A stretch of 64,000 nucleotides of DNA, taken from contig OX345641.1 in assembly GCA_947044365.1 (NCBI GenBank), positions 3,385,460 through 3,449,459 of the forward strand, in the 5' to 3' direction. Source of the DNA: Petrosia ficiformis (Eukaryota; Porifera; Demospongiae; Haplosclerida; Petrosiidae). How positions within the stretch are numbered: the first letter of the stretch is position 1; every line of letters begins with the position of its first letter. Position numbers and translations under genes: made by a program. The notes beneath the pieces are model-generated. The model ran no database searches, was not told where the DNA came from, and was given only the letters and a program-made list of their open reading frames with translations. Shown here in pieces: positions 1 to 64,000 of this stretch.

Positions 1-365
1 AATGGTAGTACAATGTACACATGTATATGAGAAAACATATATGATAGGTGCAGTAGGTAGATAGGTGATAGCATAGTACATCAATGATAGTAGAATGTAT
101 ATGAGAAAACATTTACAAATAAAGAAAGAGAAAACATATATGATAGGTGCTGTAGGTAGATAGGTGATATCATAGACTCAACGGTAGCACAATGTATATG
201 AGAAAACATATATGACAGGTGCTGTAGGTAGATAGGTGATAGAATAGTACGTATATCAATGATAGTATAATGTATAAGAGAAAACATATATGACATGTGC
301 TGTAGGTAGATAGGTGATAGCATAATATATCAATGGTAGTACAATGAATATGAGAAAACATTCAC
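1..365. repeat. Minisatellite, about 75-100 bp unit, 4-5 copies
   Basis: Each copy carries GAGAAAACATATATGA, then GGTGCTGTAGGTAGATAGGTGATA, broken here as GGTGCTGTAGGTAG plus ATAGGTGATA, then a variable CAATGATAGTA segment. Unit length varies through small indels, and one copy has an extra AAAGAAAGAGAAAACAT insertion. The array runs off the left edge. Apparent reading frames on the minus strand only reflect the periodicity. Confidence 0.8.
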
Positions 366-374
366 AAATAAATG

Positions 375-2500
375 AATGCACTAAAGTGCAGAACCCTCGC
401 CGCTAGCTATTGCTAAACAGCATGGCTTTAGAACAACTTTGCCTAAGTAACATATTGCAACAGCCAGGAACACGCCATTCGTATCAACACTATAATTTGC
501 ATATTCATGTTACTGACTTCTCAGTAGTACATGAATATACAAATTATGGGGATAGCACGGCCATCAGATCTCTTGAGAACTAGCGAATTTCTGGACAAAA
601 CTTCACAAATAGCTGTATAAATACTCGTTAGGACAATAGACAAAGCTCAAGAAACAAAGCTTTAAAGAGACAAAAGTTAGCGGTTCAGTGTTTTCAGCTG
701 ACATCAGCAAAAACGGAAAAAAAATTCAAGATGGCGACAGATCGACGAGAATTTACACGGCTGTTTCTCTGCAACAAGATGAGTTGAGAACAAATCCTTT
801 AAATGTCGGCATTATGGATATATCATATATAGCGTCTTCAACCATGTGTCAACAAATTAGTACCATCAGGTATTTGCAAAGATTACGTGGTAACACACAG
901 ACAGACAGACATACACACAAACCAACTACTATAACCCTCCACCTACACGCTCAGGTTATCCTATAGTATATAAGAATATGTATCATAACTACGTATATCA
1001 AAACATGATTATTTCACTTCGAACTGGATATAGAAAATCTCTCATCTTAAAATATCATCATCAACAAAAAATGTAATACTAATCCACCAAAAGGGCAATG
1101 ATATAATTTTATAATAATCTAGTTAAAAGTACAGAGCATACTTTATAAATGTTGTAGCATTAAACCACATACATGTATTCCAGTAAATGAGTAGAGTAAT
1201 GCAAACTTTCAAATTACATATACACACACATTGTAAGTTCATGATGGTCCAATCCACATAAAATTTTTAATAATATTATTAATATATTCTATATATAATT
1301 TGAAATTAAAATGTATGGGCAGCCATTGTATCCAAGCTATCCATACATAGAGAGTACTACTGTAGTCTCTAATAATTATACTTAAAGATAATATATACAT
1401 AAATTATAGTAGTACATGCATATCGGAACACTGTGGAAAGCAAGCATAGGGATGGCTCTGCAGGCCATATAATTGTTTATATAGTATAAATTTAAATATT
1501 AATATAATTATAATTATGATGACCGTGTATATAATCATAAAGGGATATAATTGTGATCAAACACCTTGATATGTACTGCCGGTTCATTATTAATCTATTC
1601 AGTCAATAAAATTTAACACTTGGGTAATAATCAATAGCCTAAGATTTCTTAGATATCAAATTTCATAGGGGTTTTGAAAGACACCATAGTGAGATTGAAG
1701 GTTAAATGGCCCTCCCTTCCCCCTGCAGATTTACAAGTTAATTCATGGTATAATTATGGGCGGGGTGTTTCATGAAATGTTTGTTAGCTTTATAACTTGC
1801 TTTGTTGGAAAGAGGAGTCGTTAAGACAGCCAGGGATGTAAAACTCTTGCTTCATTAGTGTTTGAGGTAGAACAGAGCAGGACACACAAACACACAGACA
1901 GAAATTTTTCCAAACCATTTACTGTAACCCTCCCAAAGAGGCAGGGTCAATAATCACAAGGGCATAGCACGAGGGATTACTCAAGGGGATATTGTTGAGT
2001 GTGTTTCTGATAAACCCAGTCCAGGGATGTTCTAATTGTTTTAAATCATGGAAGTCATAAGATAGTTAGCAGTTTTCACGCCGACCTGTGATGTCATTCA
2101 CATCTCCATAGTAAACACGTGATGTTATGGATCCCCTGTACTTGCCATTGCACTGTACTGATTGGCAGTGACTAATACTAGTATGTGTAGAAAAATAGTT
2201 TTATTAATAATTATTATATTTTATGTACTGGGTCATTCAAAATAATTGGAAGCATAACAAATGTTGTTAATCAAAAAAACACATTGTACATTACTGTACT
2301 ATACTGATAAATGAAAATGACAATAAGAGCATATGAAAATATGTTGTTTAATTCACTATGGAAACAAACAAACATAATATGTTTGACAACAAAGTATGTA
2401 AATATTACTAACTATTACAAATTAGAGTTGCTTATAACTAAACATTTTAGAAGCATTTTCTAAGCTTAATTAATAGTGGCCATTATTTACATACCCAACA
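375..2500. other. Intergenic, dispersed-repeat remnants
   Basis: No gene is supported here. At about 382-960 a block starts GCAGAACCCTCGCC and ends near ATAACCCTCCACC; similar ends occur at about 34890-35476, which suggests a non-autonomous element family of about 0.58 kb. At about 1950-2200 a block (from AGGGATTACTCAAGG through AATCATGGAAGTCATAAG to TAGTATGTGTAGA) matches 30595-30835, so it is another dispersed repeat. At 1319-1385 a palindromic AGAGAGTACTACTGTAGTCTCT tip (AGAGAGTACT, ACTGTAGTCTCT) belongs to the small MITE family also at 15536, 37590 and 42640. Confidence 0.5.
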
Positions 2501-2503
2501 AAA

Positions 2504-3489
2504 TTACTTAACATATACTTCAATTATGTATAGAGGTATTTCCTCATTCCGTGTCCCACCACTACTACAAACCCTCAACTCAATATCCTCAGTAGTAGTC
2601 TCATTCAAAATCTTAACAAAAAATGGCATGTTAGGATTAGTACAACAAGTAGACTCAGGTCCATTACAATTCTGCCCATCCCACAGTGGATCATCAGGAT
2701 AAAGAATGTAAGAATAAGAGCTATATGAACCTGATTCACAATAGTAATCATTACCAACAAAAGGAGGAGGAGATGTAGAATTACCACTGTTACATGGACA
2801 ACCAGTTGAATCTAGGCATGTTTCATACAATCCTGCTGCATATTTCCAGATATGCTGACGAGGATTACTACCATATGTTATTGAAACTCCATCAACATAA
2901 TCTGAGTCAATGTTAATAGTTCCTGTGTTAAAACCATTGGATGATCCAAACTGGTATCCTCTCACTTGTCCACATAATTTGGTGTAATCTATACCATAGG
3001 TAGAGAAGATGGTTGAGCCACAACCTGCTGATGAAGGATTAGGTCGTCCACAAACATCATGATCGAGATTGTTATAGCTTGTTTGTGTTAATCCTGAGGG
3101 ACAAGTAGTACCAGGTTCAGTCATATTGAGGTAAGTTACTCTTGTCCATCCTCCCTCTTCATCACAGTTGATCCCCTCCATGTCACAATAGACAGTTGCA
3201 ATACTTCCATTAGTCAGTGTGATATTGTAATATCCTGATGTAGCACTGAGAAACACTTGATGTATTTGTAGACAAGAAGCATAATTGTAGAACTGGAAAC
3301 AAGAATTTGGCAGGTAGGAGGGACAATTGATGAATGTACGTAACTTTCCATCTTTAAACTTGATAGTATTTCCGATATTACTGATGTTACAACAATGTTG
3401 TTCATATAGTGAGGGTTGACGTTGACTATTACAATCACTCATACAGTAGTTAGTTCAGTAATCAGAATTACAAGTATTATAAAATACAT
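2504..3489 (-). pseudogene. Fibrinogen-like secreted protein, copy 1, signal peptide damaged
   Basis: The body (312 residues from an internal Met at 3442 to the stop at 2504) matches the intact family members described at 5558-6574 throughout, including PRQHIW, DPLWDG and the C-terminal EVYVK. The ancestral ATG is at 3489. Compared with paralogues, about 25 nt are missing between the hydrophobic segment (MYFIILVILITEL) and the CMSDC motif; this shifts the frame and gives a stop after about 16 codons. The deletion ends sit in short AACTA-type direct repeats. If translated from 3442 the product would be cytosolic and lack the export signal, so it is probably non-functional. Variable loop 1 reads KYAAGLYETCLDSTG. 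The TATA box and palindrome upstream are intact, so it may still be transcribed. Confidence 0.8.
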
Positions 3490-3528
3490 TATGAAGAATT
3501 ATTGTGAAATTGTTATGTGATTTCTTCA

Positions 3529-3566
3529 TATTTATACATATCTTGTAAATAATTATATTCATGAAT
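3529..3566 (-). promoter_or_regulatory. Shared family promoter of copy 1
   Basis: Minus-strand TATAAATA at 3529-3536 and the palindrome ATTCATGAAT at 3557-3566. The spacing matches the other copies. Confidence 0.6.
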
Positions 3567-3587
3567 GTCACATGACAGGAAGTATGT

Positions 3588-3679
3588 CAAGCTGACAAAA
3601 ATTGTGGCATGTACATGTCGTGGGTTCGAATCCCACCTGAGGCAACTCTCATTTTTTCATTTTTCCATTGCCTCAGGTG

Positions 3680-3718
<39 letters not shown>

Positions 3719-3977
3719 ACATCTCTGATAACATCATGTATACATGCTTAGGTTTGGTGTTGGTGTCTTTGGTGGTTTCATTACCCCGGCCTCACCTACT
3801 GCCTAGTATTAAGTTAACCTGTTCTCACTGGCGTATGAGATGTTTGATTCGGACCCTGCCAGCTGAGCTGCCTTGGTAGCTCAGTTGGTAGAGCATCTGT
3901 CTGGAATACAGAGTGTCGTGGGTTCGAATCCCACCTGAGGCAACTCTCATTTTTTCATTTTTCCATTGCCTCAGGTG

Positions 3978-4016
<39 letters not shown>

Positions 4017-4020
4017 ACAT
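3588..4020 (+). repeat. tRNA-derived SINE, truncated copy followed by a full copy
   Basis: A 5'-truncated copy starts at about 3588 inside the T-arm (GTGGGTTCGAATCCCAC) and ends in a (CTTT)n tail. A full copy follows at about 3742-4015: a unique head, a tRNA-like body at 3870-3942, the link CTCATTTTTTCATTTTTCC, an inverted copy of the tRNA end (TTGCCTCAGGTG) and a (CTTT)n tail. Both tails are followed by the same ACATCTCTGATAACATCATG, which fits tandem duplication or target-site reuse. A minus-strand copy lies at 34520-34765. Confidence 0.75.
3870..3942 (+). tRNA. tRNA-like SINE head, pseudo-tRNA with GGA anticodon position
   Basis: It folds as a cloverleaf: acceptor GCCTTGG with CTGAGGC (two G-U pairs), D-arm GCTC/GAGC, anticodon stem TCTGT/ACAGA with loop CTGGAAT, short variable loop, and T-arm GTGGG-TTCGAAT-CCCAC. 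The GGA anticodon would be Ser, yet there is no long variable arm. With the SINE tail this argues for a retroposon promoter, with A and B boxes for Pol III, rather than a working tRNA gene. Confidence 0.6.
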
Positions 4021-4034
4021 CTCTGATAACATCA

Positions 4035-5555
4035 TGTATTCAATCTAGTGTATAGTGTAACCATTTCTTAAAAGTATTGCTACACAAAATACTTATAATA
4101 TTCATGTAGATACAATATTATATTATGTATAATTATGTGACCATCCCTACATGTATCACTGCAAACATAAAACTATACTATGGTTAGTACAGTTACAAGG
4201 AATAGTATATTAAGCTATCATAGATAGGTACATCATGTTGATCAGGGTTTCATACAGAACCAGTACCAAATCAACAATTTTCTTCTACCACAACCAATGC
4301 TATTAAGTAGAACACTTTTTATTCAACTATAGGAACAAGAATGTCAATTTTTTTTCTCCCTTTCGAGGTAATATCATATATTCTCAAAACATATTAGTAA
4401 CCTGTGATAGGCATTTAAAAGAAAAATGGATTCTTGCTTTTGAAATGTAAATGTACATGCACCACACATGTATTTGTTTAGGAATGGAGCCACCCTTGAG
4501 CTATGGCCATGTATATAGCCTTGAATAATGAGATCTCTTCCCACTGCACTCAGTTCACATATATGCTGTCAAACACTGCAATAATTGTCATAGTTAAGCA
4601 TTATTTGAATGCTATTCAATGACACCCTTCAGTTATGGCCTGCCTCTGAAAGGTAATAGTAACCATGGCTCCTACTCAAGAAAATACAGTATCTCAATGT
4701 AGATTGTTCGTAATTTGTACAATTATATAATTCAAGTTTTCATTTTCACTATAGAGTAAGGTGTTGAACTTTGAGGCTTCAATAGGTCAAACTAACCATA
4801 AATGGCCATACATAGCCTCATTTGGAAGTAGTAAATATTGCTTACGCAATAGATCATTATATCATGATTGAAAAGAACAAATGTACCACGAATGACTGAC
4901 CTTAGTACAGCTGTGTTGTGTTGCTTTGCCACATTATATATTTATGGGATTTAATTTACGTAGCTGTCTGTTGAAAAGTGAGTGTTTAGAGGTAAAAATT
5001 CTGACGAAATTAAGAAGTTTCCAGTCACTACTACAAATTGTAACTAAACCACAACCCACACACTATTTATAGTAACTAAACCACAATCCACACACTATTT
5101 ATAGTAACTAAACCACAACCCACACACTATTTATAGTAACTAAACCACTACCCAGACACTATTTATAGTAACTAAACCACTACCCAGACACTATTTATAG
5201 TAACTAACCACTCTGAGATTGAATTTGCAGCCAAAGCACTTGAGAATCATAAGTTAGAAGTGTACAATTTGTCATAATAAATTATATGATAGTTATTAGG
5301 TTCTATATTGTTTGGAGGGGAAGCCAGGCCAATGATTGGGAGCTCATCAAGTGTTGTTATTCAAAAATAATATCACATTGTACTTGACTGTAGTATATAA
5401 TAAATGAAAATGACAATGAGAGCATTTGAAAATATGTTGTTTAATTCACTATGGAAACAAACAAATATAAATGTTACTAACTACTAAAACTAAAACATTT
5501 CATAAGTATGATCTACTATTATAAGAATAGTGATCATCATTGTGATACAAAACAA
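4035..5555. other. Duplicated intergenic block of the gene array
   Basis: No gene. 4250-4950 is nearly the same as 12884-13560, and its first half also matches 17590-17925 (landmarks CTCCCTTTCGAGGTAATAT and CCTGTGATAGGCATTTAAAAG). The copies lie between neighbouring fibrinogen-like genes, so gene and flank were duplicated together. Confidence 0.7.
5041..5212. repeat. 32-bp tandem repeat, five copies
   Basis: The unit is TAACTAAACCACAACCCACA plus CACTATTTATAG, repeated at exact 32-bp spacing from 5041, with a partial sixth copy. Later copies read CACTACCCAGACAC instead of CACAACCCACACAC. Confidence 0.9.
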
Positions 5556-5557
5556 CA

Positions 5558-6574
5558 CTACTTAACATATATTTCAATTATATCAAGAGGTGTGCCTTCA
5601 TCAGGTAGTCCTTGATCACTACACACCCTCAACTCAATATTGTCAGTAGTAGTCTCATTCAATGTCTTAAGAAACCATGGCGAGTTAGGATTAGTACAAC
5701 AAGTAGACTCAGGTCCATTACAATTCTGTCCATCCCATAGTGGATCATCAGCATAAAGAATGTAAGAATAAGGTGGAGCATTTAAACCTGATTCACAATA
5801 GTAATCACTACCAACAAAAGAAGGAGGAGGAGTTGCAGAACTACTACCATTGTTACATGCACAAACATGTGAAGAAAAGTATGTTTCATACAATCCTCCA
5901 GCATAAGTCCATATATGTTGACGAGGATTATTATTATATGTTATTGAAACACCCTCAACATAATATGAGTCAATGTCACTATTGATAAACGCACTAGGTG
6001 AACGGTACTGGTATCCTCTTACTTGTCCACATACTTTGGTGTATTTTAGACTATATGTGGAAAAGAAGGTTGAATAACAACCTCCTGATGAAGGATTAGG
6101 TTGTCCACAAACATCATGATTGATATTGATATATCCTGTTTGTGTTAATCCAGAGGGACAAGTAGTACCGGGTTCAGTCATGTTGAGGTAAGCCACTCTT
6201 GTCCATCCTCCTCCTTCATCACAGTTCATCCCCTCCATGTCACAATAGACAGTGACAATACTTCCATTAGTCAGTGTGATATTGTAATATCCTGATTTAC
6301 ATGTAGCATCAGGATTAGCTTTATATATATCTGCACAGGAAGACTTGTAGAACTGGAAACAAGAAGCTGGTAGGTAAGAGGGGCAAATAATAAACGTAAG
6401 TCGCTTTCCATTTTCAATCTTGAAAGTATTTCCAATATTACCAAGATTACAACAATGTTGTTCATATAGTGAGGGTTGACGTTGACTATTACAATCACTC
6501 ATACAGTAGTTATCCTCTCCATTACTGACAGTAATTAGTTCAGTAATCAGAATTACAAGTATTATAAGATACAT
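5558..6574 (-). CDS. Secreted fibrinogen-like protein, copy 2, family reference
   Basis: A 338-aa single-exon gene. Residues 1-19 are a signal peptide (MYLIILVILITELITVSNG). A Cys-rich stretch follows (CMSDC ... EQHCC). Residues about 65-130 resemble the N-terminal part of a fibrinogen C-terminal domain: a Cys, SGYYNITL, VYCDMEG and GGWTRV. The remaining two thirds carry the blocks CGQVRGY, DSYYVEGVSITY, PRQHIW, FVGSDYYCESG, DPLWDG, STCCTNP and IEIYVK, a pattern I associate with secreted fibrinogen-like or intelectin-like proteins of sponges and cnidarians (from memory). Several N-x-S/T sites fit an extracellular glycoprotein. Carbohydrate or microbe recognition is a guess from the family, not shown here. 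Loop 1 is TYAGGLYETYFSSHV, followed by CACN where paralogues have CPCN; loop 2 is LNAPPYSYILYA. The start is chosen by the signal peptide and its fixed distance from the TATA box. Confidence 0.85.
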   Translation of the reverse strand: MYLIILVILITELITVSNGEDNYCMSDCNSQRQPSLYEQHCCNLGNIGNTFKIENGKRLTFIICPSYLPASCFQFYKSSCADIYKANPDATCKSGYYNITLTNGSIVTVYCDMEGMNCDEGGGWTRVAYLNMTEPGTTCPSGLTQTGYININHDVCGQPNPSSGGCYSTFFSTYSLKYTKVCGQVRGYQYRSPSAFINSDIDSYYVEGVSITYNNNPRQHIWTYAGGLYETYFSSHVCACNNGSSSATPPPSFVGSDYYCESGLNAPPYSYILYADDPLWDGQNCNGPESTCCTNPNSPWFLKTLNETTTDNIELRVCSDQGLPDEGTPLDIIEIYVK

Positions 6575-6614
6575 TATGAAGAATTATTGTGAAATTGATA
6601 TGTGATTTCTTCAT

Positions 6615-6656
6615 GTTTATACATAATTATCTTTGTAAATAATTATATTCATGAAT
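6615..6656 (-). promoter_or_regulatory. Shared family promoter of copy 2
   Basis: A TGTATAAAC TATA-type box at about 6614-6622 and the palindrome ATTCATGAAT at 6647-6656, both upstream of the ATG at 6574. The flank further up (about 6720-6930, with GTCTTTCTTGGATATGTAAG) matches the 5' flank of copy 10 at 59440-59700, so these two copies share a duplication. Confidence 0.6.
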
Positions 6657-7059
6657 GGGATATTTACAGAATGTATGTTATTCTGATACAAATGAAGATA
6701 TGACATATACCTGTAATAGCATAAGGATATAGTAAATGTTGATTATTTTAATTTTGTAGAGTCTTTCTTGGATATGTAAGCAAAACATTTCAGAATAAAC
6801 ATTACATCATATACTACATAATTAGAATACTATGAATAACATAGACTATATTTATTTATAATAATATTATCAAAATAGTAGTTCTCCTCTCAATGATATG
6901 TAATTTGTACATATGTAAGTTATAATTGTATGATTAACAAATTGACTAAAGGTCATTCATTTACACCTTGACCTGTGTTCAGCTCAAAGAAATGTCTTTT
7001 TTTAGTTTTGGAATGATAAGCAATCTTTTACCTTCACCATTTTCATATAAATATGTAAA

Positions 7060-7600
7060 GATTAGCTACACTTCGCAAATGGCCATAGAGAGACAGAGAA
7101 GATATTAATAAGAAGAATGCAATTAAGGAAAAAGATAAAGAGAGGAAGAAACGACAAAGGCTGAATGAAAGTAACCTGGAGAACACGCAAATGTTAAGAA
7201 GAAACAGCTATTTGATGAAGAACTACCAGAGCAGAAGTATGTGCCATGGTATAGTTGATTTAGTACTTCTTAATCATAACAGCCTCCTTGATGGAGCAAC
7301 AGACAGTTTAGCATGACTGTCACAGTCAAACCCAACCAACCACATTTCCTCTTCCTCGTCTGTTAACACTCCTTTGTAGTAGTTGCAAGTCCAGTTTCTA
7401 CTTTTATTTATGGGAGAAAGCTTTTTCAAAACCCCATGTACAGTTGCATTTACTGCCTCATCTTCCACCAAACCAACTCCCTCAAACTAAACATTCTAAA
7501 CCTCTCTTCGTCACCTTCAACTCCTCGCACGTGTTCTTACTGACACTGTTCCTCTGCCTACAGGCTGTACTTCTGGTTCTGTGAATTGCGAGGCAATGCT
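7060..7600. other. Transposon-like protein fragments, unidentified
   Basis: The plus strand at about 7080-7240 encodes a basic, Lys/Arg-rich fragment (KEKDKERKKRQRLNESN). The minus strand at 7274-7471 encodes VHGVLKKLSPINKSRN, then GVLTDEEEEMWLVGFD. The second resembles short accessory domains of invertebrate transposons, but I cannot assign a family. No complete gene is visible. Confidence 0.3.
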
Positions 7601-7609
7601 GAGTCAGCA

Positions 7610-7735
7610 CTTCCTAGTTAGAATTACAAGTATTACAAGATACATTCTGAATAATTATTGTGAAATTGTTGCTCTACATATCCTGAAAATAATTATATTC
7701 ATGAATGTCATGTGACAGCATGTAGTTGTTTATCT
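7610..7735 (-). pseudogene. Orphan 5' end and promoter of a fibrinogen-like copy
   Basis: It contains the leader and signal-peptide DNA (AGAATTACAAGTATTACAAG on the plus strand), the 5' UTR sequence AATAATTATTGTGAAATTG and the palindrome ATTCATGAAT, but no coding body follows and the ATG position is mutated (TACATTCTG for TACATTATG). It is a relic of a further gene copy. Confidence 0.6.
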
Positions 7736-8693
7736 GTACATATAATTAACTTACATGTATAATTACAATATTTGTGTTGTCTATGCATTGTAACATTTAA
7801 GGGGAAGGATAGGGAAGGGGGTTTGGTTATATTGGAATCTTGCAATAAAGAAAAGCACGCATGAGCTAGAATGACCATAGCACATTATAGAAATTGAATT
7901 TAGTGGCTGATTAACAATTACATGTACCACACACCATAAAATGACTGGAAAGTTAGTTGTCAGAAAGAAAATGACGTTTATATAGTACATGTACAGCTGC
8001 AACAACACACTCATACTACATATTACATAATGTACTTTAATTTTAGGTGATACTTGCTTGCTTCAGTAGTAAGTAGAAGGAAACCATTGAGTAAATGTGT
8101 ATTCTAATACAACCCGGCATGTTGTATGGAATCAACACAAAAAATGAGAAAAAAAAACAGTTATATCAAACAGAATGATTATAGTTAGGTTTTTTGTGTT
8201 AGGAAACCCAACTCCATACCTATAATTGGGTACAATGCATAATTGTGAAATGGTAAGTTTAATTAATAGTTGTCATCACTTTTAATACCAAACAAATATT
8301 ACTTAACATATATTTCAACATTTGTGTATGTTTGACAGCAAAGTATGCAAATCTTACTAACTACTTCCAATTTGAGTTGTTTAACAAAATGAGTGAAATA
8401 ACTCTACAACTAACTAAAACAAAATTAAACAATAGCATTTTAGTAAGTTAATTAAAACTGAAATTTAACATTTTAGTAGTATTTAAGATAGTGTATACCC
8501 TTAACTAAATTTGTCATTATTGTCATGTTAAACAACTTTATTTAACATAATTATATTTCAATTACATCCACAGGTGTGTCTTCATAAGATAATCCTTCAT
8601 TACCACACACCCTCAACTCAATATTATTAGTAGATATCTCATTCAATGTCTTAAGAAACCATGTCATGTTAGGATTAGTACAACAAGTAGACC

Positions 8694-11221
8694 ATGGCCG
8701 GAGGCTGGTACGGCTGGTATGACCATGGCTGTACCACCTTTCTTAATTGCTAATCACCTTTGACCTATAACAACTAGCTATAAATCCTGTAATGTACAAA
8801 TTCCTTTGTGGTACAAGTGTAAATCAATTGCTTGTATGTACATGTATATAATATACAGCTGCTTGTATATATATAATATATATACATACAAGCAGCTGCA
8901 TGCATGCCATGTGTGCCAGTTTGGTGAGCAGAATATAGAGTATCTATATAAAGCTAGCTACTGATTGTGATATTGATTGTGAATGTCTTTTAAATCTGAA
9001 GAAGTCAAAGCAATGCCTGACAAACCATGTCAGCCACACCACTTGTCTTTCCCTTCTCGATCATTTGGAAAGAATGCTCCAGTGAATCGGTCTTTCCAGG
9101 TTTCATGGTTTAATCGCTTTGCTTGGATACACTATGAGCTTGACCAAGATGCTGCGTACTGTTTTGTCTGCTGTAAAGCAGTAAAAGAAGGCAAAATTAG
9201 GCTGACAGGAATGACTGAGGCAAGCTTTCTTGCGAAGGGGTTTATTAATCGGAAAGATGCCACGAGAGGCTTATCCAAACATGAAATTTCTGACTTCCAT
9301 AAAGCAGCAGCTTCTGCCTTGTCTACCAAAGCTAATGTCGCTGACATGCTCTCAGCATCAGTTGCTAGTGAGAAAAAATCCAATCGTGATTATATGCCGA
9401 AAATTATTTCCTCAGTGCGTTTTCTTGCTCGTCAAGGACTGCCTCTTAGAGGTGATGGACCGATTGAACAGGATTCAAATTTTCATCAACTGCTTGTGCT
9501 CCGTGGAGAAGATTATCCACCAATAAAATCATTTCGACAAAAGAAGTAGTTAAAGTATACATCCCATGAAGTACAAAATGAGCTGTTAGCCATAATGTCA
9601 ACTCAAATTATTCGTGATATTGCCAAGCAAATTCTTTCTGCTAAATTGTTCACGGTGATAATAGATGAAGCCACTGATCTTTCAAATACAGAACAAGTTG
9701 TGCTTGTTTTTCGTTATGTCAAGGAAGATCTCATCGAGGTCGAAGAATTTATTGGCTTATATCAAACAGATGCAATTGATTCACAATCGTTGGTTAGAAT
9801 AATCCGAGATTCTTTGCTGCGTATGAATCTCAAGTACAGCATTGCCGTGGGCAATGCTATGATGGAGCCAGCAATATGCGAGGTTCATGAAATGGTGTAG
9901 CGAAGATACATAATGATGAAGAACCATGTGCAGTGTACACCCACTGCTACGGACATTCATTGAACTTAGCAGTTGGTGACAGCGTAAAAGGGAGTAAAAT
10001 TATGAAGTCTGGTCTTGATGTTGTCTTTGAAATATCAAAGCGAATCAAAAAATCCCCCAAAAGAGATGAAATTTTTCAAAAATTGAAAGAGGAGATAACT
10101 GTTGATACTCCTGGGTTTCGTGTACTTTGTCCCACACGATGGACTGTACGTGCAGCATCTTTACAAAGTGTATTGGACAATTATGAAGTACTTCTTCAAG
10201 TCTGGGAAGAGTCAAAAGAAACCAATCTCGATAGTGAAATGTGAGCAAGGATTATTGGTGTGGAATCCCAAATGCTCTCATTTGATTTTTTGTTTGGCAT
10301 TTCTTTGGGATCCCTTATATTACGACACAGTGACAACCTTAGCAAATCCTTACAGCATGAATCTATGTCAGCAGCTGAAGGACAACAACTAGCTGAGTTA
10401 AGTATAAGAGTTCTTCAATCTCTTCGAAATTCAGATCACTTCAAGCTCTTCTATGAACGTGTTTTACAATATCAAAGTCGTTTCGCTATTAATTCACCTG
10501 CTCTGTCACGTAAACGTCGGGCACCTAATCATCTTCAGATTGGTTCGACCAGTGGTGACTTCCATACATCGATTGAAGATCATTATCGACAATTATACTA
10601 TGAAGCACTTGATTTGGTGATAGAAATCGATTTGACCAGCCCGGTTATCGTGTATATCGAAATATTCAGGACCTTTTGCTGAATGTTTGCAATGGCCATC
10701 CATATGAGTCTGAGCTAGATTATGTCTGTAATTTCTATAAGGATGATCTCTCTAAACAACAACTTCAGGCCAGCTTCCCCTTTTGAAGTCTTTCGTTGAT
10801 GCATCTGATGATATGGAGCTAACCATACATAACTTAATTGAATTGTTGTCAAAGTTATCTCCTGCTCAAAGAACAGCATATTCAAATGTATGGATTCTTC
10901 TTAAGTTACTATTGGTGATGCCTGCTACCAATGCCACTTCTGAGCGTTCATTTTCAGCTCTACGCAGGATAAAAACCTACCTCAGAACCACAATGACTCA
11001 AATGAGATTAAACAGTTTAATGATATTGCACATTCACTCACATAAAACTGACAGTTTAAATCTTTATTCTATTGCGGATAAAATTTGTTGGAAACAGAGA
11101 AGGCAGACTTAGAGTATTTGGAAAATCTGTATAATTATTTTTGTACAATTCTGTGTTTTGTGAACCTTTTTAAAAAATTAGGGTGGGGGTGGCCGTACCA
11201 CTAATAACGAGCTGGCTCCGG
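8694..11221 (+). mobile_element. hAT-type DNA transposon, 5-bp target duplication
   Basis: The left end is CATGGCCGGAGGCTGG and the right end, read inwards, is CAGAGCCGGAGCCAGC. TAGAC flanks both sides and occurs once at the matching point of intact paralogues, so the target duplication is 5 bp as in the hAT5 group, not the usual 8 bp. The interior holds a decayed hAT transposase. The host sequence is a fibrinogen-like gene. Confidence 0.8.
8983..11112 (+). pseudogene. hAT transposase with TTF-type zinc finger, decayed
   Basis: The reading is broken into about five pieces by stops and frameshifts. Piece 1 (8983-9549) has a TTF-type zinc-finger region (WFNRFAWIHYELDQDAAYCF, then C-x2-C) and KHEISDFHKAA, ending with a stop after SFRQKK. 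Piece 2 (9595-9900) has TVIIDEATDLSNTEQ, typical of the DUF4371 catalytic region. Piece 3 (9933-10244) has CYGHSLNLAVGDS and LCPTRWTVR. Piece 4 (10260-10682) is the mid region. Piece 5 (10783-11112) has the hAT C-terminal dimerisation motif, ATSERSFSALRRIKTYLR. The order is complete, so it was a full-length ZMYM/THAP0-like hAT transposase that has since died. Confidence 0.85.
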
Positions 11222-12099
11222 CTCTGTAGACTCAGGTCCATTACAGTTTTGTCCATCCCAGAGTGGATCATCCGCAAAACAATTAAAGAATCAGGTGCAG
11301 CATTTAAAGCTGATTCACAATAGTAATGATTACCAACAAAAGAAGGAGGAGGAGGTGCAGAACTACCACTGTTACATGGACCACCACAACTATCTAGGCG
11401 TGTTTCAACCCATCCTCCTATTATCCTATATATGTCCAGATATGTTGACGAGGATTTCTACCATAAGTTATTGAAACACCATCAACATAATGTGAGTCAA
11501 TGTTACTAGTTCCTGTGTTAAAACTGGTATCCCCTTATTTGTCCACATACTTTGGTGTAATTTAGATTATAGGTGGAAAAGATGATTGAGTCACAACCTG
11601 CTCCAGAACATCCACAAACATCATGATTGATATCGATATATCCTGTTTGTGTTAATTCAGAAGGACAATTAGTACCAGGTTCAGTCATGTTGAGATAAGC
11701 CACTCTTGTCCATCCTCCCTCTTCATCACAGTTGATCCCCTCCATGTCACAATAGACAGTGACAATACTTCCATTAGTCAGTGTGATATTGTAATATCCT
11801 GATGTAGCACTGGGATAAACTTGATGTATATCTGCACAGGAGGATAAAATTGTAGAACTGGAAACAAGAAGTTGGTAGGTAGGAGGGACAAATGATGAAC
11901 GTACATAACTTACCATTTTAAACTTGATAGTATTTCCAATATTACCAAGATTACAACAATGTTGTTCATATAGTGAGGGTTGACGTTGACTATTACAATC
12001 ACTCATACAGTAGTTATCCTCTTCATTACTGACAGTAATTAGTTCAGTAGTCAGAATTACAAGTATTATAAGATACAATATGAAGAATTATTGTGAAAT

Positions 12100-13560
12100 T
12101 GGAATAACTACATTCATGAAGGTAACATGACAAGAAGTATGTCACTGTGACATGTACATATATGCAATCATGTAGGTGTGCATATAATAGTATATGCATA
12201 TCATAATATGTACATGTATCCAATCTTCAATCTAACATACTAGCATAGTGTATTCATTTCTTAAATGTATTGCACATGTATAATGCTCATGTAGTTATCA
12301 TATAATTATATGTGACCATCACTACACTATCAATATATAAACAAAATTATAGGCCTAGTACAGGTTGTCATAGATACATACATGCTAATGTAATTATCTT
12401 CTAATATCTCATACTTTATGTGCAGTTTGTATGTGTCATGACAACAGCAAGTGTGTAGACATAACATAATATTAATTTAAATTTTTGCTATTCCTTGTTA
12501 CATACATGTATTAACCAATAAATAGGTTATTACAACATTTAGTTTTTGTTGTGTGTGATCTCTTTGAGGTACTGTCAACATTCAATTTGTGAAGCAACCC
12601 CCCTCGTTAAATGATTGCTATTTGGATGTCTCCATTTGCTGGACTGGACCACTGGACACTGGACTACTGGACACTAGACTACTGGACTAGACTACTGGAT
12701 TGCAAATTAAATAAATGCGAGGGCATAAACAAAATAATTTGCAATAAAAATGAAAGGTGTAGGAATCAATGTCAAAACCCAAAAAGCATGTGAACAAGAT
12801 CGGGATGGTACTAACTTAGGAGGTTAACGTAAACTGTCTGTGTTGCTATATTTTACTTTATTACAGGACTTGCTGCAAAACGTCCAGTACCAAATGAACA
12901 ATTTTCTTCTACAGCAACCAACTCTACTAAGTAGAACACTCTTTATTCAACTATAGGAACAAGGATCATGGATGTCAATTTTTTTCTCCCTTTCGAGGTA
13001 ATATCATACATTCTCAAAACATACTAGTAACCTGTGATAGGCATTTAAAAGAACGATGGATCCTTGCTTTTAAAATGTAATTGTACATGTACCATACATG
13101 TATTTGTTTGGGAATGGAAGCCACCCTTGAGCTATGGCCATGTAGCCTTGAATAATGAGATCTCTTCTCACTGCACTCAGTTCACATAGACACTGTCGAA
13201 CACTGCAATAATTGTCAAATGTTATCTAACGACAACCCTTAGTTATGGCCTGCCTCTGAAAGGTAATAGTAACCATGGCTCCTACTCAAGAAAATACAGT
13301 ATCTCAATGTAGATTGTTCATAATTTGTACAATGATATAATTCAAGTTTTCATTTTCACTATAGAGGAAAGTGTTGAACTTTGATGCTTCAATAGGTCAA
13401 ACTAACCATGAATGGCCATACATAGCCTCATTTAGAAGTAGTATGGACTGCTTAATCGATCATTATATTGTGATTGAAAGAACAAATGTGCTACGAATGA
13501 CTGACCTTAGTACAGCTGTGTTATGCTGCTTTGCCACATATTATATCTATGGGATTTAAT
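12100..13560. other. Intergenic: duplicated array flank and small repeats
   Basis: 12180-12540 resembles 42690-43380, a 5' flank unit. 12630-12705 is an irregular (ACTGGACTACTGG)n tandem repeat. 12740-12830 is a fragment of the fold-back family (AATGAAAG ... CAAAACCCAAAAAGCA). 12884-13560 is the duplicated block also at 4250-4950. No gene seen. Confidence 0.55.
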
Positions 13561-13859
13561 ATCCTGCTGAATGTCACAGTATGCTCTTGTTCTTGGAAAG
13601 GAGTATTTTTGGCATCACGTCCACAAAGCAGCTACCAACAACAGTAACTGTATTACTTGACAGTCTCTCAAAACTCTAATTTTCATTGTGTTTATGGAAA
13701 TTGTTGAATTTCAAATGTTACAGTGACACAAAAGTAATGTAATGTTGACACACTCATAAGCATAGTGTTACACACTTTAATGTGTCAGAGCACATCTTGT
13801 GTCAGAATTGCAGGAACATATAACACATCATATTTGTGTTGTCACAACACACATTTTTT

Positions 13860-14720
13860 ACAGTGACATAGGACCCAAAATTAAACAAACCACTTCCATA
13901 TAACCCTACGTAAATACAACTCTTGTCTTTTGGTTTATAGTAGTGTAGGTACTTACATGTATGTAGGGTTATATAGAAGTGGTTTGCTTAATTTATATAT
14001 GTGCATACATTGTACATGTGTGAATACATGTATGTACATTGTACATGTATGTATTTATGTACATTGTACATGTGTGAATATAATTATGCATGTGTGAACG
14101 TATGTAATTATGTATGTATGTACATTGTATATGTGTGAATATATGTAATTATATATGTTTTCTCATCAACAATATTCAAATATGTAAATATAAATAAAGA
14201 TTTTGTACTGACATGAATATACTATCAGATTCATACACTAAAAATGATTAAATAATTGATTGATGGGTTATTACATTTGAAAGGACTTAAAAGTTGCAAG
14301 TATAGTCATACTGCTGATATTTATTGAAATCTTATCTTGTGATATGAAACATGTAATATTATATACATAATTAAGAGATAACTTTCTCTTAATTATATAT
14401 ATAACAAGAATAATAAAAAACATTTTCAATAAAAATGAAAGAAGATGTAGGGACGTCAAAACCCAAAAAGCAAGCAAACAAGGTTGGGAAGCTAACTTAG
14501 GACCCAAAATTAAACAAACCACTTCCATATAACCCTACATAAGTGCTTACACCTCTGTACAAAGAGCTGTAATTATGTAGGGTTATATGGAAGTGGTTTG
14601 TTTAATTTTGGGTCCTAAGTTAGCTTCCCAACCTTGTTTGCCTGCTTTTTGGGTTTTGACATCCCTACATCTTCTTTCATTTTTATTGAAAATGTTTTTT
14701 ATTATTCTTGTTTTCATTGA
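13860..14720. repeat. Fold-back element pair
   Basis: 14403-14535 and 14577-14712 are near-perfect inverted repeats (about 130 bp arms, loop of about 40 bp). The arms contain AACAAACCACTTCCATATAA and CAAAACCCAAAAAGCAAGC. A shorter pair with the same core flanks 13863-13990. Each arm reads open for about 60 codons (MEVVCLILGPKLASQPCL), but that is a by-product of the repeat. Related copies: 12740, 30120-30425, 42185-42315. Confidence 0.75.
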
Positions 14721-14724
14721 TTTT

Positions 14725-16240
14725 TTTCTAAACGATGTGAATGTTTTTTTAGATTGCAGAAATACTATATATCATTATGAAATCATGCAATCAAAAATGC
14801 ATTAAAATTTGTTCATCAATGAAGGTCAGTCTTTTGTTTATGTATTGATTATCATTCTCTTTCACTTACAGATGATGTATATTCTCTATTCACTTACATC
14901 ACTGTCTGCAGTCCTACAAGAAGTAGTGTCAGTCACTGTGTCAACCATTCAGTATTCCAATGCTTATCATAGTATACAATATTATTATACAATTGCTTTA
15001 ATATTAATAATTATTATATTCATTATTAGTATTTGCTCACAAACTCACAAATGTTATTACAATGCCAAACACTTCCACCTTTTCAGCTTCCATGTTAAGA
15101 GTATACAAATGCGCATGCGTAATTAAATTCCACTTAGGAAAATGGCGTCCAATTCCAGATCAAATCTTTGTAGTCGTTGAGACTGTCTTCTTTCATAGTA
15201 TCTGAAGATATCATCTCGATACTTTACGACCAGAATTTTACTATAAATGCGACGGGAATGGTGCTAGAATCATCGTGATAGGTCAACAAACAAAAAAATG
15301 ATTTGTCTGGAAAATAATAATATTAATATGATGAAGATTTTGCCAGTTTTGCCACTCGCCGGTTCTCTACCTTAACAATAATCTTCGGCCATCTAGAAGG
15401 TATTGGTAGTCATAAAAACACTAGATATAAACAGGCATGTGTGTATAGAAACTTATGTGTATATATTACCAGAGATTTCAGCTCATCACTTGCAATTGAA
15501 ATGCATGGGCGGCCATTTTTTTTCCGTGCCATCCCTACATAGAGAGTACTACCGTACTCTCTGATATTACATGTTTCATGTCACTTATAATACTTCAAAG
15601 TAACTGTCAACAAAATTAAATTGTTTGAAAACTGCAAACTTATAATTTACTACTTTGAAGTTTCATAAGTGACAGAAAATATTATGAAGTTAGTAAAATT
15701 AGATTTCAGTAATATCAACAGCATGACCATACATGGAAATTTAAATCCTTGTAACTGTAATAATGAATTAATCAGTTATTTAAACAATTTTGATTTTGCA
15801 GTGTATCAATATGGGGTTATCATTTTCTCCAGTTTATTGGCCCTTTCCCTTCAATACTTTTACAAAAATCACACTTTGAGATTGACTCGGTAGCTATTGG
15901 ACTTGATAGTCATAAAATAGAAGTGTACAGTTTCTAACAATAAATAAATGTATTTGTTTTGACTAACAACATTGGACAAGCTTCCGATCATTATACTTCA
16001 ATGTTATATATTAATAAATGAAAATGAGAATAAGAGCATATGAAAATATGTTGTTTAATTCACTATGGAAATAAACAAACATAATATGTTTGACAACAAA
16101 GTATACAAAATGTTATTAACTACTGTAAATTAGAGTTGTTTAACAAAATGAAATTACATCAATAATACTTTAGTTAGTTAAATAAAACTGAAACAGTTTA
16201 GAATAGAAATATTGTAAGGCCATTATCATCAAACTGAACA
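14725..16240. other. Intergenic with duplicated 3' flank
   Basis: No gene supported. 15430-15580 is a small element ending in the palindrome AGAGAGTACTACCGTACTCT. 15570-15990 is almost identical to 18490-18930 (landmark ATTTCAGTAATATCAACAGC), the 3' flanks of copies 4 and 5. The short frames in these blocks (15669-15893, 18600-18785) differ in length and end, so they are not convincing genes. Confidence 0.6.
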
Positions 16241-16243
16241 ACA

Positions 16244-17251
16244 TTACTTAACATATATTTCAATTATATCCAGAGGTGTGCCTTCATCAGGTAGCGACTG
16301 ATCGTTACACACTCTCAATTCAATATTATCAGTAATAGTCTCATCTAATGTCTTAAGAAACCATGGTATGTTAGGATTAGTACAACAAGTAGACTCAAGT
16401 CCATTACAATTCTTTCCATCCCATAGTGGATCATCAGCATAAAGAATGGAAGTCCAAGGTGCAACATTTAAACCTGATTCACAATAGTAATCATTACCAA
16501 CAAAAGAAGGAGTAGATGCAGCACTACCATTGTTACATGGACAATGAACTGAATCTATGAATGTTTCAGTCAATCCTGCTGCATATGTCCATATGTGTTG
16601 ACGAGGATTATTACCATACGTTATTGAAACACCATCAACATAATATGAGTCAATGTCAATGCCAACGAAAAAAGCATCAGGTGAATTAAACTGATAACCT
16701 CTCACTTTTCCACAGATTTTGGTGTAATTTAGACTATAGGTGGAGAAGAAGGTTGAGTCACAACCTCCTGATGAAGGATTAGGTTGTCCACAAACATCAT
16801 GATTGATATTGATATATCCTGTTTGTGTTAATCCAGAGGGACAAGTAGTACCAGGTTCAGTCATATTGAGGTTGGCCACTCTTGTCCATCCTCCTTCTTC
16901 ATCACAGTTGATCCCCTCCATGTCACAATAAACAGTTGCAATATTTCTATTAGTCAGTGTGATATTGTAATATCCTGATGTAGCACTGGGAAAAACTTGA
17001 TGTATTTGTAGACAAGAATAATTGTAGAACTGGAAACAAGAATTTGGCAGGTTGGAGGGACAAATGATGAACGTACGTAACTTTCCATCTTTAAACTTGA
17101 TAGTATTTCCAATATTTGTGAGATTACAACAATGTTGTTCATATAGTGAGGGTTGACGTTGACTATTACAATCACTCATACAGTAGTTATCCTCTCCACT
17201 ACTGACAGTAGTTAGTTCAGTAATCAGAATTACAAGTATTATAAGATACAT
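16244..17251 (-). CDS. Secreted fibrinogen-like protein, copy 4
   Basis: 335 aa, intact, single exon. Landmarks: signal peptide 1-19; Cys cluster 24-42; fibrinogen-like core about 80-130 with SGYYNITL, VYCDMEG (108-113) and GGWTRV (120-125); CGKVRGY at 180-186; PRQHIW at 216-221; CPCN at 237-240; DPLWDG at 274-279; IEIYVK at the end. Loop 1 (222-236) is TYAAGLTETFIDSVH and loop 2 (261-272) is LNVAPWTSILYA. It is the copy with TNRNIATVYC where most have TNGSIVTVYC, which removes one N-x-S site. About 15 substitutions scattered near PRQHIW separate it from copy 5. Confidence 0.85.
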   Translation of the reverse strand: MYLIILVILITELTTVSSGEDNYCMSDCNSQRQPSLYEQHCCNLTNIGNTIKFKDGKLRTFIICPSNLPNSCFQFYNYSCLQIHQVFPSATSGYYNITLTNRNIATVYCDMEGINCDEEGGWTRVANLNMTEPGTTCPSGLTQTGYININHDVCGQPNPSSGGCDSTFFSTYSLNYTKICGKVRGYQFNSPDAFFVGIDIDSYYVDGVSITYGNNPRQHIWTYAAGLTETFIDSVHCPCNNGSAASTPSFVGNDYYCESGLNVAPWTSILYADDPLWDGKNCNGLESTCCTNPNIPWFLKTLDETITDNIELRVCNDQSLPDEGTPLDIIEIYVK

Positions 17252-17290
17252 TATGAAGAATTATTGTGAAATTGATATGTGATTTCTTTC

Positions 17291-17330
17291 TATTTATATA
17301 CAAGTCTTGAAAATAATTATATTCATGAGT
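17291..17330 (-). promoter_or_regulatory. Shared family promoter of copy 4
   Basis: TATATAAATA at 17291-17300 on the minus strand. The palindrome is one base off (ATTCATGAGT on the plus strand) at 17321-17330. Confidence 0.55.
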
Positions 17331-17339
17331 GTCACATGA

Positions 17340-19200
17340 CAGGAAGTATGTCATGCTGACAAAAATTGTGGCATGTACATGTATTAAATCTAGTGTATAG
17401 TATAACCATTTTTTAAAAGTATTGCTACACCAAATACTTATAATATTCATGTAGATACAATATATAATTATGTGACCATCCATACATGTATCACTGCAGA
17501 CATGAAACTATACTATGGTTAGTACACTCATAAGGAATAGTATATTAAGCTATCATAGATAGATACATCATGTTGATCAGGGTTTCATACAGAACCAAAT
17601 AAACCAGTACCAAATCAACAATTTTCTTCTACAAGAACACTCTTTATTCAACTATAGGAACAATAATGTCAATTTTTTGCTCCCTTTCGAGGTAATATTA
17701 TACATTCTCAAAACATATTAGTAACCTGTGATAGGCATTTAAAAGAACAATGGATCCTTGTTTTGGAAATGTACATGTACCATATTTTGTTAGGATTGGA
17801 AGCCACCCTTGAGTTATGGCCATGTAGCCTTGAATAATGAGATCTCTTCCCACTGCACTCAGTTCACATAGACACTGTCGAACACTGCAATAATTGCCAA
17901 ATGTTATCCGATGACACCCTGTGAAATTCACACATGTACAATGTACATACATACATAATTACATATATTTCCAGTGTGAATATATGTGCTTTATGTATGT
18001 ATGTACATTGTACACGTGTGAATATAATTATTTAATTATGTATGTACGTACATTGTACATGTGTGAATATATGTGCTTTATGTATGTATGTACATTGTAC
18101 ATGTGTGAATATAATTATGTAATTATATATGTGTTTTGTCATCGACAAATTTCAAATATGTAAATATAAATTTTGTACTGACATGGATACTGTATAGCGG
18201 TAGTTATTGGCCAAGGGAAAAATTGGTGAATTTTTGTAATTCGCCAATTCGCCAAAATTTCTCCTTTGCCAATAATTCCTGCTATACGGTATAATATCAG
18301 ATTCATACACTAAAAATGATTAAATAATTGATTGATGGGTTATTACATTTGAAGGATTTAAATGTGCATGTATAGCTAGTGTCATAACATTTATTGAAAT
18401 CTTATCTTGTGATATGAAACATGTAATATTATATATAATTATTATAATTAAGAGATAACTTTATCATAATTATATATATATAATTATATATATAATATTA
18501 CATGTTTCATGTCACTTATAATACTTCAAAGTAGCTGTCAGCAAAATTAAATGGTTTGAAAACTGCAAACTTATAATTTAATACTTTGAAGTTTCATAAG
18601 TGACAGAAACAATTAAGTTAGTAAAATTAGATTTCAGTAATATCAACAGCATGACCATACATGGAAATTTAAATCCTTGTAACTGTAATTATGAATCAAT
18701 CAGTTATTTAAACAATTTTGATTTTGCAGTGTATCAATATGGGGTTATCATTTTCTCCAGTTTATTGGCCCTTTCCCTTCAATAATTTTACAAAAATCAC
18801 ACTTTGAGATTGACTCGGTAGCTATTGGACTTGATAATCATAAAATAGAAGTGTACAGTTTCTAACAATAAATAAATGTATTTGTTTTGACTAACAACAT
18901 TGGACAAGCTTCCGATCATTATACTTCACTGTTATATATTAATAAATGAAAATATGATAATAAGAGCATTAAAAATATGTTGTTTAATTAACTATATGGA
19001 AACAAACAAACATAATATGTTTCAAGTATGTAAGTGTTAATTACTAACTACTGCAAATTAGAGTCACAAAATGAGTGAAATAACTCCAACTAACTAAAAT
19101 AAAATTAGGTCAATAATACTTTAGTTAGTTAGTAAACTAAAACATATTAAAAGCATGGTCTACTATTATAAGTTTCATTAAAAGGGGTTTTTAATTACTT
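17340..19200. other. Intergenic: duplicated blocks and a small MITE
   Basis: 17590-17925 repeats 4250-4600. 17935-18480 repeats 13990-14410 (ATGTACATTGTACATGTGTG motifs). 18490-19200 is the duplicated 3' flank shared with copies 4 and 6. No gene seen. Confidence 0.55.
18188..18291. repeat. 104-bp MITE with about 24-bp terminal inverted repeats
   Basis: Left TACTGTATAGCGGTAGTTAT continues TGGC; the right end, read inwards, is TACCGTATAGCAGGAATTAT then TGGC. It forms almost one complete hairpin. It sits inside a block that otherwise repeats 13990-14410, where it is absent, so it inserted after that duplication. Confidence 0.65.
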
Positions 19201-19206
19201 GTCCCA

Positions 19207-20217
19207 CTACTTAACATATATTTCAATTATATCCAGAGGTGTGTCTTCATCAGGTAGCCCTTGACTATTACACACTCTCAACTCGATATTATCAGTAGTA
19301 GTCTTATTCAATGTCTTAAGAAACCATGGCATGTTAGGATTAGTACAACAAGTAGACTCAGGTCCATTACAATTCTGTCCATCCCATAGTGGATCATCAG
19401 CATAAAGAATGTAGGAATAAGCTTTGTTACCTACAGCTGATTCACAATAGTAATCATTACCAACAAAAGAAGGAGGAGGAAGTGCAGAACTACCACTGTT
19501 ACATGGACAACCCCCTGAACTTAGGCGTGTTTCATACCACCCTCCTGATAATGTCCATATGTGTTGACGAGGATTACTACCATATGTTATTGAAACACCA
19601 TCAACATAATATGAGTCAATGTCGCTAGTTCCTATGCGAAAAGCATCAGGTGAAAAATACTGGTATCCTCTTACTTGTCCACATACTTTGGTGTAATTTA
19701 GACTATAGGTGGAGAAGAAGGGTGAGTCACAACCTGCTGATGATGGATTAGGTTGTCCACAAACATCATGATTGATATTGGTATATCCTGTTTGTGTTAA
19801 TCCAGAGGGACAAGTAGTACCAGGTTCAGTCATGTTGAGATAAGCCACACTTGTCCATCCTCCCTCTTCATCACAGTTCATCCCCTCCATGTCACAATAG
19901 ACAGTGACAATACTTCCATTAGTCAGTATATTGTAATATCCTGATGTAGCACTGGGATAAACTTGATGTATTTGTAGACAAGAATATTTGTAGACCTGGA
20001 AACAAGAAGTTGGTAGGTAGGAGGGACAAATAATGAACATATATCGATTTCCATTTTCAATCTTGAAGGTATTTCTGATGTAACTGAGATTACAGCAATG
20101 TTGTTCATATAGTGAGGGTTGACGGGGACTATTACAATCACTCATACAGTAGTTATCCTCTCCATTACTGACAGTAATTAGTTCAGTAATCAGAATTACA
20201 AGTATTATAAGATACAT
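19207..20217 (-). CDS. Secreted fibrinogen-like protein, copy 5
   Basis: 336 aa, intact. It differs from the family consensus by SPRQPS for SQRQPS, a one-residue deletion in the core (GYYNILTN for GYYNITLTN, which removes an N-glycosylation site) and TSVAYLN for TRVAYLN. Loop 1 is TLSGGWYETRLSSGG and loop 2 is AVGNKAYSYILYA, preceded by CES. The signal peptide and all cysteines are present. Its 3' flank (about 19000-19206) is nearly identical to that of copy 6, pointing to a recent duplication of the 3' half. Confidence 0.85.
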   Translation of the reverse strand: MYLIILVILITELITVSNGEDNYCMSDCNSPRQPSLYEQHCCNLSYIRNTFKIENGNRYMFIICPSYLPTSCFQVYKYSCLQIHQVYPSATSGYYNILTNGSIVTVYCDMEGMNCDEEGGWTSVAYLNMTEPGTTCPSGLTQTGYTNINHDVCGQPNPSSAGCDSPFFSTYSLNYTKVCGQVRGYQYFSPDAFRIGTSDIDSYYVDGVSITYGSNPRQHIWTLSGGWYETRLSSGGCPCNSGSSALPPPSFVGNDYYCESAVGNKAYSYILYADDPLWDGQNCNGPESTCCTNPNMPWFLKTLNKTTTDNIELRVCNSQGLPDEDTPLDIIEIYVK

Positions 20218-20256
20218 TATGAAGAATTATTGTGAAATTGATAAGTGATTTCTCGA

Positions 20257-20300
20257 TATTTATAGTTATACACATCTCGAAAATAATCATATTCATGAAT
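20257..20300 (-). promoter_or_regulatory. Shared family promoter of copy 5
   Basis: TATAAATA at 20257-20264 and the exact palindrome ATTCATGAAT at 20291-20300. Confidence 0.6.
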
Positions 20301-20309
20301 GGAATATGA

Positions 20310-20662
20310 CAAGAAGTACATTATAATAATTATATAATTATATACATTGAAAACAAGTATAATATTGTGTATATATTTGTGTATATGTTAAAGCATAAAC
20401 TACAATAATCTTAGAGCAATGGGATATAAACAATACAATAATTATAAACGTATATGTACATATATATGTTTGTGTGTGTATACTTTGTTGAATAAGTTAC
20501 ATTATTACAGTAGTATATTAAAGCCTATATAATATTATATAAGCTGAACATGATAACAGGAGCATATGGCAAATGATTACTATATTAACTGTGTAAACAA
20601 ATAGCACAGTATGTAAACTATTTAAAATAATTTATTATTACATAATTATATATATCTATAAT

Positions 20663-20695
<33 letters not shown>

Positions 20696-22640
20696 TATAC
20701 AGCGTTCTGCACAGGATATTTAGAGTGATATTGTATTTTAAATTTAGTGCTGTTTATCCAGTATATGCTTGTCTCAGTAGCCTATAAATGTATTATCTGA
20801 GTGGTGGTTATTGCTGACCAGTGCCGACCAGTGTAGGGGTACACTGTATATAATAATAATTATTATTATACATATAATATCAGAAAAGCAATCATAAAGT
20901 AAATCAATTATAATTGTATGAGGATTCTGTATACGAACAATTTCGGGGCATATAATTTGATTTTTTAGATACCAAGTCTCATAATAACAAGTTATAGAAT
21001 TTAGTTACAAACATGTAGAATAGTTTAAAAAAGTAGACTTCATATTGTTGATTGTCAGTATTAATAGTAAATGTAATTTCATTAAGTTGACATAATAATT
21101 ACATGTGTATTAATATCTAATTATATTTGCATGTGTGTATGTGTACATGTACTTGTACATGTTTGAATGATATATGTAAATATGTATGTATGTACATGTA
21201 TTATAATTATGTAATTATATATATATATTTATTTATAGTACATAACAAGATGCAATAATATACTCATACTACATAGCACAGATTATACCTTAAAGTATTC
21301 CAGGCTATTGTAATATTGTCAATAATTATTACATATGTATGTTGTACATGTAATTATACAACAATCAAATTTAGGTGAAGCAAACCATTAAATGAAATAA
21401 ATATCTTAATACAACCCTGTTATATGGAAATAAGAGAAAAAAGATTTTAAAATATCACTGATTTAAACATCTTCCCACTTGGCCATGATGTCTAATTTGT
21501 TTATTATTGTTTATAATAGATATATTGATTAATGTATAATTATTGTTAAATATTGCAGCATTAAATATTGCACAACATATCAATATTATAAATTATTGGT
21601 GCAGCTATGATGTTCATGTAGTGTATAATATAAAACTGAACATGATAACAAGAGCACATGTAAAATGATTATTTTATTAACAGTATAAACAAACATCACT
21701 TGATTTAATGGAATATGTTTGATAGTACAATATGTAAATCTAAATAACTACTTAAATAAGTGTTTTAGTTAAGTAAAGGAAATATGGTATATATAAATAT
21801 GTATCATAACTGAATCAAAACATAATTTATTTATCCACTAACTGGATATAGAAAATCTCTCATCAGGTTTAGCTAGAAATACACAAATGCAATACGTACT
21901 AATCTACTAATTAATAAAAGGACTACACAACACCAAATATACAGGTGATATATACAAAATATAGGAAATGAGTTTGCGTCCGAGGATGTGATATAGCCCG
22001 AGCCTGTAAGGGCTATATCATATCCAAGGACACAAAATGAGGGTTCTATTACATGCAGTATATAGAAACTATTAGGATAGTATATACAATACATTGTATG
22101 ATGGTGACATCTCCTGCATAGTGTGCACATGGAAGGTCTATATACAATATAAAGTACTTGCCACATCAAAGGGATGATGTCACCATCATACTATAATTAC
22201 ATGTATATAATTATATAGATTCAAATCATTAAGTGGGTTGTTGACTCCTCCCCTTTCCAATTTTCCAAAATCATACTCTCAGATTGATGGCTAAGGCACT
22301 TGAAAGTCAATAAATTAGAACTGTAAAATTTGTAAAAATAAATATTTCATTAGGTTCTATATATTTGAGTCATTCAAAAAGATTAGTAAACAGAAAAGAC
22401 AAGAAGAGATCAAAATATTTTGTTTAATTCACTATGAAAACGAACAAACATAATATGTTTCAAGTATGTAAATGTTAATTACTAACTACTGCAAATTAGA
22501 GTCACAAACTGAGTGAAATAACTCCAACTAACTAAAATAAAATTAGGTCAATAATACTTTAGTTAGTTAGTAAACTAAAACATATTAAAAGCATAGTCTA
22601 CTATTATAAGTTTCATTAAAAGGGGTCTTTAATTACTTGT
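20310..22640. other. Intergenic: first copy of a triplicated block
   Basis: 20400-21800 shares long stretches with 24400-25400 and 27750-29000 (GTTCTGCACAGGATA, TATAAAACTGAACATGATAA, AAGCAATCAT-AAGTAAATC). It includes (AT)n tracts at 20640-20695. 22430-22640 is the 3' flank shared with copy 5. No gene seen. Confidence 0.6.
21955..22050. repeat. Palindromic MITE, copy A
   Basis: The core is GAGGATGTGATATAGCCC, a loop GAGCCTGTAA, then GGGCTATATCATATCC, flanked by GTCC/GGAC. Sister copies lie at 25735-25850 and 46725-46805. All three can form long hairpins. Confidence 0.7.
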
Positions 22641-22644
22641 CCCA

Positions 22645-23655
22645 CTACTTAACATATATTTCAATTATATCCAGAGGTGTGTCTTCATCAGGTAGCCCTT
22701 GATTATTACACACCCTCAACTCGATATTATCAGTAGTAGTCTCATTCAATGTCTTAAGAAACCATGGCATGTTAGGATTAGTACAACAAGTAGACTCAGG
22801 CCCATTACAATTCTGTCCATCCCAAAGTGGATCATCAGTATAAAGAATTGAAGAAAAAGGTGGAGCATTTAAACCTGATTCACAATAGTAATCATTACCA
22901 ACAAAAGAAGGAGGAGATGCAGAACTACCATTGTTACATGGACAACCATTTCCACTTAGGTGTGTTTCATACTGCCCTCCTGATAATGTCCATATGTGTT
23001 GACGAGGATTACTACCATATGTTATTGAAACACCATCAACATAATATGAGTCAATGTCACTACTTTCTGTGTTAAAAGCATCAGGTGAACGATAGTCATA
23101 TCCTCTCACTTGCCCACATAATTTGGTGTAATTTAGACCATAGGTGGAAAATAAGGTTGAGTCACAAACTCCTGATGAAGTATTAGGTCGTCCACAAACA
23201 TGATGATTGAGATTGTTATATCCTGTTTGTGTCAATCCAGAGGGACAAGTAGTACCAGGTTCCGTCATGTTGAGGTAAGTTACTCTTGTCCATCCTCCTT
23301 CTTCATCACAGTTCATCCCCTCCATGTCACAATAGACAGTTGCAATACTTCCATTAGTCAGTGTGATATTGTAATATCCTGATTTAACATCAGGATTAGT
23401 TTTATATATATCTGCACAGGAAGACTTGTAGAACTGAAAACAAGAAGTTGGTAGGTAGGAGGGACAAATGATGAATGTAAGTTGGTTTCCTTTTTCAATC
23501 TTGAAAGTATTTCCAATATTATCAGGATTACAACAATGTTGTTCATATAGTGAGGGTTGACGTTGACTATTACAATCACTCATACAGTAGTTATCCTCTC
23601 CATTACTGACAATAATTAGTTCAGTAATCAGAATTACAAGTATTATAAGATACAT
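22645..23655 (-). CDS. Secreted fibrinogen-like protein, copy 6
   Basis: 336 aa, intact. The N-terminal half resembles copy 2 (YKSSCADIYKTNPDVKSGYY, the rarer CADIYK version of the CLQIHQ segment), while the C-terminal half and 3' flank resemble copy 5 (TLSGGQYETHLSGNG, then CPCN; PDEDTPLDIIEIYVK). This mosaic suggests gene conversion or unequal crossing-over between copies. Loop 2 is LNAPPFSSILYT. The change HDVCG to HHVCG and loss of one Gly/Cys pair context (SSGVCDST) are private to this copy. Confidence 0.85.
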   Translation of the reverse strand: MYLIILVILITELIIVSNGEDNYCMSDCNSQRQPSLYEQHCCNPDNIGNTFKIEKGNQLTFIICPSYLPTSCFQFYKSSCADIYKTNPDVKSGYYNITLTNGSIATVYCDMEGMNCDEEGGWTRVTYLNMTEPGTTCPSGLTQTGYNNLNHHVCGRPNTSSGVCDSTLFSTYGLNYTKLCGQVRGYDYRSPDAFNTESSDIDSYYVDGVSITYGSNPRQHIWTLSGGQYETHLSGNGCPCNNGSSASPPSFVGNDYYCESGLNAPPFSSILYTDDPLWDGQNCNGPESTCCTNPNMPWFLKTLNETTTDNIELRVCNNQGLPDEDTPLDIIEIYVK

Positions 23656-23694
23656 TATGAAGAATTATTGTGAAATTGATATGTGATTTCTTTA

Positions 23695-23732
23695 TATTTA
23701 TACACATCTCACAAATTATTATATTCATGAAT
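23695..23732 (-). promoter_or_regulatory. Shared family promoter of copy 6
   Basis: TATAAATA at 23695-23702, 40-47 bp before the ATG; the exact palindrome ATTCATGAAT at 23723-23732. Confidence 0.6.
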
Positions 23733-23739
23733 ATGACAG

Positions 23740-24378
23740 GAAGTACATTATAATAATTATATAATTATATACATTGTGTAAATAAGTATAGAACTGTTCT
23801 ATCATGCCTATAGAATATTTACCAATCAGATTGCTTTATTTATCGACATATTCCAGAGATTGATAACCAGTTATCAACCTCATATCTTAAATAATTTATA
23901 TAGTCACTTTAATACATCTACATGTACAGTATACCATACAAGTAGATGACTACAGTACATTAGCTAATAGCACATGTACATATATCTACTATACATGTAC
24001 ATGTACAATGCATGTAAATGTAAGAACACTATTAGCTGGAAAGTTTGCATTATATGCATATATATTTGCGTACGTATTCCGTAAAAATCTTTTTATTCGA
24101 ACGTGTTAACGAATTTAAACCACATAGGCGCTGTCTTGATCTCAGCCATGCCTAGTTTACAGAGTGTGGTTTGACACATTGCATATGTTTGGAAACCTTA
24201 CTAGTGACTCAAACATCAAAGCGAAAAATGTTTAAAATTATATAACACTAACCAACTATTATCACTTAAACTGATAATTGAGAAATTAAACAATACTTCC
24301 CCCTTTAAGCACCTCCTCATGCTTGCCCCACAATGATTAGCATTCATGCTACCATTCTCTAGTACAATAATTATTATT

Positions 24379-24439
<61 letters not shown>

Positions 24440-26280
24440 TGTGTGTGTATACTTTGTTGAATAAGTTACATCAGTTGGAGGATCAGCAATTAATTAATAC
24501 GGTGTGTAAAGAACACGTGTACAAAGTAACATATGTACAAAGTAACATATGAATATATGTATTACACTCACTATATTATTGTGATCATTCAGTTTATTGA
24601 TTACACTAAAATGACTGCAAAGTTGTTTATCATAATTTTCATTTAGTAGTTCATGTAGTGTATAATATAAAACTGAACATGATAACAAGAGCACATGTAA
24701 AATGATTATTTTATTAACAGTACAAACAAACTTCACTTTTTGATAGCACAGCATGTAAATCTATATAGCTATTTTAAATGAGTGTTTTAGTTAAGTGAAG
24801 CATATAATAATTTATTTTTACTTATATATATACATGTAAATAATTATATATAATTATTTATATATAATATACATGTATATATACAGTGTTCTGCACAGGA
24901 TAATTAGAGTGATGGTTGAATTCCAACTTTAGCACTGTCTATACTTACTACTGTCTCGTGATCAGTAGCTTATATACGTATTATCTGAGTGGGCGTTAGT
25001 TCATGCTAAGTGATAGTTATTCCTGACCAGTGCCGACCAGTGTGGGGGTACACTGTATATACAAGTGTAATAATTATTATTATACATATAATATCAGGAG
25101 CCTGTACATTAACATTGTGAAAAGCAATCATGAAGTAAATCAATTGTAATTACATGAGGACAAACAAATTTAAGGCATATAATTTTGATATGTACTTCAA
25201 TATTCATCAATGTTGACACATGTGTATATGTCTAAGATAATTACATGTGTATTAATATGTAATTATACATGCATGTGTGTACGTGTACATGTACTTGTAC
25301 ATTTGTGAATGAATATATGTAAATATATATGAATATGTATCATAACTGTATCAAAACATAATTTATTTATCCACTAACTGGATATAGAAAATCTCTCATC
25401 ACCTAGAAATACACAAAATCAGTACTAATCTACTAATTAATAAAAGGACTACACAACACCAACAATATAAACACACTGCATAAGTACAGAGCATACTTTA
25501 TAAATATTGTAATACTGTACTATAAATGAACAGGGTAATGTAAACTTTCTAATTACATATACACATGTACATACACTTGGTGAGTTCATTATGGTCCAAT
25601 ATAAATACATATATATATAGTATGATGGTGAAATCATCCCTTTAAGGTGGTGAGTTCTATATATATAATGCATATAAGACCTCGTTTTGTGTCCTATATT
25701 TATATATATATATATTATATAGTATGCTAATAGGTCCTATATACAAAATATAGGACCTGAGTTTGCGTCCGAGGATGTGATATAGCCCGAGCCTGGGAGG
25801 GCTATATCACATCCAAGGACACAATATGAGGGTCTTATTAGCATACTACATACAATATATTGTATGATGGTGACATCTCCTGCATAATGTGCACATGGAA
25901 GTTTTATATACAACTCACCACATAAAGGGATGATGTCACCACCATAGTATACATATATATAGATTCAAATCATTAAGTACTCCTCCCCCTCTCAAAATCA
26001 TACTCTGAAATTGAATCTGTGGCTAAGGCACTTGAAAGTCAATACATTTGAACTGTACAATTTGTCAAAATAAATATTTTATTAGGTTCTATATTTTTGC
26101 TGGGGGAGATAAGTCATTCAAAATGATTGAAAGCTTAAATTAACAAATGTAGTTAATATTAAATTGTACTTGACTAGTAAATAGAAAAGACAAGAAGAGA
26201 TGAAAATATGTCGTTTAATTCACTATGAAAACAAACATAATAATATGTTTCAAGTATGTAAATTTTAATTACTAACTACT
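23740..26280. other. Intergenic: second copy of the triplicated block
   Basis: 24400-25400 repeats 20400-21800. Simple repeats: (AT)n at 24386-24437. 25980-26280 is a decayed 3' flank of the fibrinogen-like array, ending abruptly at the truncated copy 7. The stretch 23790-24330 shows nothing recognisable. Confidence 0.55.
25735..25850. repeat. Palindromic MITE, copy B
   Basis: Same core hairpin as 21955-22050 (GAGGATGTGATATAGCCC ... GGGCTATATCACATCC), with TATAGGACC outside. Here the arms are closer to perfect than in copy A. Confidence 0.7.
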
Positions 26281-26282
26281 GT

Positions 26283-27070
26283 AGGAGGAGGAAGTGCAGA
26301 ACTACCACTGTTACATGGACAACCCCCTGAACTTAGGTGTGTTTCATACTACCCTCATGATAATGTCCATATGTGTTGACGAAGATTACTACCATATGTT
26401 ATTGAAACACCATCAACATAATATGAGTCAATGTTGCTACTTTGTATGGCAAAAGCATCAGGTCAACGATAGTTGTATCCTCTCACTTGTCCACATATTT
26501 TGGTGTAATTTATACCATAGGTGGAGAAGAAGGTTGAATAACAATCTCCTGATGAAGGATTAGGTCGTCCACAAACATCATGATTGATATTGGTATATCC
26601 TGTTTGTGTTAATCCAGAGGGACAAGTAGTACCAGGTTCAGTCATGTTGAGGTAACTCTTGTCCATCCTCCCTCTTCATCACAGTTGATCCCCTCCATGT
26701 CACAATAGACAGTTACAATACTTCCATTAGTCAGTGTGATATTGTAATATCCTGATGTAGCACTGGGATAAACTTGATGTATTTGTAGACAAGAATAATT
26801 GTAGAACTGGAAACAAGAAGTTGGTAGGTTGGAGGGACAAATGATTTTTGTACGTAACTTTCCATCTTCGATCTTGATAGTATTTCCAATATTCCTGAGA
26901 TTACAACAATGTTGTTCATATAGTGAGGGTTGTTCATATCGTGAGGGTTGTTCATTTCGTGAGGCTTGACAATTACAATTACAATTACAATCACTCATGC
27001 AGTAGTTATCCCCTCCATTACTGACGGTAATTAGTTCAGTAATTAGAATTAGAACTATAATAAAATACAT
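26283..27070 (-). pseudogene. Fibrinogen-like copy 7, decayed and 3'-truncated
   Basis: The first 142 codons (27070 down to about 26642) are open, then a 4-nt deletion near 26655 shifts the frame. Downstream are stops at the position of RSPDAF (CGT-TGA) and two within the TLSGGWYET equivalent (TGA and TAG). The last quarter of the gene is missing: the 3' flank joins directly to the PPPS-coding region at about 26283. The N-terminus carries an expansion not seen elsewhere: a CNCNCNC run, then NEQPSRYEQPSLYEQ, that is, a tandem triplication of the EQPSxYEQ segment. The TATA box (27108-27115) and palindrome (27136-27145) are intact. Confidence 0.8.
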
Positions 27071-29216
27071 TATGAAGAATTTGAAAAATTGATATGTGAT
27101 TTTTTCCTATTTATACACATCTTGAAAATAATCATATTCATGAATGATATGACAGGAAGCGTATTTGTAATAGTATAAATTACTATCCATCAATCCAACA
27201 AATAAACTAGTGTATTGTATGATAATAATCATGTATTAATAATTAAATAGAGAGTAGCTATGTTTTATGATTCAAATAGTCATCTCTATGATTACCTTTG
27301 AAGGAGGGTTAATGTGTATCAGTTATTACTTGTCCTTAGCTTGCAGTCTATATCTGATTTATAACCATGGTGCCCGAGGGATGTAGGTAAAAGAGTAGAA
27401 TGATTATAAATCAGATACAGCCCAACTAGAAGTGTTATAATTGGTCTATAACTTTGTAACATGTGTGTGGTTGCTAACATAATAATTGAATGTTGCTTGA
27501 AAACTTGATTACAGTCATATCATGAAGTGACATTCATTGATTTGGTGAGTATCAAAATGTAGCTATTAGTCTTTGACTCATTGTCAACGTTCACTTATGT
27601 GTGTATTATTAGCATCATTTCTATCACATACAATATTACACTATGACACATGATATTGCACAAGTCAAAATATATTGCACAGTTCAGAGGGATGTGGTGC
27701 ATGACATAATTGTGCTGCAACAATCGTAGCAACCAACTAACAATGGGATATAAATAATATAATAATTATAATCATATATGTTTGTGTCACATTGTATAGG
27801 TTGTCGAATAGTTACATCGTTTTGGGAGGATCAGCAATTAATTGATATGGTGTGTAAAGAACTCATGTACGAACTAACATGAAACAGCATTCGTTGGGTG
27901 TTAATTAATTATTAATGAAATGTTTTATTTCAATCACTGATCATTCATTTTATTGATTACACTAAAACGTTGTTTATCATCATTTTCATTTAGTAGTTCA
28001 TGTAGTGTATAATATAAAACTGAACATGATAACAAGAGCATATGGAAAATGATTATTTAATTACCTGTGTAAACAAACACCACTTGATTTAATGGAATAG
28101 TACAATATGTAAATCTGAATAGCTACTTAAATTAAAGGAAAGCAAATAAACAACACTATCTTATGAGAGATATAAATATATATCATGACTGTATCAAAAT
28201 ATGTTAACTACTCTACTAACTGGATATAGACAATCTCTCATTACTCTTTTGCTAGAATTATACAAAATGTAATACTAATCCACTAAAACTAAAACGCTCT
28301 ACAATATAATCACACTGTACTCTAGTCCTAAGTACAAGGCTTATTCTATAAATTTCTTAATTACATAATTATACAATACATGGTCAGTTAATTAATTACA
28401 TGTATAATTAAATGACATGTGTAATAATTATTATTATACATATAATATCAGGAGCCTGTACATTAACATTGTGAAAAGCAATCATGAAGTAAATCTATTG
28501 TAATTATACGAGGATAATTCAAGGGATATAATTTTGATATGGTCATCAAATTTGACACAAGATTGTTGAGATACCAAGTCTCACTGGTTATCCATACAAT
28601 AATAATAACAAGTTATAGAATTTGGCTACAAACATGTAGAATAGTTTAACAAAGTAGACTCCATATTGTTGATTATCAATATTAATAGTAAATGTAATAT
28701 TATTAAGTTGACATAATAATTACATGTGTATTAATATGTAATTATATATGCATGTGTGTACGTGTACATGTACTTGTACATGTGTGAATGAATATATGTA
28801 ATTATGTATGTATGTACATGTACATGTATATGTATTATAATTATGTATGTACGTATGTATATACATGTATTATAATTATGTAATTATGTATGTATGTACA
28901 TGTATTATAATTATGTAATTATGTATGTATGTATGTACGTATGTACATGTGTGAATGAATAAATGTAATTATGTATTTGTGGACATAAGTGAATGCAACA
29001 TAATCATTAATGTTTATAAACATAATTTATCAGCCATTAGGTTATTCAATCACTCCAAATGAATTATACATTGTATCTTAGCATTTCTTACATTTTGTAC
29101 CTGCAAATACGTTTATTCCAAACTATTATGAATAGGAATCAATACATAGTAAAAATCTGAATAACTAGGTTGATATGTATTGGAAATACATAAGAGAGAC
29201 ACAAATCTTGAAAAAA

Positions 29217-29310
29217 ATCTGAACCACCTGGGATTTGAACCCTGGACCTTCCTATCACTAGTCAGGTGCTCTATCAACTGAGCCACTGGAGCCAGTTTGG
29301 GGAAGAGCAT
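29217..29310 (-). repeat. tRNA-Thr-like SINE head
   Basis: The minus strand reads GGCTCCAGTGGCTCAGTTGA, TAGAGCACCTGAC, TAGTGATAGGAAGGTCC, then AGGGTTCAAATCCC: a D-arm/A box and T-arm/B box with AGT in the anticodon position. The anticodon stem is mismatched, so it is a retroposon or pseudo-tRNA rather than a functional gene. It is a different family from the SINE at 3870. Confidence 0.55.
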
Positions 29311-29618
29311 TTCATAGACAATGTCTCCTACTTAGGTAAAAACTGAGTGTATCTTCTTAAACTGTTTCACTGGTAAACAATACTAAACAACTGCCATGTA
29401 CACTATGTGCCGTCAGAACTTCTTTCGAGGTTGACTGGTAAGCCTAATTTTTCTAAATTGGACCCATGACACCAACTGTTGTGGGTATATTAATGCATGC
29501 TATCCAGATTGTTTCTGACATGAGATACATGTACACTAGATATTAATAATCTGAATAACCAGGTTGATATGTATTGGAAATAATAAATTGTTGATCAGTG
29601 AAACAGTTGACATCTACT

Positions 29619-29669
<51 letters not shown>

Positions 29670-29900
29670 TATGCACATACTTCTTCCAAGAAAATTGTTG
29701 CCTAAAATCACATACAGTAAACAGACTGTTGCAATTATAGTCAGTTATAGCTGGCATGCTTGATTAACACATAAACACGATGTAATGATTACATCAGAAC
29801 TAATGTAGCATGGCAAGACGAGAAAGTAGCTGAATAACAGTCAGATTTATTCAGATTTATTTATACATCTTCTTTACATCAGCTAGTATTATTATCATCA

Positions 29901-29975
<75 letters not shown>

Positions 29976-30119
29976 CATACGTGTGTAAGCATAGTATAAT
30001 AAAATTTCATAATGTCGTTAAACGTTTATCTGGGAGAGATGGGTGGGTATAGAAGAAAGTTTAAAAAATTACTTTATTGGTAATAATTTCTGCTCAAGTA
30101 TCATTCAAAAAAAGGAAAG

Positions 30120-30425
30120 GAACAAGGATAATAAAAACATTTCAAAAAATGAAAGAACGTGTACGAATATCGAAACCAAAAAAACACACGAACAAGATTG
30201 GGATGGTACCCTAGCGACAAAATTAAAATAGCCATTTCATATAACCCACATAAGTACATGTATGTATCGAAAAGGAAAACACAGAGAAAGTATACTTATG
30301 CAGGTGTGTTGGTTAGTTTAACTTTGGTGGTAGGGTACCATCCCAATCTTGTTCGTGTGCTATTTCGGTTTTGATATCCCTACATGAACTTTCATTTTTT
30401 GAAATGTTTTTATTATTCTTGTTAT
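30120..30425. repeat. Fold-back element, same family as 14403-14712
   Basis: Inverted arms at about 30120-30235 and 30315-30425 share ATAATAAAAACATTTCAAAA, then ATGAAAG, and the core CACACGAACAAGATTGGGAT, then GGTACC. The loop of about 80 bp is unique. Confidence 0.7.
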
Positions 30426-30839
30426 CATAGAATTGTGATAGTTTCTTCCATGATATCATATCATTATAGTTTCTAGACTATCAATATATCATAGCTTCAA
30501 TATTATCATCCCTGTTGCATATTAATTACATGTATATATTAGTTAGAACATGCATGGAAGGGTTTATTGGAAATACACAAAGCAATATCAATAATCCCGA
30601 GGGCGTAGCACAAGGGATTATTGGATATTGCTGAGTGTGTTTCTGATAAACCCTGCCCAGGCGTCTTCTAACTGTTTCAAATCATGGAAGCCATAAGATA
30701 CGTAGTTAGCAGTTTCCGCAACCCGTAATGCGTCATTCACATAGTAAACATGTGATGTCATGGACCCACTAGACTTGCATTGCACTGTAGTGAATTGGCA
30801 GTAACTATAGTACTGGTATGTGTAGAGGAACACTTAATA

Positions 30840-31240
30840 CTTGAAGAAGAACAAGAAGAGATGGATAATATCTTTAATAAGGAGAATATAGAAACTCATT
30901 TTCAAATACCTGGAACAAAAAACTGAAAACTGTCACAATCGCTTCGTTAAACCAAAACAAGTGGCAGAAATATCCAATCTCACTTCAAGGTATATTCCTC
31001 CAAACAAGATTAAGAATACTTAGTGGTGATGTGCTAGAAGTAAAATTCTTTAAGAATGATGCTCAGATGACCCTTTTTGAATCAACATAAACCAAATTAT
31101 TAAATTATTGGATTCCTTGTATTGTAGCCGAGGTTATAAAACATGATGGAAAACTGTATCCAGCGAAAACTATCAAAACATCAATAGTTAAATTTGAATC
31201 AGACCTGCATAAATTTTGTGTCATTTTTTTTTGTTCGACC
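30840..31240 (+). pseudogene. Possible Crypton/DUF3504-like transposon remnant
   Basis: Frame pieces read IPGTKN, then NQNKWQKYPISLQGI, then NYWIPCIVAEVIKHDGKLYP followed by AKTI. The pattern L-x-YW-(hydrophobic)-EV-x-K-x-DG-x-YP-x-x-T resembles the start of the DUF3504 domain of Crypton-type recombinase-derived proteins. There are several stops. The assignment is weak. Confidence 0.3.
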
Positions 31241-31979
31241 AAAATAACATTAAATCACTGATCAACCTACGTATGTTCTACACACATATAGAGATATCTC
31301 CAGAGACATTTTCCTAGCTGTGCAATATAGACAATATACGATGGGTCATTGAATAAATTCATGGTGGTATATTTCGTCTTATGGCTTCCCATGATTTAAG
31401 CATACATAAATACTAGTAATATAAAAAATGGAAATTCTGGTCTTGTACAAACATTGCGTTGATTTTAATAACCAAAAGGTAGTATATTTCAACAAGGTTT
31501 CTAAATCAAGGCCTGCAGTTCCGAGCAAACAAATGAGGAGTGGCTTTTGATATGTTACAATTATAATATAATGTATAAACATATTTAAGAACCTTCTGAT
31601 TCAAGACTTGACTTGTTTCAGTACCAGCCGAGTTAGTATCCGGTTCAGGAAACCTCTGCAAAAGATTAAGAACTTTCGTAAAAATATAATTATCTATTTG
31701 AAAGGTAGATGAACTATTACATGTAATTATATAGTGATTATAAAAATTGGTTCCAGAAAACATACAAATAGAGAAATACAAATAAAGACAAGATATATAG
31801 AGAAAAAGCCTATGACTGCTTTGTGGCGTACAGCATTCAGTAACATTGGCTGACTTTATCATGCCTGAAACACAGCAGCCAAAGGAAAAGAAAAGAAGAT
31901 GAACAATTTCCAGCTAGTTGTATATATATATATATATATGGATGGATTAGATACTATCCAGAAATGGCAAGTAAAATAG

Positions 31980-32085
31980 ATGAACAGACACAAACACACG
32001 CACTCACACACATACACAGACACAGACACAGACACACAGACAGACACAGACAGTCGCACAAACACAGACACACACAGATGAAATG
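31980..32085. repeat. (CA)n-rich tract in PREP intron 4
   Basis: CACACA and CACAGA repeats between exons 4 and 5. The cysteine/valine-rich frames on the minus strand are artefacts. Confidence 0.7.
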
Positions 32086-33454
32086 AACAGTATAATGAAG
32101 TATAAATTATTTACCTGATAAAAGAATCCATTATTATCATGTGTCCAAGCAATACTACAAAATTTAACCCACTTCAGTTCATCAGACAAGAGTTCCTTTG
32201 TATCTACACGTTTAACCTAAACAAGAAAACACATCAGGTAAATAATAATAATAAATTAATAATAATAGTTATAATATAATGATTGTGTTTTGTGTAGACC
32301 TGGTTGATTAGGTTTATTAGTTTATCAGTATGAGATTATTGATCTCTTTATTACCATTGTTTTTGTTTTACTTTTGTTGTTGTATATACTTGTTATTTCT
32401 TTACTAGTATTCTTGTTACTTTATTAATAAATGTTGTTTTTATGATCCAATTATCATTAAATGAGGTGATTTTGCAATGACATACAGATTATTCACGTTC
32501 ACCACTACCTCAGAAAAATGTTCAGAATTTTAGCTTGGAATGTCCAACAATCTTTCACCTGCACCATTCTCATAATTATAATAGTCTTTCCCGTTCTTTT
32601 TGTGTATCTCAAATTTCAATCCATGTCTTCAGTTACAGTATAATAATGTATTAACCTTATGACATTAAACTATACATTATATTACATGTAAAGTCATCAC
32701 ATCATAATTATGATGACATTGTGAATGTGAACAGAGTTTAGAAGGACTCATATTTTATGAGTTCATTCAGTTATTGAAGAGGGTCCAATTTACTAACAAG
32801 ATTGTGTGTATATGTTTTTGTATGTTAAACAAACTTCATATACTCATTGATCATAATTTTCTAGTTAAATGTATGTGCATTATACATAATATTAAAATTA
32901 TACATATATATATATTATATATGCAGGTATATATTCAGATATGCATAAAGGAGGGAGTGATGGTGGGTAGGGTAAACGTTTTCATAAATGTTGGAGGGGC
33001 AATACTACATGTATCATGTAACTGTGTCCCATCAATGGGATCCGGGACTTTACATAGTGCCAAGTTAATTCTGGTACAGTCTAAATATGAAATATCATAC
33101 TTACTATTGAAAACTTTTTGAATCATGTGCAGTAGCCTTATAATTGTGTTAGTTCATTGATTAACAAACATGGAGAAATGTTTGGGGTGGTGGGTACTAG
33201 TACCACATACGTAACTATTGTACATAATATAAGGGATGATTCCCCAGAAAAATGTTTGTAGATGATCAGAAGTTGATTCTGATGTCGTCTGAAATATAAA
33301 ACACCATTATTTTAAATACCAACAGTAACCTCATGAAATTGCTGCATAAATACACTATGTTTCACTACTTCTGATTATCACAAATGTAAATTTATGAATT
33401 TGCAGCTTTCAAATTTATGAAGAGGTAAAAAGTTACCAATGGAGTATAAATAAA

Positions 33455-33659
33455 TCAAACATACATACATGTATGTACATAGTACATACGTACATACATA
33501 TATACGTATGTACATACGTATGCACGTACGTACATATATACATACATGTACATACATACATAAATAAATACATATGTACGTAAATACATACATAAGTACA
33601 TACACACATAATACATACATACAGAAATACATATGTACGTACATACGTATGTAAATACA

Positions 33660-33691
<32 letters not shown>

Positions 33692-33715
33692 ATCATACAT
33701 ACATAGTTTACATAC
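33455..33715. repeat. (CATA)n microsatellite in PREP intron 3
   Basis: An imperfect CATA/CGTA tetranucleotide tract ending about 10 bp from the exon 3 donor. MYVCMYV-type frames here are by-products. Similar tracts occur at 47690-47919 and 56570-56705. Confidence 0.85.
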
Positions 33716-33999
33716 AAAACCTACTTTAATAGTTCTCCAATCAGATCCACTCTCGCTGATACCATAGGCACAATACTCTCCGTTTTCTGAGAAAGACAAT
33801 TACCAAGAGCTACAGTACCATCATCAGACCATCGATTAGGATCGATAAATACCTCTGGTTCTGACTGAAGTGACTGCTGAACATACAATACACTAAAAGA
33901 AAGAAAAGATAATAAAATGAACCAAATGATGTACCAAAAGGGTTTCATACAGAAATTTTATCTGGGTGATGAGTAGTCTCATCCCCAGGCCGCCATACC

Positions 34000-34060
34000 A
34001 TACGTCAAACGTCTTTTCCACTCAAAAGAACGTCCTTTTTGAGTAGAAAAGACGTTTGCT
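34000..34060. repeat. Small hairpin in PREP intron 2
   Basis: Arms AAACGTCTTTTCCACTCAAA and TTTGAGTAGAAAAGACGTTT around a short AGAACGTCCTT loop. Confidence 0.6.
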
Positions 34061-34519
34061 ACTAGGACCAAGAATTTGAAGAGCAACTGTTCCAGACCGG
34101 CTTTCACCAGTAGGTCTTTAAGTATTATAATTTTGATCAAGCAATACCTCAGAGTTACTAAACAATATCTATTAAATTAAGCTGAGTAGTGAGCACATAT
34201 ATAATTATATATTATATTTTAGTTAACTAAAATCACTTTTAGTACTGCATTTTGACTTTTAGTTATAACTAAATTAAAAGTCTGCTATAACCTACTAAAA
34301 TGACTATAATGAGCAGTTTTAATTAGTGAACTAAAGCTAAAACCCTTTTACATTTAGTAGGCCCAATATTATTTAACTATAACTGTAACTATAGCTAAAC
34401 TACAAGTTTGACATACTACATGTATGATAATAAGTTTATAACTAAAAGCAGTCACTACTTTCATACTAACACAATACTAATATATAAATATATACATATA
34501 TATATATATATATAATATA

Positions 34520-34765
34520 TGATATTATCAAGAAAGAAAGAAAGAAAGACACCTGAGGCAATGGAAAAATGAAAAATGAGAGTTGCCTCAGGTGGGATTC
34601 GAACCCACGACACACTGTACTCCAGACAGATGCTCTACCAACTGAGCTACCAAGGCAGCCCAGCTGGCAGGGTCCAAATTAAGGCTTAATCAAATACTAG
34701 GCATTAGGTGAAGGCCGGGGTAATGAAACCACCAAAGCACCAACACCAACCTAAGCATTATATAC
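34520..34765 (-). repeat. tRNA-derived SINE, minus strand copy
   Basis: Full-length relative of 3742-4015: head (TAGGTTGGTGTTGGTGCTTT), tRNA body at 34656-34584, the TTGCCTCAGGTG inverted end and a short (CTTT)n tail. ATGATATTATCAAGAAAGAA flanks both ends, marking a target duplication or tail reuse. It sits in PREP intron 2. Confidence 0.7.
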
Positions 34766-37584
34766 ATGATATTATCAAGAAAGAAAGAAAGAAAGAAAGA
34801 AAGACACATGTACATGTATATACTTTCTATACAAGTAACTGAAATTGAAATATTTAGCTGTTTATAATTTTCATACAACAATAATTATTAACCCTCGCCT
34901 GCGTAGGTGGGGCAGAGGGTTACTGTAATCTGGTATTCTGTCTGTCTGTCTGTCTGTGTATGAACAAAATTTCAGGAGAACTAATAACATTGGGACTTCG
35001 ATCGAGCTACCAAAAGACGTGAAATTATACAAGGATCAAAATAAAAAGACAGGCTTTTTCTCATGATTGCTGTTTCACCACTTTCAGAAGCTTCTGGTAG
35101 CAAATAAGTACATGGAAACATAACTCATCTTGTTTGAAGGCTATTGCTGTCGAATCACAGCTTTGAACCCCAGTACAATTGAAGTGCTACAACATCGAGC
35201 TGGCTCTAAGCTTTCTACCATGACTGTCAATTTCAAGCTCCACCTATTCATTTCATGCACGTGATTGAAGCCACCAAACTGTCACTGCGCTTCTTATATA
35301 TACTAGGAATTATGTACTCTTGCTAGGACTGGAGTGCAAGTTGTAACACACACACGCATATATATAGTATAATAATTATAATCTCAGTGTAATAATCATT
35401 ATTACAGTTTGCAATTATTTTCTTGTCAGTAGTCATTCTTGTTTCCCAATCACACTTGTGGTGAGGGTTCTGCACTGTGTGTGTGTGCATTCATTATAAA
35501 GAGTATTTATGATACATGTGGTCACAATAACATTCAAGTTTGTTTTCACTGCAAATCAAAATACACCCACACTCTCATTATATTCATACAGTAGTTACTT
35601 ACTCTTGGTTTTGAAGACCTGTGTTGTAATAATAGAAATATCTTGAGCCTCTCTTGAAGGGACATGAATATTTTGGATAGTTATACAAATCAGACATTCT
35701 ATATGAAAGTAATAGAAGACTATGAATACAAAAATCAGTTATTAAATCATTATGATTAAACAATTACTTTTATAATCTTCCTATTCCAGCATTATGTACA
35801 GAAAGGCAACTAAATTAGATGTATAGGTAGAGCAGTCTGGACTTTAATTGCCTACCTGCACATAATATTTGAATAGCAAGAGTTTAAAGGTAAGCATTTA
35901 ATTAACAATAAGGACTATCCCTAGTCGAATCATGTGCACACGATGGAGAATATCTACTGTTAACTATCTACACATGTCAGGAATGTAACCAGGATTTGTA
36001 AAGGAGGAGGCATTGATCGACACAATTCTTTAATCTGATTACATGTGTCAATTAACGGACCTATTCCAAGCCTAATTAGGAACTTGTTGATGTACCATAT
36101 TGCATGTAAGTCTTTGGTTTCATGTTGTATTCAGACACCATGCCTTGAAGAGGTACACAAGAAAAGGAACCACCAGTCAGCTAGCTAGCGGGATTCTATT
36201 TCCAGATCACTGTATGTTATTACAGTAGTGCAATCAGATATAGTTAATACAATGTCAGTGGGTTCTGTAAATCTAGGTACCTCATTTTCATCTGAGAAGG
36301 TAATTACACGTTTTTTTTTTCCTTTATTCTGAACATTTACATAATCATTTTTATTTTTATTTACCCACTTTTCCTATTACTTAGAACAATAAGTTTATTA
36401 AACTTTACCTGCTATTCTTTGTTTACTGGGGAAGAAACTAGTGATAGGAGCACTGTAGCTCTGCTAGACCTTTTTCTTACAAGTGTGTACGTCACCACCT
36501 ATACTTACTATAATCAGGGGGTGTGTTAAATTGCTTATAAAGAGAGTTGAAGGAATGCCTCGTGAAAAAGCGAGGAGAATTTTGCCTCCTATGTTTCATT
36601 GTAGTTATGACACTGCATTTAACTGATATGTTTTGAACAACTCAATGGTAAATCGTAATAGAAAATACTTTCTTCACAATGCAAAACCTCCATGATAATG
36701 TGTTATGCACCTCCTGCTCCCACATCTATCATAACTTCAATTCCTGTTACAGAAATGTATTTAAATCTAACAATTTACAGTTTAGGTTCTGTAATTAATA
36801 TATACCACAGCGACAAGAGGGTGGTCCATCGAACCCATAGGGTCAGTTAGGGTCTTATGTTTAAAAATCTTAACCTTCGATGACAGAGGTAATTGGGCCC
36901 CATATAGGCCTATGGTTCTGTAGACTATGCACTTGTCACTGTAGCATATTAATTACGGCACCTGAACTTCACCTATACTCATGGCCCAAACGGATAATGG
37001 ATCTGTCTGTAGGAGTACAGACATAACTCATGCATAGCATTGTTACCAGACCCTTCTTGCGAGGGTCTTGTTCATGAGACTACTCAATACTGCATCTGTA
37101 GATACTTTTTTATATAATTATAATTGTAATTCCAATATAAGTATATTGCTTAATTAGATACATATTTCTTACCTAGCATGGTATTTTTCTTTCACTGGAC
37201 ATGCAGCGAGATAAGGCATAGTGATTGCATTCTGAGCTTTCACAAAAGATGTTGTCTCCTCGGAATCAGGATCTTCCAACCAACGATAATAATCTCTTAC
37301 TTGTATTCCACATCTAGTTTCAACTACACTATCATCTCTTCTTACAAATGGATAATTCCATTTACCAGCCATTGTGCTTGCTCCTCCTATTAATTATTTT
37401 GACGAACGCTTGAATAGTCACATCCTGTGTATTAGGCCTATATATACTGTAGCGTTTATGACTTGATGTAGTTAGCTATAACCACTTTTATATAGTAAAG
37501 TACTGTGACTAGTTAACTAAATCATTGGTCTTTTTTAATAGTTAAAACAGAAACTGATAACAGATCCTGTTATAAGTTTATAGC

Positions 37585-37720
37585 CACTAATCAGAGAGTA
37601 CGGTAGTACTCTCTATGTAGGGATGGCACGGAAAAAAAATGGCCACCTATACATTTCATGATCAATTGCAAGTGATGAGCTGAAATCTCTGGTAATATAT
37701 ACAGATAAGTTTTAATACAC
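37585..37720. repeat. Small palindrome-tipped MITE copy
   Basis: It begins AGAGAGTACGGTAGTACTCT and continues TGTAGGGATGGCACGG ... GCTGAAATCTCTGGTAATAT. The reverse copies are 15430-15580 and 42540-42665. Confidence 0.6.
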
Positions 37721-38363
37721 ATTTAATCAAAAGTGGCCAATGATGAGCATGTTAGTTTAAGAAAACAAAAACATTTTCAGTAGAGTAGAAGCAAATTTGT
37801 TTCCTATACACCATCCCAGCCGGCGCAAGGTTCATTTAGAAACTGGATTGTTATACACAAACCAGACCATGCATAATGGAGCAAAATGTGGTCTGCATTA
37901 CCAAAATACAGACCAGAACACATGGACCATGGACTAGAATATGCATTGTGTTAAAATAAGGATTGGATCACAAACCAGAATGTTCATGTATGAACGTCTA
38001 ACCTCAGTGTGGGAAAGCAATAAAAGGGATGTCTCCACATATATAATATCATACTTGGATTTAAACTACAAGTATAAAAACTCGAGTGTTTTACTTCACA
38101 TTTGATATAATATCACAAGTAGTATCTAATTACAACATGCAATGTATTTAAAGTACAATACATTGTTTTGTTGCCATGAAGGACATCCACAAACATCATA
38201 ATTGATAGTTGTGTTTGACAGCAAAGTAGGTGAATTTAATAACGTCACACAACAATTAGTGCAATAACTCTAACTAAAACATTTGCCCAATAGCACTTTA
38301 GTTAGCTAACTAATATATACTAAAACCTTTTAGTAGTATTAAAATTCATTATTGTCACATACA

Positions 38364-39368
38364 CTACTTAACATATATTTCAATTATATCCAGAGGTGTA
38401 TCTTCATCAGGCAGCCCATCATTGTTACACACCCTCAACTCAATATTATCAGTAGTAGTCTCATCCAATGTCTTAAGAAACCATGGTATGTTAGGATTAG
38501 TACAACAAGTAGACTCAGGTCCATTGCAATTCTGTCCATCCCATAGTGGATCATCAGCACAAAAAAGTTCACAAGGAATACTACCAAAGCCTGATTCACA
38601 ATAGTAATCATTACCAACAAAAGAAGGAGGGGATGCAGAATTACCACTGTTACATGGACAACCATGTGAATCTAGGCGTGTGTCCCGCTCTCCTGCTACA
38701 TATGTCCATATGTGTTGACGAGGATTACTACCATATGTTATTGAAACACCATCAACATAATATGAGTCAATTTCACTATTTCCTATGGCAAAAGCATCAG
38801 GAGAACGATACTGGTATCCTCTCACTTGTCCACACACTTTAGTATAATTTAGACTATGGGTAGAAAAGAATGTTGAGTCACAACCTCCTGATGAAGGATT
38901 AATATGTCCACAAACATCATGATTGATATTGATATATCCTGTTTGTGTCAATCCAGAGGGACAAGTAGCACCAGGTTCAGTCATGTTGAGATAAGCCACT
39001 CTTGTCCATCCTCCCTCTTCATCGCAGTTGATCCCCTCCATGTCACAATAGACAATGACAATACTTCCATTAGTCAGTGTGATATTGTAATATCCTGATG
39101 TGGCACTAGGATAAACTTGATGGATTTGTGAACAAGAATTATTGTAGACCTCGAAACAAGAATTTGGTAGGTAGGAGGGACAAATGATGAACGTACGTAA
39201 CTTTCCAGTTTTAAACTTGATAGTATTTCCCATATTACTGAGATTACAACAATATTGTTCATATAGTGAGGGTTGACGTTGACTATTACAATCACTCATA
39301 CAGTAGTTATCCTCTCCATTACTGACAATAATTAGTTCAGTACTCAGAATTAGTATTATAAGATACAT
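38364..39368 (-). CDS. Secreted fibrinogen-like protein, copy 8
   Basis: 334 aa, open throughout with the usual signal peptide (MYLIILILSTELIIVSNG). It is the most divergent copy at the binding-loop positions: loop 1 is TYVAGERDTRLDSHG and loop 2 is FGSIPCELFCA, with two extra cysteines that could form a private disulfide. CGHINPSSGG replaces CGQPNPSSGG. The shared promoter module is absent: homology to other copies stops about 8 bp before the ATG, where the THAP/DDE transposon sequence begins. The coding region therefore looks functional but its expression is doubtful. Confidence 0.8.
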   Translation of the reverse strand: MYLIILILSTELIIVSNGEDNYCMSDCNSQRQPSLYEQYCCNLSNMGNTIKFKTGKLRTFIICPSYLPNSCFEVYNNSCSQIHQVYPSATSGYYNITLTNGSIVIVYCDMEGINCDEEGGWTRVAYLNMTEPGATCPSGLTQTGYININHDVCGHINPSSGGCDSTFFSTHSLNYTKVCGQVRGYQYRSPDAFAIGNSEIDSYYVDGVSITYGSNPRQHIWTYVAGERDTRLDSHGCPCNSGNSASPPSFVGNDYYCESGFGSIPCELFCADDPLWDGQNCNGPESTCCTNPNIPWFLKTLDETTTDNIELRVCNNDGLPDEDTPLDIIEIYVK

Positions 39369-39544
39369 TATGAAGGTTTATTGATGTAAAAGTTGAGGAA
39401 TGCAATTTACGCTAATGAACCCTGAGTCACTTCCGGAATCTGTGTTGATTTGTCGCTGGCTGAAATTAATACGGTATGCCTGCCTATGTACAATCATATC
39501 GTAAACGGTGAAGGAGAAGGAGCAATTGAAAGACAACAGACAAA

Positions 39545-41031
39545 ATGACTGTTAATCGTTGTATTATGTCATTGTGTGAAAATACTCCATCAAAAGTTCC
39601 TGGGGTATCTTTTCATCGTTTTCCTGTTGCTTAAAAATAAAAGAAGTTTGTGGACGAGCAGTCTACAATTGACGAGCGAGTCTGTTCAAGGCATTTTCCT
39701 GCCGGAGATGCTACCAAAAAACCTCAGCTCAACTTAGGAAGGCAGAAGAGTGCCCGAAAAGAAGTTAGAGCAAGAAGAAGAGATGCTAATAGAAAACATT
39801 CAGAAATTATGAGAAGTCCTACTCCTAGTACTTCACCAAGTACCAGCAGATGTGTAACACCACTACCAATCACAACTCCTTTAAGTACTAGAACTCCAGA
39901 ACCTGTTCTCACTGTCTCCACTGGTGAGCAGTTGGAGCAGAACTATCTGGTACATAAACTACATAGCGAGAGTGGTGATGATAGTATATCTGACACAATG
40001 TCTTCAACATTACCATCAGAGGTTAGTGCTACCAATACAACTGAAGTTACGGTTAATGCAGCTCTTCTTGCTAAGATTGAAGCACTAGAATCAGAAAAGA
40101 GTCACCTGCAGACAAAATTGAACAGTGTAGAGAAAACAAGAGAAAATTTTAGAATTGAGTGCATTCAGTATGATGATAATTTAGTTTGTTTCTACACTGG
40201 GTTTGTCTCATTTGCAGCATTTATTGCTTTATTTTGAATTTCTTGGGACTGTTATCAATCATCTTCAAATGTGGGGCTACAAAGAATGTTCTCATCTACG
40301 TCATAAAACCAAGTTTAATCCCATGAATCAGCTCTTATAGACTCTTGTTAGACTGAAACTTAACTTGAAATTACGGGACCTTGCATTTCAAGCAGTTACA
40401 CTTCTCGATGCCTTGCAACTTGGATTTGCTTGTACAATCATTTAAAGGAAATAGATTGGATGCTATCTGTGGAACAAGTAGCTGGGACTCTAGTGAAGTC
40501 TTCCTTGAGACTCCTTCAGACCTATATATGCAGTCCTAACATGGAGCCAGTACAAGCATCATAACACTGTTAAACGTTTAGTTGCCTGTACACCTAATGG
40601 AGCTTTCTCATATGTGTCTCTGTTATATGTAGGATCTATATCAGGTGTAGAACTTACTCGAGTGTGTGGATTTCTTACCTAACTTGAAGACAAACTAGGT
40701 ATTGCTATCATAGCTGATAGAGGATTCACTGTAAAGGACATGTTAAGTGCATATTAAAATAGAGTTAAATATGTCACCTTTTATGGAAGGACGTAAACAG
40801 TTACCTGCCAGCAAAGTGCAAAAGGGACGAACAATTGCATCACAAAGAATTAATGTCGAGAGAGCTATTGGAAGAATGAAAAACTTAAGCATTTTTAAAG
40901 GAACAATTCCTACATCAATGGCTCGTTTGGCAAATCAAATAGTGTGTGTGTGTGTGTGTGCTTTTTTGTCCAACTTCCAGCCAGCTCTTGTTCCACCATT
41001 ACTATTTACTTACGCGCAACTGGAATATTGA
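39545..41031 (+). pseudogene. THAP-domain DDE transposase, ISL2EU-like, decayed
   Basis: It starts MTVNRCIMSLCENTPSKVPG, the C-x-x-x-C start of a THAP zinc finger, then FHRFP, then stops. The reading resumes at 39650 with VDEQSTIDERVCSRHFPAGD (the THAP C-terminal Cys-x-x-His) and a basic/Ser-Pro linker and coiled coil, broken near 40237. Beyond are scattered DDE_Tnp_4-like pieces: VSLLYVGSISGVELTRVCGF near 40615, IAIIADRGFTVKDML near 40705, and at 40747-41031 SPFMEGRKQLPASKVQKGRT then INVERAIGRMKN. A (GT)n insertion at 40940 sits within the C-terminus. Domain order THAP plus DDE_Tnp_4 fits ISL2EU/IS4EU-type transposons (family knowledge). At least three breaks: inactive. Confidence 0.75.
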
Positions 41032-41034
41032 TAT

Positions 41035-42700
41035 GCAATCATTTGCTTAGAAGGCCACTGTGAAGAACGGAAAGTTAGAGAGTTTCTATTGTTTTTGTGG
41101 ATGATTTCTAACATTCTATACGAGGATAAAGTGTTGCTGCCTAGCTGAAGTAAGTTAGAATTAAGAATATACAATATCCATGATGCTATGGCTCGATCAA
41201 GTTATATAAGTCTCACATTTCTTTGTATATCGTCTTAATGAAGCCTCAGAACAAATATATAGATTTTTTACTCATTGTTTGGTAGATATGTTTTCCTTTT
41301 TCATGTGTAGTTTCACTGAAATAGCATTGTCGGAAACAAAACCTGCCCAACTTGAATAAATCTGACATAATATTATTACTGGTGTTTACATTTGTATACA
41401 AAGCTTGGTGATAACAAGTTCATTTTACAAGAATTGTTGGGTAAAGTTGTCTTGTTTTGGTATGTGAAGTTTCTTAGTGCTTGGAATAAGAGTTAACTGG
41501 TTATAAGTGTACTTGTGAGTTATGTCTATATTTATTATTTCTTGCACAGATCATGGCATCTACCGGAATTTCTTGTACTTCTCTTAGGAAAGGACAGCTG
41601 TCATCTAGTAGATTTTGTTTCATTGGCTATGTGCCATGGTCTGTATAAGCATTTTACATTGGAATTTGTATAACAATAATATTTAACATGAATAATTATT
41701 ACAGTCATTTGCAACTGTTATATTATAGCACGCATGTGATAAAAAGGCATAACGGAGAAAAGCTTAAAATTTGGAGAGAGTAAGATCCTGCAGTTAATGA
41801 AAGCAATCTAGCACTGTTGGAAACAAAACCTGCTCAAGTAAAGTCACGACAGACGAATTAGTTCATATTTGGATGTGTCAATAGCTGATACATTAAAAAC
41901 TTGTTTGAAAGGTAGTATATAAGATGCTGATTATTTCTATTGGTTTTTAGCACAAAAAAATGTAACGTCACTGTTACAGAGCAAAAAAAGATCAGGAATT
42001 ATTAATGAGCAGCTCAGCCCTCTTCAGTGTTGCAAACAAAATTGTATTCACAGTCCATCCAGTGGCAGTGTGACTGATATGTGATTTCTTCCTACTTATA
42101 TACATACAATGGATATAACTATATTCAAGAAGTATGTCACTGTGACATGTACATACATACAAGTAGGTGTACTTATAATAGTACAAGAATAATAAAAAAC
42201 ATTTTAAAAAATGAAAAAGTATGTAGGGATATATATCAAAACCGAAAAAGCACAGGAACAAGATGGCTTTGGCAACAAAATGAAATACCACTTCCACATA
42301 ACAACCGTACATAAGTATCAATCCCCTGAATTTAACTTAAAATATATTTGTATTTGTGCTACAACTACTTTCATAGCTCCAGAAACGTAGAAATCTATTT
42401 TTATGAAAGAGGAATAATAGTGAATAATAATGAAGATTTTGCCAGTTTTGCTATTCGCCTGATCTCTACATTAACGAAGATCTCTGGATATCTAAAAGGT
42501 ATTTTTATTCATAAACTTACTCAGTATTATAAGCTTTATGTATATTTAACTTTTCTGTGTATATTAGCAGAGATTTCAGCTTGCCACTTGCAATTGAAAT
42601 GCGTAGGTGGCCATTTTTTTTCCGGGCCATCCCTAGACATAGAGAGTACTACCGTACTCTCTGATAAGTATATTGTACATGTACATGTATGTACTCAATC
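41035..42700. other. Gene-free stretch with relic pieces
   Basis: 42060-42180 is an orphan relic of the fibrinogen-like 5' flank (GATATGTGATTTCTTCCTAC). 42185-42315 is half of a fold-back element. 42540-42665 is a palindrome-tipped MITE copy. 41035-42050 shows nothing recognisable. Confidence 0.5.
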
Positions 42701-42718
42701 TCCAATCAAACAAACTAG

Positions 42719-43029
42719 CAGGCCCGCTGAGAGGTTGAAAGGAGCCCAGCGAAGCGCGCCGAAATTTTTAGCTCATTAATTATTCATATAGGTGTGGTTA
42801 GTTAATTAATGCGTGTTATTAACTATAATTGCTCATTCGGCATTACACGTGTCACTGTTTCAGGTATAAATTATTATTATAACTATTATTATTGTTTATG
42901 TAGCTTGTGTTTCATATATATAATTGAGTAAGCTTATCTATATAATAACAGTCAAAATATTTGGGGCTCCAAGAGAATGTGGGGCCCCGGGGCAGTTGCC
43001 CCTGTTGCCCCCCCCTCTCAGTGGCCCTG
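42719..43029. mobile_element. 311-bp non-autonomous hAT element
   Basis: Left end CAGGCCCGCTGAGAGG; right end, read inwards, CAGGGCCACTGAGAGG. An exact 8-bp target duplication CAAACTAG lies at 42711-42718 and 43030-43037. It has no coding capacity. Locally GC-rich ends (GCGAAGCGCGCC; GGGGCCCCGGGGC) stand out from the AT-rich background. Confidence 0.85.
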
Positions 43030-43389
43030 CAAACTAGTATATAGCGTATCTACGTTTTAAACGTATTGCTGTGCAAAATACATAGCTACACGTATAATGT
43101 TCATGTTGTTATTATATATGTGACCATCCCTACACTATCAATATACAAAATTATACTAGGGTTACTACAGTTACAAGCATCTAATTGGTTGTGTAGGTTG
43201 TTTAGATACAACATATTAATGTAATTACCATGTAATATATCTGGTTTGTAATTCTACAAACAGATAATTTATTCTAATAATGTACGTGTGATGACAACAG
43301 CATGTCTGTAGACATAAAAATCTTTATGATAAATTATAATATAAATTGCTATTCCATTAAATAGGTTATTGCAACATTTAGTTTTTGTT

Positions 43390-43580
43390 TAATGAACGAA
43401 AGTCGGTTTTCTTTTTCAATCTTAATTGATAGTATTTCCCATATTACTCAGGTTGCAACAATGTTGTTCATATAGTGAGGGTTGACGTTGACTATTACAA
43501 TCACTCATACAGTAGTTATCTTCTCTATTACTGACAGTAATTAGTTCAGTAATCAGAATTACGAGATTATAAGATACGTT
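43390..43580 (-). pseudogene. Fibrinogen-like 5' stub (copy 9)
   Basis: It covers the signal peptide to about residue 60 only. The start codon is mutated to ACG (CATAACGTATC), two bases are lost in the signal peptide and there is a small insertion near 43420. The upstream promoter relic has a degenerate palindrome (ATTCGTGAAT). Nothing of the remaining gene follows. Confidence 0.75.
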
Positions 43581-43639
43581 ATGAAGAATTATTGTGAAAT
43601 TGTTGATGATGTCTTTCTATATAAGTAAATTAGCTATAT

Positions 43640-44280
43640 TCGTGAATGTCATATGACAGGATGTATGACATGTATACATACACACATGTAAATGTACAAA
43701 GAAGTAATGGCCATTAAGATGAATAGTGAACGAAGATGAGTCCTTGCAGAAGGCGAAATCCCAATGAAGATGAGTCTTTGTAGAAGAGGAGCCCATGAAA
43801 ATGAGCCAGTCCAGGTGAAGCTGCATTGCATGCAGGTAGCCCCACACGAGGCTGGTCCTAGGATGAAGTGGACTGGAACTGGAGTACTAAACGAAGTAGA
43901 CTGCAACTGGATGAGATAGGTAGACTAGAACACTAGATGAGGTAGACTAGATGTACCCACACAGGGCTGGATTTATAGCATATAGCCCATAGGGCAATCC
44001 CTATGATTACTTTCCCATGGGTTCAAACTATATATAATTATTAAAGAGGTTGTGCTATTCCATTCAAGTAATGGCTGTGGTACATAGATGAACCAGTAGG
44101 CTGATTCAGGATGAAATCAGTTTGTACAAATTGCACTATTGTAGCTGAAATACATTGCAAAATGTATACAAGAACTATTGAAAAGTAAGAAGAATGGAAA
44201 ATAAGTAACTAAATTATATGATGTGACAAGAGAGTCATCAGCAATAATTATTAGTCATCACAAAGAGGTACTCTATAATT
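43640..44280. other. Gene-free stretch
   Basis: 43700-43960 contains loosely repeated AGATGAG-TAGACTAGAA and CCAGTCCAGGTGAAG motifs. The rest shows nothing recognisable. It is the stretch where the PREP catalytic exons would be expected if that gene were complete; they are not found. Confidence 0.4.
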
Positions 44281-46614
44281 ATCTTTTTTCACATACTTGT
44301 CTACTGATGTACACTTCTCTACTGAGATACTCGGCTGCATATTAGAAATTATCATAGGCATTCTGACGTTTCTCAAAACAAGTGGCCTGATGCCATTCTT
44401 TACCATATTCTCTATAAAGATAATTATGATGATAATAATTATAATAACAGTTTAGTTTCTTTGTAGTTTAAACATTTTCTGAATGAGCTTCTCATAATAC
44501 ATTGACACAATGTCATAATTGTGATCATAGATATTAAAATTACGTTTTGCAATTATTGCCTAAAGGTGACTCATGATTATTGCAAATACTGCAACTACTC
44601 ATTGATACTGTATATGATAGCAAAAATAGGCTAGTTTTTAAAGATGACAATTCTGATCTTTGTTTTGAGAGCATACGGCTTAAGATTAAGTGTTATAGTG
44701 TGTTTTCAACAGTATTATTATTATAACTTTTTTTTGCATGCAGTGATATGATTATTGCAATGCAATAATGTTGCAATGTTTGTGATATTGAATTATTTTA
44801 TTTTTATTGTGAATGTGAATAGAATTTAAGGTACCTCAGGTTTTACTGGAATCTTAGTCAAGTCACATCGATAAATAACTCAAGGTGATAGGAAAGAGAC
44901 AAAATGATAGAACATCTCAGTCTGTTCCCTTTTACCAGAATAACCTGTAATTGATCCCATCTCGAGAGGAAGATCAGTGATATAACTACCATCTGATAAA
45001 TTATGAAGAAACATCACTGAATAAAGAATGAAATGAAAATTTACCTTAAAATTAAGTTTTCATACATACACTTTACAAAACCATTTGCAAAATAATAGTT
45101 TCCGTTAAATGCTCGTTCATCAGCCATTTCGTAAAAGAAAGCAATCAAATTTGTAACTACACGCACAGGAGGCATCATCCTGGATACTACATTAACTACC
45201 TTTACAACACAATTGAATAGCAAGTTTTTTTTAAAGTAGGCATTCGATCTAAATTATTTACTTACGTACCTCAAAAAGGCCAGTTTTTGTAAACAGTCAC
45301 ACAGTTAACTACCTGCTATTAGTACTAAATTGCTACATGTAATTCCATTATTTCACCATTTGGTATCTAACAAATGTGTTAAGCAGTTACTGGGCTTTTT
45401 TGCATAATGAATTTTAAATATAGTGCATTTACAGATAGGACATTGCAAATTATATAAATAAAGCACCTTTTTCACAGAGCTAGTCACTACTGCTTCCATG
45501 ATATGGAAAGTTTCTATTACATAATTATGTAGTGGTACTTTTTATCATGATATAGTATGTCATGACATTAAATACGTAATGGATATTATATATATACTGT
45601 ATTACTGTTATGAACACAATGATAGAAAAGATGATATTATCAATGAATTGAATAATATTCAAGATTAAATTATCATAGTACTTATAAACGTAATGTACCT
45701 TAACATCTTTTAAGTAACACAACACTATATAGTCATTATTAATTGCAGCTACTCATTCAAGTACATCACGATCATGACCAGGAACCAGAGTAGTCCAGTT
45801 GGCCTGAAAGAATGAAGTAAAATCAATATTTCTATTTAGATTTCGTGATTTAACTGTGTGTGGTTACAATGTACAATCAATATAACTAAAATTATGATTA
45901 TTGTTGACATATCTTTATTATTAATTATTACATGATACAGTTAAATGTGAATATATTATAAGTGTTAACTGAACGTACTTTAGCTATGATTTATTCAGTT
46001 ATAACTCTATAGTTACTGTTACAATTCTTTAAATAGTCTATTAAATGTCTTCACCAGAAATTTGAATTACGGTAATACGTAAATTTCAACTATTGTTTTA
46101 ATTTCTCATTAATTAGTTCACTAGCTCCCAATAATATGTATATTCTTTAAAGTAATCATAAATCAATTACTGTACATCTATACCTTATCAGGTTTCCTGA
46201 TATCAACATTTATCAGCTGGTAACGAGGAGCTTGATAATCTGTCTTTAGAATGAATATCTCTCCATTATTAGCAATGAACTGAAATATAAAGTGATGAAT
46301 TACATGTAAAGAAAGGACTATTACTACATGTAGGTTACATGTAGGTTAATACTAGTGGGCATTTATAAAATTACTGTCAGTAATACAGTATTTAAGTATA
46401 GGTCACTACTGAGGTCAAGATTGTTTGATGGCCATGGGCTCTGGGTGTATAACATGTCATAGCTAAGACTAAGGTTTATAACCAAGTAAGTGAACTAATA
46501 CAATGTTGACCAATCAGATTAGTTACTGCTATTTATACAATGCAACATAATCGATCAAAATGGAATGTTAATAAGTATATATATATATATATAGCATGCT
46601 ACCATGGCAACCGT

Positions 46615-46849
46615 TTGATGTGGTTAGGTCTTATATTTTTGTATATAGACCTGTGAATCTTTAATCTATCAGCATACAATATATTGTATATAGTACACTT
46701 ACAGTTCTTATATAAAACAATATAAAACCTTGGTTTAGTGTCCTCGGATGTGATATAGCCCTCGCAGGCTCGGGCTATATCACATCCTTGGACACTAAAC
46801 CTCGGGTCTATATTTTTGTATATAAGACCTGTAAGTGTACTATATATAT

Positions 46850-46850
<1 letters not shown>
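46615..46850. repeat. Palindromic MITE, copy C
   Basis: The central hairpin GGTTTAGTGTCCTCGGATGT, GATATAGCCC, loop, GGGCTATATCACATCC, then TTGGACACTAAACC is nearly perfect over about 36 bp per arm. The outer GGTCTTATATTTTTGTATAT recurs inverted on the other side. It lies in PREP intron 7. Confidence 0.75.
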
Positions 46851-46889
<39 letters not shown>

Positions 46890-47689
46890 CGGAAGTGATT
46901 GACATAAAAAAATCTGATTGGTCACTTGTAATATAGTATGGAATAAGACCATTGGCATTGGAATCCTTTGCAAGTAGGAGGGCACATCTTTCATAAAACA
47001 GGTGTACTGGTATTATTAATTATTCATGAAGGGTGTGGTCATTATTTATTCATTAACAGGCTCAATTATCATACATGTTGAGTTACTTAGTAGCTTATTC
47101 ACCTGGATAATCTCTTTATAGTCTATATTCTTCTGTACACGTTCAAATAAAGTTAATTGTACTGGCCATCACAATATAACAGTTATCATTTTGTAATTTT
47201 TGAAGGGGCACTGCGCACTTCAAATAATTGTGTGAGACATATGACCTTAGTGCCCACATGTTTCCACCCCCTAGGACTACTACTAGGTAGTTATTTAATA
47301 TTAAAAACGTCTCATGAGTATGACTTGATTCCTCACATCATAAGAAGATTCAAATTCATCATCAGCAACTTTCTCCATTTTCAGAATACTCTCAATCTTA
47401 TAATTGAGTTTTTCTAAGTCACAATAATAGAGTTTGTTCCTGGGTTCAGCTCCACGGAATATATATAGGGTCACATAACGACCTTCATCACTTAGTTCAC
47501 ATCCACTATAAATAAATAAGAACATTATTAACCAAGTGAAACATGTGTAACAGTGACTGCATAGCAGTCCATCAATCTATCCAACCATCCATCCAACCAT
47601 CCATCTGTCTGTCTATCTATCTGTCCATCTATCCATCTGTACACCCATCCATCTGTTGCTCCATCTGTCTGTACTATATGTAATACTTA

Positions 47690-47849
47690 CAAACATACAT
47701 ATATACACACATAAGTTATACATACATGTATATACATACATGTACATAGTATATACACATACTTACATACATACATACATACATACGTACATACATACAT
47801 ACGTACATACATACGTACATACATATATATACATACATACATACATACA

Positions 47850-47885
<36 letters not shown>

Positions 47886-47919
47886 CATACCTACATATAT
47901 ACACACTGTAACATACATA
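47690..47919. repeat. (CATA)n microsatellite, left flank of the CACTA-like element
   Basis: A CATA/CGTA tract ending ...ACACACTGTAACATACATA. The same ACACTGTAACATACATAC block occurs at 56661-56680 on the other side, so the transposon landed within one intronic microsatellite that was also internally duplicated. Confidence 0.8.
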
Positions 47920-48060
47920 CACAGGAAAACAGCTCCCTGTGGACGGTTCAGACATTCCTCGTCATAACGAGTGGTAGACTGGTAGAAACAAGCACGTTGT
48001 CCGTGTACCGGACGCCCACACACAAGATCGACTGAACGGTCTCCCGCAGCCGCCGTCCGC
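47920..48060. repeat. Left terminal and subterminal repeat region
   Basis: TIR CACAGGAAAAC, then TGTGGACGG, TTGTCCGTG, ACCGGACGCC and CGCCGTCCGCG. In CACTA elements such subterminal repeats bind the TnpA-type protein (family knowledge). Confidence 0.7.
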
Positions 48061-48135
48061 GATTTGAATAATGTTAATAATTTAATAATTAATAATTTAA
48101 TAATTAATAATTTAATAATTATTTATTCACGCTTT

Positions 48136-51100
48136 ATGGAGATGGAGACTAATCCAAGAAAAGGGACTAAACGACCAAGATCGCTTTTAGACTGCCCTCA
48201 CTGTGGCAAGAAGGTATCTAAATCGACGTTTTACAATCATAGACGAGATTATTATGATGTTTTCACCAAGAAATGGTGTACAAATGAGATAAAGAGCACT
48301 CTTACAGAATGTGTTGGTAAGTTAGTCATAGTCCTATATCATTACAATAGAATAACAATAATAATTATTATAGACTTAATTTGTTTCATTATTATAATTA
48401 TAGGCAATGAAGTTAGCTCTAGTTCTGGAAGTTCAGACCAGAATAATTGTACTAATGACGAGAAGGAAAATGATTTCTTTGATGGTTCCAGTGCTGAAGG
48501 TATAAATTAAAGTACATAAAGAAGATGTTTACTGTGTAATCAATATACAGGAGAAGGCTGTAGTATGCAAGACGGAGAGCTAATGGATGGAAACAATGTT
48601 ATTGATAGAAATGTTTCAGTGCATCAAGTGGTAATCAATAAATAAGCTTGTATTATGTATAATACCCTTATATTATAATTACGTAGGGTTGCTTTGATGA
48701 TGTAGAGATGTGGGATGAAGATGACGATACTGAAACTGTTCCGACAGATGAAGTCGAAGGTATTGGCACTGATAGGAGAGTTGATAAGCAGTTTATAATA
48801 GAGAAAGGACTACACTGCTTGCTGCTACCACTCATTCTATGGCATTCAGTTTTTCGTCTTTCCGATGGTGCTGGAAATTCATTAATGAAAATTATTTCTG
48901 CATTTTTGCATATTTTAGCTTCTTTGCTAAACAGCAATACTTTGAAAGGAATCGCTTCCAAGTTTCCTTTAACAATGAAAAGTTTGCTGAAAAAAATCAA
49001 ATTCAATATTGAGAGTATGTACTCCATTTTTGCTGTCTGTTCATCATGCCATGCAGTCTATCCACTTCAATATTTTGATGACAGTAAAACTAGCAGTTAC
49101 TCTGAAGTAAATAAATGTTCTTTTGTAGCTTTTCCAGAGCATCCTTACACCTCTATGAGAAAACCATGTAATACCATTTTGATGAAAAAGGTAACTTACA
49201 GAAAAAGTGGGAAAATGGAGTTGAAGCCTATTAAGCCTTATGTGTATCAATCTTTGACATATGCCTTTGGGAAGTTATTAAGCAGGCAAGGGTTTCTTGA
49301 TATGTGTCAACATTGGAGAAAGAGGAAAGTACCAAATCGTTTCCTGGGTGATGTTTATGATGGTAAATTTTGGAAAACTTTTCAAGGATTTGATGGTGTA
49401 GCTTTCAGTTGTAGCACATATAACTTAATGGTGAGTTTAAATGTAGACTGGTTTCAACCTTATAAACACACTACACATTCTGTGGGAGTAATATATTTGG
49501 TGACATTGAATTTACCAAGAGCAATTAGATATCGCATTGAAAATATTATATTAGTAGGTATAATTCCAGGTCCTAAAGAACCCCCATTATCATTAAATTC
49601 GTATCTGGGACCAATGGTAGAAGAACTACAGGAATTTTGGTATGGAAAAAAAGTGAATTTAGAAAAAGGTGGTTCTATATTTATACGACTTGCCATAGCA
49701 TTCATATCTTGTGATATTCCAGCTCTGAGAAAGGTCACAGGATTTATTGGTCATGCTGCACATTTAGGTTGCTCTAGATGTTTAAAATATTTTGATACTG
49801 TAAATGGAAAGTTAAGTTATAGTGGTTTTGATCGTTCGTCTTGGACTGTGAGAAGCAATGAACAGCACCGAGCAAGCTGCCAGGAGCTCAGATTAGCAAA
49901 GACTAAAACTCAACTGCATGAATTGGAAATGAAACTTGGTGTTCGTTATTCCATATTGCTTGACCTACCTTATTTTGACCCAGTTAGGTTTTCAACAATT
50001 GATCCCATGCACAATTTATTGTTAGGTACAGCAAAATATTTGTTAAGATTATGGATAGATAAAGGAATTTTGAGCAGTGAAAATATTCGTGCCATCGAAA
50101 AGTGTGTTTCACTCATTCATTGTCCATTAGATATAGGAAGACTTCCACTGAAGATTGGGTCTGGGTTTGCTGGGTTTACTGCTGCACAGTGGCGTTATTG
50201 GATCACTATATATTCTCCCATTGCATTAAAAGGTGTTATTCCCACAGAACACTTGAATTGTTGGTTACTTTTTGTACGAGCATGTACTATACTTTGTGCC
50301 CAAGTTGTAACTATTAGTGATGTAGAAACTGCAGATCAATACTTAGCATTATTCTGTGAAAGGTATGAAGTACTGTATGGGTTAGAATGTTGCACGATCA
50401 ATATGCATATGCATTTGCATCTAAAGGAATGCATTTTAGATTATGGACCATCTCCTAGCTTTTGGTGCTTCTCATTTGAACGCTTCAATGGAATATTAGG
50501 TTCCTATCCAACTAATAATAAATCTGCTGAAGAACAGTTGATGAGGAGATTCCTTAGAGAGCAGTACATAAAGAGCCTGAAGTGTGAAATTGATGATCCT
50601 ACATTGAAATCAGTAGTTCATGAATTACAAGGAGATAACATCATTGCATTTCACAGTGTCGAGGAAGTTTTAGATATAATGGAACTTTCCAAGCTTAAAT
50701 TACCAACAACCGTCAACTTCACAAAAAGAGCTTCCCTTTCATTTGCTGTAGACGAGAATAATGATGCAATATTAAATATAATTCCACCATTCTATGAAAA
50801 AGTATTCAGTAGTGACTGCTACAAAGACCTTGAGACACTATATCACAAGCTATATTCAGAAATACAAATTGTTGAGATAACTAGATTTTATACTCTCTTT
50901 AAAAAAGTTGCAGTTTGTGGACAACTTATAACGTCAGCTGATTCCGTCAGTGAAACATCAAATGTTATTATGGCTAATTGGTCAATAAAAGAACAATCGA
51001 TGTCTGGGGAACATATTGGTCAAGTTCAATACTTTCTTAAACATGCAATTATTTGCGACATTAATGGAATCGTTAGAAAATTTGAACATGTTTTTGCATA

Positions 51101-51314
51101 TATTCACTGGTATAAAGAACATAGATTTAGAAATTGGTTTGGTACTTCAGCTGTTGTTTCACAAACGGTATCCGAAGAGAGTGGTCCATTTTGTTTTTTA
51201 CCTGTCCAAAGAATACAGTGTAGGTGTGCACATGGTATTATGGATGTTAACTTTCCTTCTGGATTTGAACATGTACATGTAGCATGTCCAATTCTATATA
51301 ATGGTGTGTTATAG
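48136..51314 (+). CDS. EnSpm/CACTA-type transposase (Tnp2-like), four exons
   Basis: Exons 48136-48316, 48404-48499, 48551-48630 and 48687-51314; phases agree and the spliced product is 994 aa. The N-terminus has a zinc-finger-like CPHCGKKVSKSTFYNHRR (residues about 20-37), then an acidic/Ser-rich linker (exons 2-3). The large exon carries Tnp2 (Transposase_21-type) hallmarks: SLNVDWFQPYKH (about 369-380), ISCDIPA (about 459-465), the CSRC knuckle (about 481-484), FSTIDPMHNLLLG in the middle, and FWCFSFERFNGILGSY with NMHMHLHLKEC further on. The aspartates of these blocks are candidates for the DDE catalytic set. The ATG at 48136 is preferred over an upstream in-frame one because the stretch before it is low-complexity AATAATTTAATAATT. 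All splice sites are GT-AG and introns are 50-90 bp. It probably cuts at the CACAG ends. Confidence 0.85.
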
Positions 51315-51507
51315 AAAAAAGGTTTAGTGAATTGATCACATGCAAAGATTTTTAACAAGAAAATTTTTGTTAGGTTACTAATTTATAAGTACAGTATACA
51401 ATAAGAAAAAAACAACATTGAAATCATACTTAATTAACACCTAGGATACAAAATGAACTTTACTACATACATTATGTCATCACCAATTAATACAGTAAGA
51501 AGTAAGT

Positions 51508-52569
51508 CTACAAAATTCTTTCAAAGTTTTTTAGTATCTGTTGAGATGTTACACGACAACTTGGAAAAAGAACAGTACTAGATGTGATAATATTATCTAG
51601 GACACGATCACAAATACTGACTTTACCTGTCAGATCTTGAAGAAATTTTCCATATGCATATATGTCACTTGCTCTTGACAGGGGACAGTCTCCTGAGCAT
51701 ACTTCTGGGGGAAGATGAGGGTTCATCTTCTCAAAGAACTGTGCTTCCTTTAATGATGGGTGGGTGTACTTGCTACCTTTTGTTGCATCGGTGGCATTCC
51801 CAAAATCTGTCAGCACTATATTATATTGACAGTTTAGGGAGCTTGAGGTGGCTTTATTTATAAGAACATTATTGGCTTTCACATCATTATGAATAATATT
51901 TACTGTATAGTGCAAATAGTCGATGGCCTCGATCAATTGAGCACTCATTGCCAACCAGTTTCCTGATGTTATATGTAACACAGACTCAGCTAACTGCTTA
52001 CCTACACAAATGGACATCATTCCAACTCCATGAAACTGCGTAACTAGAAAGTAAGGTGCAACATCAATATTGTATCCAAACAGAAGTGGTAGGTATGGAT
52101 GCGAACATTTAGATAGAACATGAGCTTCTTGAGCTACATCTGCTACTATTGTCCGAGGAAAGAACTCCTTTACTGCTACATGTATCCCATGATACAGTTG
52201 CAGTTTGACAGCTGAGAAGCTTCCTCGTCCAACATAGGCAGAGTCCATTTGATGTTGAGGATCTTGAAGATCGCTTAAGATGATTGTACGTATTTTGTGG
52301 TTATCAGTAGGGCACTTTGCATCATATACAACATTAGCCCCTCTCTTCCTTTGGTCCAATTCATGTCTCCACCTGCGCCAGAAAGATGTGGCTATATTTT
52401 TCAATTCTTTATCTTGTAGATCTACTGATGTACCATTGGTTGATTCCTCAGGTTTTGATTTCAAACTTTTCTTGCGATTTCTCTTCTTTCTCGCAATCCT
52501 TAGTCTACGTTTTTCATCCACAGAGTGCTTTCTAAATTTCTTCCTTGCTGTTACAGATTCCATGCGCAT
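51508..52569 (-). CDS. Protein kinase carried by the CACTA-like transposon
   Basis: 353 aa, single exon. Residues 9-38 are strongly basic (nuclear-localisation-like). The kinase domain follows: glycine loop GRGSFSAV (114-121), VAVK with Lys134, alpha-C Glu148, catalytic loop HNDVKANN (227-234; Asp229, Lys231, Asn234), DFG at 255-257, PPE at 287-289 in place of APE, and the SDIYAYG helix-F motif with Asp302. All residues needed for phosphotransfer are present. HND for HRD makes it a non-RD type, so activation-loop phosphorylation may not be needed. The protein ends soon after helix H/I, giving a compact C-lobe. I cannot name a host family. It lies antisense between the transposase stop and the third gene; its ATG is only 57 bp from that gene's ATG, so the two share a divergent promoter. 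A role in regulating the element's own proteins or the host DNA-damage response is speculation. Confidence 0.85.
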   Translation of the reverse strand: MRMESVTARKKFRKHSVDEKRRLRIARKKRNRKKSLKSKPEESTNGTSVDLQDKELKNIATSFWRRWRHELDQRKRGANVVYDAKCPTDNHKIRTIILSDLQDPQHQMDSAYVGRGSFSAVKLQLYHGIHVAVKEFFPRTIVADVAQEAHVLSKCSHPYLPLLFGYNIDVAPYFLVTQFHGVGMMSICVGKQLAESVLHITSGNWLAMSAQLIEAIDYLHYTVNIIHNDVKANNVLINKATSSSLNCQYNIVLTDFGNATDATKGSKYTHPSLKEAQFFEKMNPHLPPEVCSGDCPLSRASDIYAYGKFLQDLTGKVSICDRVLDNIITSSTVLFPSCRVTSQQILKNFERIL

Positions 52570-52626
52570 GCTGCAATTAATGGGGAGGGACCAGTAATTT
52601 AACTAATTTTATTTCCCGTGTTTCTA
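52570..52626. promoter_or_regulatory. Divergent promoter between kinase and coiled-coil gene
   Basis: Only 57 bp separate the two ATGs (52569 minus, 52627 plus). The interval contains ATTAATGGGGAGGGACC and an AT-rich half (AACTAATTTTATTT). The core promoter must overlap the 5' ends of both genes. Confidence 0.5.
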
Positions 52627-53961
52627 ATGGCAGAAGGTTCTTCTAGAAGCCCGTACCACAACTACACTTCATCTTCAACAAGGCATTTGCCGTCTAATTT
52701 CTACACTTCCAACAGGTCTTCGCTTACTGGACCGTCAGGGGGGGACAATGAAAAATTGGATGTGATAATCTCACAACTATCAGAACAACGAGAAACCATG
52801 ATTGTAAATCAAGAAAAGGGTGATGCTGTGTTGGATTTAGTGCAGGAATTATCCTCAACTGTATCTATACTTCAAAGTGACTTAGAAACTGTTAGGAATG
52901 AAGTTAGTGCATTGAAGACAGCTAATCAAGCTTCGTTTACTAAGAAGCAGAAACAGGTTCCAAGATATGTTTCAGTAAGATATATAACTGTTATACAGTT
53001 TTAGTAATTATAATATCCAGTGGAGTATATAGGAAGATGAAAAATTATTGGGTGGGGGGGGAGTTAGGGCAACAACGCTATGCTATTTGTTGTAATAATT
53101 GCAACAGTTATTGTTATAATTATATATAATGATAAGGTGATTCACTAGCATGACAAAATATTTGCTGTCTTTCATGTCTTCCTATGAACTCTTCGCTATA
53201 TGTCGGTAATGTCTGTTTTCCAGCATTGATCTTTCTTCTTTTTACCTGTGCCAGCTTGTCTGACTGTCATGTGCTATCAATGAGTGTGAACAATTTTCAG
53301 CTGTAAATTATCTTACCTGCATTGAAATCTTCACACTTCGATGAATCTTCACAATCCAAGTAACGCAAGCCAATGTAGTAATTATTGTGTATATTTGCTT
53401 TTAGTTATAGGGACGGGGGAGGCAGCCACCATCTCCTTGCTTAAAATATATATCACTCACATAATTTTATAGTTTTGTAATTATGATTCATCATTATGTT
53501 CATTTCAGAAATTTTTATGGGTACTACATGACAACTCTGAAGAACAGTTCAATGCTGAAGAACTGTAAGTATTGGGTTGATTCAGTCTTTAAATAAAAAT
53601 TTTTGTGCATGTTTACAGGAATTATCACATACTTGCCATGATGATAATTATTGTGCTTCACTAAAATTCATCAAAATTTATTAGTCATTATCAGTTATTA
53701 CCATGTACTTTTTATGTTGCAATTAATTTCTTTGTCGTCAGATACCATTCAGACAGTAATAAAAACGTTGCAGCAACTCTCATGACACAGCTACAGTTGA
53801 AGTATCCTAAAGAAGATCTCTGCTTATTACAAAGTATCAGAAATTATTTTATAGGCTTATGAATTTAAAAATACATTTGTGTCTGCATGTGCTGTTGATA
53901 TATATATGTCTGTATATGCTGTTGATATATATATATATATATAATTATAAAAATAAAATAT

Positions 53962-53995
<34 letters not shown>

Positions 53996-54072
53996 ATTAT
54001 ATATATATATATATATAATTATATCTAATATATATATATATATATATATATAATTATATATAATTATATATA

Positions 54073-54109
<37 letters not shown>

Positions 54110-56146
54110 TAATTATATATATGTAATATATATTAATATTATATATATATATATATATGTATTATAATTATATATAATTATATATATATATACATATATA
54201 TATACATATGTAGATATAATTATAAAAATATATATTACATATATATAATTATAATTATATATATAAATTATATATATATTATATATTAGATATAATTATA
54301 TATATAATTATACATATGTATACATATGTATATACAATTATAATATATATATATCTACTATATATATTTATATAATTATATATACGTATCGTTGGTCAAG
54401 GTTGTCAAGATGCCTCGTCTTTAGGCAACAACCTGTCAAGATGTTTCGTCTTTAGACAGGTGACCATTTTGTGTTTGTTGTGTATGTTGGTCAAGGTTGT
54501 CAAGATGCCTCGTCTTTAGGCAACAACCTGTCAAGATGTTTCGTCTTTAGACAGGTGACCATTTTGTGTTTGTTGTGTATGTTGGTCAAGTTTGTCAAGA
54601 TGCCTCGTCTTTAGGCAACAAACTGTCAAGATGTTTCGTCTTTAGACAGGTGACCATTTTGTGTTTGTTGTGTATGTTGGTCAAGGTTGTCAAGATGCCT
54701 CGTCTTTAGGCAACAACCTGTCAAGATGTTTCGTCTTTAGACAGGTGACCATTTTGTGTTTGTTGTGTATGTTGGACAAGGTTGTCAAGATGCCTCGTCT
54801 TTAGGCAACAAACTGTCAAGATGTTTCGTCTTTAGACAGGTGACCATTTTGTGTTTGTTGTGTATGTTGGTCAAGGTTGTCAAGATGCCTCGTCTTTAGG
54901 CAACAACCTGTCAAGATGTTTCGTCTTTAGACAGGTGACCATTTTGTGTTTGTTGTGTATGTTGGTCAAGGTTGTCAAGATGCCTCGTCTTTAGGCAACA
55001 ACCTGTCAAGATGTTTCGTCTTTAGACAGGTTACCATTTTGTGTTTGTTGTGTATGTTGGTCAAGGTTGTCAAGATGCCTCGTCTTTAGGCAACAACCTG
55101 TCAAGATGTTTCGTCTTTAGACAGGTGACCATTTTGTGTTTGTTGTGTATGTTGGTCAAGGTTGTCAAGATGCCTCGTCTTTAGGCAACAACCTGTCAAG
55201 ATGTTTCGTCTTTAGACAGGTGACCATTTTGTGTTTGTTGTGTATGTTGGTCATGGTTGTCAAGATGTTTTATAGTATTTTGTGCACAAATTTGTTTCAC
55301 TGTTCTCATTAACTTTCTTTAATGTTGTAGAACCCGAATTGTGAAGAACTCCTAGAAGAATAGCTATGAATCTGTATTGTAATCATATATTTGTTTAATC
55401 TATTTCACTTTCAAATCTTTACACAGATGTTACATATACTTGTGATTTGAGAGAAGCTGCCAATTTATGAGAATGTTTCTATGATTTTCGGTTTTAGATA
55501 TTAACAATATTACTCAGCTTATTTATTTCTATGTAGAAGCAATTCATCGTTACTATGAATCACGACGGAGAGTTTTTAATGACTCAAAAGTTGAAAGAAA
55601 AGATAAAGTGGAAGAAAACAGAAAGAAAGATAAGAAAAGACAAGCTCAGCTGAGGGTATGTAAATATTCTTTTTGACGTCATCTATTTGTTTTTTATAGC
55701 TTTATTCTCGTCGTAAACGAGCTATTAAAACATCAAAAGAAAGGGAGTACTTTGAACAGCTTAACCATGTTCATATGTCTGAAGAGGAAGATGATGATGT
55801 GGATGGTAAAATTAAAATTACTCCTGGATGGTGCTCTCAAAGTAAGTTTACATTTTACACATGCTCAATTATATCTAATACCGTTTACTGTCTAGGTTTT
55901 AAAAAACTGAAAGAAAAGTTGGATTCTCGAGTTAACCAGACTTCAACAGTGACAGGAAGATTTCAAGCAGCTGTACTATCAAAAGCTGCTGTAGGATCAG
56001 TTGTTTTCCCTGATGGTACTCCATCTTGGGCAGTTGACCCTCAATACAGAACAATGGAAGATGAAGATGAAAATGAAAAGGAAGAAAGTTTTTCATCTAA
56101 TGTAGATTTAGAGTCTCCTTGGGAACTTAGTGACACTGACAAGTAA
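52627..56146 (+). CDS. Coiled-coil, TnpA-like second protein of the CACTA-like element
   Basis: Six exons in consistent phase: 52627-52974, 53509-53564, 53742-53833, 55537-55655, 55700-55841 and 55896-56146, giving 335 aa. Residues 1-40 are Ser/Tyr/Asn-rich. About 42-100 form a coiled coil (KLDVIISQLSEQRETMI ... LQELSS-type heptads ... LETVRNEVSALK). Exons 4-5 encode a long basic helix (YYESRRRVFNDSKVERKDKV ... KKDKKRQAQLR, LYSRRKRAIKTSKERE), a likely DNA-binding segment. The last exon has FQAAVLSKAAVGSVVFPDGT then PSWAVDP, and ends in an acidic tail (DEDENEKEE). There is no catalytic motif. By position and composition it fits the TnpA role of CACTA elements, binding subterminal repeats; this is inference. 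The third intron (1.7 kb) holds the AT tract and 95-bp minisatellite. An alternative exon near 55331 would stop after about 10 codons. Confidence 0.75.
53915..54388. repeat. AT-rich tract in the element's long intron
   Basis: About 470 bp composed of TATA and ATAATTATA runs, self-complementary at many scales. It lies directly before the 95-bp minisatellite. Confidence 0.85.
54391..55270. repeat. 95-bp minisatellite, nine copies and a partial one
   Basis: Exact 95-bp spacing (54391, 54486, 54581 ... 55151, partial at 55246). Each unit holds two stem-loops built from the same phrase: GCCTCGTCTTTAGGC, and CTGTC ... GTTTCGTC ... GACAG, plus an outer pairing AGGTTGT/ACAACCT. Copies are almost identical, with single changes (for example TTACC for TGACC near 55031), so the array has been homogenised recently. 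Confidence 0.9.
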
Positions 56147-56389
56147 CTATTTATTAAAAAATTAATACTTATTGTTCTTATGAATCTTCATATATTCACT
56201 CTCAAGTGTATATAATTAAAATACACGTCAATTTTCTTGTACATAGTTATATATATAACTTTGATGTTTTTTTCATTTTATAAATCGATATTCATTAATT
56301 TGATGATGGTCAAGTACGCGCGTTACGTATATAATTATAACAATTAATTAATTTATTTATTACGCGTGTATATACGTACGTACGTACGT

Positions 56390-56569
56390 GGCATGCCATG
56401 GACGGCCCCGTTGTCATCGATGTAGACGGAGTATATCCGTCTCTTATTGGTCCAAGTGCGTAGCCGTACACGGACGTCTTAGCGGACCGTCCTCAATCCG
56501 TCATTCGTGGCTGGACGTCGTAAAGACGATTGATGAACTGCTCAGTCCACAAGATCCAGTTTTCCTGTG
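56390..56569. repeat. Right subterminal repeats and terminal inverted repeat
   Basis: It contains GGACGGCCCC, GTAGACGGAG, ATCCGTCTC, ACACGGACGTC, GCGGACCGTCC, ATCCGTCATT, CTGGACGTCG and AAAGACGATT, then GTCCACAAGATCCAGTTTTC and CTGTG at the end. More repeats lie here than on the left. Confidence 0.7.
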
Positions 56570-56624
56570 ATACATACATACATACATACATACATACATA
56601 CATACATACATACATACATGTACA

Positions 56625-56657
<33 letters not shown>

Positions 56658-56705
56658 TACACACTGTAACATACATACATACATATACATACATACATAC
56701 ATACA
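56570..56705. repeat. (CATA)n microsatellite, right flank
   Basis: The tract runs to within 15 bp of the PREP exon 6 donor (56718). Duplicate of the left flank repeat. Confidence 0.85.
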
Positions 56706-56799
56706 AAGTAAACTTACAAAAGCCAGTCAGGATGATCAGTCATTTCATAACACAAGATATCACTAGATTGTGGGTTTCCAAGAATATGATAATACACCT

Positions 56800-57700
56800 A
56801 AAAAGAATATATAAATAGTTATAAATAAAATAAAAGATCAGTAGTAGTATGATAACAGATACACTTGCAATATCAATTAGTACAATCACAGCCACTCCTC
56901 TGTGCTGTTTTATTATTGGTTTGACTTATTCTTGGCTAGTAGTAATAGATGGTAGTTTTGTTTGTTGGGTCAACACATGGGGGGAGGGGGAAGAGTGTTG
57001 TAAACTAACTAACTAGTGATATCATAGCTCAAAATACACATAAAAAGGTCACTCAAACACACTAAATAATGTGTGGGATTTAAACCATGATGACATCCAC
57101 AATGGGATATGATAATTGAAGATCCTACAGCATTCTCATTAACTAAAATGTGTACTTACTTCTTCATGGGAAGTACTTTTAAACAGTTATTTAATTAATA
57201 GGTAATGTACGTAGCCTACTATATATAACTGTTGATGAGAAAATTGGCCATTAGTCACATTTTGCTTAGCTTGAAAAATTGGGTATAAGCACACATATCT
57301 AGGAAGATAAATACTTGCTCTTCCTGGATACCAATGTACACATGTAGGTGCATTCAACCAAAAGTACTAGTTTTAATGGTCCACTTTCTCATCCATAGCC
57401 ACACACATGAATAATAAAATATGTATACACAATTATGAATAAAAATTTTAACTGACATGACTATCATCATCATTATCTTCCGCTTGTTTATTGCACACAA
57501 TGCTTCAGAATTTTCTTGATATTAGGTTCTATGTTTTTTTTTGTGAGGGGAAGCTAGGTCATTCGGAATGATTGGTAGCTTAACAAATGTTGTTATAAAA
57601 AAATATATCCCTCTATAGTATAATAACCATATGCAAAAATGATATTATAATTTAATTTAGTGTATACAGAAACAATATTTATGAATTTAACACACTATAT
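56800..57700. other. Breakpoint region between PREP exon 6 and the gene array
   Basis: 57030-57480 resembles 61255-62050, a 3' flank of the fibrinogen-like array (landmark CACATGAATAATAAAATATG against CATACATGAATAATCAAAAT). PREP exon 5 should be here if exon 6 had its normal neighbour; it is absent. Confidence 0.5.
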
Positions 57701-57705
57701 TTGAC

Positions 57706-58242
57706 TTGTCTGGGGACCCGCCCCTTCACAATGAGGAAGGGTCTGGCAACATGCGTATTCACAAGTTGTCACCGTAGCAGGATTTCTGCTACGCTTTGAT
57801 CTAACCGATCATGGGCGTGTGCTTTTAGTTAATTAATTAAAATGGAAGATATTATCAAGCAGGCTGGGATACGATGCTATCAAGCCAGAACAGCTAAAAG
57901 TTGTTTCGCACTTCTTAAAAGGAAAAGATTGTTTTGTTATTTTACCAACTGGATATGGTAAAAGCCTTTGTTTTGCCCTTCTTCCACTTGTTTTCAACAC
58001 TTTGAGAAGTACCAGTTCCTCCATCGTGATTGTTGTGACTCCCTTAATATCTGTAATGCAAGGCATGGTTGAAGAATACCAGTCTCGAGGTCTGAAAGCT
58101 ACACACACACACACGGGAACGCCAAACGTGCATCTACATAATACAACTATAATTAAAAATTCTTCACATTCCACTGTGACAACTTGTGATTACGCATGTT
58201 GCCAGACCCTTCCTCGTTGCGAAGGGGTGGGTCTCCAAACTA
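57706..58242 (+). mobile_element. MULE-like element with captured RecQ helicase fragment
   Basis: 67-bp terminal inverted repeats (57706-57772 and 58176-58242) align without gaps, 60 of 67 identical; ends are TTGTCTGGGGACCC and TAGTTTGGAGACCC. A perfect 9-bp direct repeat ATATTTGAC abuts both (57697-57705, 58243-58251). Long TIRs with 9-bp duplication are typical of Mutator-like elements, and a gene fragment between them is the Pack-MULE arrangement (family knowledge). It has no transposase. Confidence 0.85.
57842..58107 (+). pseudogene. RecQ-type DNA helicase fragment inside the MULE-like element
   Basis: After ATG-GAAGATATTATCAAG (MEDIIKQ), one extra base shifts to the frame LGYDAIKPEQLKVVSHFLKG, then KDCFVILPTGYGKSLCFALL (Walker A, GYGKS), PLVFN, then SSIVIVVTPLISVMQGMVEE. 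This is the start of a superfamily 2 helicase domain of RecQ type (motifs 0, I and Ia). Only about 85 residues are present, with no intron, followed by a (CACA)n and the right TIR. Confidence 0.75.
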
Positions 58243-58362
58243 ATATTTGACAGGAAGTATGTCAATATTATTAACAATTAGTGTTGCCTTAGTTGAGTAA
58301 CTAGTGCAATAACTCTCAAATTTGGCCAAATGCACTTTGGTAGTTAACTAAAACAAAAATGT

Positions 58363-59364
58363 TTACTTCACATATATTTCAATTATATCCAGAGGTGTGT
58401 CTTCATTCGATAACCCTTCATTACCACACACCCTTAACTCAATATTATCAGTAGTAGTCTCATTCAATGTCTTAAGAAACCATGGCATGTTAGGATTAGT
58501 ACAACAAGTAGACTCAGGTCCTTTACAATTCTGTCCATCCCATAGTGGATCAAAAGGATAAAGAATGTAAGACCAAGAGCTATATGTACCTGATTCACAA
58601 TAGTAATCATTACCAACAAAAGAAGGAGGAAGAGGTGCATAACTACCACTGTTACGTGGACAACCCCATAAACCTAGGTGTGTTTCAGCCCATCCTCCTA
58701 TATATGTCCAGATATGTTGACGAGGATTACTACCATATGTTATTGAAACACCATCAACATAATATGAGTCAATGTTACTAGTTCCTGTGTTAAAACCATC
58801 AGGTGTGCCAAACTGGTATCCTCTCACTTGTCCACAAACTTTAGTGTAATTTAGACCATAGGTGGAAAAGATGGTTGAGTCACAACCTGCTCCAGAACGT
58901 CCACAAACATCATGATTGATATTACTATATCCTCTTTGAGTCAATCCAGAGAGACAAGTAGTACCAGGTTCAGTCATGTTGAGATCAGCCACTCTTGTCC
59001 ATCCTCCCTCTTCATCACAGTTGATCCCCTCCATGTCACAATAGACAGTGACAATACTTCCATTAGTCAGTGTGATATTGTAACATCCTGATATAGCACT
59101 GGGAAAAACTTGATGTATTTGTGGACAAGAATTATTGTAGAACTGGAAACAAGATTTTGGTAGGTCAGAGGGACAAATGATGAACGTAAGTTGGTTTCTT
59201 TTCTGAATCTTGAAAGTATTTCTGATATTACCGAGATTACAACAATGTTGTTCATATAGTGAGGGTTGACATTGACTATTACAATCACTCATACAGTAGT
59301 TATCCTCTCCATTACTGACAGTAATAAGTTCAGTAATCAAAATTACAAGTATTATAAGATACAT
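58363..59364 (-). CDS. Secreted fibrinogen-like protein, copy 10
   Basis: 333 aa, intact. It has the shorter CGRSGAGCDST segment shared with copies 3 and 12 in place of CGQPNPSSGGCDST. Loop 1 is TYIGGWAETHLGLWG and loop 2 is TYSSWSYILYP. The conserved CPCN is CPRN here, so one cysteine of a presumed disulfide is lost. It also has CLSGLTQRGY and NSQCQPS for NSQRQPS, adding a cysteine near the N-terminus. The open frame and good promoter argue it is expressed, but folding may be affected. Confidence 0.85.
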   Translation of the reverse strand: MYLIILVILITELITVSNGEDNYCMSDCNSQCQPSLYEQHCCNLGNIRNTFKIQKRNQLTFIICPSDLPKSCFQFYNNSCPQIHQVFPSAISGCYNITLTNGSIVTVYCDMEGINCDEEGGWTRVADLNMTEPGTTCLSGLTQRGYSNINHDVCGRSGAGCDSTIFSTYGLNYTKVCGQVRGYQFGTPDGFNTGTSNIDSYYVDGVSITYGSNPRQHIWTYIGGWAETHLGLWGCPRNSGSYAPLPPSFVGNDYYCESGTYSSWSYILYPFDPLWDGQNCKGPESTCCTNPNMPWFLKTLNETTTDNIELRVCGNEGLSNEDTPLDIIEIYVK

Positions 59365-59403
59365 TATGAAGAAGTATTATGAAATCGATATATGATTTCT
59401 TCA

Positions 59404-59441
59404 TATATATACATATCTTGGAAATAATTATATTCCTGAAT
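59404..59441 (-). promoter_or_regulatory. Shared family promoter of copy 10
   Basis: A TATATATA box at 59404-59411; the palindrome is one base off (ATTCCTGAAT) at 59432-59441. Confidence 0.5.
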
Positions 59442-59449
59442 GGGATATT

Positions 59450-60290
59450 ATGTTATGTTGATTATTTTAAATTTTGTTGAGTCTTTCTTGGATATGTAAG
59501 CAAAACATTTCAGAATACACATTACATCATATACTACATAATTAGAATACTATTACTAACATACATACTGTAGACTATATCTATAATGTGCATATACATA
59601 CATGTATTATATAATAATAGTATCCAAATAGTAGTTATCCTCTCAATGATATGTATTAATGTACATATGTAAGTTATAGTTGTATGATTAACAAATTGAA
59701 TTAATGTTGTCTCAAAATTAGGATGTGATAACTTTATAAGTACTATATTATATAGTAAGTTTACTTAATTATAACTCCATTATGACATTTAACTATTTAG
59801 CTATTGTGTAGATATAATAACTTATTATAATTAAGTATACATGTACATGTAGTTATTTATTGTACAAACATGAATTATTTTCATAGTGGCTCTGTTTGAG
59901 CTGCCCACTGTTTTAGTCACTATATTTAGAAATATTCTCAGCACTATGAAATTATAAAATTGTAATTAATACCTATAAATTATGATGTAATGAACTCCGA
60001 CAAATACATGTAGTATAGTACAGTATAGTACAGTATAGTTTAGTACAGTATAGTACAGTATAGTTTAGTACAGTATAGTGTAGTATGTATTGTACTATAC
60101 TATACTATACTATACTGTACTGTATTGTATTGTACTGTACTGTATTGTACTGTACTGTACTACATGTGTGTATAGTATACACACATGTAGTACAGTACAG
60201 TACAGTAACTATATGAAAATGGTGAAGGTAAAATATTGTTATTATTATTCCAAAGTTAAGTTAAGTTGTACTTACTGTCATATTACATAA
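59450..60290. other. Intergenic with a pentamer hairpin tract
   Basis: 59450-59700 is the 5' flank shared with copy 2. 60010-60205 consists of TAGTA/CAGTA pentamers in one orientation, then the complementary TACTA/TACTG pentamers, then a short return: an extended inverted array that can fold back on itself. No gene. Confidence 0.65.
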
Positions 60291-60296
60291 TATTAC

Positions 60297-60440
60297 TTAA
60301 CATAATTATATTTCCAAAGGTGTGTCTTCATCAGGTATATTGTAGCCCTTCATTCCTACACTATGTCCTACACACTCTCAACTCAATATTATCAGTAGTA
60401 GTCTCATTCAATGTCTTAAGAAACCATGGCATGTTAGGAT
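60297..60440 (-). pseudogene. Fibrinogen-like 3' stub (copy 11)
   Basis: It covers about the last 45 codons, from FLKTLNETTTDNIELRVC to the C-terminus, with a ~25-nt insertion near 60340 and loss of the IEIYVK frame. It is cut off at 60441 by the start of a hAT-like element; the rest of the gene is not found beyond it. Confidence 0.75.
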
Positions 60441-61046
60441 TAGTGTTGCACTGATAACAGATCACCATTTCCTCTGTATATCCTTATCAGTTTAACACTA
60501 CTGGTATTACAGATAGATGTTTGCACATGCACAGTACCACGTGTCAATAAGGTTTCTTTTAGTACTGTTGTTTATTTTGATTGGCGAAGCAATTGTTTAT
60601 ATGGAAATACTATGATGTTTGAGAAGACACCAAAGTTGCCATCTGTAAAACATGTTATCAGTCTGTTTCAAGAGTAGGAAAATCCACAAAGACAAGAACT
60701 GAGTACAAGAGCTGGTAATGATAAAATAAATGAAGAAAGCTTCAAACAGGAACAGACAATCTTCAAGTAAATCCATGCAGCTTTCTTTTGATGAAACCCT
60801 TGAAAGACTAGGAAAGTATTAATAAACTTATGGCACTTTTAATTTTGTTGTGTTTAATAGTGGTAACAATATTCTGATATTAGATTTGCAAATACTCAGT
60901 TTTATTCAATTTATTAATTTAATCATGTGATCAGAAAAATATACTCCTGAACTTCATTTTAATATTGGATCAGTGTATTGGCTATTATTGGTTCTTTAAT
61001 ATTGGCTATTGGAATATAAGTTAAAATCAATATCGGTGTAACACTA
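60441..61046 (+). mobile_element. 606-bp hAT-like element with BED-finger remnant
   Basis: Ends TAGTGTTGCACTGATA and, read inwards from the right, TAGTGTTACACCGATA. Flanking 8-mers GTTAGGAT and GTTAGGAA agree at 7 of 8. The interior has a degenerate frame DTKVAICKTCYQSVSRVG (60630-60685), which looks like the C-x-x-C half of a BED zinc finger, then FKQEQTIFK-type pieces. It is an internally deleted hAT. Confidence 0.65.
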
Positions 61047-61059
61047 GTTAGGAAACTAA

Positions 61060-62750
61060 TCTCATTATTCATGTCTTCAATAATCACAAATATGTGAATT
61101 ACCTTTGCTTCAGAGAAAACATGAAATTGAATTATGACAACAATAATAATTGTGGTCTGATGAAGAGAGGGTCCTGTGCAGGCCACACTCGTTATAAGTG
61201 CAATAATGCAAGTACTTTAAATTGCTAGATCCATAAATGGGAGAAGTGTTGCATGTAAACTAACTTCATGTACATGTAAAAGGGTCACCTGAACACAGAA
61301 ACAAAGTGTGGAATTTTAAACAATAGAATGCACAATACTAATCTTCCGTAATTTGAGGTATGGTCCTACAGTGCACAATAGTAATCTTGAGTAATTTGGG
61401 GTATAGTCCTACAGTGCACAATAGTAATCTTCAGTAATTTGGGATATAGTCCTACAGTGCACAATAGAATCTTCAGTAATTTGGGATATAGTCCTACAGT
61501 GCACAATAGTAATCTTCAGTAATTTGGGATATAGTCCTACAGTGCACAATAGTAATCTTCAGTAATTTGACTACAGTGCACAATAGTAATCTTCAGTAAT
61601 TTGGGGTATAGTCAGTCGTACAGTGCACAATAGTAATCTTCAGTAATTTGGGGTATAGTCCTACAGTGCACAATACTAATCTTTAGTAATTTGGGGTATG
61701 GTCCTACAGTGTTGTCATTAAGTAAATGTATACTTCCTTCCTCACAGGAAATAAATAAAATTAATAATGATTAATTATGAGGCAATGGATGAGGTAACAG
61801 GAATAATGATAAGATAATTTTGATTAAATGTTTACCTGTAAATGCTCACTATTCTATAATTTTATATTACAACACATCTAAATTAGGTATGTAGGAGGAG
61901 CAATAGTCGCCCTTCTAGAATCAAATGTGAGAAGGCTTTCTGTTGAATATTGAAGGTAAGTATTTGATCAAAATTATTGGGTTTTAATGACCTGTTTTCT
62001 TCCACAGCCACATACATGAATAATCAAAATATGTAAATATGAAAAAACAAGATTGTGGTGTCCAGCATTCAGTAATCATTGCTTGCCTGAATGTATAGCA
62101 AATTGGAATTGCTTAACAAAATGAGTGAAATAACTCTAACCAGGAGTGTGCATCTAGCGATGAAATTAGCTGCTTAGTGGTCAACAGCCCCAAACAGCAG
62201 AAATGAGCTCTAGGAATGCATGCTCAGGAATTGGTGGAGGGTGTGGCTAGCAAGAGTTATTATATAAGCAAAAATATGTTATTTACATGTAAGTTACCAA
62301 AGAAAGTCCGATATTCACTTTCCATGTTAATTGACAGAATACATGCCCAAACTACTATTCTGGTGCCGCATTAACAGCCCAACAAATTCTAATTTCCAAC
62401 ACCCCTGTCTAACTCAATAAAATAAAGTTTGGTCAATAATACTTTAGTTAAAATAAAACATTTGCATGGTAAGTTTAATTAATAGTTGTCATCATTTTTA
62501 ATACCAAACAAGTATTACTTAACATATATATTAACATTTGTGAATGTTTGACAGCAAAGTGTGAAAAATCTTACTAACTACTTCCAATTTGAGTTGTTTA
62601 ACAAAATGAGTGAAATAACTCTACAACTAACTAAAACAAAAGACATTAGACAAAAGCATTTTCGTAAGTTAACTAAAACTGAAATTTAACATTTTAGTAG
62701 TATTTAAGATAGTGTATACCTTTAACTAAAGTTGTCATTATTGTCATATC
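61060..62750. other. Intergenic 3' flank of copy 12
   Basis: It holds the 43-bp tandem repeat, a block like 57030-57480, and 62460-62758, which matches 8230-8545 (3' flank of copy 3). No gene seen. Confidence 0.55.
61331..61712. repeat. 43-bp tandem repeat, about nine copies
   Basis: The unit is GCACAATAGTAATCTTCAGT, AATTTGGGGTATAGTCCTAC, AGT. Copies differ by small indels (for example a 12-nt loss near 61568 and an extra TCAG near 61612). Confidence 0.9.
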
Positions 62751-62758
62751 AAACGACT

Positions 62759-63766
62759 TTACTTAATACATATTTCAATTATATCCAGAGGCGTGTCTTC
62801 ATTCGATAACACTTCATCACCACACACTCTCAACTCAATATCATCAGTAGTTATCTCATTCAATGTCTTAAGAAACCATGGCATGTTAGGATTAGTACAA
62901 CAAGTAGACTCAGGTCCATTACAATTCTGTCCATCCCATAGTGGATCATCAACATAACGAATTGAACTAGAAGTTAAATCATTTGAACCTGATTCACAAT
63001 AGTAATCATTACCAACAAAAGAAGGAGGAGGAGGTGCAAAACTACCATTGTTACATGGACAACCCCAAACATCTACTCGTAATTCAACCCATCCAGCTAC
63101 ATATGTCCAGATATGTTGACGAGGATTACTACCATAAGTTATTGAAACACCATCAACATAATATGAGTCAATGTTACTAGTTCCTGTGTTAAAACCATCA
63201 GGTGTACCAAACTGGTATCCCCTTATTTGTCCACATACTTTGGTGTAATTTAGACTATAGGTGGAAAAGATGATTGAGTCACAACCTGCTCCAGAACGTC
63301 CACAAACATCATGATTGATATCGATATATCCTGTTTGTGTTAATCCAGAGGGACAAGTAGTACCAGGTTCAGTCATGTTGAGGTAAGCTACTCTTGTCCA
63401 TCCTCCCTCTCCATCACAGTTGATCCCCTCCATGTCACAATAGACAGTGACAATATTTCCATTAGTCAGTGTGATATTGTAATATCCTGAGGTAGCACTA
63501 GGATAAACTTGATGTATTTGCAGACAAGAAGCATAATTGTAGAACTGGAAACAAGAATTTGGCAGGTTGGAGGGACAAATGATGAATGTACGTAACTTTC
63601 CATTTCTAAACTTGATAGTATTTCCAATATTTGTGAGATTACAACAATGTTGTTCATATAGTGAGGGTTGACGTTGACTATTACAATCACTCATACAGTA
63701 GTTATCCTCTCCATTACTGACAGTAATTAGTTCAGTAACCAGAATTACAAGTATTATAAGATACAT
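62759..63766 (-). CDS. Secreted fibrinogen-like protein, copy 12
   Basis: 336 aa from the conserved MYLIILV start; a further in-frame ATG three codons upstream (63775) is not conserved in paralogues. Loop 1 is TYVAGWVELRVDVWG and loop 2 is SNDLTSSSIRYV. It is the only copy with ELRV in place of ET at that position. It has the short CGRSGAGCDS segment and ends EICIK where others end EIYVK. Copy 3 is its nearest relative by both coding and 3' flank sequence. All core cysteines are present. Confidence 0.85.
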   Translation of the reverse strand: MYLIILVILVTELITVSNGEDNYCMSDCNSQRQPSLYEQHCCNLTNIGNTIKFRNGKLRTFIICPSNLPNSCFQFYNYASCLQIHQVYPSATSGYYNITLTNGNIVTVYCDMEGINCDGEGGWTRVAYLNMTEPGTTCPSGLTQTGYIDINHDVCGRSGAGCDSIIFSTYSLNYTKVCGQIRGYQFGTPDGFNTGTSNIDSYYVDGVSITYGSNPRQHIWTYVAGWVELRVDVWGCPCNNGSFAPPPPSFVGNDYYCESGSNDLTSSSIRYVDDPLWDGQNCNGPESTCCTNPNMPWFLKTLNEITTDDIELRVCGDEVLSNEDTPLDIIEICIK

Positions 63767-63806
63767 TATGAACAATTATTATGAAATTGTTGCATTAATT
63801 TTTTTC

Positions 63807-63844
63807 TATTTATAGAGATCTTGGAAATAATTATATTCATGAAT
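63807..63844 (-). promoter_or_regulatory. Shared family promoter of copy 12
   Basis: TATAAATA at 63807-63814 and the exact palindrome ATTCATGAAT at 63835-63844, upstream of the ATG. Confidence 0.6.
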
Positions 63845-64000
63845 GTCACATGACATGTCATGCTGACAAACATTGTGGCATGTACATCCAATCTAGTATA
63901 GTAAATACATTAAAAGTATTGCTACACAAAATACTCATAATACTCATGTGGTTGTACGTATATTAAATTAAATCTGACCAGTCTCTATATTTTTCACAGT

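What the first reader, a model, noticed from the sequence alone, without database searches (positions are those of the whole stretch)
47920..56569. CACTA/EnSpm-like transposon carrying an apparently active protein kinase
Inside clear terminal inverted repeats sit a Tnp2-type transposase, a TnpA-like coiled-coil gene and, between them in antisense, a 353-aa protein kinase with Lys134, Glu148, Asp229, Asn234 and the DFG Asp255 all in place. I know of no standard CACTA element that encodes a kinase. The open frame, and its position in a shared divergent promoter with the coiled-coil gene, suggest it is part of the element's functional set, for example phosphorylating transposition proteins or host chromatin factors, rather than a passively captured fragment.
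Basis: partly seen in the sequence, partly recalled or inferred. Interest (0 to 1): 0.88.

Follow-up and report, generated by a model that had tools for sequence, protein, structure and literature searches.

The report
Transposon family carrying its own kinase
A jumping gene of the CACTA type carries a complete, apparently working protein kinase that has been kept intact for a very long time in this genome, which suggests that the jumping gene uses the enzyme for its own purposes.

Summary
Window 47920-56569 is a complete CACTA/EnSpm-type element: CACAGGAAAAC termini, 3-bp ATA duplication, Tnp2 transposase with an inferred zinc-finger first exon, an antisense open 353-aa kinase, and a coiled-coil gene starting 57 bp from it. 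The kinase is not a one-off capture. A second complete element on another contig (C1:29802618-29810653; TGA duplication) has the same layout, with open Tnp2 (44% aa) and kinase (36% aa); four-fold sites are near saturation while codon positions 1 and 2 are conserved, so the kinase has been under purifying selection. Three searches of this genome found no other full-length relative except decayed or damaged copies. In public data the kinase forms a large family with its own N-terminus and an HND (not HRD) loop; 6 of 120 listed share an exact contig length with a listed Tnp2 (0.66 expected). It is not universal: a sibling Tnp2 element has another antisense protein in that slot. A precedent exists: fungal IS3EU elements with an alpha-kinase. 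My searches of the held papers listed no CACTA element with a conventional kinase. Activity, expression and substrates are untested; a mirror-tree test failed.

The parts
47920..56569 (+). complete CACTA/EnSpm-type element, 8650 bp, ATA duplication on both sides
   Evidence: same ends found elsewhere in the genome
47920..47945 (+). 5' terminal inverted repeat, CACAGGAAAAC...
56544..56569 (-). 3' terminal inverted repeat
48136..48316 (+). inferred first exon of the transposase gene with a zinc-finger-like motif (CPHCGKKVSKSTFYNH); exon borders read by eye from GT/AG signals, approximate
   Evidence: counterpart in the second element read by eye
48708..51314 (+). Tnp2-type transposase, main open frame, 868 aa (probably the last exon)
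   Evidence: Pfam PF02992 1.5e-14; 926 relatives at E<=1e-3 among 7997 scored
51508..52569 (-). protein kinase, 353 aa: basic helix, long helix, bilobal kinase domain; single open frame
   Evidence: Pfam PF00069 1.4e-20; AlphaFold model mean pLDDT 84.5, most blocks of the kinase domain at 88 or more
52570..52626 (.). 57-bp gap between the divergent start codons of kinase and coiled-coil gene (promoter inferred)
   Evidence: same head-to-head order in the second element
52627..53004 (+). first open frame of the TnpA-like coiled-coil gene
   Evidence: against its counterpart in the second element 15.1 bits, 0 of 1000 shuffles as high, best shuffle 13.4
55775..56146 (+). open frame with an acidic end, probably the last exon of the coiled-coil gene
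   Evidence: similarity to the counterparts weak: 24 of 1000 shuffles as high for the second element, 1 of 1000 for L093
54391..55270 (.). 95-bp tandem array, about nine units, kept in deletion derivatives

Best explanation
This is an autonomous-looking CACTA-type DNA transposon in which a protein kinase is a standing component. SHOWN: complete ends and duplication; open Tnp2; open kinase in antisense, tail-to-tail with Tnp2 and head-to-head with a coiled-coil gene; the same layout in a second, deeply diverged complete element; purifying selection on the kinase between the two; a near-identical kinase-bearing block at a third site. INFERRED: Tnp2 cuts at the CACAG ends; the coiled-coil protein binds and pairs the ends (as TnpA does in maize Spm, recalled); the kinase is held near the element or in the nucleus by its basic helix and coiled coil, and phosphorylates either the element's own proteins or host chromatin/repair proteins so that the element can be expressed or moved. 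The HND loop (no Arg before the catalytic Asp) suggests a 'non-RD' kinase that needs no activating phosphorylation from host signalling (general knowledge, recalled). My split: standing component 0.9; catalytically active 0.75; acts on the element's own transposition proteins 0.35, on host chromatin/repair or silencing factors 0.4.
For: Second complete element C1:29802618-29810653: termini CACGTGAAAAACTC/CACAGGTAATAAACTC, TGA on both sides, borders agreeing with those shared by other copies; Tnp2 frame of 751 aa and kinase of 417 aa open. Codon positions 1/2/3 identity for the two kinases 0.47/0.61/0.34 against 0.26/0.27/0.28 expected at random, four-fold sites 0.37 (49 sites); the Tnp2 pair behaves alike, 0.53/0.66/0.44. 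Kinase against the decayed remnant: dN/dS 0.51, Fisher p=0.005 on back-calculated site totals, as expected if one branch is dead and the other constrained. In three kinase searches of this genome (115 of 131, 104 of 154 and 100 of 153 candidates scored) the full-length matches at 36% or more are the window copy, its 98% copy and the second element; the decayed copies come next, then matches of E 7.6e-14 (28%), 1.5e-22 (38%, two stops) and 9.1e-22 (35%) that lie in the kinase domain. Public data: 309 proteins at E<=1e-3 by profile (best 120 listed); of these 120, 107 have a [WFY]xR[WFY]xxE motif in the first 250 residues against 1 of 36 more distant kinases, 116 contain HND and 0 HRD; 6 of 120 share an exact longest-contig length with one of 120 listed Tnp2 hits, against a mean of 0.66 over 600 shifted comparisons (maximum 4), and 2 above 10 kb against 0 at every shift. 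P0020 joins a zinc-finger-like N-terminus, like that of the transposase's first exon, to the kinase in one frame. A 353-aa protein 99% identical to the window kinase exists in public data (P0001).
Against: No expression, activity or substrate data. Only two kinases in this genome are intact: in the 98% copy a short deletion removes the start codon; the rest are decayed. The 98% copy differs from the window by 3 non-synonymous and 0 synonymous changes, too few to show constraint. The kinase fragment in the deletion derivative has dN/dS 1.12 (88 codons). Distances of kinase and Tnp2 in 8 presumed pairs do not correlate (Mantel r=-0.10, p=0.69): saturation, wrong pairs or swapping. A sibling Tnp2 element lacks a kinase, and other intact Tnp2 frames of this genome have no kinase of this family. 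Contig-length matches are indirect; one of the six (3108 bases) leaves no bases between the two genes and may be chance.
Confidence: 0.7

Rival explanations
1. Exchangeable cargo. The kinase is useful to the element (for instance against host silencing) but is swapped between element lineages, as fungal TET/JBP genes are, rather than inherited with one Tnp2 lineage.
For: Kinase and Tnp2 distances do not correlate in 8 presumed pairs; sibling element L093 has a different antisense protein in the same slot; passive transfer of TET/JBP genes between transposon lineages is reported in PMC12730594 (passages read).
Against: Same antisense position and same neighbours in two elements with Tnp2 at 44% aa. 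Eight saturated pairs give little power.
Confidence: 0.3
2. Passive capture of a host kinase gene, drifting inside the element.
For: CACTA elements are known to carry captured gene pieces (recalled); the 98% copy differs only by non-synonymous changes and has lost its start codon.
Against: Conserved across near-saturating synonymous divergence; open in two complete elements; no stationary host gene with the same N-terminal part found.
Confidence: 0.08
3. A pseudokinase-like scaffold: the kinase fold serves for binding only, since the HRD motif reads HND.
For: HND in 116 of 120 listed members, HRD in 0.
Against: Lys, Glu, catalytic Asp, Asn and DFG Asp are present and invariant or nearly so in the 23-row alignment; loss of the Arg alone does not remove catalysis in known non-RD kinases (recalled).
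Confidence: 0.12
4. Assembly or annotation artefact, or a host kinase gene by chance inside the element span.
For: A real example of chance neighbourhood exists: the kinase near Tnp2 at C1:36851682 is an ordinary HRD kinase.
Against: Near-identical block including kinase and coiled-coil gene at a second site with a different flank; a third site with a diverged complete element.
Confidence: 0.02

Closest known systems
CACTA / En-Spm superfamily (CMC/CMCT group)
   Same: CAC..GTG ends, 3-bp duplication, Tnp2-type transposase, apparently several exons, a second gene; features as described in PMC4158355 and PMC12730594 (passages read)
   Different: carries an antisense conventional protein kinase; the passages I read describe a transposase and an ORF2
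Fungal IS3EU transposons with an alpha-kinase
   Same: a kinase gene opposite in orientation to the transposase inside a DNA transposon (PMC12730594, passage read)
   Different: another transposase superfamily, fungi, and the alpha-kinase family, which is not recognisably related in sequence to conventional protein kinases (recalled)
Fungal EnSpm families with a TET/JBP dioxygenase
   Same: an EnSpm element with an extra enzyme thought to help escape silencing (PMC12730594, passages read)
   Different: dioxygenase instead of kinase
Chondrus crispus EnSpm families with 4-5 ORFs
   Same: EnSpm elements with more than the usual 1-2 ORFs (PMC6431247, passage read)
   Different: no kinase named in the passage; the word kinase does not occur in that paper's main text

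Membership tests
CACTA / En-Spm | termini 5'-CAC..GTG-3' with inverted repeats | tested here: met
   variant CACAG rather than CACTA
CACTA / En-Spm | 3-bp target site duplication | tested here: met
   ATA (window), TAA (C1:28.48 Mb copy), TGA (second element):
CACTA / En-Spm | Tnp2-type transposase | tested here: met
   PF02992 at 1.5e-14, above the curated cut-off
CACTA / En-Spm | DDE triad with C(2)C and H(3-4)H between second D and last E | tested here: inconclusive
   candidate motifs GCSRC, HMHLH and FERFNG seen by eye in the translation; triad not aligned to a characterised transposase
CACTA / En-Spm | TnpA-like second protein | tested here: inconclusive
   coiled-coil open frame, similar to that of the second element; no significant Pfam match; not compared with a known TnpA
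Eukaryotic protein kinase | VAVK Lys, C-helix Glu, catalytic Asp, Asn, DFG | tested here: met
   model
Eukaryotic protein kinase (RD class) | Arg before the catalytic Asp | tested here: not met
   HND in the window and in 116 of 120 listed relatives
Fungal IS3EU with alpha-kinase | alpha-kinase domain | tested here: not met
   Pfam lists Pkinase and PK_Tyr_Ser-Thr, no alpha-kinase among the families shown

The most novel reading that the evidence does not exclude
A widespread clade of CACTA transposons carries a dedicated kinase family, recognisable by its basic/coiled-coil N-terminus and non-RD loop, that phosphorylates transposition proteins or host chromatin to license or time jumping: a phospho-regulated DNA transposon that brings its own kinase.
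Probability: 0.45. Interest if true: 0.85.

Novelty: new variant of a known kind. Interest (0 to 1): 0.66.

Why it matters
Cut-and-paste transposons are usually thought to rely on host kinases for any phospho-control (general knowledge). An element that keeps its own kinase under selection would be a direct handle on how transposons manipulate host cells, and gives a defined protein family whose genomic contexts and substrates can be tested. It also warns that counts of kinases in such genomes may include transposon genes.

Tried and rejected
Related loci in viral contigs (none) and in bacterial/archaeal genome contigs (39 loci at 22-33% identity, all with bacterial titles; taken as generic kinases and not used). 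N-terminal model of 95 kinases against the kinase-less antisense ORF of L093: not above shuffles, so I dropped the idea that the kinase domain was added to that protein. A bZIP reading of the basic helix: no bZIP among the 25 of 27 Pfam families shown for 23 members, dropped. Mirror-tree of 8 presumed pairs: no correlation. The kinase near Tnp2 C1:36851682 is an HRD kinase, not counted. The degenerate kinase near Tnp2 in L050 runs in the same direction as its Tnp2, unlike the pattern here, and is of another type by eye; not counted. The kinase 4 kb from a Tnp2 piece in L049 has two stops; not counted. First end scan of the second element gave chance-like pairs; the ends came from borders shared with other copies. 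Papers: searches listed no CACTA element with a conventional kinase; most subscription papers are not held, so this is not proof of absence.

Full report
WHAT IS THERE. The window lies at G000:C6:3385460-3449459 of a 191-Mb genome in 29 contigs; the species was not identified. The element runs from 47920 to 56569 with CACAGGAAAAC inverted ends and ATA on both sides. It holds a Tnp2 transposase (48708-51314, plus), preceded by what look like small exons, the first with a CPHC..H zinc-finger-like motif; an antisense 353-aa kinase (51508-52569, minus); and a coiled-coil gene starting at 52627, whose last exon is probably in 55775-56146. Inside the span lie an AT-rich stretch and a 95-bp tandem array. 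Exon borders are my reading, not tested.

THE KINASE. Pfam Pkinase E=1.4e-20; the best solved-structure matches include MAP3K9, B-Raf, RAD53, CTR1 and Src-type kinases, none above 39 bits. Lys134, Glu148, Asp229, Asn234 and Asp255 are present; the loop is HND. The AlphaFold model (23 sequences) has mean pLDDT 84.5, a bilobal domain with most blocks at 88 or more, a basic helix at 17-37 and a less certain long helix at 46-79.

COPIES IN THIS GENOME. The kinase protein search gave 66 matches at E<=0.001 (115 of 131 candidates scored), the bulk at about 23-35% identity. Those that matter: C1:30081109-30082143, 98%, in a block matching the element from position 3064 to its 3' end, with a different 3' flank; its 5' part was not found within the 20 kb read, and a short deletion has removed the kinase's start codon, the first Met left in that frame being at residue 107. 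C1:28477178-28482127, a deletion derivative with both ends, TAA duplication and a 265-bp kinase piece at 96%. Two remnants near C1:53.81 and C1:54.64 Mb, about 80% nt to the window and 99% to each other, so one event, with kinase and coiled-coil pieces and stop codons. And C1:29805624-29806877, a 417-aa open kinase.

THE SECOND COMPLETE ELEMENT. That last kinase sits tail-to-tail with an open Tnp2 frame and head-to-head with a coiled-coil frame. In a search with 801 bases over one side, 7 other loci begin at query position 318 or 319, the base before or the first base of its CACAG end. In a search with 1051 bases over the other side, 11 other loci end between query positions 749 and 766, 7 of them at 754, the first base of its CACGTG end. 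The ends, CACGTGAAAAACTC and CACAGGTAATAAACTC, are flanked by TGA on both sides and enclose 8036 bp. Its counterpart zinc finger CLHC..H was read by eye; the stricter pattern did not find it. Codon alignment with the window: Tnp2 44% aa over 730 codons, kinase 36% over 344, coiled coil 34% over 100; the genome search's own identities are 42% and 40%. Four-fold sites of the kinases match at 0.37 while codon positions 1 and 2 match at 0.47 and 0.61, against about 0.27 at random: selection on the protein.

KINASE-LESS ELEMENTS. End searches (11 and 13 matches) show further copies with the same ends, most of them at about 80-90% identity. Apart from the copies named above, none coincides with a kinase or Tnp2 match. 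The one I read (L053) has lost element positions 700 to 5451 and contains a foreign block with helicase-like pieces. One search scored only 52 of 241 candidates, so weak Tnp2 remnants may be missed. By contrast L093 (C1:44896525, Tnp2 42% aa, open) has a zinc finger, Tnp2, an antisense 168-aa protein without kinase domain, a coiled-coil frame and a last acidic frame. That protein has 10 matches in the genome, itself included, one beside another Tnp2, and shows no similarity to the kinase's N-terminus above shuffles. Coiled-coil frames: window against second element 0 of 1000 shuffles as high, against L093 4 of 1000, second element against L093 15 of 1000; last frames 24, 1 and 3 of 1000 in the same order. 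I did not establish the ends of L093. So the antisense slot is variable and the kinase marks a subset of elements.

OUTSIDE THIS GENOME. The kinase has 58 relatives at E<=1e-3 by single-sequence search and 309 by profile (best 120 listed). Of these 120, 107 have the [WFY]xR[WFY]xxE motif against 1 of 36 more distant kinases (P0023-P0058); 116 contain HND, 0 HRD. The Tnp2 has 926 relatives (best 120 listed). No genomic context is given, but 6 of the 120 kinases have exactly the longest-contig length of one of the 120 Tnp2 hits; shifting lengths by 1 to 300 in either direction gives 0.66 on average and at most 4, and above 10 kb 2 against 0 at every shift; 0 of 36 control kinases match. The 3108-base pair leaves no room between the genes and is doubtful. 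P0020, on a 1293-base contig, starts with a zinc-finger-like motif similar to that of the transposase's first exon and continues into the kinase; it is the only one of the 156 kinases scanned that has it. Together this says, indirectly, that kinase and Tnp2 lie together in other genomes too. Kinase and Tnp2 distances in 8 presumed pairs do not correlate (Mantel r=-0.10, p=0.69), and the kinase-linked Tnp2s do not form one clade among the 124 in that tree; this leaves swapping open.

SELECTION AMONG CLOSE COPIES. Window against the 98% copy: 3 non-synonymous, 0 synonymous, plus 15 bases missing in frame near the end of the other copy: uninformative. Against the two remnants dN/dS is 0.51 and 0.47 over 242 codons (p=0.005 for the first, with site totals that I back-calculated). 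Tnp2 against the deletion derivative 0.20 over 420 codons; kinase fragment 1.12 over 88; last frame 0.40 over 118 there and 0.67 over 112 in L053.

WHAT IT PROBABLY DOES. The order, the head-to-head starts and the conservation point to a component of the element. A basic helix plus a long helix in front of the kinase suggests nuclear or chromatin targeting and dimerisation (inference). A non-RD loop suggests independence from host activation (general knowledge). Whether the substrates are Tnp2 and the coiled-coil protein or host factors cannot be told from sequence.

KNOWN OR NEW. Fungal IS3EU elements with an alpha-kinase opposite in orientation to the transposase are in print (PMC12730594, passages). 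EnSpm elements with 4-5 ORFs are known from a red alga (PMC6431247, passage). In eight searches of the held library (listings, plus passages of three papers) I saw no CACTA element with a conventional protein kinase. I therefore call it a new variant of a known kind.

Noticed in passing
window 54391-55270 and 56521-56528: The 95-bp tandem array inside the element holds 18 copies of CGTCTTTA, and the only other copy in the window lies inverted near the element's 3' end (19 found, 0.76 expected). The array survives in copies that lost Tnp2 or kinase parts, as a binding site for the coiled-coil protein might.
   Followed up: partly
L093 5196-5702 (minus): A sibling Tnp2 element has an antisense 168-aa basic protein in the kinase's place; 10 matches in the genome including itself, one beside another Tnp2 (C1:24442957).
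   Followed up: partly
L053 316-5549: A copy with the same ends carries a foreign block with helicase-like pieces (Pfam DEAD 1.1e-8) and lacks its transposase and kinase.
   Followed up: no
L048 4621-5499 (minus), L051 4833-5348 (plus), L050 4696-5606 (minus): Other kinase frames of a different type, by eye with HND or an FGK(A/G)C motif and resembling the coral proteins P0042 and P0051; the L050 one is broken. Possibly kinases of other mobile elements; no context established.
   Followed up: no
window 2504-3442, 5558-6574, 11518-12078, 16244-17251, 19207-20217, 22645-23655, 38364-39368, 58363-59364, 62759-63775 (all minus): Nine related Cys-rich, secreted-looking open frames of 186 to 338 aa on one strand; two tested had no Pfam match at E<=0.01. 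The element sits inside this array.
   Followed up: no
window 3870-3942 and 34584-34656: Two tRNA matches (Rfam).
   Followed up: no
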